64,000 nt of DNA, from the NCBI GenBank assembly GCA_964019135.1, contig OZ025257.1, forward strand, positions 24,288,352 through 24,352,351. The letters are read 5' to 3'. Origin of the DNA: Arenicola marina (taxonomy: Eukaryota; Annelida; Polychaeta; Arenicolidae). How positions within the stretch are numbered: the first letter of the stretch is position 1; each line of letters starts with the position of its first letter. Under the pieces are notes generated by a model. That model saw only the letters and a program-made list of their open reading frames with translations, was not told the DNA's origin and searched no databases. Made by a program: the position numbers and the translations under genes. Of the stretch, positions 1 through 64,000 are shown piece after piece.

Positions 1-839
1 CATAACTCTTCTCCCTCGCGACAAAAGGACGCCAACCGGGCGCTTGTCTCCACGACTTGTTTGTTCGAACGTTTATAGATGCATCCTTATTACATCGGCG
101 ACAGTTGAATAATGTTACAACCGAAACTAAAATTAAGGTGATTATTCCTTACGATATTTCACAAAGTTCATATCACAGCGACACTCCCAAACTTGTGCGT
201 ACACAGACCGTCGGCCAATACCCCGCCAAAAACCACATGACGCTCCGCTGATTCTGGCTCGCTGGCTCGCCCGAACTTTTGAAAATCAGTAGGTCGTGAC
301 GGCCAGCGCGGTGCTGAGGGGCTTGGAAAAAAAAAAATCGATATTTGTCTCGGTCGAAGCCCCGCCCCCTATCGTGTAGCGCGCTCGCGCGCCCGCGGGC
401 TAACTGCCCTCCCACCGGTGAATTCAAACGCGCATTTAAAAAAATAACCGACCGAAAATAAATAAGTGTCGCTGCAACTCTACACATCAAGACAAAGACC
501 ACGAAACATCTGTCGCTCGCAGACAAGTCCTCAAAGTCACCGCTCTTTCACAAAGGTAGCATTTTGATGAGTTTTAAAACATCCACGGCCCTTTTCTGTG
601 ACCTTTAACATCAATCACACAATTCACACACAGTAGTGCATGAACCAATTATTATAAAACGTAGTGAAGCGACTCAGTCTTATTATAACGCGGGCTTGAG
701 TTGTTGGGATTAAAAAAGTGATTGATCGCTCATTTACAGCGATTACCCGTGCGTACAAAGCCTGTTGGCCACGCCCCTCTGTCTATCTTTAAACAGATGA
801 CAAAGCCACGCCGATGTATGACGTCAGTCGTGATGCTAT
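1..839. other. Left-edge intergenic sequence
   Basis: I see no gene, array or transposon end that I can support here. The stretch contains one TGACGTCA palindrome near 818. It may belong to the virus-like fossil that follows, but no coding similarity shows this. Confidence 0.4.
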
Positions 840-2066
840 TTTTACACCTCGCCAAAGCATGTTCAGACACGTCCCAAGTGGGTGGATGACGAGGAGGTGG
901 AGAGGGACTTTGTGAATATAATGTACGGGCGGTCTCCATCTTTTCACCACAACGACATGACTTCCCACAAGACAACAGCGGGCTTCGCTCCCTCCAATCG
1001 GCTACCACTCATCCCGCTGGCCAAGAAAAGAAAATGGGAGAATACGCAGTGTACTTCCGAGCAAACTCACGATATACGCTGTCAAGAGTGCATCGGAGAG
1101 AATGTCTATTTAACTGTTCAGTATTTCAAAGACGTTTTACGCTTTGATATTAGAAAGTGGGTATGTCAAGAAAACGGCCGTGATTACCCTACAAAAGTGG
1201 GTGTCAATCTCATCACAACCCGCTGGAAGATGTTGCAGACATTGACAAACACCATAGATCGAGAATTGCAACAGACCACCAATCCACGGAAATATCATCT
1301 CGGAGGTTTAGTGATGGTCGAGGTCCTGCCCCGTGGCCAGTTTCTAGATATTCGAAAATACTGGTTGCCGGATACACAAGATACGCCCGTGCCGACCCGA
1401 AAAGGAATTACTCTCGATTTAAAGCAGTGGAATTTACTTAAGTTCCATCTCAACACGATCGATGATAAGTGTGTTCCGGAACTCACCGAGTTGGTTGATT
1501 GTATGTCATCTCACCAAAAACAGGAGGGGTACTTTGACTGTGTTGAATGTTACCCGAAAGGTTTGGATAAGATACATCTATCCTAAATGTTTATGTATCC
1601 ACTAAGTTACATTCGATGTATTTATGGATGACCAATCCTGAATTATGGTGAAAGTTACACTGGTGTAGATGAATATATATATATATAATTTGTGATTAGT
1701 ATACGTACGTGTGACATTTAAAGTTTAGTGTCATCGGGGAAAATTGAGATGTTTGACTCACTAGGAAAACCAATTCGTGCCTATGTGAACCTTAAACACT
1801 TGGAATATTTTATTCAACAACCCATGAGAGCGGTGTGGCAGTCACTTGGCACAGATGTATGCGGAGAATACTGTCTATTTTACTTATATTTCAAATGTCG
1901 AAATTACTCCATGTCACGAATATATCGAGAGTATTGGTCTCCACACACCATGTGCAATGACAACTATATTCATAATTTCCAATCTGTTCACTTTCCGCGT
2001 ATCACTCACCGGCAGTCCCCGCGTTTTATGCAAACCGCGTGCAAGACCTCTTTACCCATTGTCTAA
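840..2066 (+). mobile_element. Polinton/Maverick-like (or adintovirus-like) fossil: PC4-like and adenain-like protease parts
   Basis: Two plus-strand coding parts lie close together. The first (about 840-1586) has an acidic start, a basic stretch, then two PC4-like (transcription coactivator p15) domains. Each ends with the family's 'DIRK...' strand followed by a 'KxGxxLxxxxW' strand-helix. The second (about 1728-2066) matches the C-terminal half of adenain/Ulp1-type cysteine proteases, with 'FDSLG' and the 'DVCGEYCLFYLYF' catalytic-cysteine block. An adenain-like protease is a Polinton hallmark; a PC4-like partner in a virus-like element is my inference. No polymerase, integrase, capsid or terminal repeat is seen, so this is a broken, partial copy and probably old. 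An alternative is a host-domesticated PC4-domain gene beside unrelated protease debris. Confidence 0.5.
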
Positions 2067-2735
2067 ATTGTCATGTATAATAATATGATATGAAGGTGTA
2101 TATTTTTGTGATACTAAGTTTTTTTTGACCACGATAGATGTTGTAGCGGGTAATGGTATTCATGTAGTGATATAGGAATAAAAAAAATTGCAAAATGGAT
2201 GATTGTATTTGCGTTAATATGGTTTACTCGAAACATATCCTATGGTTTTTACAAACAAACAAACATATTACACAGCTTATAGGATCTCACATGGCCTGAT
2301 TACATTGATTATATACACGTGTCATTGACGATTAATCGTACTGTAACGCGAGAATATACAGTTTACATGGCGATATCTATAGCGATTAAATGATTTACTG
2401 TTTCATCAAAGCACAATGACTTGTTCATCTATTACCTATTCATAATAGTACTTGATCGCAGATTGAAGACTTCAAACAATATGTCTTCTTCATTCACTCG
2501 TACTATAGCACGAGAACATAAGACACACAATGATTATTAACCTTGTTGAATATACCTATTTACATACTAATTTATGCTAATTATACCCCGTGCTATAGCA
2601 CGGAAACAAAGACTTTTGACAAAAATTAATTTTAATCACGGGGGGGGGGGGAGGGGGGAGGGGGGGGGAGGAGGGGGAGGGGGGGGGAGGGGTGGGTGGG
2701 TCATGGGGGTAGCAAAAAGCTCACCATATACTACT
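2067..2735. other. AT-rich spacer ending in a G-run
   Basis: No gene is visible. The stretch is AT-rich with scattered poly-A and poly-T runs. It ends in a G/A-only purine tract at about 2640-2697, next to the left boundary of duplicated block A. Confidence 0.5.
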
Positions 2736-3700
2736 CACATTGACTTGCAATCCTCATTTGCTACTAAAGTCTTCTAAAACATTTAATAGCTTCTGTAAAC
2801 GACCCACTGCGTCCGTTCCATTAACAATATCATCTGCAAACATTAACTGAATTACATTAGGGAAGACCTCATTCACATACACACCCTCACAGCCGGCTTT
2901 CTTACATGTATATGCAAGTTCATTTAAATACATATTAAAGAGAAAGGGACTCAATATACACCCTTGCCGCGTACCAATATTGTTGGTAAACGAGTCGGTA
3001 AGACCCCTAGAGGTTTGCACGCAGGACTGCAGTTTGGTATACATTGATTGTAATACTTTCATTAAATCACCATGCACTCCCTCGCTGTATAGTCTGAACC
3101 ATAGTTGCTTGTGTGGAACCCTGTCGAAAGCTTTCGAAAAATCAATAAATGCGCAGTAGAATCTTCCCCTTGCTTTTGACAAGTACTTTTGAATCATAGC
3201 CTGTAGTGTAAAAATTTGATCTACTGTACTCCTCCCCCTCCTAAAGCCAGCTTGTTCCTCAAGAAACTTGTCAGTCTTCTGCCCATGTAACACACCTTTC
3301 ATTTACAACTTTGGTGAATAATTTAGCCAAGTTGGGTAATAGTGAAATACCCCTGTAATTATTCACACTATTTATAGAACCTGCTTTATGTAACGGAGAT
3401 ATCATGGCTTCACACCAACAAGCAGGGTAATACCTATATTGGTAGCATGACAGACTTAATCCCTTAATCATCTCATTCACAATACCATCAATACCAGGTG
3501 CCTTTTGAATGGGCAGGCCATTTATGGCTCTACTGACTTCATCATGAGTTATAATCTCATTGAGTATAACTGGCTCATTAGCTTGGCATTTCTCACAATA
3601 AGAATCATGACCAGCTAACGTCGCGTCTACATTTTCTTGTGCATCAGTATCTATATCTGGGTTCCCTCCAAGTAAATTATTAAAGTATGTCTTCAACATT
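2736..3700 (-). mobile_element. LINE reverse-transcriptase fragment, copy A
   Basis: The minus strand encodes the fingers and palm of a non-LTR reverse transcriptase. It reads 'KAPGIDGI' and 'NYRGISLLPNLAKLF', then 'GFRRGRSTVDQIF', 'FIDFSKAFDRV', 'GTRQGCILSPFLFNMY' and the catalytic 'FADD'. The frame changes near 3270-3302, so the ORF is already dead. A second copy (50570-52418) carries the same break, so the damage predates the duplication. The fragment stops abruptly at about 2736 just after the palm, where the other copy continues. That stop is the left edge of the duplicated block. I do not assign a clade; it is L1/CR1/jockey-like in layout and has no visible endonuclease here. Confidence 0.9.
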
Positions 3701-4778
3701 GTGTGTTCCTGTTTTATACAATAAATGAACTAGCAAATGAACATTTTAATCATTCAATCCTTGTTTTCATATTTCACGTTTTAGTAAGAGTCGAGTGTCG
3801 TTTGTTATTCGCCTCAGTCACTGACAGTCATCAGAACTGTTTGGAATTCAAGTGACTCAATCAAGAGCTTAAAATTGTGTTAAATACTAAGTTAGGCAAC
3901 ATTTTTCTGGGTAGCTACATTATTCTTTTAGTGACTGCACAACACTTTTCAAAGTTAAACAATGTATGCATGCCAGGACACAACACCAGTGCTGAGATGG
4001 TCAAAATACGACCGTGACATTATTAAATGTCAAGACGTCAAAAAACGATCGTTACAAGAACATGTCTTTATATCTCAAAAAAATGTTGTTTGGTTGTATC
4101 GTGCACCACATTTAGCCCACGCAGCATTTGTTGTGATATCTTTTCATTTATGCCTGAACGCAGAAAACAACACGAGCAAAGAAAAAAAAGATATGAGTGA
4201 TGTTTGACCGTCACGACTGTTACATACATGATAGTCTGAATTATTGGTTATTGCATTACCTTCTGCGCCCTGTAAATGTTACATTTCGATAGAGGACCAA
4301 ACAATGCAAATAAATCATGGGAAGTTACTTGAAAAAGTGTTTTCTAAAGTAAATTTGCGGTCATTGTTCATGTCAAAAGTTACGACCGTTACAATTTTTG
4401 ACATCACGACCGTTACGTTATGAAGCTGTTTTTTAACAAAACTAGTAAATTTACTATATTTTATCCTTAATAATATAAGAAAAAATACATTTACCCACTA
4501 GACTCCGGCAAAATTAACCGTTGGTTTGGCATTTTAAAAGTCAGGGTCCATGTCACACTTTTTGCAATAGACCGTGGATACACTCATCTTAGAACCCACG
4601 AAATGTATTATTGTAGCAATGGCAAGCTTGAGTCATACGTGATCTAAGCTGAAACAATGGTTCGCCCTGACATGGAAGAACGTCGGACCATGCAGCCACA
4701 AGTCAGTTTAGTTCATCTTCAGATTGCAAGAATGAAGTCGTGTTTCGCATCAAGGCGCGTAGGCTAATTCGCATGGAT
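3701..4778. other. Non-coding part of duplicated block A
   Basis: This stretch is almost identical to 52420-53496. An 81-codon open frame at 3962-4207 exists in both copies but resembles nothing I know. Several short repeats of ACGACCGTTAC lie at about 4200-4420. I see no gene. Confidence 0.5.
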
Positions 4779-5217
4779 TATGTGTCCTTATACAGACGAT
4801 AATGGTCATTTAAATGTGGAATAGGATACAATGGTTCACATTATTGGATACTGAAAGGATATGATACGCAGCGATGTTGCCATGGTGTTTGACACAAGTC
4901 ATTTAAATGTGGAATAGGATACAATGGTTCACATTATTAGATACTGAAAGGATATGATACGCAGTGATGTTGCCATGGTGTTTGACACAAGTTATGTGTC
5001 CTTATACAGACGATAATGGTCATTTAAATGTGGAATAGGATACAATGGTTTACATTATTGGATACTGAAAGGATATGACATGTATGATACGCAGCGATGT
5101 TGCCATGGTGTTTGACACAAGTCATTTAAATGTGGAATAGGATACAATGGTTCACATTATTGGATACTGAAAGGATATGATACGCAGCGATGTTGCCATG
5201 GTGTTTGACACAAGTCA
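4779..5217 (+). repeat. Tandem repeat of about 94 bp, copy A
   Basis: About four copies of a unit that begins GTCATTTAAATGTGGAATAG and ends TTTGACACAA. A spacer carrying GTGTCCTTATACAGACGATA recurs within the array. The block A' counterpart at 53497-53834 has only about three units, so copy number has changed since the duplication. Confidence 0.85.
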
Positions 5218-5221
5218 CATC

Positions 5222-5680
5222 CAGTGCGTTGTTGATGGATAGGATATGAATTGCAAACGAGTTTCGTGGTATTCACGAGAAAGAAAAATGATTTCTAGTG
5301 TGATTATAGGATATAAGGAAATGTCGGTATGTATTTTACATATGAATTACATATGATCTCAAATTCAGTTTTTCAAGTGGATATTCTGATCTATGCTTGT
5401 TTTGAGGAGAAATTTGTATCTGTTTTTGCTGGGGCTTTCCGTCGGGCGTCAAGTTTCCAGTTCATCATCCATTGTGGTTGTGACCTATTTCAGACAAGCT
5501 CACTTATTGCTCATGATTGGCATTGATTGCGATGGTGGATTTCGTAACAGAAGGACGATTGTTCAACAGAAAAATTGTTTGGTCTCCTTGAGTCAATCGC
5601 AATTTATCAGCTCGCTAAAACAGTACATTCGTGAAAAATAATGTAAAGTTTAGACAATAGAATGACGTCATAGCAGTACT
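5222..5680 (+). repeat. Dispersed repeat family R, copy 1
   Basis: An unclassified dispersed sequence. It has a near-identical copy in block A' (about 53838-54290) and a clearly diverged copy at about 47760-48250. All three share the GTTTCGTGG...ATTCACGAGAAAG segment and the downstream open stretch with the same residue pattern. Three copies at different divergence mark it as an old mobile repeat rather than a gene. Confidence 0.65.
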
Positions 5681-5687
5681 TTAAGCG

Positions 5688-5786
5688 TAAGTTAATGTCC
5701 GAAGAACGCGACATTACCGGATAATAATGGTTATCCGTGTTATCCATTGTTATCCGGTAATGTTGTTTTCCGAGGTCATTAACTTA
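5688..5786. repeat. Hairpin/foldback repeat of about 99 bp
   Basis: Imperfect 37-base arms flank a 25-base loop. The left arm starts TAAGTTAATG and ends ATTACCGGATAA; the right arm is its reverse complement. The same hairpin is at 54305-54403 in the duplicated block. It is consistent with a tiny foldback MITE. Confidence 0.7.
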
Positions 5787-6176
5787 TGTAAAATCCACGT
5801 CCTTCTGACTCAAACCCACTACATTACAGACAAATAATGTCGTGAGAGAACAATTGAGTGACGTCATCAGTGTATTTTACATGTGCCGGTTTATAGGCCC
5901 GGTTTATCCCGGTTCTGAAAACCGGGTACAATAACCGTAGACAACCCTGGGCAATCGTAGCCGTAGTCGATCCGGGGTGTACTGTGGTGAACCGTAGGTC
6001 GCCCCCGGACAATGCAGCCGAACGTAAGATTATTTTCTTCTTTTACTGCAGATGCATATTTCCTACCATTTGGCACAAGAAAATGGCAGCTCTAGCGTGT
6101 TTTCTGATTTGTGACGATTTTTGTACAAAATGGCCACAATTTCCGTTGGAGGACCAGCAAAGGGGCCGAAGCAACC

Positions 6177-6264
6177 CAGGGCCCAAACCCTCTGCCCAAA
6201 CCCTGGGCCCAAACCCTGGGCCCAAACCCTGGGCCCAAACCCTGGTCCCAAACCCTGGGCCCCC
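6177..6264 (+). repeat. 13-bp tandem repeat (GGGCCCAAACCCT)n
   Basis: About six slightly variable 13-bp units followed by a C-then-G run. A shorter version is at about 54799-54868 in block A'. The AAACCCT string superficially resembles a telomere motif, but the period is wrong. Confidence 0.9.
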
Positions 6265-6299
6265 TGGCGGGGGGGGGGGGTACGGTAATCCAAGGGGGT

Positions 6300-6720
6300 A
6301 CTTGATCATGGCCATGCTATTTGCTCTATGACATGCTGTCTCCGCTGCTCCCCCACACGCCCTTTACCACATATATGGATAGTTTCACCCATGCCAAGCC
6401 AAGCAGACAATGGCTTGGTCATGGCTATTTTCAGCCTATGACAAAGTGTCCATTAATCCACATGGGCCGATAATCCCATGCTAAGCTAAGGGACACTTGG
6501 TCACGACTATTCTGTCTTTACAATCTGCCCCCCTACACTCCCCCGTCACCAATAGGGATCGCTTTACCCTTGCTGACCTTGCTTCAGCCTATGACAATGC
6601 CCGCCCCCCACCCCCAACAAGTGACTTTCCCCGCGTAGACCCGTACTGCAGGGGGGGGGGGGGGGGTCACTATAATAATAACAATATTTTTTTACCATGA
6701 AGAGTACACAAATCGAAATA
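6300..6720. repeat. Degenerate repeat, roughly 90-100 bp period
   Basis: The phrases 'GCCTATGACAA' and 'CATGGCTATTTTC'-like recur at roughly 90-100 base spacing, ending in a second G-run near 6650. It is part of block A and is repeated at about 54915-55275. No gene is seen. Confidence 0.45.
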
Positions 6721-6921
6721 ATACAAAACTTGTTGGCAAGGAGCTAAAGCCGAGGCTTATTCGCTCAAAGAAAAAAGAACAAAAAACAAAAAAACAGGAC
6801 AAGCGGAACAGGGAACAGTACTACAACAATCTAGATAGTATATGTATTTGGCCAAATCGTTGCGCTATAATAGTTCTTTCTTTCGATGAACAAATTAAGA
6901 GATATGATTATATGGAGATGG

Positions 6922-7430
6922 CTAGTTACACATCACATTAAGGTAACAATCACTCGTATCGATTATATTTAACAAACTATCCTTAGTATTTCTCTTAAAA
7001 AGTTGAAGCGATGATTGAAAGTTTACCTTACCAAAATATTTATTAAATATATATATCCCATTATATCTCATATATATTTTCTTCCATTGACATTTATGTT
7101 TAGGAACATGTAATAGCTGCGACCTTCTAGTGCTATACTTATGCAGGTCAGCATTTCTTATAAACAAATCTTGTATGATAAGAAGCTGCAATCCATTGTA
7201 TTGCTTATATATAAATAACACGCTAATCTCGTATAATGATGTGAGCGGTAGAATCTTATATTCATTACGAATAACGGTGCTGAATGGGCCCATTTATTAA
7301 CTCCGGACAATATGCGAACTGCTTTTTTTAAAATCTTATCAAATCAGATGGTGTATTAGCTTGGGTTAAAAAGCTAATACACCAGGCTCCCCATACTTCA
7401 ATACAATATATTAGATATGGAGATCTGGGT
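6922..7430 (-). mobile_element. LINE 3' fragment (C-terminal end of a second RT element), copy A
   Basis: The minus strand reads like the C-terminal tail of a non-LTR retrotransposon. It has a 'YCIEVWGA'-type block in the 7380-7420 region, 'ILPLTSLYEISVLF', then 'HKYSTRRS' and a 'SLQLFKRNTKDSLL' end. This is a different family from the RT at 2736-3700. The reading frame is broken in this copy. It lies about 115 bases beyond the 3' end of G1, and homology between G1 and G2 begins right after it (7429 against 16683). The fragment therefore marks the module boundary. Confidence 0.75.
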
Positions 7431-7518
7431 TTAAAAGCCATGAATTTAGAAACGATAAACGAAAGTGTAAGCAGGTGGCACGAACGAAATTGCGAAAAAG
7501 AACTGAAGCTTTCTTTCC

Positions 7519-7524
7519 TTTATT
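7519..7524 (-). terminator. Poly(A) signal of G1
   Basis: AATAAA on the minus strand, 20 bases past the TGA at 7545-7547. It gives a very short 3' UTR and is conserved in all four copies. Confidence 0.75.
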
Positions 7525-7544
7525 GCGATAATATTGCAACCAAA

Positions 7545-9884
7545 TCAAGCAAACACACTGATGAGGGTACCGCCGATTCGGACTGCCGTGAAAAGCAGAT
7601 TGAGCCATTTGCTCTGAGGAACCATCACATCGGGCATCTTATTCCCCGTCAGGAGGTCAACGAGTGCCTTGAGGACAGCCTCGCTCTCAGCCGGGGTCAG
7701 TTCAAGGTCACCCAACGCCACAGCAGTGCTGGAAAGAAGCGGCATACGGAAGGATTAAAGTAGTGAGCAGGCAGGCATCCTTCATAGAGCAATTACATAA
7801 CCTTTGTAGCTATTTATAGCGTTATGCAAATGCCTAGCAAGTCACGGGCTGGATACTAACGTTTCTAGGATCAGCTTCGCCACCTCCGCAGTGTTTCCCT
7901 CCGATACCATCTTCTCCACTGAAAGAGAAGTATTAACAGTCATAAATAACCAAGTGCCAGTGGAATACGGAAGGCAATTTAGGTTGGGGGCCCTCGGGAC
8001 CCTTAGTAATTAACCAACGACCACAGTAGAACGGTTCTTACCGAAATCCGCCAGTCGACCGTCCATGACGACCTCTTCCACGACCTTGTTGATGGCCGCC
8101 ATGTGTAGCAGCTCATCGGCATCCTCTTCTGCAACAAAACACTAGGGTCAGTGAAGGTGGTTAAAGGCCCCCCGGGTCAGTGAAGGTGAAGGTGGCACAA
8201 GGATCCCAGCGTGAGTGAAGGTGGCACACGGCTGGATATAAGCGCAAGGCTGAGGCAGGACTGTCAGAGGGAACATGAAGCGGACAGGTAGATTTGGTTT
8301 ACTTACTAAAGAAAGAGATGAAGCCAGAGACGAAATCTTCAGACGCCGTGGCCTCCGTCAGTCCGATGACGATCTCAGCCACCTCGGGAAGGGCCTTCAT
8401 CAACTTCCGCGTCACCATAACCTTGATTGGGGCCGGCAAGGCCAAGCTCTGCACGGACGCTTCAAAACCACCCTGCAAGAAGTCTACAATGGCCCCAATG
8501 CCGGCTTCAATCTGTGGAAGGGTGGCCGACAAGTCGCAAGTGATCTGTCCTGTGGCGAATGGAGCCATGTACTTGTGGATTGAGATGGCCACCATCTGGA
8601 AGAGCTCGACTACTGGTCTCTCCAGGAAGAGTTCCTGGCTTATTAAAGTCTGGATTTCATCAAAGAGGCCATCCATCGGGATATCTCCTGGGGAAGGACA
8701 AAACTGCATTCAGGTTTGTATTCATCGTTAGCGTTTGAAACAAAAGGAATGCAAGAACTGGCTAGAGGTAGTATTATGTAATATTTCAAAGCTGTAGGTT
8801 CAACTTCGCATATTAAAGACAAGGTAACTGGATCATAAAAAAGTTTCTCACCGATGGCAGATTCGAATACCATTACTTTCTCTTGTAGTGCTGCAGAGAT
8901 GAAGTCCACCACCTCCTTCATGTGGGCCGCCACGTCCACCATGGACGGCTTCTTGCCCATCCCACCACCATGACCTCCCTTTCGACGCGCAATCATCTCC
9001 TCCACGGATTCAATGGATTCCATCGACTCCCCGCTAGCCTTGCCAGGCTTCAGATGGTGCAGATGGTCGATTTCACCAATCTCCTTCCCGGCCAGGAGCA
9101 TATCCTCCACCACCAGGTTCCGCACCAGATGTTCCACAAAGCCTGGAAGCAGAAGGAAGGAATCGTTCATTGCAGGGGTACCAGTGGAATAACGAATAGA
9201 ATAAACTAGAATTCATGCCAGTTGCTGGAGAATGAAGCTCACTTACCGATGACGGCATGCACTGCAACCGCTTGTCCGCATTCTGCAGGCACCATCTTTT
9301 CCGTCACGGTGGCGGCAATGATTTCAAAGGCTTTCCAAGTCTTTATTGGATCCACAGCAGTGATCGGCATCGTGTAGTCTACCCCGACGGCGTCCAGCTT
9401 ATCCGCCAATGCAACTGCCACTATAAAAACATGTAACGTTATCTTCGCAAGCTATCAATGGTATAGACGGAGAAAGTACGAGAATATATTTAGAGGGAGT
9501 TCTCTTACTTAAAGATGCCACGGTCTTCGAACAGTCATTATTAGAAGCACCAACGGGAGTTCTTCAACTGGCTAACTGTATATTCGTGGATATTCGTAAA
9601 TAAAAATAAATAAATAATTGGCTTGCTCAATAACAGCTTCATACTCACGGTCGTTGCCCACTGGGGCCAGCAGAGCGACCAGCTCAGAGTTAGTGCGGCG
9701 GAAAAGGCGGATCCGTCCACCTAAGACGAAAGGTCATGAAGCCCAATTAAGCATAAAAATCCCCAAACTCTCAAGCAAACTAAGCAAATCAGAACGATAA
9801 AGTGTGTGGATTTACCCAATCAGTTGCGTGCTTACCATGAACGACGGCGGCCATACAGATCATGGAGAGCAGAAACAGCTTCAT
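7545..9884 (-). CDS. G1: secreted 431-residue protein of unrecognised family (tandem copy 1)
   Basis: Eight exons in transcription order: 9836-9884, 9649-9720, 9247-9420, 8852-9142, 8307-8687, 8042-8128, 7861-7918 and 7545-7728 (1296 nt). Every junction is GT-AG and the phases fit (phase 1 except the last, which is phase 2). The start gives a signal peptide, MKLFLLSMICMAAVVHG. The mature protein is mostly amphipathic helix. Residues 124-163 form a His/Gly/Lys/Glu-rich linker (DHLHH, RRKGGHGGGMGKK) with possible dibasic cleavage sites. Only C88 and C246 remain outside the signal peptide. I know no family for it; export is inferred from the signal peptide. G1 is a mosaic: exons 3-8 match G4, while exons 1-2, intron 1 and the promoter match G2. 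Private changes include D350 (A in the others) and N361 (K in the others). Confidence 0.85.
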
Positions 9885-9886
9885 GA

Positions 9887-10031
9887 TGACGTCAGGAGGT
9901 CTGAAGAGACTGGAAGAGGGCAATCGACGGGTCACAGGGACTGAGTGATGACAGGTGGAGACGGACCCCTTTTATAGCCCCCTGTTGTGAGCTGTCTCAG
10001 AGAGGAGTGGCGTCTGGTTGAAGCTCATTGG
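9887..10031 (-). promoter_or_regulatory. G1 promoter: CCAAT, TATA box and CRE
   Basis: Reading the minus strand, CCAAT is at 10027-10031 and TATAAAAG at 9969-9976. The palindromic CRE TGACGTCA at 9887-9894 lies just before the ATG. A start about 30 bases past the TATA box gives a 5' UTR of roughly 55-60 bases. This spacing is conserved in all four copies. Confidence 0.8.
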
Positions 10032-10272
10032 ATGAAACATGCTCAGAGGAGTGGTTGGATGCCGAGACGTATGGAAAGCCATAACGTGTCAATTCTTAAA
10101 GGTCATCTCTTAAATCTTAACTCGCTTTCCACCGTAAAATCAGAGTGTTGCAGCCTGTCAGTCTATGCTAAAGAAAGAAAAGAAAATAATAAATAATGAT
10201 CTTGACTAAATTTGCCACAAAACCCTTGTGATTCCGAAAAATCTGATGTGAACTTGTGACGTCACAGAAGGC

Positions 10273-13200
10273 ACCCGAGGCGCGGATCATTAGATGACCG
10301 GGGCAGGGCCCTACCATTATTACCCGAGGCACGGATCAATAGATGACCGGGGCAGGGCCCTACCATTATTACGCGAAGCACGGATCATTAGATTGCAGGG
10401 CCCTACCATTATTACCCGAGGCACGGATCATTAGATTGCAGGGCCCTACCATTATTACCCGAGGCACGGATCATTAGATGACCGGGGCAGGGATTATTAG
10501 ATGACCGGGCCATGGCCCTACCATTATTACCAGGGGCACGGATCATTGGATGACCGGGGCAGGGCTCTACCATTATTACCAGGGGCAAGGATCATTAGAT
10601 GACCGGGGCAGGGCACTACCATTATTACCCGAGGCACGGATCATTAGATGCCCGGGCCATGGCCCTACCATTATTACCCGAGGCAAGGATCATTAGATGA
10701 CCGGGGCAGGGCCCTACCATTATTACCCGAGGCACGGATCATTAGATGACCGGGCCATGGCTCTACCATGATTACCCGAGGAACGGATCATTAGATGACC
10801 GGGGCAGGGCCCTACCATTATTACCCGAGGCACGGATCATTCGATGACCGGGGCAGGGCCCTACCATGATTACCCGAGGCACGGATCATTAGATGACCGG
10901 GGCAGGGCCCTACCATGATTACCCGAGGCACGGATCATTAGATGCCCGGGCCATGGCCCTACCATTATTACCCGAGGCAAGGACCATTAGATGACCGGGG
11001 CAGGGCCCTACCATGATTACCCGAGGCACGGATCATTAGATGACCGGGGCAGGGCCCCACCATTATTACCCGAGGCACGGATCATTAGATGACCAGGCCA
11101 GGGCCCTACCATGATTACCCGAGGCACGGATCATTAGATGACCGGGGCAGGGCCCAACCATGATTACCCGAGGCACGGATCATTAGATGCCCGGGCCATG
11201 GCCCTACCATTATTACCCGAGGCACGGATCATTAGATGACCGGGGCAGGGCTCTACCATTATTACCAGGGGCACGGATCATTAGATGACCGGGGCAGGGG
11301 CCTACCATTATTACCCGAAGCACGGATCATTAGATTGCAGGGCCCTACCATTATTACCCGAGGCACGGATCATTAGATTGCAGGGCCCTACCATTATTAC
11401 CCGAGGCACGGATCATTAGATGACCGGGGCAGGGCCCTACCATTATTACCCGAGGCACGGATCATTAGATGACCGGGGCATGGCCCTACCATGATTACCC
11501 GAGGCACGGATCATTAGATGACCGGGGCAGGGCTCTACCATTATTACCCGAGGCACGGATCATTAGATGACCGGGGCAGGGGCCTACCATTATTACCCGA
11601 AGCACGGATCATTAGATTGCAGGGCCCTACCATTATTACCCGAGGCACGGATCATTAGATTGCAGGGCCCTACCATTATTACCCGAGGCACGGATCATTA
11701 GATGACCGGGGCAGGGCCCTACCATTATTACCCGAGGCACGGATCATTAGATGACCGGGGCAGGGATCATTAGATGACCGGGGCAGGGCCCTACCATTAT
11801 TACCCGAGGCACGGATCATTAGATGACCGGGGCACGGATCATTGGATGACCGGGGCAGGGCCCTACCATTATTACCAGGGGCACGGATCATTAGATGACC
11901 GGGGCAGGGCTCTACCATTATTACCCGAGGCACGGATCATTAGATGACCGGGGCAGGGCCCTACCATTATTACCAGGGGCACGGATCATTAGATGACCGG
12001 GGCAGGGCTCTACCATTATTACCAGGGGCACGGATCATTAGATGACCGGGGCAGGGCCCTACCATTATTACCCGAGGCACGGATCATTAGATTGCAGGGC
12101 CCTACCATTATTACCCGAGCCACGGATCATTAGATGACCGGGGCACGGATCATTAGATGACCGGGGCAGGGCCCTACCATGATTACCCGAGGCACGGATC
12201 ATTAGATGACCGGGGCAGGGCCCTACCATGATTACCCGAGGCACGGATCATTAGATGCCCGGGCCATGGCCCTACCATTATTACCCGAGGCAAGGATCAT
12301 TAGATGACCGGGGCAGGGCCCTACCATGATTACCCGAGGCACGGATCATTAGATGACCGGGGCAGGGCCCTACCATTATTACCCGAGGCACGGATCATTA
12401 GATGACCGGGGCAGGGCCATACCATGATTACCCGAGGCACGGATCATTAGATGACCGGGGCAGGGCCCTACCATGATTACCCGAGGCACGGATCATTAGA
12501 TGCCCGGGCCATGGCCCTACCATTATTACCCGAGGCACGGATCATTAGATGACCGGGGCAGGGCCCTACCATGATTACCCGAGGCACGGATCATTAGATG
12601 ACCGGGGCAGGGCCCTACCATTATTACCAGGGGCACGGATCATTAGATGACCGGGGAAGGGCTCTACCATTATTACCAGGGGCACGGATCATTAGATGAC
12701 CGGGGCAGGGCCCTACCATTATTACCCGAAGCACGGATCATTAGATTGCAGGGCCCTACCATTATTACCCGAGGCACGGATCATTAGATTGCAGGGCCCT
12801 ACCATTATTACCCGAGGCACGGATCATTAGATGACCGGGGCAGGGCCCTACCATTATTACCCGAGGCACGGATCATTAGATGACCGGGGCAGGGATCATT
12901 AGATGACCGGGGCAGGGCCCTACCATTATTACCCGAGGCACGGATCATTAGATGACCGGGGCACGGACCATTGGATGACCGGGGCAGGGCCCTACCATTA
13001 TTACCAGGGGAACGGATCATTAGATGACCGGGGCAGGGCTCTACCATTATTACCCGAGGCACGGATCATTAGATGACCGGGGCAGGGCCCTACCATTATT
13101 ACCAGGGGCACGGATCATTAGATGACCGGGGCAGGGCTCTACCATTATTACCAGGGGCACGGATCATTAGATGACCGGGGCAGGGCCCTACCATTATTAC

Positions 13201-14460
13201 CCGAGGCACGGATCATTAGATTGTAGGGCCCTACCATTATTACCCGAGGCACGGATCATTAGATGACCGGGGCACGGATCATTAGATGACCGGGGCAGGG
13301 CTCTACCATTATTACCAGGGGCACGGATCATTCGATGACCGGGGCAGGGCCCTACCATTATTACCAGGGGCACGGATCATTGGATGACCGGGGCAGGGCC
13401 CTGCCATTATTACCCGAGGCACGGATCATTCGATGACCGGGGCAGGGCCCTACCATTATTACCCGAGGCACGGATCATTAGATGACCGGGGCAGGGCCTT
13501 ACCATTATTACATGAGGCACGATTCATTAGATGACCGGGGCAGGGCACTACCAATATTACCAGGGGCACGGATCATTGGATGACCGGGGCAGGGCCCTAC
13601 CATTATTACCCGAGGCACGGATCATTAGATGACCGGGGCAGGGCCCTACCATTATTACCCGAGGCACGGATCATTAGATGACCGGGGCAGGGCCTTACCA
13701 TTATTACATGAGGCACGATTCATTAGATGACCGGGGCAGGGCACTACCATTATTACCCGAGGCACGGATCATTAGATTGCAGGGCCCTACCATTATTACC
13801 CGAGGCACGGATCATTAGATGACCGGGGCACGGATCATTAGATGACCGGGGCAGGGCTCTACCATTATTACCAGGGGCACGGATCATTCGATGACCGGGG
13901 CAGGGCCCTACCATTATTACCAGGGGCACAGATCATTAGATGACCGGGGCAGGGCTCTACCATTATTACCAGTGGCACGGATCATTGGATGACCGGGGCA
14001 GGGCCCTACCATTATTACCCGAGGCACGGATCATTAGATGACCGGGGCAGGGCCCTACCATTATTACCCGAGGCACGGATCATTAGATGACCGGGGCAGG
14101 GCCTTACCATTATTACATGAGGCACGATTCATTAGATGACCGGGGCAGGGCACTACCATTATTATCCGAGGCACGGATCATTAGATGAACAGGGCAGGGC
14201 CCTACCATTATTACCCGAGGCACGGATCATTAGATGACCGGGGCAGGGCCCTACCATTATTACCCGAGGCACGGATCATTAGATGACCGGGGCAGGGCCT
14301 TACCATTATTACATGAGGCACGATTCATCAGATGACCGGGGCAGGGCACTACCATTATTATCCGAGGCACGGATCACTAGATGAACAGGGCAGGGCCCTA
14401 CCATTATTACCCGAGGCACGAATCATTAGATGACCGGGGCGGAGCACTACCATTATTACT
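10273..14460. repeat. 49-bp minisatellite array M1 (about 85 units)
   Basis: Units start CCCGAGGCACGGATCATTAG and end CTACCATTATTA. The standard unit is 49 bp. A 43-bp variant replaces the middle with ATTGCAGGG, and a shorter dimer fuses two GGATCATT cores. Variant units recur in order: the stretch at 11679-11933 returns at 12808-13062, a higher-order period of 1129 bp. A further sub-family with CATGAGGCACGATTCATT appears from about 13500 on. The array sits about 290 bases upstream of the G1 TATA box. Confidence 0.95.
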
Positions 14461-16690
14461 CACACGTCGTAAACTATCACGACGTCTCCTGCTGTTGTAA
14501 ATGCCATGCCTGAATAATACATGAGTTAAGAAATGAAACAATAGGGTGGCGTAGAATAACGACCACACTGTGTGGACGACGAAAGCCGGATCCAGTTAAG
14601 TAATTGGTGAGTTGTGAGAAACAATGCTGATTTCCGGGGAGATCGACAATAGATCTATTGCCCGACACTAGGCCTTGCCCATGCTTGAGTCCTTTTTCCT
14701 TACTCATGAGTATGAAATTGACGATTATCATAACTGATGGTAGGTACAAGTGAGAAGTACTCATCTCTAAAACAACAAAGTGCCATGCTGCTTTGTTTGT
14801 CCGACTTGTTTGTCTGACTTGACGTCATGATTGGATAAAGCAACAGTGACGTCAGTGGATTATTGACAGCCAGGATCGGTTTATTTAAAGTATCTTGTGA
14901 GCCTGAAACCCTTTGCCGAAGCCCATACGCCAACCCAATTCCGCTGAAATGTTTCGAATTATTGTTTATTGTGTTTTTATCCGTATTGTCAGAATCGGAA
15001 TGTGGAAAGGTATGTAATCAATGTATGGGTGTATGCTGACAAATTATTTTTCATCAAGTGACCCATCAATCTTATTTTCCAAATAATTCACTAGTGAAAG
15101 ACCTCCGCGGCTCTCGCTTGGCGCGGAAAACTGGAGAGGAGAACCGCGCGTTTTCCATAGTTTTCTGATCATGCCCACTTTTCGCGATTTAGGATCGCAG
15201 TATATAAGAAACTAAATTACCTCAAACTTAATAGTCAGTGACAATAAATTCCGTATTTAACATTTAACGATTATTTATGTGTCATTCTGCACTCCCAAGA
15301 ATTAACGAAATCCCAAGAGATGGACTTTAAATAACCCTTGTACGATGATGTATGCTAAAATGTTTTCATAAACTGCCAATAATACATTACCGAAATGTAG
15401 GTATTTTAGGTTATATATTGCCTATCATTCGACAGTCACTCTCTGCTTCGACTCCCCTAGGGGATACAAACGCATGTGCTTTTACATTGAGACTCTCTGC
15501 TCATTGGCTTGAACTCAACCAAAAGCATTCAACCATGAGGACAATACAAGCCCTCGACAACAGATTCCTGCGCACTGCATCAAAGCTCACCTGTCAATCT
15601 TGTGACATCATTAGGGAATTTCTAAATACCGCCCAGATGCAAAACTCCCAGAATTAAACCCGCCGAACCTCACTTTTGCTACTTTTGCTACGAACGCATT
15701 TATAGTGATATCGTGGAATAAAAACTCCCATTAAAACAAATTCATATTTGTTTGTCTTCCCTAAATAAAGTTAACTCTGAGCTAAGCAAAATCGTGGCAC
15801 GAACACTTTAAATCTCTACTGTAGTATAGGACGTCAGTTCATAAAATAACACTTATGATCTATTCTTGAAAAGGATTATTTAGCAAGAAATTATATTTGG
15901 TTTGACAACTTTTCAAGAACCTTGAAATTGCCCAGGCTGACAGCAGGGGGAATTCGGGTATATATGCGAGCGAAAAGTCGGAGTATGCGGAGCTCATGAC
16001 CGAAAGAAGTTTGCAACTAACGTTGTCACTTAGGCTGAGTTAAGTTAACTTGAGTTGATGATTATGTTACTTAACTGCAGGTGCAGGAAATATATTAATA
16101 TTGAAAGAAATTAATTTGAGATTTGTAAGAAAAAGATAGGAGTTCGATTTGTCGAATTTATAATATTTGGAATTGCATTTTACCCCGCAATGTTTTGCCA
16201 AAGGCAATGGTGTAATGAGAGTTGCCGCCGCCCCTCTCTGTGTAGTGGTTAGAGCGCACTGGAACGTAGATCTATAGATCCTCGGCTCGACACCAAGACG
16301 AAGGGATATAATCTGGGGCATGTTTAATCCATGTATCGGTCATCGTCCCCGGGAGATGTTTATCCCAGGTTAAGCTCTTGTGTGCGCAAAAAGCAGACTA
16401 AAACACCAATTTGCCATCGAATCAAATAAGTGCGACCAACTAACACTGCGATACTTGTAATACATACTCAGTACTACATCGAGAAGTTTCGCTACCTTAT
16501 AATTTCTCGAGTAATACATCAGTAAATATTTTTTAGATCAATTGTCATCTATGTGTTGTGTCGTGTTGTGTTGTGTCCACAAAAGTTCAGTCTAATTGTA
16601 CTGCCAAAAATGTCGTGGTAGTTTGGAGAACACTTTGGCCAGAAATGATAACTTGGCTCTGAATACTAATTTTCCTTTGCTCGGGTTTAA
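14461..16690. other. Intergenic block I (downstream of G2), duplicated at 24493-26740
   Basis: No gene can be supported. Contents: a segment at about 14690-14830 related to the hAT-like repeat at 49809-50030; two TGACGTCA motifs near 14820 and 14857; a TATATAAG motif near 15202; and a SINE at 16225-16385. A short open frame at 14949 (MFRIIVYCVFIRIVRIGMWK) ends at a GTATGT donor-like site but has no visible continuation. The block is nearly base-for-base identical to 24493-26740 apart from a small insertion near 24640, so the duplication is recent. Parts of 15350-16000 are diverged relatives of 32800-33380. Confidence 0.7.
16225..16385 (+). mobile_element. tRNA-derived SINE
   Basis: An A-box-like TAGTGGTTAGAGCGC is followed about 35 bases later by a B-box-like GGCTCGACACC, then a non-tRNA body. 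The acceptor stem does not pair, so it is not a working tRNA. An identical copy is at 26271-26431. Confidence 0.65.
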
Positions 16691-16774
16691 AAGCCATGAA
16701 TTTAGAAACGATAAACGAAAGTGTAAGCAGGTGGCACGAACGAAATTGCGAAAAAGAACTGAAGCTTTCATTCC

Positions 16775-16780
16775 TTTATT
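16775..16780 (-). terminator. Poly(A) signal of G2
   Basis: AATAAA on the minus strand, 20 bases past the G2 stop codon. Confidence 0.75.
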
Positions 16781-16800
16781 GCGATAATATTGCAACCAAA

Positions 16801-19800
16801 TCAAGCAAACACACTGATGAGGGTACCGCCGATTTGGACTGCCGTGAAAAGCAGATTGAGCCATTTGCTCTGAGGAAGCATCACATCGGGCATCTTATTC
16901 CCCGTCAGGAGGTCAACGAATGCCTTGAGGACAGCCTCGCTCTCAGCCGGGGTCAGTTCAAGGTCACCCAACGCCACAGCAGTGCTGGAAAGAAGCGGCA
17001 TACGGAAGGATTAAAGTAGTGAGCAGGCAGGCATCCTTCATAGAGCAATTACATAACCTTTGTAGCTATTTATAGCGTTATGCAAATGCCTAGCAAGTCA
17101 CGGGCTGGATACTAACGTCTCTAGGATCAGCTTCGCCACCTCCGCAGTCTTTCCCTCAGATACCATCTTCTCAACTGAAAGAGAAGTATTAACAGTCATA
17201 AATAACCAAGTGCCAGTGGAATACGGAAGGCAATTTAGGTTGGGGGCCCTCGGGACCCTTAGTAATTGGCCAACGACCACAGTAGAACTGTCCTTACCAA
17301 AAGCCGCCAGTCGACCGTCCATGAAGACCTCCTCTACGACCTTGTTGATGGCCGCCATGTGCAACAGCTCATCGGCATCCTCTTCTGCAACAAAACACCA
17401 GGGTCAGTGAAAGTGGCTCAAGGGTCAGTGAAAGTGGCTCAAGGGTCAGTGAAAGTGGCTCAAGGGTCAGTGAAAGTGGCTCAAGGGTCAGTGAAAGTGG
17501 CTCAAGGGTCAGTGAAAGTGGCTCAAGGGTCAGTGAAAGTGGCTCAAGGCCCCAAGGGTCAGTGAAAGTGGCTCAAGGGTCAGTGAAAGTGGCTCAAGGC
17601 CCCAAGGGTCAGTGAAAGTGGCTCAAGGCCCCAAGGGTCAGTGAAAGTGGCTCAAGGCCCCAAGGGTCAGTGAAGGTGGCTCAAGGCCCCAAGGGTCAGT
17701 GAAGGTGGCTCAAGGCCCCAAGGGTCAGTGAAGGTGGCTCAAGGCCCCAAGGGTCAGTGAAGGTGGCTCAAGGCCCCAAGGGTCAGTGAAGGTGGCTCAA
17801 GGCCCCAAGGGTCAGTGAAGGTGGCTCAAGGCCCCAAGGGTCAGTGAAGGTGGCTCAAGGCCCCAAGGGTCAGTGAAGGTGGCTCAAGGCCCCAAGGGTC
17901 AGTGAAGGTGGCTCAAGGCCCCAAGGGTCAGTGAAGGTGGCTCAAGGCCCCAAGGGTCAGTGAAGGTGGCTCAAGGCCCCAAGGGTCAGTGAAGGTGGCT
18001 CAAGGCCCCAAGGGTCAGTGAAGGTGGCTCAAGGCCCCAAGGGTCAGTGAAGGTGGCTCAGGGCCCCAAGGGTCAGTGAAGGTGGCTCAGGGCCCCAAGG
18101 GTCAGTGAAAGTGGCTCAAGGCCCCAAGGGTCAGTGAAAGTGGCTCAAGGGTCAGTGAAGGTGGCTCAAGGCCCCAAGGGTCAGTGAAGGTGGCTCAGGG
18201 CCCCAAGGGTCAGTGAAGGTGGCTCAGGGCCCCAAGGGTCAGTGAAGGAGGAACAAGGCTGGCTGTAACCAGACGCCAGCCCAAGGCTGGCCAGTCAAAG
18301 AGAAGCTGTGGTGGACTGTTTACCATCTGGTGCACTTACTGAAGAACGAGATGAAGCCAGAGACTAAATCTTCAGACGCCATGGCTTCAGTCAGTCCGAT
18401 GACGATCTCAGCCACCTCAGGAAGGCCCTTCATCAACTTGCGCGTCACCATAACCTTGATGGGGGCCGGCAAGGTCAAGCTCTGCAAGGACGCTTCAAAG
18501 CCACCCTGCAAGAAGTCTACAATGGCCCCAATTCCGGCTTCAATCTGTGGGAGGGCGGCCGACAAGTCGCAAGTGATCCGTCCTGTGGCGAATGGAGCCA
18601 TGTACTTGTGGATGGAGATGGCCACCATCTGGAAGAGCTCGCCTACTGGTCTCTCCAGGAAGAGTTCCTGGCTTATTAAAGCCTGAATTTCATCAAAGAG
18701 GCCATCCATCGGGATATCTCCTGGGGAAGGACAAAACTGCATTCAGGCTTGTATTCATTGTATAAAACAGGAATGCACGACACAAATATTTGACCAGAAG
18801 TAGAACTAATTTCAAAGATTTAGGTCACCTTGGCATATTAAAGTGATGGTTACCAGATAGTTAGAAGGGGGGCGGGGGGTTCTCACCGATGGCAGATTCG
18901 AATACCATTACTTTCTCCTGCAGTGCTGCAGAGATGAAGTCCACCACCTCCTTCATGTGGGCCGCCACGTCCACCATGGACGGCTTCTTGCCCATCCCAC
19001 CACCATGACCTCCCTTTCGACGCGCAATCATCTCTTCCACGGATTCAATGGATTCCATCGACTCCCCGCTAGCCTTGCCAGGCTTCAGATGGTGCAGATG
19101 GTCGATTTCACCAATCTCCTTCCCGGCCAGGAGCATATCCTCCACCACCAGGTTCCGCACCAGATGTTCCACAAAGCCTGGAATCAGACGGAAGGAATCG
19201 TTCATTGCACGGGTACCAGTGGAATAACGAATGGAATAAACTAGAATTCATGTCAGTTGCTGGAGAATGAAGCTCACTTACCGATGACGGCATGCACTGC
19301 AACCGCTTGTCCGCATTCTGCAGGCACCATCTTTTCAGCCACGGTGGCGGCAATGATTTCAAATGCTTTCCAAGTCTTTACCGGATCCACAGCCGTGATA
19401 GGCATCGTGTAGTCTACCCCGACGGCATCCAGCTTATCCGCTAATGCAACTGCCACTACACGGAACAAACAACGTACACCATCTGCAAAAGCTATAAATG
19501 TGAATCCATTCGGCTAACGCCTCGTGCATGCTGAACAACAAAATCAACTGTGGAACGTTTTCTCTAAGTACTTGAAAAGGATCACGATCTTTGAACCTTC
19601 CAGATTTGGAAAACCACCAAACGAGTTAATTTACTTTCAAAACACTCGATTCGAATAGAACTCTCAAAAGACCAAAGTCACGCGTCATTCATAGTGAATA
19701 TAGGGTTTGGCTTGCTCAATAACAGCTTCATACTCACGGTCGTTGCCCACTGGGGCCAGCAGAGCGACCAGCTCAGAGTTAGTGCGGCGGAAAAGGCGGA

Positions 19801-19974
19801 TCCGTCCACCTAAGACGAAAGGTCATAAAGCCCATATTAAGCATAAAAATCCCCAAACTCTCAAGCAAACTAAGCAAATCAGAACGATAAAGTGTGTGGA
19901 TTTACCCAATCAGTTGCGTGCTTACCATGAACGACGGCGGCCATACAGATCATGGAGAGCAGAAACAGCTTCAT
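16801..19974 (-). CDS. G2: secreted 431-residue protein of unrecognised family (tandem copy 2, pure type Y)
   Basis: Exons in transcription order: 19926-19974, 19738-19809, 19282-19455, 18887-19177, 18340-18720, 17298-17384, 17117-17174 and 16801-16984 (1296 nt, 431 residues). Exon lengths and phases are the same as in G1. Introns 2, 4 and 5 are of a different sequence type from G1/G4. Intron 2 is wholly unlike the other three copies, and intron 5 (955 bp) holds a minisatellite. Residue differences include V66 (I in the others), A80 (T in the others), A209 (T in G1/G4), G222 (V in the others) and F338 (V in G1/G4). The frame is intact, with the same signal peptide and the same two mature cysteines. 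It is flanked downstream by block I and upstream by the 49-bp array M2. The function is unknown. Confidence 0.85.
17399..18252. repeat. Intron-5 minisatellite of G2 (21-bp and 29-bp units)
   Basis: The array starts with pure 21-bp units (plus strand GGGTCAGTGAAAGTGGCTCA...). It then changes to 29-bp units made by adding GGCCCCAA. It nearly fills intron 5 of G2 and is the clear relative of the G3 array. The short introns of G1 and G4 hold only two or three degenerate GGTCAGTGAAGGTG motifs. Confidence 0.95.
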
Positions 19975-19976
19975 GA

Positions 19977-20121
19977 TGACGTCAGGAGGTCTGAAGAGAC
20001 TGGAAGAGGACAATCGACGGGTCACAGGGACTGAGTGATGACAGGTGGAGACGGACCCCTTTTATAGCCCCCTGTTGTGAGCTGTCTCAGAGAGGAGTGG
20101 CGTCTGGTTGAAGCTCATTGG
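19977..20121 (-). promoter_or_regulatory. G2 promoter: CCAAT, TATA box and CRE
   Basis: CCAAT is at 20117-20121, TATAAAAG at 20059-20066 and TGACGTCA at 19977-19984, two bases before the ATG. Sequence and spacing are the same as in G1, with which it shares the Y-type 5' end. Confidence 0.8.
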
Positions 20122-20362
20122 ATGAAACATGCTCAGAGGAGTGGTTGGATGCCGAGACGTATGGAAAGCCATAACGTGTCAATTCTTAAAGGTCATCTCT
20201 TAAATCTTAACTCGCTTTCCACCGTAAAATCAGAGTGTTGCAGCCTGTCAGTCTATGCTAAAGAAAGAAAAGAAAATAATAAATAATGATCTTGACTAAA
20301 TTTGCCACAAAACCTTTGTGATTCCGAAAAATCTGATGTGAACTTGTGACGTCAAAGAAGGC

Positions 20363-23300
20363 ACCCGAGGCGCGGATTATTAGATGACCGGGCCATGGCC
20401 CTACCATTATTACCAGGGGCAAGGATCATTAGATGACCGGGGCAGGGCCCTACCATGATTACCCGAGGCACGGATCATTAGATGACCGGGGCAGGGCCCT
20501 ACCATTATTACCCGAGGCACGGATCATTAGATGCCCGGGCCATGGCCCTACCATGATTACCCGAGGCACGGATCATTAGATGACCGGGGCAGGGCCCTAC
20601 CATTATTACCCGAGGCACGGATCATTAGATGACCGGGGCAGGGCCCTACCATGATTACCCGAGGCACATATCATTAGATGACCGGGGCAGGGCCCTACCA
20701 TGATTACCCGAGGCACGGATCATTAGATGCCCGGGCCATGGACCTGCCATTATTACCCGAGGCACGGATCATTAGATGACCGGGGCAGGGCCCTACCATG
20801 ATTACCCGAGGCACGGATCATTAGATGACCGGGGCAGGGCCCTACCATGATTACCCGAGGCACGGATCATTAGATGACCGGGGCAGGGCCCTATCATGAT
20901 TACCCGAGGCACGGATCATTAGATGACCGGGGCAGGGCCCTACCATGATTACCCGAGGCACGGATCATTAGATGACCGGGGCAGGGCCCTACCATTATTA
21001 CCCGAGGCACGGATCATTAGATTGCAGGGCCCTACCATTATTACCCGAGGCACGGATCATTAGATTGCAGGGCCCTACCATTATTACCCGAGGCACGGAT
21101 CATTAGATTGCAGGGCCCTACCATTATTACCCGAGGCACGGATCATTAGATGACCGGGGCAGGGCCCTACCATTATTACCCGAAGCACGGATCATTAGAT
21201 TGCAGGGCCCTACCATTATTACCCGAGGCACGGATCATTAGATTGCAGGGCCCTACCATTATTACCCGAGGCAGGGATCATTAGATGACCGGGGCAGGGC
21301 CCTACCATTATTACCCGAGGCACGGATCATTAGATGACCGGGGCACGGATCATTGGATGACCGGGGCAGGGCCCTACCATTATTACCCGAGGCACGAATC
21401 ATTAGATGACCGGGGCAGGGCCCTACCATGATTACCCGAGGCACGGATCATTAGATGACCGGGGCAGGGCCCTACCATGATTACCCGAGGCACGGATCAT
21501 TAGATGACCGGGGCAGGGCCCTACCATGATTACCCGAGGCACGGATCATTAGATGACCGGGGCAGGGCCCTACCATGATTACCCGAGGCACGGATCATTA
21601 GATGACCGGGGCAGGGCCCTACCATGATTACCCGAGGCACGGATCATTAGATGACCGGGGCAGGGCCCTATCATGATTACCCGAGGCACGGATCATTAGA
21701 TGACCGGGGCAGGGCCCTACCATGATTACCCGAGGCACGGATCATTAGATGACCGGGGCAGGGCCCTACCATTATTACCCGAAGCACGGATCATTAGATT
21801 GCAGGGCCCTACCATTATTACCCGAGGCACGGATCATTAGATTGCAGGGCCCTACCATTATTACCCGAGGCACGGATCATTAGATTGCAGGGCCCTACCA
21901 TTATTACCCGAGGCACGGATCATTAGATGACCGGGGCAGGGCCCTACCATTATTACCCGAAGCACGGATCATTAGATTGCAGGGCCCTACCATTATTACC
22001 CGAGGCACGGATCATTAGATTGCAGGGCCCTACCATTATTACCCGAGGCAGGGATCATTAGATGACCGGGGCAGGGCCCTACCATTATTACCCGAGGCAC
22101 GGATCATTAGATGACCGGGGCACGGATCATTGGATGACCGGGGCAGGGCCCTACCATTATTACCCGAGGCACGAATCATTAGATGACCGGGGCAGGGCCC
22201 TACCATGATTACCCGAGGCACGGATCATTAGATGACCGGGGCAGGGCCCTACCATGATTACCCGAGGCACGGATCATTAGATGACCGGGGCAGGGCCCTA
22301 CCATGATTACCCGAGGCACGGATCATTAGATGACCGGGGCAGGGCCCTACCATGATTACCCGAGGCACGGATCATTAGATGCCCGGGCCATGGCCCTACC
22401 ATTATTACCCGAGGCACGGATCATTAGATGACCGGGGCAGGGCCCTACCATTATTACCCGAAGCACGGATCATTAGATTGCAGGGCCCTACCATTATTAC
22501 CCGAGGCACGGATCATTAGATTGCAGGGCCCTACCATTATTACCCGAGGCACGGATCATTAGATGACCGGGGCAGGGCCCTACCATTATTACCCGAAGCA
22601 CGGATCATTAGATTGCAGGGCCCTACCATTATTACCCGAGGCACGGATCATTAGATTGCAGGGCCCTACCATTATTACCCGAGGCAGGGATCATTAGATG
22701 ACCGGGGCAGGGCCCTACCATTATTACCCGAGGCACGGATCATTAGATGACCGGGGCACGGATCATTGGATGACCGGGGCAGGGCCCTACCATTATTACC
22801 AGGGGCACGGATCATTAGATGACCGGGGCAGGGCTCTACCATTATTACCAGGGGCACGGATCATTAGATGACCGGGGCAGGGCCCTACCATTATTACCAG
22901 GGGCACGGATCATTAGATGACTGGGGCAGGGCTCTACCATTATTACCAGGGGCACGGATCATTAGATGACCGGGGCAAGGCCCTACCATTTTTACCCGAG
23001 GCACGGATCATTAGATTGCAGGGCCCTACCATTATTACCCGAGGCACGGATCATTAGATTGCAGGGCCCTACCATTATTACCCGAGGCACGGATCATTAG
23101 AGTGCAGGGCCCTACCATTATTACCCGAGGCACGGATCATTAGATGACCGGGGCAGGGATTATTAGATGACCGGGCCATGGCCCTACCATTATTACCAGG
23201 GGCACGGATCATTGGATGACCTGGGCAGGGCTCTACCATTATTACCAGGGGCAAGGATCATTAGATGCCCGGGCCATGGCCCTACCATTATTACCCGAGG

Positions 23301-24492
23301 CAAGGATCATTAGATGACCGGGGCAGGGCCCTACCATGATTACCCGAGGCACGGATCATTAGATGCCCGGGCCATGGCCCTGCCATTATTACCCGAGGCA
23401 AGGATCATTAGATGACCGGGGCAGGGCCCTACCATGATTACCCGAGGCACGAATCATTAGATGACCGGGGCAGGGCCCTACCATTATTACCAGGGGCAAG
23501 GATCATTAGATGACCGGGGCAGGGCCCTACCATTAATCCCCGAGGCACGGATCATTAGATTGCAGGGCCCTACCATTATTACCCGAGGCACGGATCATTA
23601 GATGACCGGGGCACGGATCATTAGATGACCGGGGCAGGGCTCTACCATTATTACCAGGGGCACGGATCATTCGATGACCGGGGCAGGGCCTTACCATTAT
23701 TACCAGGGGCACGGATCATTAGATTGCAGGGCCCTACCATTATTACCCGAGGCACGGATCATTAGATTGCAGGGCCCTACCAATATTACCCGAGGCACGG
23801 ATCATTAGATTGCAGGGCCCTACCATTATTACCCGAGGCACGGATCATTAGATGACCGGGGCAGGGATTATTAGATGACCGGGCCATGGCCCTACCATTA
23901 TTACCAGGGGCACGGATCATTGGATGACCGGGGCAGGGCTCTACCATTATTACCAGGGGCAAGGATCATTAGATGACCGGGGCAGGGCCCTACCATTATT
24001 ACCCGAGGCACGGATCATTAGATGACCGGGGCAGGGCACTACCATTATTATCCGAGGCACGGATCATTAGATGAACAGGGCAGGGCCCTACCATTATTAC
24101 CCGAGGCACGGATCATTAGATGACCGGGGCAGGGCCCTACCATTATTACCCGAGGCACGAATCATTAGATGACCGGGGCAGGGCCCTACCATTATTATCC
24201 GAGGCACGGATCATTAGATGAACAGGGCAGGGCCCTACCATTATTACCCGAGGCACGGATCATTAGATGACCGGGGCAGGGCCCTACCATTATTACCCGA
24301 GGCACGGATCATTAGATGACCGGGGCAGGGCCTTACCATTATTACATGAGGCACGATTCATTAGATGACCGGGGCAGGGCACTACCATGATTATCCGAGG
24401 CACGGATCATTAGATGAACAGGGCAGGGCCCTACCATTATTACCCGAGGCACGGATCATTAGATGACCGGGGCGGAGCACTACCATTATTAC
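20363..24492. repeat. 49-bp minisatellite array M2 (about 84 units)
   Basis: The same unit family as M1 (10273-14460) and the same position relative to the gene. The internal order differs: a block around 21262-21444 returns exactly at 22039-22221 (higher-order period 777 bp) and nearly again at 22675-22857. The left end (GGCACCCGAGGCGCGGAT) and the right end (GGCGGAGCACTACC...) match M1, so the whole module was copied and then reshuffled internally. Confidence 0.95.
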
Positions 24493-26740
24493 TCACACGT
24501 CGTAAACTATCACGACGTCTCCTGCTGTTGTAAATGCCATGCGTGAATAATACATGAGTTAAGAAATGAAACAATAGGGTGGCGTAGAATAACGACCACA
24601 CTGTGTGGACGACGAAAGCCGGATCCAGTTAAGTAATTAGTGAGAATTACTGTTTGTTTGTGAGAAACAATGCTGATTTCCGGGGAGATCGACAATAGAT
24701 CTATTGCCCGACACTAAGCCTTGCCCATGCTTGAGTCCTTTTTCCTTACTCATGAGTATGAAATTGACGATTATCATAACTGATGGTAGGTACAAGTGAG
24801 AAGTACTCATCTCTAAAACAACAAAGTGCCATGCTGCTTTGTTTGTCCGACTTGTTTGTCTGACTTGACGTCATGATTGGATAAAGCAACAGTGACGTCA
24901 GTGGATTATTGACAGCCAGGATCGGTTTATTTAAAGTATCTTGTGAGCCTGAAACCCTTTGCCGAAGCCCATACGCCAACCCAATTCCGCTGAAATGTTT
25001 CGAATTATTGTTTATTGTGTTTTTATCCGTATTGTCAGAATCGGAATGTGGAAAGGTATGTAATCAATGTATGGGTGTATGCTGACAAATTATTTTTCAT
25101 CAAGTGACCCATCAATCTTATTTTCCAAATAATTCACTAGTGAAAGACCTCCGCGGCTCTCGCTTGGCGCGGAAAACTGGAGAGGAGAACCGCGCGTTTT
25201 CCATAGTTTTCTGATCATGCCCACTTTTCGCGATTTAGGATCGCAGTATATAAGAAACTAAATTACCTCAAACTTAATAGTCAGTGACAATAAATTCCGT
25301 ATTTAACATTTAACGATTATTTATGTGTCATTCTGCACTCCCAAGAATTAACGAAATCCCAAGAGATGGACTTTAAATAACCCTTGTACGATGATGTATG
25401 CTAAAATGTTTTCATAAACTGCCAATAATACATTACCGAAATGTAGGTATTTTAGGTTATATATTGCCTATCATTCGACAGTCACTCTCTGCTTCGACTC
25501 CCCTAGGGGATACAAACGCATGTGCTTTTACATTGAGACTCTCTGCTCATTGGCTTGAACTCAACCAAAAGCATTCAACCATGAGGACAATACAAGCCCT
25601 CGACAACAGATTCCTGCGCACTGCATCAAAGCTCACCTGTCAATCTTGTGACATCATTAGGGAATTTCTAAATACCGCCCAGATGCAAAACTCCCAGAAT
25701 TAAACCCGCCGAACCTCACTTTTGCTACTTTTGCTACGAACGCATTTATAGTGATATCGTGGAATAAAAACTCCCATTAAAACAAATTCATATTTGTTTG
25801 TCTTCCCTAAATAAAGTTAACTCTGAGCTAAGCAAAATCGTGGCACGAACACTTTAAATCTCTACTGTAGTATAGGACGTCAGTTCATAAAATAACACTT
25901 ATGATCTATTCTTGAAAAGGATTATTTAGCAAGAAATTATATTTGGTTTGACAACTTTTCAAGAACCTTGAAATTGCCCAGGCTGACAGCAGGGGGAATT
26001 CGGGTATATATGCGAGCGAAAAGTCGGAGTATGCGGAGCTCATGACCGAAAGAAGTTTGCAACTAACGTTGTCACTTAGGCTGAGTTAAGTTAACTTGAG
26101 TTGATGATTATGTTACTTAACTGCAGGTGCAGGAAATATATTAATATTGAAAGAAATTAATTTGAGATTTGTAAGAAAAAGATAGGAGTTCGATTTGTCG
26201 AATTTATAATATTTGGAATTGCATTTTACCCCGCAATGTTTTGCCAAAGGCAATGGTGTAATGAGAGTTGCCGCCGCCCCTCTCTGTGTAGTGGTTAGAG
26301 CGCACTGGAACGTAGATCTATAGATCCTCGGCTCGACACCAAGACGAAGGGATATAATCTGGGGCATGTTTAATCCATGTATCGGTCATCGTCCCCGGGA
26401 GATGTTTATCCCAGGTTAAGCTCTTGTGTGCGCAAAAAGCAGACTAAAACACCAATTTGCCATCGAATCAAATAAGTGCGACCAACTAACACTGCGATAC
26501 TTGTAATACATACTCAGTACTACATCGAGAAGTTTCGCTACCTTATAATTTCTCGAGTAATACATCAGTAAATATTTTTTAGATCAATTGTCATCTATGT
26601 GTTGTGTCGTGTTGTGTTGTGTCCACAAAAGTTCAGTCTAATTGTACTGCCAAAAATGTCGTGGTAGTTTGGAGAACACTTTGGCCAGAAATGATAACTT
26701 GGCTCTGAATACTAATTTTCCTTTGCTCGGGTTTAAAAGC
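24493..26740. other. Intergenic block I' (downstream of G3), recent copy of 14461-16690
   Basis: Nearly identical to block I at an offset of about 10.03-10.05 kb. The one clear difference is a short insertion near 24640. It holds a copy of the SINE (26271-26431) and of the hAT-like segment. I can support no gene. Confidence 0.75.
26271..26431 (+). mobile_element. tRNA-derived SINE (duplicate of 16225-16385)
   Basis: Same A-box and B-box sequences as the copy in block I. It was carried here by the segmental duplication, not by a second insertion. Confidence 0.65.
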
Positions 26741-26820
26741 CATGAATTTAGAAACGATAAACGAAAGTGTAAGCAGGTGGCACGAACGAAATTGCGAAAA
26801 AGAACTGAAGCTTTCATTCC

Positions 26821-26826
26821 TTTATT
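26821..26826 (-). terminator. Poly(A) signal of G3
   Basis: AATAAA on the minus strand, 20 bases past the G3 stop codon. Confidence 0.75.
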
Positions 26827-26846
26827 GCGATAATATTGCAACCAAA

Positions 26847-29800
26847 TCAAGCAAACACACTGATGAGGGTACCGCCGATTTGGACTGCCGTGAAAAGCAG
26901 ATTGAGCCATTTGCTCTGAGGAAGCATCACATCGGGCAGCTTATTCCCCGTCAGGAGGTCAACGAATGCCTTGAGGACAGCCTCGCTCTCAGCCGGGGTC
27001 AGTTCAAGGTCACCCAACGCCACAGCAGTGCTGGAAAGAAGCGGCATACGGAAGGATTAAAGTAGTGAGCAGGCAGGCATCCTTCATAGAGCAATTACAT
27101 AACCTTTGTAGCTATTTATAGCGTTATGCAAATGCCTAGCAAGTCACGGGCTGGATACTAACGTCTCTAGGATCAGCTTCGCCACCTCCGCAGTCTTTCC
27201 CTCAGATACCATCTTCTCAACTGAAAGAGAAGTATTAACAGTCATAAATAACCAAGTGCCAGTGGAATACGGAAGGCAATTTAGGTTGGGGGCCCTCGGG
27301 ACCCTTAGTAATTGGCCAACGACCACAGTAGAACTGTCCTTACCAAAAGCCGCCAGTCGACCGTCCATGAAGACCTCCTCTACGACCTTGTTGATGGCCG
27401 CCATGTGCAACAGCTCATCGGCATCCTCTTCTGCAACGTGGCTCAAGGGTCAGTGAGAGTGGCTCAAGGGTCAGTGAGAGTGGCTCAAGGGTCAGTGAGA
27501 GTGGCTCAAGGGTCAGTGAGAGTGGCTCAAGGGTCAGTGAGAGTGGCTCAAGGGTCAGTGAGAGTGGCTCAAGGGTCAGTGAGAGTGGCTCAAGGGTCAG
27601 TGAGAGTGGCTCAAGGGTCAGTGAGAGTGGCTCAAGGGTCAGTGAGAGTGGCTCAAGGGTCAGTGAGAGTGGCTCAAGGGTCAGTGAGAGTGGCTCAAGG
27701 GTCAGTGAGAGTGGCTCAAGGGTCAGTGAGAGTGGCTCAAGGGTCAGTGAGAGTGGCTCAAGGGTCAGTGAGAGTGGCTCAAGGGTCAGTGAGAGTGGCT
27801 CAAGGGTCAGTGAGAGTGGCTCAAGGGTCAGTGAGAGTGGCTCAAGGGTCAGTGAGAGTGGCTCAAGGGTCAGTGAGAGTGGCTCAAGGGTCAGTGAGAG
27901 TGGCTCAAGGGTCAGTGAGAGTGGCTCAAGGGTCAGTGAGAGTGGCTCAAGGGTCAGTGAGAGTGGCTCAAGGGTCAGTGAGAGTGGCTCAAGGGTCAGT
28001 GAGAGTGGCTCAAGGGTCAGTGAGAGTGGCTCAAGGGTCAGTGAGAGTGGCTCAAGGGTCAGTGAGAGTGGCTCAAGGGTCAGTGAGAGTGGCTCAAGGG
28101 TCAGTGAGAGTGGCTCAAGGGTCAGTGAGAGTGGCTCAAGGGTCAGTGAGAGTGGCTCAAGGGTCAGTGAGAGTGGCTCAAGGGTCAGTGAGAGTGGCTC
28201 AAGGGTCAGTGAGAGTGGCTCAAGGGTCAGTGAGAGTGGCTCAAGGGTCAGTGAGAGTGGCTCAAGGGTCAGTGAGAGTGGCTCAAGGGTCAGTGAGAGT
28301 GGCTCAAGGGTCAGTGAGAGTGGCTCAAGGGTCAGTGAGAGTGGCTCAAGGGTCAGTGAGAGTGGCTCAAGGGTCAGTGAGAGTGGCTCAAGGGTCAGTG
28401 AGAGTGGCTCAAGGGTCAGTGAGAGTGGCTCAAGGGTCAGTGAGAGTGGCTCAAGGGTCAGTGAGAGTGGCTCAAGGGTCAGTGAGAGTGGCTCAAGGGT
28501 CAGTGAGAGTGGCTCAAGGGTCAGTGAGAGTGGCTCAAGGGTCAGTGAGAGTGGCTCAAGGGTCAGTGAGAGTGGCTCAAGGGTCAGTGAGAGTGGCTCA
28601 AGGGTCAGTGAGAGTGGCTCAAGGGTCAGTGAGAGTGGCTCAAGGGTCAGTGAGAGTGGCTCAAGGGTCAGTGAGAGTGGCTCAAGGGTCAGTGAGAGTG
28701 GCTCAAGGGTCAGTGAGAGTGGCTCAAGGGTCAGTGAGAGTGGCTCAAGGGTCAGTGAGAGTGGCTCAAGGGTCAGTGAGAGTGGCTCAAGGGTCAGTGA
28801 GAGTGGCTCAAGGGTCAGTGAGAGTGGCTCAAGGGTCAGTGAGAGTGGCTCAAGGGTCAGTGAGAGTGGCTCAAGGGTCAGTGAGAGTGGCTCAAGGGTC
28901 AGTGAGAGTGGCTCAAGGGTCAGTGAGAGTGGCTCAAGGGTCAGTGAGAGTGGCTCAAGGGTCAGTGAGAGTGGCTCAAGGGTCAGTGAGAGTGGCTCAA
29001 GGGTCAGTGAGAGTGGCTCAAGGGTCAGTGAGAGTGGCTCAAGGGTCAGTGAGAGTGGCTCAAGGGTCAGTGAGAGTGGCTCAAGGGTCAGTGAGAGTGG
29101 CTCAAGGGTCAGTGAGAGTGGCTCAAGGGTCAGTGAGAGTGGCTCAAGGGTCAGTGAGAGTGGCTCAAGGGTCAGTGAGAGTGGCTCAAGGGTCAGTGAG
29201 AGTGGCTCAAGGGTCAGTGAGAGTGGCTCAAGGGTCAGTGAGAGTGGCTCAAGGGTCAGTGAGAGTGGCTCAAGGGTCAGTGAGAGTGGCTCAAGGGTCA
29301 GTGAGAGTGGCTCAAGGGTCAGTGAGAGTGGCTCAAGGGTCAGTGAGAGTGGCTCAAGGGTCAGTGAGAGTGGCTCAAGGGTCAGTGAGAGTGGCTCAAG
29401 GGTCAGTGAGAGTGGCTCAAGGGTCAGTGAGAGTGGCTCAAGGGTCAGTGAGAGTGGCTCAAGGGTCAGTGAGAGTGGCTCAAGGGTCAGTGAGAGTGGC
29501 TCAAGGGTCAGTGAGAGTGGCTCAAGGGTCAGTGAGAGTGGCTCAAGGGTCAGTGAGAGTGGCTCAAGGGTCAGTGAGAGTGGCTCAAGGGTCAGTGAGA
29601 GTGGCTCAAGGGTCAGTGAGAGTGGCTCAAGGGTCAGTGAGAGTGGCTCAAGGGTCAGTGAGAGTGGCTCAAGGGTCAGTGAGAGTGGCTCAAGGGTCAG
29701 TGAGAGTGGCTCAAGGGTCAGTGAGAGTGGCTCAAGGGTCAGTGAGAGTGGCTCAAGGGTCAGTGAGAGTGGCTCAAGGGTCAGTGAGAGTGGCTCAAGG

Positions 29801-32591
29801 GTCAGTGAGAGTGGCTCAAGGGTCAGTGAGAGTGGCTCAAGGGTCAGTGAGAGTGGCTCAAGGGTCAGTGAGAGTGGCTCAAGGGTCAGTGAGAGTGGCT
29901 CAAGGGTCAGTGAGAGTGGCTCAAGGGTCAGTGAGAGTGGCTCAAGGGTCAGTGAGAGTGGCTCAAGGGTCAGTGAGAGTGGCTCAAGGGTCAGTGAGAG
30001 TGGCTCAAGGGTCAGTGAGAGTGGCTCAAGGGTCAGTGAGAGTGGCTCAAGGGTCAGTGAGAGTGGCTCAAGGGTCAGTGAGAGTGGCTCAAGGGTCAGT
30101 GAGAGTGGCTCAAGGGTCAGTGAGAGTGGCTCAAGGGTCAGTGAGAGTGGCTCAAGGGTCAGTGAGAGTGGCTCAAGGGTCAGTGAGAGTGGCTCAAGGG
30201 TCAGTGAGAGTGGCTCAAGGGTCAGTGAGAGTGGCTCAAGGGTCAGTGAGAGTGGCTCAAGGGTCAGTGAGAGTGGCTCAAGGGTCAGTGAGAGTGGCTC
30301 AAGGGTCAGTGAGAGTGGCTCAAGGGTCAGTGAGAGTGGCTCAAGGGTCAGTGAGAGTGGCTCAAGGGTCAGTGAGAGTGGCTCAAGGGTCAGTGAGAGT
30401 GGCTCAAGGGTCAGTGAGAGTGGCTCAAGGGTCAGTGAGAGTGGCTCAAGGGTCAGTGAGAGTGGCTCAAGGGTCAGTGAGAGTGGCTCAAGGGTCAGTG
30501 AGAGTGGCTCAAGGGTCAGTGAGAGTGGCTCAAGGGTCAGTGAGAGTGGCTCAAGGGTCAGTGAGAGTGGCTCAAGGGTCAGTGAGAGTGGCTCAAGGGT
30601 CAGTGAGAGTGGCTCAAGGCCCCAAGGGTCAGTGAGAGTGGCTCAAGGCCCCAAGGGTCAGTGAGAGAGGCTCAAGGCCCCAAGGGTCAGTGAAAGTGGC
30701 TCAAGGCCCCAAGGGTCAGTGAAAGTGGCTCAAGGCCCCAAGGGTCAGTGAAAGTGGCTCAAGGCCCCAAGGGTCAGTGAAAGTGGCTCAAGGCCCCAAG
30801 GGTCAGTGAAAGTGGCTCAAGGCCCCAAGGGTCAGTGAAGGAGGCTCAAGGCCCCAAGGGTCAGTGAAAGTGGCTCAAGGCCCCAAGGGTCAGTGAAGGA
30901 GGAACAAGGCTGGCTGGAACCAGACGCCAGCCCAAGGCTGGCCAGTCAAAGGGGAGTCTGTGGTGGACTGTTTACCATCTGGTGCACTTACTGAAGAACG
31001 AGATGAAGCCAGAGACTAAATCTTCAGACGCCATGGCTTCAGTCAGTCCGATGACGATCTCAGCCACCTCAGGAAGGCCCTTCATCAACTTGCGCGTCAC
31101 CATAACCTTGATGGGGGCCGGCAAGGTCAAGCTCTGCAAGGACGCTTCAAAGCCACCTTGCAAGAAGTCCACAATGGCCCCAATTCCGGCTTCAATCTGT
31201 GGGAGGGCGGCCGACAAGTCGCAAGTGATCCGTCCTGTGGCGAATGGAGCCATGTACTTGTGGATGGAGATGGCCACCATCTGGAAGAGCTCGACTACTG
31301 GTCTCTCCAGGAAGAGTTCCTGGCTTATTAAAGCCTGAATTTCATCAAAGAGGCCATCCATCGGGATATCTCCTGGGGAAGGACAAAACTGCATTCAGGC
31401 TTGTATTCATTGTATAAAACAGGAATGCACGACACAAATATTTGACCAGAAGTAGAACTAATTTCAAAGATTTAGGTCACCTTGGCATATTAAAGTGATG
31501 GTTACCAGATAGTTAGAAGGGGGGCGGGGGGTTCTCACCGATGGCAGATTCGAATACCATTACTTTCTCCTGTAGTGCTGCAGAGATGAAGTCCACCACC
31601 TCCTTCATGTGGGCCGCCACGTCCACCATGGACGGCTTCTTGCCCATCCCACCACCATGACCTCCCTTTCGACGCGCAATCATCTCTTCCACGGATTCAA
31701 TGGATTCCATCGACTCCCCGGTAGCCTTGCCAGGCTTCAGATGGTGCAGATGGTCGATTTCACCAATCTCCTTCCCGGCCAGGAGCATATCCTCCACCAC
31801 CAGGTTCCGCACCAGATGTTCCACAAAGCCTGGAAGCAGAAGGAAGGAATCTTTCATTGAACGGGTACCAGTGGAATAACGAATAGAATAAACTAGAATT
31901 CATGCCAGTTGCTGGAGAATGAAGCTCACTTACCGATGACGGCATGCACTGCAACCGCTTGTCCGCATTCTGCAGGCACCATCTTTTCCGTCACGGTGGC
32001 GGCAATGATTTCAAAGGCTTTCCAAGTCTTAATTGGATCCACAGCAGTGATCGGCATCGTGTAGTCTACCCCGACGGCGTCCAGCTTATCCGCCAATGCA
32101 ACTGCCACTATAAAAACATGTAACGTTATCTTCGCAAGCTATCAATGGTATAGACGGAGAAAGTAGGAGAATATATTTAGAGGGAGTTCTCTTACTTAAA
32201 GATGCCACGGTCTTCGAGCAGTCATTATTAGAAGCACCAACGGAAGTTATTCAACTGGCTAACTGTATATTCGTAAATAAAAATAAATAAATGTTTGGCT
32301 TTCTCAATAACAGCTTCATGCTCACGGTCGTTGCCCACCGGGGCCAGCAGAGTGACCAGCTCAGAGTTGGTGCGGCGGAAAAGGCGGATCCGTCCACCTA
32401 AGACGAAAGGCCATGAACCCCACATTAAGCATAAACATCCACTAAAGCACAAATTTTGTCTTCCATCAATATATATGTATATTAAAAAAACTAAGCTAAT
32501 CACAAAGATAAATTGCATGGATTTACTCAACCCATTGCTTACCATGAACGACGGCGGCCATGCAGATCAGAGAAAGAAGAAACAGCTTCAT
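26847..32591 (-). CDS. G3: secreted 431-residue protein of unrecognised family (tandem copy 3, Y/X mosaic)
   Basis: Exons in transcription order: 32543-32591, 32326-32397, 31934-32107, 31539-31829, 30992-31372, 27344-27430, 27163-27220 and 26847-27030 (431 residues). The signal peptide is MKLFLLSLICMAAVVHG. Introns 4 and 5 and the 3' flank are type Y, like G2. Introns 1-3, exon 1 and the promoter are type X, like G4. The switch falls inside exon 4, roughly 31690-31830. Intron 5 is 3561 bp and is almost entirely minisatellite. The coding frame is undamaged. The normal TTTTGTTGCAG acceptor of exon 6 has become GCCACGTTGCAG, because the array runs to seven bases from the exon. Splicing efficiency there may differ from the sister copies. 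Confidence 0.85.
27438..30905. repeat. Giant intron-5 minisatellite of G3: 151 perfect 21-bp units plus 29-bp tail
   Basis: From 27438 to 30608 there are 151 identical 21-bp units (plus strand GTGGCTCAAGGGTCAGTGAG and one more base). About ten 29-bp units with GGCCCCAA spacers follow, to about 30905. Because 21 is a multiple of three and the unit lacks stops in one plus-strand frame, the array reads antisense as an endless VAQGSVR repeat. It is intronic and not a gene. On the transcribed strand each unit contains CACTGAC, a good branch-point match (CTGAC). Confidence 0.97.
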
Positions 32592-32593
32592 GG

Positions 32594-32737
32594 TGACGTC
32601 AGGAGGTCTGAAGAGACTGGAAGAGGACGATCGACGGTCACAGGGGCTGAGTGATGACAGGTGGAGACGGACCCCTTTTATAGCCCCCTGTTGTGAGCTG
32701 TCTCAGAGAGGAGTGGCGTCTGGTTGAAGCTCATTGG
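32594..32737 (-). promoter_or_regulatory. G3 promoter: CCAAT, TATA box and CRE
   Basis: CCAAT is at 32733-32737, TATAAAAG at 32675-32682 and TGACGTCA at 32594-32601, just before the ATG. This is the type X form, shared with G4. Confidence 0.8.
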
Positions 32738-34960
32738 ATGAAGCATGCCCAGAGGAGTGGTGGGTACCCAGGTACCGAGAGGTATGGAAAGCCATGACGT
32801 GTCCAATCTGAAAAATTGTTGGTAAAATGTTAATTATACATTGCGACATGTTCGTATTTTCCGTAATATTACCTTTCATTCGATAGTTACTTTCGGCCTT
32901 AGCCTCACCTGGGAGCTCCATTATATCTTTTTTGTCGGCTACTTCTTCAATGCATTTGCATACTCGCCCGCCATTGCGGCGCTCGCAAATTGATGGGACC
33001 AATGCCCCGCGTATTTCTACAAATGAGTGCCGGGGAGTCTAATAACCTAATAACACAAGGTACCCTATGTAAACAAAGTAAACAGTTCCCTCTCAGTTTG
33101 TCAAAATGCTGCACTGACGTATTAAATACTCCAGGTTCCCTACGGTGACACGAAGACTTTTTCAAGAGGCAATGTATTGCCGGGTTGTGCGTCACATGAT
33201 GTCTCGAGTTCGTGCATTACTTCAATCAATTAAATCTCTTCTGTAGTATGACGTCAGTTTATGAAATAATGGTTATGTTTTAGTGTCCAAAATGATTGAC
33301 GGCTGACAATTGGGTGAGTTCTTGTGTGCGAGCCTAGTAGTCGGAGTACGCGGAACGCATAACCGAACGCAGAGATTGTGTGGTCCAATAGCGCCGTCAC
33401 GTGGAGCAATTTACTCTCGGATATCTTCTAAATGTACTAGTTAAAGAACGAGTTGGAGTGCATTCTCTAAAATCAAGCACGAGACGCGAAAGCGTCGAGT
33501 GGTTTATTTGGGGAATGCAAGACAGCGAGTTCTTTAACGTACTTATAAAATGGTTATAACAACGCATTAGATTTAACGAAAATTATTCTTCGTGTACTGG
33601 GAATAGGGCATATAGCAGTCTGTGAATTCCTCGATATTCGCGATATTATCACATGCAGGGAGTTCATCTTGTAACTCAGTGTGAACTGTGAACAAAGATA
33701 TGTATTTCTCATGATCTGGGAACATGACCCCCCCCCCCTCCCCCTCCTTCGATGCCCGCAACGAGTGTCTGAGTCGCTTTGCCTCCTCTATCATAAAAGA
33801 ACGAAACAATAATTGTTATTATTGCGAGTTGATTATTGTGGTAACTGGTACAATAAGGCTGCACAGTTCTCACGGGTTCTATTTCCGGTTTAGGTGCTTT
33901 GGGGACCAAAAAACCCCACAAAAAACACGTGCTCTTAGAACGAGTGTCCATCACGCTGGTTCCCTGCTACAGCTGCGTGACGCGCACTCATTGTAGTCAC
34001 TGTTTCAGCTTTGGGAACCGGCTGGCTGCGCGGTTTAATTGCGCGTAAGGAATCGAGTGAGTGTCAAAGTGTATTTTATTTGTTTTGATCCAGGCATTCT
34101 TAACTATAAAATTAACGCCAATATGGATAAAAAAACACCGTTTCTCATGTGAAGAAAACTTTACACGGCACGAACACAGCTTATGCATAATCACGCAGGA
34201 AAACAAGAGTAAACTACCAACTAGCCGGGACGGGACCGGTTATTGCAGCTTACATCATGGGGATCGATTGTTTTCTAAATAACTAAACGTAGCGGCAAAA
34301 TATAGTTAAAGATAAGACATTGATCTTCCATAATGCATGTGGTCCGTTCGATGGTACCATTGGAAGCGTAGTATTTTGAGGCAAATCGTCGATGTGTACA
34401 TTTCTTCGACAAATGGGGCACCATTGTGTTCGCCTGCTCAGTCTCCGCCAGCTCATACTGTTTTTTTACGTAACCATAGACATGGTGAATACCGAGTGCA
34501 GTCATGCGAGTCATGGTGAGTATTTCGCCATACGACAGGAAAAGCCCCACGCAACCGATTAGCTCACCTGACACCGAGCCTGGAGTCAGAGTATAATCGT
34601 CTCATCTCTACCAGGAAGAGAAGAGCTCATCCAAGGATAAAAAATATGAGCGATGAATCGATCCGACAAGTTGGAAGAGTAGTTTCAATACGGTCAACGC
34701 AAACTCACATATAGCTCACAATTTTGAACGGGGCACATCGGCATACCGAAATGATGCGCGCGCACCCATACCAGGGTGAAGGAAGTGTCGGGCGGTGAAC
34801 CGAGGCGTAATGTGCGTATTCGGTCCACCCTAGGGATACACCCGGGTTACCAAAGAAATGCGCCCAGTGTCACATTGGCATATCGTCCTTGGTCTGATTT
34901 GACTCTCAGTTAAAGGCACCTGTAACTCGCTAATTCTCGCGCCGTATACATGTGGATCAT
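32738..34960. other. Upstream block U of G3, duplicated upstream of G4
   Basis: No gene is supported. The block matches about 58660-60831 plus the sequence right of the 60832-62029 insertion. Differences include a roughly 90-bp segment present here (34110-34210) and missing in the G4 copy, and extra sequence in the G4 copy near 59490-59690. A 99-codon minus-strand frame (34275-34574) is broken in the other copy, which argues against a gene. A sequence matching the target of the 60832-62029 transposon, still empty, is at 34876-34884. Confidence 0.65.
33434..33542. repeat. Foldback hairpin of about 109 bp
   Basis: Arms GTACTAGTTAAAGAACGAGT... and ...GCGAGTTCTTTAACGTAC are imperfect reverse complements of about 33 bases. 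In the paralogous region at about 59358-59440 only the left arm survives, so one side was lost or replaced there. Confidence 0.6.
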
Positions 34961-35360
34961 CGAAATCGGCCAAAGAACAAAGGAAAAACTTGTGTCGACC
35001 TCCAGTCACAGAGAGATATATATCACTGGAATAAAACATGAGGCGAGGCCAATAAATGTGTGTTTGCCTCAACGCAAAACCGTCACGATGTCCATAAGAT
35101 TTCTCCACCATTACGTCATGGGAAGTCGAGGAACGCAAAATAATTAATTAAAACAAAATTACAAGAAAGCCTTGCCTTGCCAATGCCGGGTCAATCTACA
35201 AGGCACAATAAACGTTTTCGTGAAATGAACTTTAAAACAATTGTAACCCCCGCAACTCAACGTAGGCGTAAACTGCGCCTCCTAGAAGCAATTAAGCAGT
35301 TTACGATGCCCCAAATCCCAATAACAGCTCATGAAGCACGTGCATCGCGAACTAGTTAGA
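34961..35360. repeat. Block V, duplicated at 63601-64000
   Basis: About 400 bases nearly identical to the last 400 bases of the window. In this copy the join to block U is direct (GGATCAT/CGAAATCGG). In the other copy about 1.48 kb lies between the two parts. A 60-codon plus frame here (35177-35359) differs from its copy mostly at amino-acid-changing positions, so I do not call it a gene. Confidence 0.8.
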
Positions 35361-35522
35361 CACAACTAAGCAGCGTTAAGAGGCACTTTTGCCCGGCGAT
35401 GTGACACCAGATTCTTAATAAACAAGAGAAAGCAAAAGGTAAACAGTATACACAACCACTGAAACACGTAATGCCACACAATTGTGTTCCCTTTTTCTAC
35501 TCACACATAGACAAACCATTGT

Positions 35523-35562
<40 letters not shown>

Positions 35563-37277
35563 ACACGCACAGAAGAAGCTTTTGTGATGGAATGAAAATA
35601 TCTAAACAAACACTACCTCGTTTTATTAAGTAACACCGTTGGTGTGAAACAGATTCTCCAAAAGGAATCTACAATTAACATCCAGACATCCTATATTCAC
35701 TAATATCAAGTAAAAACAGTAATTGAATCGGACATTTGTACCCTGGGCACCGACACCAAAAAAAAAAAAAAATACCCAGAAGTATTTAACTCCGGCTTTT
35801 TGTCATAGCAACTGCATACTTTTCACCTATTGAAAGATTCCAAGATTTGACGTTAGCTATCACTAAAGAGCTACTAAACATTGCAAATGTTCAGAGAAAA
35901 ATCGTGAACAAATACAGGGAACAAAAACAGGATGGAAGACATGAAAATCGGTGAGAGAATATATAATTGAATTTCCCGGAAAAATCGATCCGTAGGTAAA
36001 GTACTAAGCATAGCAATTAGTGGAAATCGACAGTGACACCAAGCGCGTGACAAAGACGTGGCAAAGCCATCAAGAGCGAGAATGTATTGAGCAAATTTGC
36101 ACATTGGGCACAAGGTGGAAAGTAAAGGGCATGAACGGGGGGCCGCTAGACATCGTATGTGATATGTTATTCGTATTAGTAGAATGGATCCTCGCTGGAA
36201 AGTTTAAAGTTTAGACAACGACATTGCTGGAACTAAGCTTTACGGAACTTTCAAATTGGCGAGTTAACGAACGTACGTACGTCCTGGTGGAATGAACACC
36301 CTTTGACACAATTATTCGGGAGTTTATCACCTTCCCTGTCGACAAGACTTTGGGTTGTGACACATAGATAATGGGACATTTAGTTCTCGAGGCAATATTT
36401 ACTGGAAGTAACACAACGAAATCACAGCTGCAAAAACAACCCTAATCCCTTAAAGCTAATGAGGTAAGGTAAAACAAACTGATTCCCCCCCCCTGGTATA
36501 TTCTTAAAGGTATTAGTCAATTATGACGGGAATAATATGAAGAACAAAAAAAGTTACGGAATAAAAGAAAAAACACACCGTTGATCAGCCAGCTAACTCT
36601 ACAACATGTAGAGACCAGGGACTGTAAATATTACAGAGTTGGACATGCTTATTGACGAGAAGCGACATACAATCTCGAGTTGTAGGACATATGGTCAACG
36701 CGTTACAACACACCGCTAACAAAATACTGCGTACGCCACACTGAAGAAACTTGGGACAAAATCTGCAAGACTAGACTACACACACTGGTGTGAAGCTATA
36801 ATAATAGGTGATACCAAACGCGCCTTACCCCAGACATAACATAAAACACACACACACATATATATAATGTAGATATATATATATACATATAATGTAGATA
36901 TATATATACATATAATGTAGATATATATATATATAGATAATGTAGATATATATATATATAACGTAGATATATATATAAAGTAGAGATCCAATTACGGTTG
37001 GAGTCTTCCTTCCAAGCCAGTTACATCATGCAAGGAGTTTGTTTATGAAGCTTGCGTACTATAAAGTTCTCTATATTATACCATTCGCCGCCAACTCATG
37101 ACCCTCCACGCCCTCGTACCACACCGTACAGTTCAGAACACAGACACCAAATGTGACAGAACAGTTTTCGGCGAGCTAAGGAGCCTTATAAAAATACCTA
37201 TAGACACTTCCTATGCACATCTACAGCTCAACTGGCAGGCCTTGACCTCATCCGGGCCTCGCTCGGCGAAGCGGATA
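35361..37277. other. AT-rich intergenic sequence with TA microsatellites
   Basis: No gene is seen. It includes a pure (TA)n run at about 35528-35560 and a compound (TA)n/GTAGATA array at about 36856-36985, whose short open frames are artefacts. It lies downstream of the last exon of the 37318-47282 gene. Confidence 0.6.
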
Positions 37278-37988
37278 TGACGTCAGCACACACAATGGTT
37301 ATAAAAAGGTTCGGTTACTACAAGTATAAGAGAAAGCCTTCGGATTCCTTGGTTTCCTTTGGCGTGCCCCCATTGGCCGGCGACTCGGCCCCCGGCGACG
37401 GGACGTCTCTGGATTGGTCCTTGTCCGGATCATCCTCGGTCAGCTCTGTGGACGACCTGGCGACGAAACAGGGATACGTTACATATAGATGTAGATAAGC
37501 CATCTGGCAATGTTAGTCTTCACTTTTATCATCAGTTTAACGAGTTCTTCATGTGTTAGATAATCGCAAACGCTTCCTGGTTGTAAGATAGATTTCATCA
37601 CATCATGTTAGAATCAAAATGTCAAGATATCACATGACGTCAGGATCGCGACATGACGTCATAGGCTTCGTAACGGCACAAGCTTCGTGACGTCAAAAGC
37701 TGACGACATTATCGCGTAGTAATGACGTCAGAGGCTGGCGACGTCCTCACGGAGCGATGGCGCCACCACCCGATGACGTCAGCACAAAGTAATGGCATCC
37801 CCACCCGATGACGTCATCGCACAGCAATGGCGCCACCACCCGATGACGTCATCACACACCAATGGCGCCACCACCCGATGGCGTGATCGCACCGCAATGG
37901 CGCCAACACCCGATGACGTCATCACACAGCAATGGCGCCACCACCCGATGACGCCACCAGCCGATGGCGCCACCACAAGATGACGTCA
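37278..37988. promoter_or_regulatory. CRE cluster and 35-bp minisatellite
   Basis: Ten perfect TGACGTCA palindromes start at 37278, 37635, 37654, 37688, 37723, 37774, 37809, 37845, 37914 and 37981. The last five ride on a 35-bp minisatellite (about 37752-37990) whose unit also contains GGCGCC. The cluster overlaps the last exon and last intron of the disordered-protein gene. CREB/ATF binding is inferred only from the known motif. Confidence 0.8.
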
Positions 37989-40900
37989 TGGCGCGGCCGA
38001 CAGGCGTACCTAAGACTGGACCCGGTGGATCCCCGGGGGCTGGTTCCCAGGGAGTCGCCCCTGTCTCGGCGGCGGCCTCCCTCCGGCTGGCGGGGGTCAG
38101 CATCCACGGGTCTGGAGCGGCCGGACCCCTCGCCCAGACCTGTAACACAGACGCCAGGCGCACAGGTCACACCGAGGTCACACCGAGGTCACACCGAGGG
38201 ATGGGGTCAACGATATAGGTTAAAGTAAACTAGCGTAGGCAAGTAATGTGGCCAGGGAGAACGGTGAACAATCACATCAGTTCTAGAACTGATGACGTAA
38301 ATTCCGCTTCGGACGACCAGAAACCACGTGCAACTTAGCGTAGGCAAGTGATGTATGTAGTCAGAGAGAAAGGTGAACCAATCACGTCAGTTGTAATACT
38401 GATTTCCGCTTCAGGCGACCAAAAACCACGTGCAAATAAATTCCTTTCGCATCTCAATCAGAATGCAATGTTAAGAGCAGAGCCTCTGCACAGAATCAGG
38501 AAATGAGAGATGACTTTTTTTTATACATGTAAATAAATATAAATACAGATATGACAAACGACGTGAACATGAATATTGTCTTTTTAAAACGGCCCTACAT
38601 TATGACTCGCTATCGTTGTTGGTCGTGAGCATAAATCCTAAACTTACCATGTAACAGACAGGGCTGCGAGGTGACTCGCTGTGAGCCTGGACAGTCACGT
38701 GTCCTTCACCCTGCCTTACCTTTATCTGTGGAGTCCTTCCCGCTGCGCACGCTCACACCGAACTCGTTCTGGTTCCGGTCCAGAAAGGCCGCCTTCTCTC
38801 TCACAGATGAACGCTTCCTCACGGCTGTATAACCTTGACCTTCAGGCGTTCACCCCTCGCTGGGGTTGTCCTTGGGCGGAGTCCCGCTGCGGGGAGGGGA
38901 GGCGGTCTCCGATTCCTCCACAGCTTCTGCCGGGGGAAAAAAACAAGTCGAGGGTTGATTGACGGGCATATTGGTTGTATATTCAGGACGCTTTAACCCA
39001 TTCTGGTCATATCGCGTCAGCTGGAGAAGGAAGGGGGAGTGGAGCCATGTCCCCGGGGGTAACCCCCTACACTTTGCGAAGAAGGACATGGGATCTATGT
39101 CCACACAGACAGGACCACAGCGTGGCTTGATCCAACCATCTAGGCGCGATTGTGGGCAAATTTGTCAACGATATCCCTGATTTGGCCGTCTTCAAACGAC
39201 CCTTTACCCTGCGAGTGGTATATCGGCGGACGATATCAATGGTAGCGCAGAGCCATATCCCCCGAGATAAACCGCTTCTAACTATTAATTCCAAAGATGG
39301 ACATATTAGGATCTCGAGTATATTATCTTTAAACCAAAGTACACATTTGCAACAGTGGGACGCGAAGCCCCGAAACTCTGGCACGATGGCTGGCCTAGCA
39401 GAGTTCACTGAACAAAGCGCGAGCTCGCTAACCACTAGGCCATTCGGGTGGTCCTCAACAACAATACCTGAATACCCTATTAAGTGGCGCTGTCAGAACA
39501 TTCACAACGTCCCCGATGCATCCCTTGGTCGCACAGCCATACAAATTACAAAAGCCAGAAACGAATACTGCCGTAGAAATTTGTCGTCCACAGCACAAAA
39601 GACAGTAGACAGTGGCCTAAACGTGCCTTGCCAGAGGGAGAGCAGTGTACGTAAGGCTCATTGCTGCATCACCATGGTGTAAATGTAGACAAATCCCGTC
39701 AACGTATTCAACATTATCTCAGTTGCGTCATTTTGTTCATTCTTTCACACACATTTTCACAAACACAATGAAAAGCATTTCATTAAAGCAGAGGTCTGAG
39801 AGCAGCGGCGCAAAGTTAACATTAGTCTACAGACTAACCTTCCACAGTGCACAGAAGGTGTATATATTGTAGATGGTTGCATCCACGTCTTTTTGAGACG
39901 AGGGTTCATAATTATCGTGTATTAAACCGGCGAAGATAAGACGCACATAATAGCTTCAACATTGAACTGAATATTACAATTTAACAAGCGTGGAATCATT
40001 GCTTACCAAGGAATTTAAATTTGTAAATTAATTTCTAATATTATTTCTACACATGTGATAAAGCCTAAAAGAGCAACCACTGGGGCTACATTTACCGTGT
40101 CCACTTGTATGGATCTATCATACCTACCAGATCTAATACACTATATACTCACTATGCAAAAACAACATCACCAAGCCCTGTACCGAAGCACATAGTATAA
40201 GTTGTCTAGTATAAGTATTTACTTCATCGACAACTCCCATATTATTAAAGCCAATGACCAATGATCTGAGCAGTTAAGTTGAAATTTAGCCTTATTGCTC
40301 TTTTCGTGCATTGTCATTGCTATGATATTCAGATAGAAGCAAAGCGAAGCACTATTTGTAAGCCTTCCACGTTGTCATGGTTATGGATACCCCATTGAGA
40401 CGCCGGCGTAATGTAAGCCTTCCACATTACTATGGTTACCGATACCCCATTGAGACGCCGGCGTAATGTAAGCCTTCCACATTTTCATGGTCATGGATAC
40501 CCCATTGAGACGCCGGCGTAATGTAAGCCTTCGACATTGCTATGGTTACCGATACCCCATTGAGACGCCGGCGTAATGTAAGCCTTCCACATTGTCATGG
40601 TTACCAATACCCCATTGAGACGCCGGCGTAATGTAAGCCTTCCACATTGTCATGGTTACCAATACCCCATTGAGACGCCAGCATTGTCATGGTTACCAAT
40701 ACCCCATTGAGACGCCGGCGTATTGTAAGCCTTCCATATTGTCATGGTTACCAATACCCCATTGAGACGCCGGCGTAATGCAAGCCTTCCACATTGTCAT
40801 GGTTATCGATACCCCATTGAGACGCCGGCGTAATGTAAGCCTTCCACATTGTCATGGTTACCGATACCCCATTACGCCGGCGTAATGTAAGCCTTCCACA

Positions 40901-43900
40901 TTGTCATGGTTACCAATACCCCATTGAGACGCCGGCGTATTTTAAGCCTTCCACATTGTCATGGTTACCGATACCCCATTGAGACGCCGGCGTAATGTAA
41001 GCCTTCCACATTGTCATGGTTACCCATAGCCCCATGTGACGTTGTTGGGAAACAACGCCACATGTCCAGTCTATCAAATCCTGTACGGCATTTTACAAAC
41101 ACGCGTGGCGAGAAGCGGTGCTGATGGCGAGAACTTTTTGAGGTATGGCAATAGTTTCTAAAAGTATGCATCTTACAACTTATCTTGTTATTTTGGTTGA
41201 AGTCTCCGTGATTACGACGATATCGTCTGTTGATTTTTCGAAGCAGCGGACAACTCCGTTCTGTCCGCCGCCTTGCCCACCCAGTGGAGAAACTGCGCAT
41301 GCGTGCATGTCGTTAAAACCGCACCATTCGCTTGGTGGCGCTTCATACACGCAGCCATTGACACGCAAAAGGCGAAACGCCACCTGGCGAAAGCCGCAGG
41401 TGAAGAATGACCAAACACGAAATGCCGCGGTAGACAACAAGAAAGTCTCATTTCAACCGACTTGATAGTAATGCGATACTTTGTGAGTTCATATGCATGT
41501 GGGTTTTGTGGTAAATATGAAGTTTAGGTATCAGAGTACAAAATTACCAGGGTTTGATGGATCGTGCGGTAAACAACACTTAGTCGCCCACAAAAGCTAA
41601 TCTTACACCCTCATTTTGTACATGAGGACATGAGACTGTTGTGTGTAGCAAAGTCTCATATGGGACTAGGTTACCCATACCCCATTGAGACCCTGTGTAC
41701 GTTAGGGTACAACACTAAGCATTGTTTACACTTCCACCCCTGGATCCCATTTACTTTGACCATTTTACCATATATTTAACAACTTAAAAATGACAATAGA
41801 AGACGACAAACAATAACGTTAAATAACTAAAAACAACAATAAATAACTAATGGCGACTTCACAACGATGTTAACGATTTCACCGAGATGGAGAAATACAA
41901 TTATGAGTGATTTATAACCCCAACAAGCCACAGACGATAGAGGAAACTACATTAACCTTTGAGATTATTATAGGAACCCACAAGTTAAATTACACACTAG
42001 AAGCACACTGAGACTAAACGCGTCAATAATTCCAACGCATTTGATGGAAAATAAGTCAATAGCCGCATCGTTAGGCACGTCGACAGGAGGACACCAACAA
42101 GAACAACGACAACAACACAAGCCAACCTAAACACCGAACAACACTACAACACGTGCCTTAAGCCACAAGACACACGTGTTACCATGAATGAGCCTTGACT
42201 AGCGGGTAATGATTATAACACAGACAAGACGCATGTAAGCGCTGGTAAGAGGAAAAGAAAACGACGACTAGGCAAAGTCTAGATGCCACTTTACCTTGGA
42301 ATCTCCTAAGATGCGCTCTTACTGCAGTTACGGACAAAGACAAAAATCAGTTGAGATATTGAGGCTCATTCCGATGTATATGCGGTGAGTAGAGTGAAGA
42401 AAAAGCAATCACAATACAGACAGACAGTTAATGGCAGAGACAGACGGTAAGTAAGAAGTCCGTGGTTATTTATGCAAAGCTACATGTTAGCCTGGTGTGT
42501 AAGCAGTAGTTATTTAAATCCTTTAAAGTATTACAAGAAAATCACACAAAAATAGCCACGCGTCAGATGACCAAGAACCTTATATGCAATGCAAAATTTA
42601 TATTTACAAAGCTTCTAATGTCAAATTTCTTCTAAAGTATTTGTTTCTAAAGTATATGTTTGAAATCAATGCGTTGTGCAATTTAAAGTGTTTCCATAAT
42701 TTTATATGAAAGCAGTGAAATATACAACCTATTAATAATAATGACTGAATTGTTTAAGTTAACAAACAAACTTGGGACTGGTGGATATTTGCTACTAATT
42801 CCTGTAGATTGTATTTCAAGCATTTGCTTTAACCAAACTTCAACACAAGGAAAGGGATCAATTAGTCGTTACGGTAAATCTAATGTAAAATATCGTTTAA
42901 TTGATGCTGCGAGGCTGGTTGCCTCCAGTAGGACCCACAGCAAGGTCATACGTGACGTACCTGAGAATCCCCGGGTAACGGGCACGGCTTTTGGAGGGGA
43001 GGAAACGGTGTAAGGAATGAATGAGGTACACGGGCGATAAAGTGAGCGCAAGAAGCAGATTTGGACGAGTCCATGTTGGGGAGGCGGGAGGTGCAAAGGA
43101 TGGAGGGGGGTGGGGGGGGAGGCGGGGTCCAAAGCGAAGTGGGGGGGGCAGAGGATAGGGTAGGAGGGGGGGTCAGAGGATGGGGTAGGGGGTGCAAAGG
43201 ATGGTGGGCGGGGTCCAAAGCGGAGTGGGGGGGTCAGAGGATGGGGTAGGGGGTGCAAAGGATGGTGGCGGGCGGGTCCAAAGCGGAGTGCGGGGGTGGG
43301 GGTCAGAGGATGGGGGAGCGGGTGCAAAGGGAATTGTATGGGAAGTGCAAGGGAAGGGCGAGAGGGAGCAAAAAGGGAAGTTTGGGGAGGAGGGGGGGGG
43401 GGGGTGGAAACGTGACGAAGCAGAGGTCTGGGACGCGATAGGACGCGACCGGGAAGGGGATGACTGGCGCCTTGAAGCACCATCAGGACAAGGGCGGAGT
43501 ATGGAGCACTAAGCAGGTGCCTGGCGGGGGGGGGTGTGGACGTTGGGAGCTTGCATGCTCGCACCACATGTTCCATAGCCCACTCAAGCGCTGTACCGCT
43601 GGGGTAGGGGTGATTAGAGGAGGATGGAGGGGGATGGCCCTGATAAGGCGCTGTTCGTGCTTTCCACGATCACCCAAATATCGAAATTTCATGAGGTGGG
43701 GAAGCAGGACGATAACAGGGCGGTGCGGCAGGGGGGGGGGGGGCGTAGGGCGGATTATGATAAAATGGAGACCTAAATTATTATTCATTCACAAACAGCT
43801 AATCTGGCCACTGGCCACGCTAAGTCTATTTTATGAGCATATACAAACTACGTAAGCATGACGCCTCTTGTTAGAAGTCTTAACATTTCACATAAATGTA

Positions 43901-46900
43901 CAATTCGTTAGATGCATTAAAGGCTACATATACAGATGGTCAAGATATTCAAGCCTTTGCAATGTCATACCAAGCATTATCTACAGTAGAAAAAGCGTTA
44001 ATATTGTATAGACAGGGGGGGAATTTAAAATCCATGCTACTAGATGAAAGCTGGCCGAGTTTATCGCAACAAGAGAGGTGTTACTATAGAATATGACCTC
44101 TGGAGTAATCAGGGGAATGTTAGTCACTGAGCATAAAAAAAGTCCCAAAAACTAAATTAGTACTATAAACTGGGACTTTTGCATGCACAAGAGGAATCAT
44201 ATCGATCTTATATTGGAAGAAAACAGTCTGAATATTGATCTTGATGAGATAATAGGTAAGTATATAGATAAATAAATATAAATAGGGCTCACCACATGTA
44301 GTCACTACGTGGAATGTACAATACGTCTGAATGACTGAACGATGGTTTGCAGGTATTCATAACGAAACTCCAGGCCATATTCACGTGTTATTTACACTTA
44401 AATATGCACACTTCAAACTTGGCTTGGGATTCAGATCTATCTAGGCAAGCCTTTCACCAGAAGGTTAAGAATATAAAAAAAATAGAAACCCGGACATGAC
44501 GTCACAAAAAGAGAGTTATGTTACACAGTACCGGACGTCACCCCGCGCGCTGTACGACCCTCAGATTGCACAGCCCCACCCACCGGGGGGTAGGTGGGGG
44601 AGGGGGGAGGGGGGCGAGAGAGTGTGGGTAAGGGTAGGGGGCGGGGGGGTGGGTACATGTTGTTCTCACCAGGCTTCGGCGATGTCCCTGCCGTGGACTT
44701 TCTCCCGGTGGTGGTGGTGGCGGTCGTGGTGGCGGCCGTGGTGGCGGGGGAGGGTGAGGGTGAGGCTGAGGGGGAGGGGGAGGGGGAGGGGGAAGGCGCG
44801 GGGGCGGCGGTGGCCGAGGGGGCGGGTTTACCCCTCAGCTGTACCGTGGTGGCGCTGGTGTGGCCACGGGCCCCCGCCGCCGCCGCTGCCCGTGGCGCGG
44901 TCAGTACCGGGCCCGCGGCGGGGCCGCCATCACCTGAGGCTTGGGGCGTATGGAGGGCGGCTTGGGTTTGAGGGGTGGAGGGCCGGACCTCCCCCTGCCA
45001 TCGTCCGCCTTATCACCTGTGGGTGGCAAACACAGAGCGAGTCCATTTACGCCAATCATTCAGTACTCATTATTATTATTACTACTAACTAATTATTTAT
45101 ATATTATTATTACTAACGCTTTACGTCAAGTAGCATGCAAAGTGCCTAAGCTTAAGTAAATTAAATGAAATGAAATCTGGATGTTTGAGATCACTTTCGA
45201 ACACGCAAGCTACACGAGGTTAATATTTAAACCTCCAGGTAAAATGAAATGGGGATTGACTGAAACTTGCCTCAGACGCAGGTGCGAAGGCACGAACTGC
45301 TAGTTCACTGAGCTTGCAAGACACACGCGTGGGTAATACGTGAGCTATACGGCTATATATATATATATATGGTCTGCCCTAATAGGACAGCATGGGTCAC
45401 CCGGTGTTGTGTTCTGCTAGGCCAGCCCAAGTGGCCGGTGCCGGGTTCGACTCCCGCCTGTGCCAATGTCTGCAGGATAAAGATCCCTCGTCTTTCTTCA
45501 CCCATTCATATGACCTACACAGGATCCCATTCAAAGGAGGGGTGTGTGTGGGTAGACGGATGTGTGTGTGTGGGTGGGGGGGGGGGTTACTTACCCGCGG
45601 CAGGGGGTGGGGTACCCCTAGTCTCGGGTTTAGGTTCCTTATCCTTGGTGGATCCGGGCTTCTTCCTGAAGACGGGCAGCACTGGGGTGGCCCCGGCCGG
45701 GGTGTAGTTACTGAGGCGGGAGGAGGGCGGGGTCGGGGAGGTGACCGGGGCCGGGGTCTCCCTGGCTACCGTCGACTTGGCCCCAGCGTCGCCCTGCCGC
45801 GCGCAAAATGACAGAGGGTCATATTAAGGTGACATGTGTTAATGCGTGAAGCGCCGTCCATACAGTGGTTGTCGTGACTCGTTCCGCTTTCCATAGCGAG
45901 GCGAGCCTAGTCTTACAAACGCGGGTCGTCCACAACTGACACGTTGTCTGGCTACTGTCCATCAAGCGTCATTTACAAGGATTTTTGTTTGATTACCCCA
46001 ATAAACACGATTCAGCAGTCATGTCCAGTCGTCCGTTACTCTTGTTACATTAATATCAGTTAGTAATAAATGACCTCATGCCAAATATTCTGTGCTTTCA
46101 TATCTGCAGTACAGCTTTTAGCAGGCATGAACAAATCTTAAAACAAATTTACGCAAGAGATCCCGGTCAGTTTCTTGCTATTGTATACATGTTATTGGAG
46201 AATAAATAAATTAATAAACACTATATTACATGACCAATTAATAATCCTGGTTAAAAATACTTTACATTTAACCTGGATTATGAACAGGTCATGCACACTC
46301 TCCCCTCCCATTAGATGGACCATCGTTAACAGACAGAAACACAAGTTACAATGGGGTACAGATGGCCTGGCGCCGCCTTACCGAGGACTTCGAGGCAAAG
46401 GGAGACATCGACAGACGTTTAGCTTGAACTTCCGCCATCAGGGCGGCGCCACCGGGCATGCCCATACCCCTGGGGACACCTGGCGGCAGCTTGGGGGCGG
46501 CACGGACCTGGTTCTCGGCCTCCACTGTGTGTGTGTGTGTGGGGGGGGGGGGGCAGAGAGACAGGGGTCAGCAATGGGCCACCACGGCGTCACGAGTGAC
46601 ATGATGGGACATTCAACCAAACGGAGTGACGTCAGCGTAGTATTGCGCAGAACAAATATGTTTACAGCGCAGAAAAATATGTATATTGTGCAGAGAAAAT
46701 ATAATATTTGCTATAATAGACAAATATAAATATATACGATTCTTCCAAAAGCACAGTACGGTCTAAAATAAAACAATATTTATCATGAATAGGTTCTTAC
46801 TATGCACGCATTAGTAGTATGCGTCTAATAATTGTAACTATTTAATATAAAACTTTTAGCATTGACCATTGTTTTCATATGTAGTATTTAAAAATATGGT

Positions 46901-47282
46901 CGTTCTTGCATGTGTTACGGCAAACCATCTTTTCAGAAGAGCTCACGCATTGCTCACGCTCAACACTTACTACAATAATCCATATCGTGAGCTCTAAAGT
47001 ATCAGTCGGATACATACGGGTTGAACCAACGGTCTGTCCCACGGTAAAAACACAGGATCCCGAACGTTGGCATCACCAAGGTTACCCACCTTTGTCCAGT
47101 TCCTCCTCGGATTTGCTTCCGGATCCAGACTCATCCCTGTTCTGGGTCTCCGGGACTCTCTGCCTGTGTTCCTCCCTGGAGGGGTTCCGACGGCCGGGAT
47201 CCGGACTCTGCTTGGCCTGGACTGTCGGTTCTGGATCTTTCCGAGCCGATTCCGGACTCTTCACGGTGGAGGGTCCCGAGCG
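37318..47282 (-). CDS. 3' exons of a Pro/Ser/Thr-rich, probably disordered protein (unidentified)
   Basis: Eight exons in transcription order: 47090-47282, 46382-46524, 45595-45793, 44670-44933, 42961-42987 (27-base microexon), 38720-38824, 38010-38139 and 37318-37456. All have good GT-AG signals and compatible phases, giving 399 residues that end EGFLLYL. The 5' end is not found, and the 47282 boundary is the best guess of several. The protein is low-complexity: Glu/Lys/Ser-rich, then PPGVPRGMGMPGG with a helix AALMAEVQAKRLSM, then long SP/AT repeats, KRSSVREKAAFLDRNQ, and an acidic tail. The helix plus proline-rich setting faintly recalls actin-regulator tails (WH2 or CARMIL type), but I do not claim it. 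Some introns carry SINEs and minisatellites. There are two alternative acceptors, at 45016 and 38926; see the findings. Confidence 0.7.
38985..39170 (-). mobile_element. SINE fragment (same family as 62137-62340)
   Basis: Shares AGGACGCTTTAACC, TGGTCATATCGCGTCA, GGAGCCATGTCCCCGGG and GACATGGGATCT with the copy at 62137-62340. That copy has tRNA-like boxes on the minus strand; this one has lost the box region. Confidence 0.6.
39300..39455 (-). mobile_element. tRNA-derived SINE
   Basis: The minus strand carries a perfect A-box, TGGCCTAGTGGTTAGCGAGC, but only a decayed B-box about 60 bases on. It is therefore a SINE remnant rather than a tRNA gene. It lies in an intron of the disordered-protein gene. 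Confidence 0.6.
40352..41030 (+). repeat. 55-bp tandem repeat (about 12 units)
   Basis: Units begin GTAAGCCTTCCACATTGTCA and end GAGACGCCGGCGTAAT. They differ by a few bases, with two shortened units near 40680 and 40865. A lone degenerate unit is at about 41670-41710. The array is intronic to the disordered-protein gene. Confidence 0.95.
41040..42950. other. Intronic sequence without recognised features
   Basis: Lies between the microexon at 42961 and the exon at 38824. Overlapping open frames on both strands at 41145-41465 have no similarity that I recognise. Apart from the lone 55-bp repeat unit near 41690, nothing is supported. Confidence 0.4.
43080..43400. repeat. G-rich degenerate minisatellite (about 60 bp unit)
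   Basis: Repeats of GGGGGTGCAAAGGATGGTGG, GGGGTCCAAAGCGGAGTG and GGTCAGAGGATGGGGTAGG on the plus strand. The transcribed minus strand of the host gene is therefore a long pyrimidine tract inside the intron. Proline-rich open frames here are artefacts of composition. Confidence 0.8.
45369..45540 (+). mobile_element. tRNA-derived SINE
   Basis: A canonical B-box-like CGGGTTCGACTCCCG is preceded by a weaker A-box region and followed by a non-tRNA body ending near GATCCCATTCAAAG. It is intronic, between exons at 45595 and 44933 of the disordered-protein gene. Confidence 0.6.
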
Positions 47283-47480
47283 CTTCGGGAAGAGGGTGCC
47301 TATGCTACGCGCAATGCTGAATCAGGATTGAGGTTCCTTATTATAGGACGTCATTCGTCACCAGAGACATTGAGTGGGGATTCTTCATGTCTGAATCCAG
47401 ATGGTTTGTATGTCAAGCAACTTTTGTGCACAGTAAGACTAAATTGAGCCAAGGAAGTCCGTGAGATAATGAGATGAAAG

Positions 47481-47567
47481 GCCCCATACACAGGCGGGGC
47501 TCGAACCCGCCACCATTTGGTGCGTAGTCGCCAAGTCTCTCGCTCAAGACGGCTCCACCCCACTCCA
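47481..47567 (-). mobile_element. tRNA-derived SINE head
   Basis: On the minus strand, GGTTCGAGCCC is a good B-box, with GGGGTGGAGCCGTCTTGAGC upstream as the A-box region. It lies about 200 bases upstream of the first recognised exon of the disordered-protein gene. Confidence 0.6.
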
Positions 47568-47759
47568 CCTCACGCAAAAAGCCGTAGCTCGAAAATCAAA
47601 TAACATTATAGCGCTAACATTCTGTTTGAGCTCATAATTTTACAATAATTTTGGAACAAAATAACACTAGGAAGAACTTTTTTTCGAACAAATTAAGGAT
47701 ATCAATAACCAAGTAATGTTCGAAACAAATTTCAATGACAATAACAATTTCAGTAATAT

Positions 47760-48250
47760 TCAACAGATGTCGATCTCTTGCAGTGTTTTCATGCTGCAAT
47801 GGTGTTTAAAACAAGAAACACCCAGCGCGTTGTTTATGGATAGGATACGCAAAATGAGTTTCGTGGGATTCACGAGAAAGACAAATTACTTCTAGTGTGA
47901 TCATGGGATATATAGAAATGACGCTATGTATTTTGCATACGAATTGTTTCGTATACAGTTTCTAGTAATGAATGTTGTGATCTACGTTTTGAAGCGAAAT
48001 GTGTATCTGTTTTGGCTGGACTTTTCCATCGGGCGTCAAACTTCCAGTTGGTCGTCTATTATGGCTGTAACTCGTTTCAGAGAAGCTCACTTATTGCTCA
48101 TGATTGGTATTGACTGTGCTTGTCGATTTCGTCACAGAAAGAAGATTGTTCAACAAGGAAAATAGTTTGGCCTCCCTTGAGTCAATCGCAATTGATCACC
48201 TCGCTAAAACAGTACATTCTTGAAAATTAATGTACAGTTTAGACAATAGG
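47760..48250 (+). repeat. Dispersed repeat family R, diverged copy
   Basis: An older relative of 5222-5680 and 53838-54290. The landmarks (GCGCGTTGTTTATGGATAGG, GTTTCGTGGGATTCACGAGA, a 79-codon open stretch, then TGACGTCATAAC) are in the same order, with many substitutions. Confidence 0.65.
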
Positions 48251-48322
48251 ATGACGTCATAACTATTTTAACACGGGTGAAATCACGCCGTGAGGTGCAG
48301 TCCGACTATACCCTCCAATGAA

Positions 48323-48799
48323 AGGTGAAATGAAAAGCCCAATCCCAAGGAACGCAAATACCCCTTGCCCTTGCCCCCGCCCCCCTCCCCCCTCCCCCCC
48401 CCCCAAGTAAGTGGACTTCCCTCCAGAGAGGCGAAAGGTAGAGATAAATACAACTCAAAGAAAAGTTTCAGAAACTTTGTGTCAGCAGAAACTTTAGCTG
48501 TGTACGGGTCGGTTTCGGACACAAGGTTTTTAGGTGTGTACTGGGCTTTAGATATCTTTATTGGCACTGGCATTAGGCCCAGTACACACCTAAAAGTTTC
48601 CGAAACTTTGTGTCCGAAACCTACCCGTACACACCTAAAGTTTCTGCGACACAAAGTTTCCGAAACTTTTCTTTCAGTTGTATTTACCTCTACCTTTCGC
48701 CCTCTCTCTGGAGTTAAGTCCACTTACTGGGGGAGGAGGGGGAGGGGGGGGGGGGCAAGGGGGGCTTGCGTTCCTCGGAATTGGGCTTTTCATTTTACC
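48323..48799. mobile_element. Foldback element with arms of about 225 bp
   Basis: The left arm (about 48323-48545) and right arm (about 48572-48799) are imperfect reverse complements. Outermost is a GGGCTTTTCAT-type end, then a C- or G-run, the GAGGCGAAAGGTAGAG block and the GTTTCCGAAACTTTG motifs. The centre holds AGGTGTGTACTGGGC facing GGCCCAGTACACACCT. It looks like two inverted element ends meeting around a 26-base loop. Confidence 0.75.
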
Positions 48800-49076
48800 G
48801 TGAACTGGGAATGGAGTATTAGCCGACCGCCGTGATCAAGGATTTTCATTAAACGTGAACTGGGAATTTTAATATTAAATAACCGTGAATCGGGAAATCG
48901 TCAATTTAGTATCGTGTATCCGCCCTTCATTTGCATGCGGAGAGTTCTGCTTTTAATTCATCGTGATCTGGGAAATTAGTCTTCGTGATCTGGGAACATG
49001 ACCCCCCCTTGCCTCCCCCCTTACTGGATTTATGCGACACAGAGTATCAGCATTTTTACTTATGTCACTTCTTTGG

Positions 49077-49515
49077 CTAATGGACATTAGCATCAAATAG
49101 CTGACAATCGAGAACCACTGGCTTCCTGTGGAGCTGCTGTTGTTTTATTGAATATTTTGCGACGAAGGCGGCGACGACTACATCCTCAAACATGGGTCCG
49201 TGAGTGGATTCGTAATCGTCCTCAGCAAGGCAATCGGCAACCACATAAAATTGCGTCTCTGAGTCCATTGTCAGGTTCCATGACTGCGTATTAATCTGGT
49301 GTTGTCACATGATCCCACTCGCTGCCACGTGACAGTGAGTCGAGTACTCATTGGTTGTAATACTAATGATGTGGAAACTTTGTTTCCCAAATTCAAACAT
49401 GGTAAAACTTCGGGCACAAAGTTTCGGAAACAAAGTTTCGGGAACATCCCGGTACACACCAGCGTGTTTCAACAGAAACAAAGTTTCGGAAACTTTTTTA
49501 GGTGTGTACTGGGCT
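49077..49515 (-). mobile_element. Possible Harbinger-like DNA transposon end with short ORF
   Basis: The end at 49515 (minus strand GCCCAGTACACACCTAAAAA, then GTTTCCGAAACTTTGTTTC) matches the centre of the foldback at 48323-48799. Just inside it the minus strand encodes 63 residues (49077-49268) starting MDSETQFYVVADCLAEDDYE. Short acidic-then-helical openings like this occur in some PIF/Harbinger proteins, but the match is only impressionistic. The other end of the element was not found. Confidence 0.35.
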
Positions 49516-49808
49516 TTACCAAGCGTGACATCACTCCCGGGTACTTACATTGCTGGGTTTGAGGGGGTTCCGAAGTAGAGACCCCCCCCCTCTTTTCATC
49601 GCCAAAATCCGCTCGGTCGTGGCGTTTTACCGCCAAAGTCCGCTTCGACCTCGTGAGTTGTCTTTCTCAGCGGCCCTTTATTCTTTCAATTTAACTCAGG
49701 TTACATATATACTTACCGTCAAACGATACCTTCCAGACAATTGCCCGAGGGACCGCTTCTTATTGTCAACTGATCCCTCAGGATAGATATGTTCCTTTAT
49801 GTAGCTAA

Positions 49809-50030
49809 TCAGGGGCGGATCTAGGAGGGGTGTTTAGGGGGGTTGCACCCCCAGCCCCGCCCCCCTTTGAACATTTTTGAAGTCCCTTTTCCTTAATCGT
49901 GAGTATAAAATTGACAATCATAGATGATGGTGGGTACAAGTGAGAAATACTCATCTCTGAAACTGACAAGAAAGTGTCATGCTGCTTTGTTTGTCCGACT
50001 TGTTTGTCCGACATGACGCACGTACGCGTG
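49809..50030 (+). mobile_element. hAT-like transposon end or MITE fragment
   Basis: Starts CAGGGGCGGATCTAGGAGGG, a form common at hAT termini. The body (CTTAATCGTGAGTATAAAAT through TTTGTCCGACTTGTTTGTCC) recurs, diverged, at about 14690-14830 and 24736-24876. No matching right end was identified. Confidence 0.5.
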
Positions 50031-50569
50031 GAAAGGCTTTTCTCACCACATGAATTTTTTTCCATATTTACTTCTAAATGACTGCTACATGGAAATGATA
50101 TGCAACTAATCAAAACCCTAACCTTGTAGGTATGGGTTTTGATGTCAAAGCTACCTTAGCAGATGCTGATTCGCAGGGTCTCTCATTTTAGGCGGGTTGC
50201 GCTATGGGGAAGGGGAGCGGGGGGGGGGCGTGTCATACTATGGGCTGTAGCAATAAAATATCGCACGTAATCCTATGTTCTGCTTGTTGTTTAAATAAAT
50301 TTGGATACTTGCTGTATAATTTCCTATCGCCCACATAGCCAAACATGGGTACCGATTTTTTTCTGGCATGGGGTTGAAAATGTGGGGTTTTTCATTACTT
50401 ATCATGGAGATGGTTTCTATTGGTGTGTAACCTAAACGCAAAAGTATTATTCGTTTATATTTCTGTAAAGTTCAATTATAATTGCAATTGAACACAATTA
50501 TTAGGAACCTGAACGACACGAATATACTGTGCACTACTGGTTATTCGGAGTTATGTAAATAAAGGTGGT

Positions 50570-52418
50570 TTGTCCAGCCAAGTGCCGAAAATTAAATGCA
50601 TGACGTACCGAAAACCGTACAAAAATAAAAGTGCCAAAGCGCGTAAACAGAGGTGTATTAGCCTTTTACAAATGCGACTGACATGACAGATTAAGGCTAA
50701 GATCTGCCGTAGTCTAAAATCCTCGAGAAGACACAAGTATGGTTCGCGTATGAGCAACTTCTTATATTCTTTACAATTCGTCAGGTCTGTCTTACTCTGC
50801 CAGTTCTGGCAAACGCACTAAATTACCTTTTTGGAAAATTGTTCAATTAAGGCCTCAGGATCTCCAAGTTGTTGCTGAAACCAGGCATAGCCGAATCCAT
50901 AAGAGAAAAGTCAGTGCTTGAGTTTAGAAACCCAGGTCATACGACCAGCTTCTGTCAGCCTAAATAACATATTGCAAGTACTTTTCTTAAGTCTGGTTTC
51001 AGGCCTTTATTAACAATTTCACCCAGTATTTAACACAACTAATTGTACACCTTACCCTTAAAGGTAATCTACCGCAATCACCATAAACCGCTGATTTCGG
51101 TGTACTCCATGGTACGCCCAAGACATATTAAAAAAATTTAGTGTCCACACGTTCTATACAATCTTTGACATCGTAACCCTAAACTTCTGCACCGTATGTA
51201 AGAATGGGTACTATCATTGTGTCAAAGAGATCAAAATATGTCTCTACCTCCAAACCACCCTTTTTTTTGAAATTTCTTCAATAATTTTCACTGTTTTACC
51301 CGCTTGGGAGGCGAGAGTTTTTTGAGCCACAGACCACATCAATTTGGAAGAAAATATGATACCTAAATATTTATAGTAAGACACAACCTGTAGAGGCTTT
51401 CCCTTGTAGTACCATTTTTCATTGCTTCTCAAGGGTTCACCATTCCTAAATACAATAATCTTACTTTTATCCACATTGATTTGCAATCCCCATTTGCTAC
51501 TAAAGTCTTCTAAAACATTTAATAGCTTCTGTAAACGACCCACTGCGTCCGTTCCATTAACAATATCATCTGCAAACATTAACTGAATTACATTAGGGAA
51601 GACCTCATTCACATACACACCCTCACAGCCGGCTTTCTTACATGTACATGCAAGTTCATTTAAATACATATTAAAGAGAAAGGGACTCAATATACACCCT
51701 TGCCGCGTACCAATATTGTTGGTAAACGAGTCGGTAAGACCCTTAGAGGTTTGCACGCAGGACTGCAGTTTGGTATACATTGATTGTAATACTTTCATTA
51801 AATAACCATGCACTCCCTTACTGTATAGTCTGAACCATAGTTGCTTGTGTGGAACCCTGTCGAAAGCTTTCGAAAAATCAATAAATGGGCAGTAGAATCT
51901 TCCCCTTGCTTTTGACAAGTACTTTGAAAAAAAATTGATCTACTGTACTCCTCCCCCTCCTAAAGCCAGCTTGTTCCTCAAGAAACTTGTCAGTCTTCTG
52001 CCCATGTAACACACCTTTCATTTACAACTTTGGTGAATAATTTAGCCAAGTTGGGTAATAGTGAAATACCCCTGTAATTATTCACACTATTTATAGAACC
52101 TGCTTTATGTAACGGAGATATCATGGCTTCACACCAACAAGCAGGGTAATACCTATATTGGTAGCATGACAGACTTAATCCCTTAATCATCTCATTCACA
52201 ATACCATCAATACCAGGTGCCTTTTGAATGGGCAGGCCATTTATGGCTCTACTGACTTCATCATGAGTTATAATCTCATTGAGTATAACTGGCTCATTAG
52301 CTTGGCATTTCTCACAATAAGAATCATGACCAGCTAACGTCGCGTCTACATTTTCTTGTGCATCAGTATCTATATCTGGGTTCCCTCCAAGTAAATTATT
52401 AAAGTATGTCTTCAACAT
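50570..52418 (-). mobile_element. LINE reverse-transcriptase element, copy A' (longer)
   Basis: The same element as 2736-3700, but running on past the palm into the thumb and C-terminal region: 'KSKIIVFRNGE', 'VVSYYKYLGIIFSSKLMWS', then degraded frames and a tail-like 'LCLLEDFRLRQILAL' near 50700. The RT motifs (KAPGIDG, GFRRGRST, FSKAFDRV, GTRQGCILSP, FADD) are all present. The frame break near 51990-52020 is shared with copy A. A further small deletion near 51925 is private to this copy. Because this copy extends left of the 51472/2736 match point, it is the more original of the two. Confidence 0.88.
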
Positions 52419-53496
52419 TGTGTGTTCCTGTTTTATACAATAAATGAACTAGCAAATGAACATTTTAATCATTCAATCCTTGTTTTCATATTTCACGTTT
52501 TAGTAAGAGTCGAGTGTCGTTTGTTATTCGCCTCAGTCACTGACAGTCATCAGAACTGTTTGGAATTCAAGTGACTCAATCAAGAGCTTAAAATTGTGTT
52601 AAATACTAAGTTAGGCAACATTTTTCTGGGTAACTACATTATTCTTTTAGTGACTGCACAACATTTTTCAAAGTTAAACAATGTATGCATGCCAGGACAC
52701 AACACCAGTGCTGAGATGGTCAAAATACGACCGTGACATTATTAAATGTCAAGACGTCAAAAAACGATCGTTACAAGAACATGTCTTTATATCTCAAAAA
52801 AATGTTGTTTGGTTGTATCGTGCACCACATTTAGCCAACGCAGCATTTGTTGTGATATCTTTTCATTTATGCCTGAACGCAGAAAACAACACGAGCAAAG
52901 AAAAAAAAGATATGAGTGATGTTTGACCGTCACGACCGTTACATACATGATAGTCTGAATTATTGGTTATTGCATTACCTTCTGCGCCCTGTAAATGTTA
53001 CATTTCGATAGAGGACCAAACAATGCAACTAAATCATGGGAAGTTACTTGAAAAAGTGTTTTCTAAAGTAAATTTGCGGTCATTGTTCATGTCAAAAGTT
53101 ACGACCGTTACAATTTTTGACATCACGACCGTTACGTTATGAAGCTGTTTTTCAACAAAACTAGTAAATTTACTATATTTTATCCTTAATAATATAAGAA
53201 AAGATACATTTACCCACTATACTCCGGCAAAATTAACCGTTGGTTTGGCATTTTAAAAGTCAGGGTCCATGTCACACTTTTTGCAATAGACCGTGGATAC
53301 ACTCATCTTAGAACCCACGCAATGTATTATTGTAGCAATGGCAAGCTTGAGTCATACGTGATCTAAGCTGAAACAATGGTTCGCCCTGACATGGAAGAAC
53401 GTCGGACCATGCAGCCACAAGTCAGTTTAGTTCATCTTCAGATTGCAAGAATGAAGTCGTGTTTCGCATCAAGGCGCGTTGGCTAATTCGCATGGA

Positions 53497-53834
53497 TTAT
53501 GTGTCCTTATACAGACGATAATGGTCATTTAAATGTGGAATAGGATACAATGGTTCACATTATTGGATACTGAAAGGATATGATACGCAGCGATGTTGCC
53601 ATGGTGTTTGTCACAAGTCTTTTAAATGTGGAATATGATACAATGGTTCACATTATTGGATAATGAAAGAATATGATACGCAGCGATGCTGCCATGGTGT
53701 TTGACACAAGTTATGTGTCCTTATACAGACGATAATGGTCATTTAAATGTGGAATAGGATACAATGGTTCACATTATTGGATACTGAAAGGATATGATAC
53801 GCAGCGATGTTGTTATGGTGTTTGACACAAGTCA
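53497..53834 (+). repeat. Tandem repeat of about 94 bp, copy A' (about 3 units)
   Basis: Counterpart of 4779-5217 with one unit fewer and several private substitutions. Confidence 0.85.
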
Positions 53835-55529
53835 CATCCAGTGCGTTGTTGATGGATAGGATATGAATTGCAAACGAGTTTCGTGGGATTCACGAGAAAG
53901 AAAAAGGATTTCTAGTGTGATTATAGGATATAAGGAAATGTCGGTATGTATTTTACATATGAATTACATATGATCTCAAATTCAGTTTTTCAAGTGGATA
54001 TTCTGATCTATGCTTGTTTTGAGGAGAAATTTGTATCTGTTTTTGCTGGATCTTTCCGTCGGGCGTCAAGTTTCCAGTTCATCATCCATTGTGGTTGTGA
54101 CCTATTTCAGACAAGCTCACTTATTGCTCATGATTGGCATTGATTGCGATGGTCGATTTCGTAACAGAAGGACGATTGTTCAACAGAAAAATTGTTTGGT
54201 CTCCTTGAGTCAATCGCAATTTATCAGCTCGCTAAAACAGTACATTCGTGAAAAATAATGTACAGTTTAGACAATAGAATGACGTCATAGCAGTACTTTA
54301 AGCGTAAGTTAATGTCCGAAGAACGCGACATTACCGGATAATAATGGTTATCCGTGTTATCCATTGTTATCCGGTAATGTTGTTTTCCGAGGTCATTAAC
54401 TTATGTAATACTTATGTAAAATCCTTCTGACTCAAACCCACTACATTACAGACAAATAATGTCGTGAGAGGACAATAGAGTCACGTCATCAGTGTATTTT
54501 ACATGTGCCGGTTTATAGGCCCGGTTTATCCCGGTTCTGAAAACCGGGTACAATAACCGTAGACAACCCTGGGCAATCGTAGCCGTAGTCGATCCGGGGT
54601 GTACTGTGGTGAACCGTAGGTCGCCCCCGGACAATGCAGCCGAACGTAAGATTATTTTCTTCTTTTACTGCAGATGCATATTTCCTACCATTTGGCACAA
54701 GAAAATGGCAGCTCTAGCGTGTTTTCTGATTTGTGACGATTTTTGTACAAAATGGCCACAATTTCCGATGGAGGACCATCAAAGGGGCCGAAGCAACCCA
54801 GGGCCCAAACCCTGGGCCCAAACCCTGGGCCCAAACCCTGGGCCCAAACCCTGGTCCCAAACCCTGGCCCCCTGGCGGGGGGGGGGTACGGTAATCCAAG
54901 GGGGTACTTGATCATGGCCATGCTGTTTGCTCTATGACATGCTGTATCCGCTGTTCCCCCACACGCCCTTTACCACATATATGGATAGTTTCACCCATGC
55001 CAAGCCAAGCAGACAATGGATTGGTCATGGCTATTTTCAGCCTATGACAAAGTGTCCCTTAATCCACATGGCCCGATAATCCCAAGCTAAGCTAAGGGAC
55101 ACTTGGTCACGACTATTCTGTCTTTACAATCTGCCCCCCCACACTCCCACGTCACCAATAGGGATCGCTTCACCCTTGCTGACCTTGCTTCAGCCTATGA
55201 CAATGCCCCCCCCCACCCCCAACAAGTGACTTTCCCCGCGTAGACCCGTACTGCAGGGGGGGGGGGGGTCACTATAATAATAACAATAATTTTTTACCAT
55301 GAAGAGTACACAAATCGAAATAATACAAAACTTGTTGGCAAGGAGCTAAAGCCGAGGCTTATTCCCTCAAAGAAAAAAGAACAAAAAACAAAAAAACAGG
55401 ACAAACGGAACAGGGAACAGTACTACAACAATCTAGATAGTATATGTATTTGGCCAAATCGTTGCGCTATAATAGTTTTTCGATGAACAAATTAACAGAT
55501 ATGATTATATGGAGATGGCTAGTTACACA

Positions 55530-56030
55530 TCACAGGTAACAATCACTCGTATCGATTACATTTAACAAACTATCCTTAGTATTTCTCTTAAAAAGTTGAA
55601 GCGATGATTGAAAGTTTACCTTACCAAACCATTTATTAAATATATATATCCCATTATATCTCATATATATTTTCTTGCATTGACATTTATGTTTAGGAAC
55701 CTGTAATAGCTGCGACCTTCTAGTGTTATACTTATGTATGTCAGCATTTCTTATAAACAAATCTTGTATGATAAGAAGCTGCAATCCATTGTATTGTTTA
55801 TATGTAAATAATAACACGCTAATCTCGTATAATGATGTGAGCGGTAGAATCTTATATTCATTTACGAATAACGGTGCTGAATGGGCCCATTTATTAACTC
55901 CGGACAATATGCGAACTGCTTTTTTTTTTTTAATCTTTTCAAATCAGATGGTGTATTAGCTTGGGTTAAAAAGCTAATACACCAGGCTCCCCATACTTCA
56001 ATACAATATATTAGATATGGAGATCTTGGT
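55530..56030 (-). mobile_element. LINE 3' fragment, copy A'
   Basis: Counterpart of 6922-7430, with the same 'ILPLTSLYEISVLL', 'HKYNTRRS' and 'SLQLFKRNTKDSLL' landmarks. It is not intact. Confidence 0.75.
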
Positions 56031-56118
56031 TTAAAAACGATGAATTTAGAAACTATAAACGAAAGTGTAAGCAGGTGGCACGAACGAAATTGCGAAAAAG
56101 AACTGAAGCTTTCATTCC

Positions 56119-56124
56119 TTTATT
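56119..56124 (-). terminator. Poly(A) signal of G4
   Basis: AATAAA on the minus strand, 20 bases past the G4 stop codon. Confidence 0.75.
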
Positions 56125-56144
56125 GCGATAATATTGCAACCAAA

Positions 56145-58515
56145 TCAAGCAAACACACTGATGAGGGTACCGCCGATTCGGACTGCCGTGGAAAGCAGAT
56201 TGAGCCATTTGCTCTGAGGAACCATCACATCGGGCATCTTATTCCCCGTCAGGAGGTCAACGAGTGCCTTGAGGACAGCCTCGCTCTCAGCCGGGGTCAG
56301 TTCAAGGTCACCCAACGCCACAGCAGTGCTGGAAAGAAGCGGCATACGGAAGGATTAAAGTAGTGAGCAGGCAGGCATCCTTCATAGAGCAATTACATAA
56401 CCTTTGTAGCTATTTATAGCGTTATGCAAATGCCTAGCAAGTCACGGGCTGGATACTAACGTTTCTAGGATCAGCTTCGCCACCTCCGCAGTCTTTCCCT
56501 CCGATACCATCTTCTCCACTGAAAGAGAAGTATTAACAGTCATAAATAATCAAGTGCCAGTGGAATACGGAAGGCAATTTAGGTTGGGGGCCCTCGGGAC
56601 CCTTAGTAATTAACCAACGACCACAGTAGAACGGTTCTTACCGAAAGCCGCCAGTCGACCGTCCATGACGACCTCTTCCACGACCTTGTTGATGGCCGCC
56701 ATGTGTAGCAGCTCATCGGCATCCTCTTCTGCAACAAAACACCAGGGTCAGTGAAGGTGGTTAAAGGCCCCCCGGGTCGGTGAAGGTGAAGGTGGCACAA
56801 GGATCCCAGCGTGAGTGAAGGTGGCACACGGCTGGATATAAGCGCAAGGCTGAGGCAGGACTGTCAGAGGGAACATGAAGCGGAGAGGTAGATTTGGTTT
56901 ACTTACTGAAGAAAGAGATGAAGCCAGAGACGAAATCTTCAGACGCCGTGGCCTCCGTCAGTCCGATGACGATCTCAGCCACCTCGGGAAGGGCCTTCAT
57001 CAACTTCCGCGTCACCATAACCTTGATTGGGGCCGGCAAGGCCAAGCTCTGCACGGACGCTTCAAAACCACCCTGCAAGAAGTCTACAATGGCCCCAATG
57101 CCGGCTTCAATCTGTGGAAGGGCGGCCGACAAGTCGCAAGTGATCTGTCCTGTGGCGAATGGAGCCATGTACTTGTGGATGGAGATGGCCACCATCTGGA
57201 AGAGCTCGACCACTGGTCTCTCCAGGAAGAGTTCCTGGCTTATTAAAGTCTGAATTTCATCAAAGAGGCCATCCATCGGGATATCTCCTGGGGAAGGACA
57301 AAACTGCATTCAGGATTGTATTCATCGTTAGCGTATGAAACAAAAGGAATGCAAGAACTGGCCAGAGGTAGTATTATGTAATATTTCAAAGCTGTAGGTT
57401 CAACTTCGCATATTAAAGACAAGGTAACTGGATCATAAAAAAGTTTCTCACCGATGGCAGATTCGAATACCATTACTTTCTCCTGTAGTGCTGCAGAGAT
57501 GAAGTCCACCACCTCCTTCATGTGGGCCGCCACGTCCACCATGGACGGCTTCTTGCCCATCCCACCACCATGACCTCCCTTTCGACGCGCAATCATCTCC
57601 TCCACGGATTCAATGGATTCCATCGACTCCCCGCTAGCCTTGCCAGGCTTCAGATGGTGCAGATGGTCGATTTCACCAATCTCCTTCCCGGCCAGGAGCA
57701 TATCCTCCACCACCAGGTTCCGCACCAGATGTTCCACAAAGCCTGGAAGCAGAAGGAAGGAATCGTTCATTGCACGGGTACCAGTGGAATAACGAATAGA
57801 ATAAACTAGAATTCATGCCAGTTGCTGGAGAATGAAGCTCACTTACCGATGACGGCATGCACTGCAACCGCTTGTCCGCATTCTGCAGGCACCATCTTTT
57901 CCGTCACGGTGGCGGCAATGATTTCAAAGGCTTTCCAAGTCTTTATTGGATCCACAGCAGTGATCGGCATCGTGTAGTCTACCCCGACGGCGTCCAGCTT
58001 ATCCGCCAATGCAACTGCCACTATAAAAACATGTAACGTTATCTTCGCAAGCTATCAATGGTATAGACGGAGAAAGTACGAGAATATATTTAGAGGGAGT
58101 TATCTTACTTAAAGATGCCACGGTCTTCGAACAGTCATTATTAGAAGCACCAACGGGAGTTATTCAACTGGCTAACTGTATATTCGTGGATATTCGTAAA
58201 TAAAAATAAATAAATGTTTGGCTTTCTCAATAACAGCTTCATGCTCACGGTCGTTGCCCACCGGGGCCAGCAGAGTGACCAGCTCAGAGTTGGTGCGGCG
58301 GAAAAGGCGGATGCGTCCACCTAAGACGAAAGGTCATGAACCCCACATTAAGCATAAACATCCACTAAAGCACAAATTTTGTCTCCCATCAATATATATG
58401 TATATCAAAAAAAACTAAGCTAATCACAAAGATAAATTGCATGGATTTACTCAACCCATTGCTTACCATGAACGACGGCGGCCATGCAGATCAGAGAAAG
58501 AAGAAACAGCTTCAT
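56145..58515 (-). CDS. G4: secreted 431-residue protein of unrecognised family (tandem copy 4, pure type X)
   Basis: Exons in transcription order: 58467-58515, 58249-58320, 57847-58020, 57452-57742, 56907-57287, 56642-56728, 56461-56518 and 56145-56328 (431 residues). Intron 5 is the short form (178 bp) with only a few degenerate GGTCAGTGAAGGTG motifs, so it represents the state before minisatellite growth. Residue 34 onward is VTLLAPVG, as in G3, whereas G1/G2 read VALLAPVG. Otherwise the protein is nearly identical to G1 over exons 3-8. The reading frame, splice sites, signal peptide, C88 and C246 are intact. G4 sits 9 kb beyond the disordered-protein exons, on the same strand. Confidence 0.85.
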
Positions 58516-58517
58516 GG

Positions 58518-58661
58518 TGACGTCGGGAGGTCTGAAGAGACTGGAAGAGGACGATCGATGGTCACAGGGGCTGAGTGATGACAGGTGGAGACGGACCCCT
58601 TTTATAGCCCCCTGTTGTGAGTTGTCTCAGAGAGGAGTGGCGTCTGGTTGAAGCTCATTGG
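58518..58661 (-). promoter_or_regulatory. G4 promoter: CCAAT and TATA box, CRE mutated
   Basis: CCAAT is at 58657-58661 and TATAAAAG at 58599-58606. The CRE before the ATG reads CGACGTCA on the transcribed strand (TGACGTCG on plus, 58518-58525), so the palindrome is broken only in this copy. Confidence 0.75.
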
Positions 58662-60831
58662 ATGAAGCATGCCCAGAGGAGTGGTGGGTACCCAGGTACC
58701 GAGAGGTGTGGAAAGCCATGACGTGTCCAATCTGAAAAATTGTTGGTAAAATGTTAATTATACATTGCGACATGTTCGTATTTTCCGTCATATTACCTTT
58801 CATTCGATAGTTACTTTCGGCCTTAGCCTCACCTGGGAGCTCCATTATATCTTTTTTGTCGGCTACTTCTTCAATGCATTCGCATACTCGCCCGCCAGGG
58901 CGGCGCTCGCAAATTGATGGGACCAATGCCCCGCGTATTTCTACAAATGAGTGCCGGGGAGTCTAATAACCTAATAACACAAGGTACCCTATGTAAACAA
59001 AGTAAACAGTTCCCTCTCAGTTTGTCAAAATGCTGCACTGACGTATTAAATACGCCAGGTTCCCTACGGTGACACGAAGACTTTTTCAAGAGGCAATGTA
59101 TTGCCGGGTTGTGCGTCACATGAGGTCTCGAGTTCGTGCATTACTTCAATCAATTAAATCTCTTCTGTAGTATGACGTCAGTTTATGAAATAATGGTTAT
59201 GCTTTAGTGTCAAAAATGATTGACGGCTGACAATTGGGTGAGTTCTTGTGTGCGAGCCTAGTAGTCGGAGTACGCGGAACGCATAACCGAACGCGGAGAT
59301 TGTGTGGTCCGATAGCGCCGTCACGTGGAGCAATTTACTCTCGGATATCTTCTAGATGTACTAGTTAAAGAACGAGCTGGAGTGCATTCTCTAAAATCAA
59401 GCACGAGACGCGAAAGCGTCGAGTGGTTTATTTGGTGTACTGGGAATAGGGCATATAGCAGTCTGCGAATTCCTCGATATTCGCGATATTACCATTACGG
59501 CCTTCTTTTCACGCCCAGATTTAAAATCTCCCAACCTTGGAGATTTGATATTACTCTCCCTAATTTTTGAGGATTCGCGATTCAGAAGGGGTATCCCCCG
59601 CCCCCTCTCTTTATTGCGAACTGGGAATGTTGATATTTGATAACCGGTAATCGGGAAATCGCTAATTTATATCATGTATCCGCCCTCATTATCACATGCA
59701 GGGAGTTCATCTTGTAACTCACTGTGAACTGTGAATAAAGATATGTATTCTTCATGATCTGGGAACATGACCCCCCCTCCCCCTCCTTCGATGCCCGCAA
59801 CCAGTGTCTGGGTCGCTTTGCCTCCTCTATCATAAAAGAACGAAACAATAATTGTTATTATTGCGAGTTGATTATTGTGGTAACTGGTACAATAAGGCTG
59901 CACAGTTCTCACGGGTTCTATTTCCGGTTTAGGTGCCTTGGGGACCAAAAAAACCCCACAAAAAACACGTGCTCTAAGAACGAGTGTCCATCACGCTGGT
60001 TCCCTGCTACAGCTGCGGGACGCGCACTCATTGTAGTCAATGTTTCAGCTTTGGGAACCGGCTGGCTGCGCGGTTTAATGGCGCGTAAGGAATCGTGTGA
60101 GTGTCAAAGTGTATTTTATTTGTTTTGATCCAGGCATTCTTAACTATAAACTACAAAACTACAAACTAGCCGGGACGGGACCGGTTATTGCAGCTTACAT
60201 CATGGGGATCGATTGTTTTCTAAATAACTAAACGTAGCGGCAAGATATAGTTAAAGATAAGACACTGATCTTCCATAATGCATGTGGTCCGTTCGATGGT
60301 ACCATTGGAAGCGTTGTATTTTGAGGCAAATCGTCGATGTGTACATTTCGTCGACAAATGGGGCACCATTGTGTTCGCCTGCTCAGTCTCCGCCAGCTCA
60401 TACTATGTTTTTTTACGTAACCATAGACATGATGAATACCGAGTGCAGTCATGCGAGTCATGGTGAGTATTTCGCCATACGACAGGAAAAGCCCCACGCA
60501 ACCGATTAGCTCACCTGACACCGAGCCTGGAGTCAGAGTATAATCGTCTCATCTCTTCCAGGAAGAGAAAAGCTCATCCAAGAATAAAAAATATGAGCGA
60601 TGAATCGATCCGACAAGTTGGAAGAGTAGTTTCAATACGGTCAACGCAAACTCACATATAGCTCACAATTTTGAACGGGGCACATCGGCATACCGAAATG
60701 ATGCGCGCGCACCCATACCAGGGTGAAGGAAGGGTCGGGCGGTGAACCGAGGCGTAATGTGCGTATTCGGTCCACCCTAGGGATACACCCGGGTTACCAA
60801 AGAAATGCGCCCAGTGTCACATTGGCATATC
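58662..60831. other. Upstream block U' of G4
   Basis: Paralogue of 32738-34884. It holds extra sequence around 59490-59690 that replaces the right arm of the hairpin seen at 33434-33542, and lacks about 90 bases matching 34110-34210. No gene is seen. Confidence 0.6.
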
Positions 60832-62029
60832 TAGCCATACATGACCATTACAAGCAGAGAGCTGTGTAAGGTCATACCAACAAGCGCACGTTTGCTGTGC
60901 AAAACGGCACATGACATCGCCACAAGCATAACAAGCATCCCTTCCGCTAACTCGAAATACTTAATATCTTCTTCATTCCTATTTCTAATGTGGGGTAGGT
61001 CTTATAAAGGCTAAACTCACGCACAGACTGTACAATTCCGATTCCTTTCCAAGCTTTTTATTTCACATCACTTTGTCTGCCATGACAGTTCTCGTTTAGG
61101 TCACATGACATATAAAAATATGGAGGTGTACGCGAGATGTCACATGCTTCTCAATGATGTGCCAGTAATACTTTGTTTACATCTAAAATGTTCTCTAATA
61201 CGGTCACTAATAGAACTTGCTCTATTTGTGACAATGAATTTTCCAAAAGAGGACACGGCTACAACAGGTTAGATATATATATACAAGCTAATTTGTGAGA
61301 AAACTGCTACAATGGTGTAAATAAGGAAACTTATTGCTGGCCCATCCCAAATTATGTACAATTTGTTGGTCTATGTGTACATGCTGTTGCCGTTTAAAGA
61401 TGTCTAATATGAGAAGAAAATGAAATAACATATTGATATGGGTCTAATTTTTTTATACTCACATTTCTGGAGAAAAATATTTTTCTAAGACACTTCATCT
61501 ACAAACAATTGTATAATGTTGATGAACTAATTAGTTATTATCGTAATAATATGTCATATGCATACCTGTGATAATGTGTAGCATAAATATTGATATCCTA
61601 TTTTGATGGATGTTATATATGTTTTAATTTTTGTAAGAACGGCTAACATTCGATATCAAATCTCGCGCCGACAAAGAGGCCATGACGAAGCGAAAAAATT
61701 CAACGACCAATTTCAGACCGCACGGTAGCACCTCTACGTCATCTCGCAGGCATAATGAGAACCTCGCGAGAACTGTCATGGCAGACAGAGTGATGTGAAA
61801 TAAAAAGCTTGGAAAGGAATCGGAATTGTACAGTCTGTGCGTGAGTTTAGCCTTTATAAGACCTACCCCACATTAGAAATAAGAATGAAGAAGATATTAA
61901 GTATTTCGAGTTAGCGGAAGGGATGCTTGTTATGCTTGTGGCGATGTCATGTGCCGTTTTGCACAGCAAACGTGCGCTTGTTGGTATGACCTTACACAGC
62001 TCTCTGCTTGTAATGGTCATGTATGGCTA
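60832..62029 (+). mobile_element. Mutator-like (MULE-type) non-autonomous DNA transposon
   Basis: Length 1198 bp. Terminal inverted repeats of 263 bp (60832-61094 and 61767-62029) begin TAGCCATACATGACC and show only about one mismatch, so the insertion is young. It is flanked by the 9-bp direct repeat TGGCATATC (60823-60831 and 62030-62038). The paralogous block U has the uninterrupted site at 34876-34884. A 9-bp duplication with long inverted repeats fits Mutator-like elements; Merlin also makes 8-9 bp duplications but usually has short ends. Inside, the plus strand at 61188-61267 reads MFSNTVTNRTCSICDNEF with a CxxC pair, then an AG/GTTAGA donor-like site, perhaps a relic first exon. No transposase core is present. 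Confidence 0.85.
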
Positions 62030-62136
62030 TGGCATATCGTCCTTGGTCTGATTTGACTCTCAGTTAAAGGCACCTGTAACTCGCTAATTCTCGCGCCGTA
62101 TACATGTGGATCATCTTTGATTGGTTGGTTGGTTAT

Positions 62137-62340
62137 TCAGGACGCTTTAACCACGTTTGGTCATATCGCGTCAATGGGGGAAGGAAGGGAAAGTGGAGCC
62201 ATGTCCCCGGGGATAACCTCCTACTCTTTACGAAGGAAGACATGGGATCTTTATCCTGCGACCACACAGACATGGCCAGAGCAGGGCTCGAACCATCGAT
62301 CCACGTGCGGTTAGGCTCTCAGATGGCCAGAGCACTCAAT
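62137..62340 (-). mobile_element. tRNA-derived SINE
   Basis: On the minus strand, B-box GGTTCGAGCCC and an A-box-like TGGCCATCTGAG have correct spacing. The body is shared with 38985-39170. It lies in sequence that is absent at the matching point (34960/34961) of block U/V. Confidence 0.65.
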
Positions 62341-63600
62341 GCGGGATTATCTTTGGAGATGGGATAAATTAGCTCCAGCGACTCGTGTTGAAGGTAGTAC
62401 GCGGGATCCCCGTGACGTACTAGAGAGTACTATTTATTTGTGACCGTTTCTCGACCTTGCGAGCATTTTTTCTTTTCGATATCTCAAGATTAAGTTAATG
62501 TATATAACAGTGTAAAATTACACAATATCCATGTTCATTTCCGAAAAAACGAGGCAGGCCTATTTATTTCTTCTTCTTAATTAATTGAACATGCAACGAG
62601 CAAGCTTGTGACAGACAATTCTGTATTAATTTTGTCTGAGCAGTTTTTTTTCTGTTGAATATTTCGTGTGGAAATTTCGAAATTCTTCATCGACAGCCAT
62701 TATAGCATTAGTTGTGACCCATTTATTTTTTACAGAAGAGTAGGTAGGAGACATCGTTTTTACTTTATTTTATCATTTTGATTACACATTACTAGAAGTC
62801 GAAGCAAATTGATGAACACCGCCAATCAATCATCTTTAACACGATAAACTCCACGTTAATATAGCAATAGTCAGGTACAAAGGCAACTCAACGATGGTGG
62901 TATATCTTAGCACACTTTTATTTCCAGCCTTCATATCAATGCTATTCTATGGTGTATATTCACATAATAATAGATTGACTAAATGTGTTATCTGTGGAAC
63001 TAACGTTACAATAATCGTGGCTCCCCATACGTCGCTCGCGTTGGGGATTATAGCCAGGAACACTGAACATGACATTTATCACAAAGTATTTCTCACGGTG
63101 CCATTGCTAACTGCCAGCTTATTATATTAAGTTTAATATTGGAATTTTCCTTCTCGTATACATGCGTAAAGTGAACACGAATAATAAGTTGCATCTGTTA
63201 TTCAATATATAAACGCTAGACACGGATAACTTTTCATTCACGGCGTAAAATAGACGACGAGGAGAAAAACAGGAACGATTTGTCAACTTTTCAACATTGG
63301 TCCTAAGTTTGTTCGGCATTACCGAATTACCCATACACTTACAACTACGGTACAAAATATACACATTACCATGACGACATCACCATGACGACAGGACTCC
63401 GACGACGAAACCGATAACAATGAAAGCATGGCGCAAATGAACGTAGGTATAAAATCCGACATGCATTATATACAATATGAGAATCAACTCTGCATCTCAT
63501 GGGATACTATACATATAAACTGAACCATTTGTGGGAAGCAATAGCTGGTTATTTTGATTCTTTACATGCATACCAGTGCAGCCCAGAGGTACGTACAGCC
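62341..63600. other. Sequence present only in the G4-side copy
   Basis: Together with the SINE it forms about 1.48 kb (62117-63600) that separates U' from V'. In the G3-side copy the two join directly. I see no flanking target duplication, so a deletion in the G3 copy is as likely as an insertion here. An open frame at 62894-63130 is not recognised. Confidence 0.5.
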
Positions 63601-64000
63601 CGAAATCGGCCAAAGAACAAAGGAAAAACTTGTGTCGACCTCCAGTCACAGAGAGATATATATCACTGGAATAAAACATGAGGCGAGGCCAATAAATGTG
63701 TGTTTGCCTCAACGCAAAACCGTCACGATGTCCATAAGATTTCTCCACCATTACGTCATGGGAAGTCGAGGAACGCAAAATAATTAATTAAAACAAAATT
63801 ACAAGAAAGCCTTGCCTTGCCAATGCCGGGTCAATCTACAAGGCACAATATACGTTTTCGTGAAATGAACTCTAAAATAATTGTAACCCCCGCAACTCAA
63901 CGTAGGCGCAAACTGCGCCTCCTAGAAGCAATTAAGCAGTTTACGATGCCCCAAATCCCAGTAACAGCTCATGAAGCACGCGCATCGCGAACTAGTTAGA
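63601..64000. repeat. Block V', copy of 34961-35360
   Basis: Nearly identical to 34961-35360 at a fixed offset of 28640. It runs to the window edge, so the duplication continues beyond it. Confidence 0.85.

Follow-up and report, generated by a model that had tools for sequence, protein, structure and literature searches.

A hypervariable intronic minisatellite, probably seeded by the intron's own splice region, in a gene family of Arenicola marina

In this article, I describe an intron whose longer forms are, as far as the DNA itself can be read, a hypervariable intronic minisatellite, that is, an array whose copy number differs among copies of the gene. The explanation that I consider likely is that the array was seeded by the intron's own branch-point/3' splice region and has since been unstable and tolerated, most likely without a selected function. 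The twenty copies measured here, ranging from 138 bp to 9.3 kb in one genome, provide both a natural dose series for studying intron length and repeated branch-point sequences against splicing, and a record of the birth of a minisatellite from a splice signal. The starting point was a window, meaning the whole stretch of DNA analysed (64,000 nucleotides; G000:C10:24288352-24352351 of an 867-Mb assembly, the one assembly used), which includes four genes of the family, G1 to G4.

The G3 intron and its 151-unit tract

The longest intron 5 within the window belongs to G3, a gene whose protein has an N-terminus that looks like a signal peptide by eye; Pfam returned no match for the two parts of the protein that were tested, and PDB matches with E values of 0.34 and 0.98 were taken as chance. 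Its relevant features, all on the minus strand, are as follows.

26850..32591, minus strand: G3 gene, eight coding exons (exon 1 at 32541-32591 to exon 8 at 26850-27029)
27431..30991, minus strand: intron 5 of G3 (GTAAGT...TTGCAG), 3561 bp, placed by exon matches and splice dinucleotides; gene model by homology
30898..30991, minus strand: unique donor-proximal part of the intron, 94 bp
30594..30897, minus strand: 29-bp units (about 10.5), to the donor side of the 21-mer block
27438..30608, minus strand: a 21-bp unit in 151 identical copies (CCACTCTCACTGACCCTTGAG on the coding strand, cyclic); every copy has CACTGAC and a single GAG
27431..27437, minus strand: ancestral acceptor remnant GTTGCAG

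The array is entirely intronic, lying between an intact exon 5 and an intact exon 6 in an intron with GT..AG ends, and its units, of the ~10-100 bp class, are arranged head-to-tail. The first-pass annotation had counted 151 perfect 21-bp units, and that count is exact: Tandem Repeats Finder and a scan for exact periods both give 151 identical copies of GTGGCTCAAGGGTCAGTGAGA (plus strand), with the perfect period of 21 extending to 30619 (3182 bp in total), and the exact dimer of the 21-mer occurs 150 times genome-wide on a single strand, the number given by the G3 array alone. The longest runs of identical units after this one among the 11 mapped arrays are 93, 47, 45 and 29. The same annotation had the units filling the intron, which overstates their share, since the 21-mers make up 89% of it and the remainder, at the donor end, is taken by the 29-bp units (each a 21-mer plus 8 bp) and the unique 94 bp. 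Because the unit length is divisible by 3, the 21-mer array has long open frames on both strands; a coding role was rejected, the intron of G1-G4 beginning with an in-frame TAA.

The 3171 bp of 21-mers show no differences, which places divergence below ~0.1% per site (a simple binomial bound at 95%), and array lengths are kilobases apart in some paralogues whose upstream sequences diverge by 0.25-1%, so the earlier suggestion of very recent growth is borne out to the extent that perfect identity fits recent growth, provided that the assembly is correct. Since the 29-mers adjoining the 21-mer block already show the G3-specific TCTC variant, the comparison suggests that one founder unit grew to form the block.

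At its other end the repeat reaches into the splice acceptor. The ending CACTGACCCTGGTGTTTTGTTGCAG is common to 13 of the 20 measured introns, with a single change in G1 and, uniquely, CACTGACCCTTGAGCCACGTTGCAG in G3. The acceptor context is CCCTGGTGTTTTGTTGCAG in G2, G4 and a further 11 genes (G1 differing at one place) and CCCTTGAGCCACGTTGCAG in G3, in agreement with the initial observation that this context had been replaced and only GTTGCAG remained. The introns of L029 and L031-L034 have their own distinct ends, those of L031-L034 without CACTGAC at that place. The 8 bp before GTTGCAG, GGTGTTTT in the paralogues, are repeat (TGAGCCAC) in G3, a change equivalent to an 8-bp in-register replacement or to a 21-bp deletion, and G3 is the sole case of the 20 where repeat growth entered the acceptor tract. 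The spacing from CACTGAC to the AG is unchanged, and the A is found at -20, where the C10 relatives with a retained CACTGAC also have it (counted from the sequence). Between positions -20 and -5, G3 has 10/16 pyrimidines against 11 in G2, and 4 Ts against 8. On a rough, home-made family matrix (42 distinct acceptors, at least three of them set two bases off and some mutually related, which lifts their scores), the G3 acceptor scores 6.33 against 13.62 for L039 and 12.11 for G1 and is thus weak, yet 10 of the 41 other acceptors score below it.

A length series across the family

Protein searches of the genome gave at least 66 matches with exons 6-8 and at least 43 with exon 5. I took 18 loci, which cover every C10 and C12 place of the exon 6-8 search not in the window (three of them as longer stretches), and intron 5 was measured in 20 genes including G1-G4, leaving out L035 and L036, in which no exon 5 or 6 was found. 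The lengths are 138, 143, 178, 178, 178, 604, 613, 641, 675, 727, 727, 955, 1366, 2543, 3107, 3127, 3561 (G3), 4909, 5426 and 9329 bp, and each of the 15 introns above 600 bp is an array of related units of 21, 29 or 30 bp. The other three introns of the window are given here.

8129..8306, minus strand: intron 5 of G1, 178 bp, with a few degenerate proto-units
17385..18339, minus strand: intron 5 of G2, 955 bp, 33 parsed units, 29-mers and then mostly 21-mers at the acceptor
56729..56906, minus strand: intron 5 of G4, 178 bp, with a few degenerate proto-units

These measurements match the 178-bp introns of G1 and G4 and the mixed 21/29-bp array of G2 described earlier, and the contrast that was drawn between them and G3 stands in part: a variable array is found family-wide, and G3 is special only in its 151-unit run and altered acceptor. 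The 26-base core of the 29-mer has 161 matches in the genome, a number matched by 12 genes of G3's family. The arrays of L031-L034 (23.35-23.47 Mb) are more degenerate and older-looking, at 85-87% match. Two of these loci, L032 and L034 (C10 23.38 and 23.47 Mb), are inverted copies in which AT replaces the donor GT and the 727-bp introns are identical. Farther afield, no array follows exon 5 in the nine distant family members sampled on C20, C1 and C6, where exon 6, found in 8/9, lies within about 90-140 bp of exon 5. Three family members on C6 (G000:C6 33.007, 33.065 and 33.123 Mb) lie ~58 kb apart, as in a recent segmental triplication.

The case for hypervariability rests on copies of the gene with near-identical flanks, several of which differ by kilobases in the array. 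L026 and L039 have 3/1200 upstream and 0/210 downstream differences and arrays of 3127 and 4909 bp, with a common main block order (29-21-29-21) and differing block sizes, and L030, 5-6/1200 upstream and 4/210 downstream differences away from both, has 604 bp. Similarly, L025 and L038 (2/330 upstream, 1/210 downstream) have 3107 and 9329 bp, and L022, L023 and L037 (7-12/~1200 upstream, 0/210 downstream) have 2543, 1366 and 5426 bp. There are counter-cases, however, in G1 and G4, both of 178 bp with 11/1200 upstream differences, and in the identical introns of L032 and L034.

Of the 16 genes checked for intactness, 13 gave complete in-frame matches for exons 1-7, the one with the 9.3-kb intron among them, while L022, L019 and L029 are incomplete or disturbed (L029 with a TGA in exon 5); in L031-L034, which lie outside this check, only part of exon 5 was found and exons 1-4 were not. 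All 18 pairs tried gave dN/dS values of 0.14-0.51, with gene mosaicism as a caveat.

Splice motifs within the unit and its origin

Each G3 unit does bear CACTGAC, as was claimed at the outset, and the last copy sits at the ancestral position; there are 161 copies in the whole of G3 intron 5. I take this motif to be a branch-point match. Units with a broken branch-point core number 65/394 in L038, 39/186 in L037, 11/87 in L022 and 8/48 in L023, and 0 or 1 in each of the other seven mapped arrays. Distinct variants per column come to 2.57 in the branch-point columns and 2.29 in the other core columns (8-bp indel left out), so that no extra conservation of the branch-point motif within units was found. 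Because broken cores have been amplified and these columns are as variable as the others, the motif, on this reading of the variants, is not visibly protected.

Over 34,268 bp, the class-A arrays (11 in number, those of G2, G3 and nine further genes) contain neither CAG nor TAG nor AAG, each of their 1,343 AGs being a GAG; L031-L034 have one CAG each, near the acceptor. With these 11 closest arrays free of CAG, TAG and AAG, array growth looks splice-neutral, and this absence hints at selection on the unit. The test of the variants is marginal, however: 3.6 acceptor-creating changes would be expected among the 38 distinct unit variants, and none was seen, or one counting a compound variant, which gives a P of 0.006 or 0.05, depending on how that one variant is counted. 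GT occurs in 3/11 class-A arrays and in all four of L031-L034, with none in the G3 repeat, and six folded segments of array (z from -0.41 to 1.44) gave no unusual RNA structure.

As for where the unit came from, the short introns of G1, G4, L020 and L024 contain a few degenerate copies of CCACCTTCACTGACCC, and short introns contain two or three degenerate copies of the CACTGAC region. In the C12 homologue L029 (138 bp), CACTGAC occurs twice at a distance of 28 bp, and shuffle comparisons of the sequence after the first copy show resemblance to the C10 acceptor (P 0.0002), to the acceptor of L029 itself (P 0.02) and to the 29-mer (P 0.006). The resemblance between the 29-mer and the C10 acceptor is weaker (P 0.03), and there is no significant one between a G1 unit and the C10 acceptor (P 0.11), these being five comparisons, uncorrected. 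From the L029 copies and their resemblance to acceptors, the seed of the repeat was probably the intron's own branch-point/3' splice region.

The sequence of events that I propose would begin with a tandem duplication of ~28-29 bp around CACTGAC near the acceptor, of which the degenerate copies in short introns would be the visible trace. Separate gene copies would then have expanded by slippage, unequal exchange or out-of-register conversion, a molecular step that I infer from the length differences observed. The loss of 8 bp would have given the 21-bp form, mostly at the acceptor side (of the 10 mapped arrays containing both forms, 9 have their 21-mers closer to the acceptor on average, the exception being L037). 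A single 21-bp unit in G3 that carried a T-to-C change may have become 151 identical copies, and the repeat would have overwritten, in register, 8 bp of the acceptor tract. Splicing of the G3 intron would probably be tolerated, since the last CACTGAC stays at -20 and the repeat adds no CAG/TAG/AAG acceptor and, in G3, no GT. The growth of the G3 array was probably both recent and neutral.

Competing explanations and known systems

Human zeta-globin offers an example of intron minisatellites in duplicated genes whose length differs between the copies. The G3 intron 5 array belongs with intronic VNTRs such as those of ABCA7 intron 18 and CACNA1C. Its unusual features are the series of 20 introns within one genome, the probable seed in a branch-point region, the perfect run of 151 units and the acceptor tract that repeat has overwritten.

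The first-pass annotation saw in the array a splicing-tuning tract with redundant branch points, in which many copies of the branch point would cooperate and array length would set the efficiency or rate of exon 5-6 joining. The abundance of CACTGAC in G3 with the last copy kept in place, the weak G3 acceptor compared with those of two paralogues and the lack of acceptor triplets in 11 arrays are all compatible with this, and length-dependent splicing has a precedent in ABCA7 (PMC5954066). Nevertheless, many units have lost the motif in four genes (up to 39/186), these broken cores have themselves been amplified with no excess conservation of the motif, and three genes with 3-6/1200 upstream and 0-4/210 downstream differences carry 604, 3127 and 4909 bp, which leaves tuning quite unlikely and the original claim unsustained. 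A more elaborate version, that the unit is a decommissioned copy of a 3' splice module (branch point, tract and an AG turned to GAG), that selection keeps amplified units acceptor-free and that the branch points buffer or tune the use of exon 6, I regard as improbable; if it were true, an intron could lengthen from 0.14 kb to 9.3 kb through harmless copying of its own splice signal.

Turning to recombination, the array could instead be a hotspot that drives exchange between paralogues and creates chimeric genes. The 5' and 3' gene halves do group differently, and the genes are therefore mosaics: G2 (16683-19458) and G3 (26729-32440) have an exon 5 like that of long-array genes and a 3' half nearest G1/G4 (by eye). 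The switch in G2 and G3, however, falls beyond the start of exon 6 rather than at the array, with further switches located upstream in the region from exon 3 to exon 5 (informative sites, by eye), so that the array as a recombination breakpoint is unsupported and a hotspot role quite unlikely. Part of the G3 exon 3 region is like G1/L020 (by eye). Least likely of all is an assembly artefact, in which consensus building across a repeat that was collapsed or over-extended would account for the copy number or the perfect identity. Exact identity across 3.2 kb is what such an error might produce, but the window is without any N and belongs to a 43-Mb contig; moreover, most of the other 14 arrays are of different lengths, with variants scattered among their units, and the order of blocks is common to two relatives, features that a consensus error could hardly invent. 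The existence of the array is safe, but its exact unit number is not, and array length could be wrong in the assembly.

Returning to the tolerated, unstable minisatellite, its closest counterparts are the following. The VNTR of ABCA7 intron 18 has a 25-bp unit beside a splice site, spans 298-10,678 bp between alleles, and its longer arrays go with more exon 19 skipping (PMC5954066). Both systems are thus short-unit intronic arrays adjoining a splice site, but the ABCA7 unit holds a donor GT and varies among people, whereas the unit of the G3 family has a branch-point match near the acceptor and varies among paralogues. The CACNA1C 'TRACT' is a long intronic array of 30-bp units whose growth is attributed to perfect tracts; the longest perfect tract named in the portion of that report used here has 26 units, in the shortest long-type alleles, against 151 in G3, and it concerns human alleles of a single gene rather than ~20 paralogues in one genome (PMC13131567). 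Amphioxus 'mirages' are length-unstable minisatellites at a splice boundary, reported as harmless to regular splicing (PMC3087553); they span the exon-intron boundary, whereas the G3 array ends 7 bp before exon 6 and its units are without exon sequence.

Several other repeats were seen along the way. In two distant family members, 44-bp tandem repeats hold the exon 2 donor (L040, reverse complement 1-274 = locus 7228-7501; L041 1-141), and their structure is mirage-like, judged from the unit sequence. L041 4093-8001 contains an 18-bp unit repeated ~217 times with 99% matches, reaching the end of the stretch. Within the window, two large arrays of 49-bp units lie between genes (10273-14459 and 20363-24492), an array of 55-bp units with ~12 copies occupies 40357-41041, and broken reverse-transcriptase-like frames of the non-LTR type occur at 2754-3729 and, on the minus strand, at 51244-52448 (translations, by eye).
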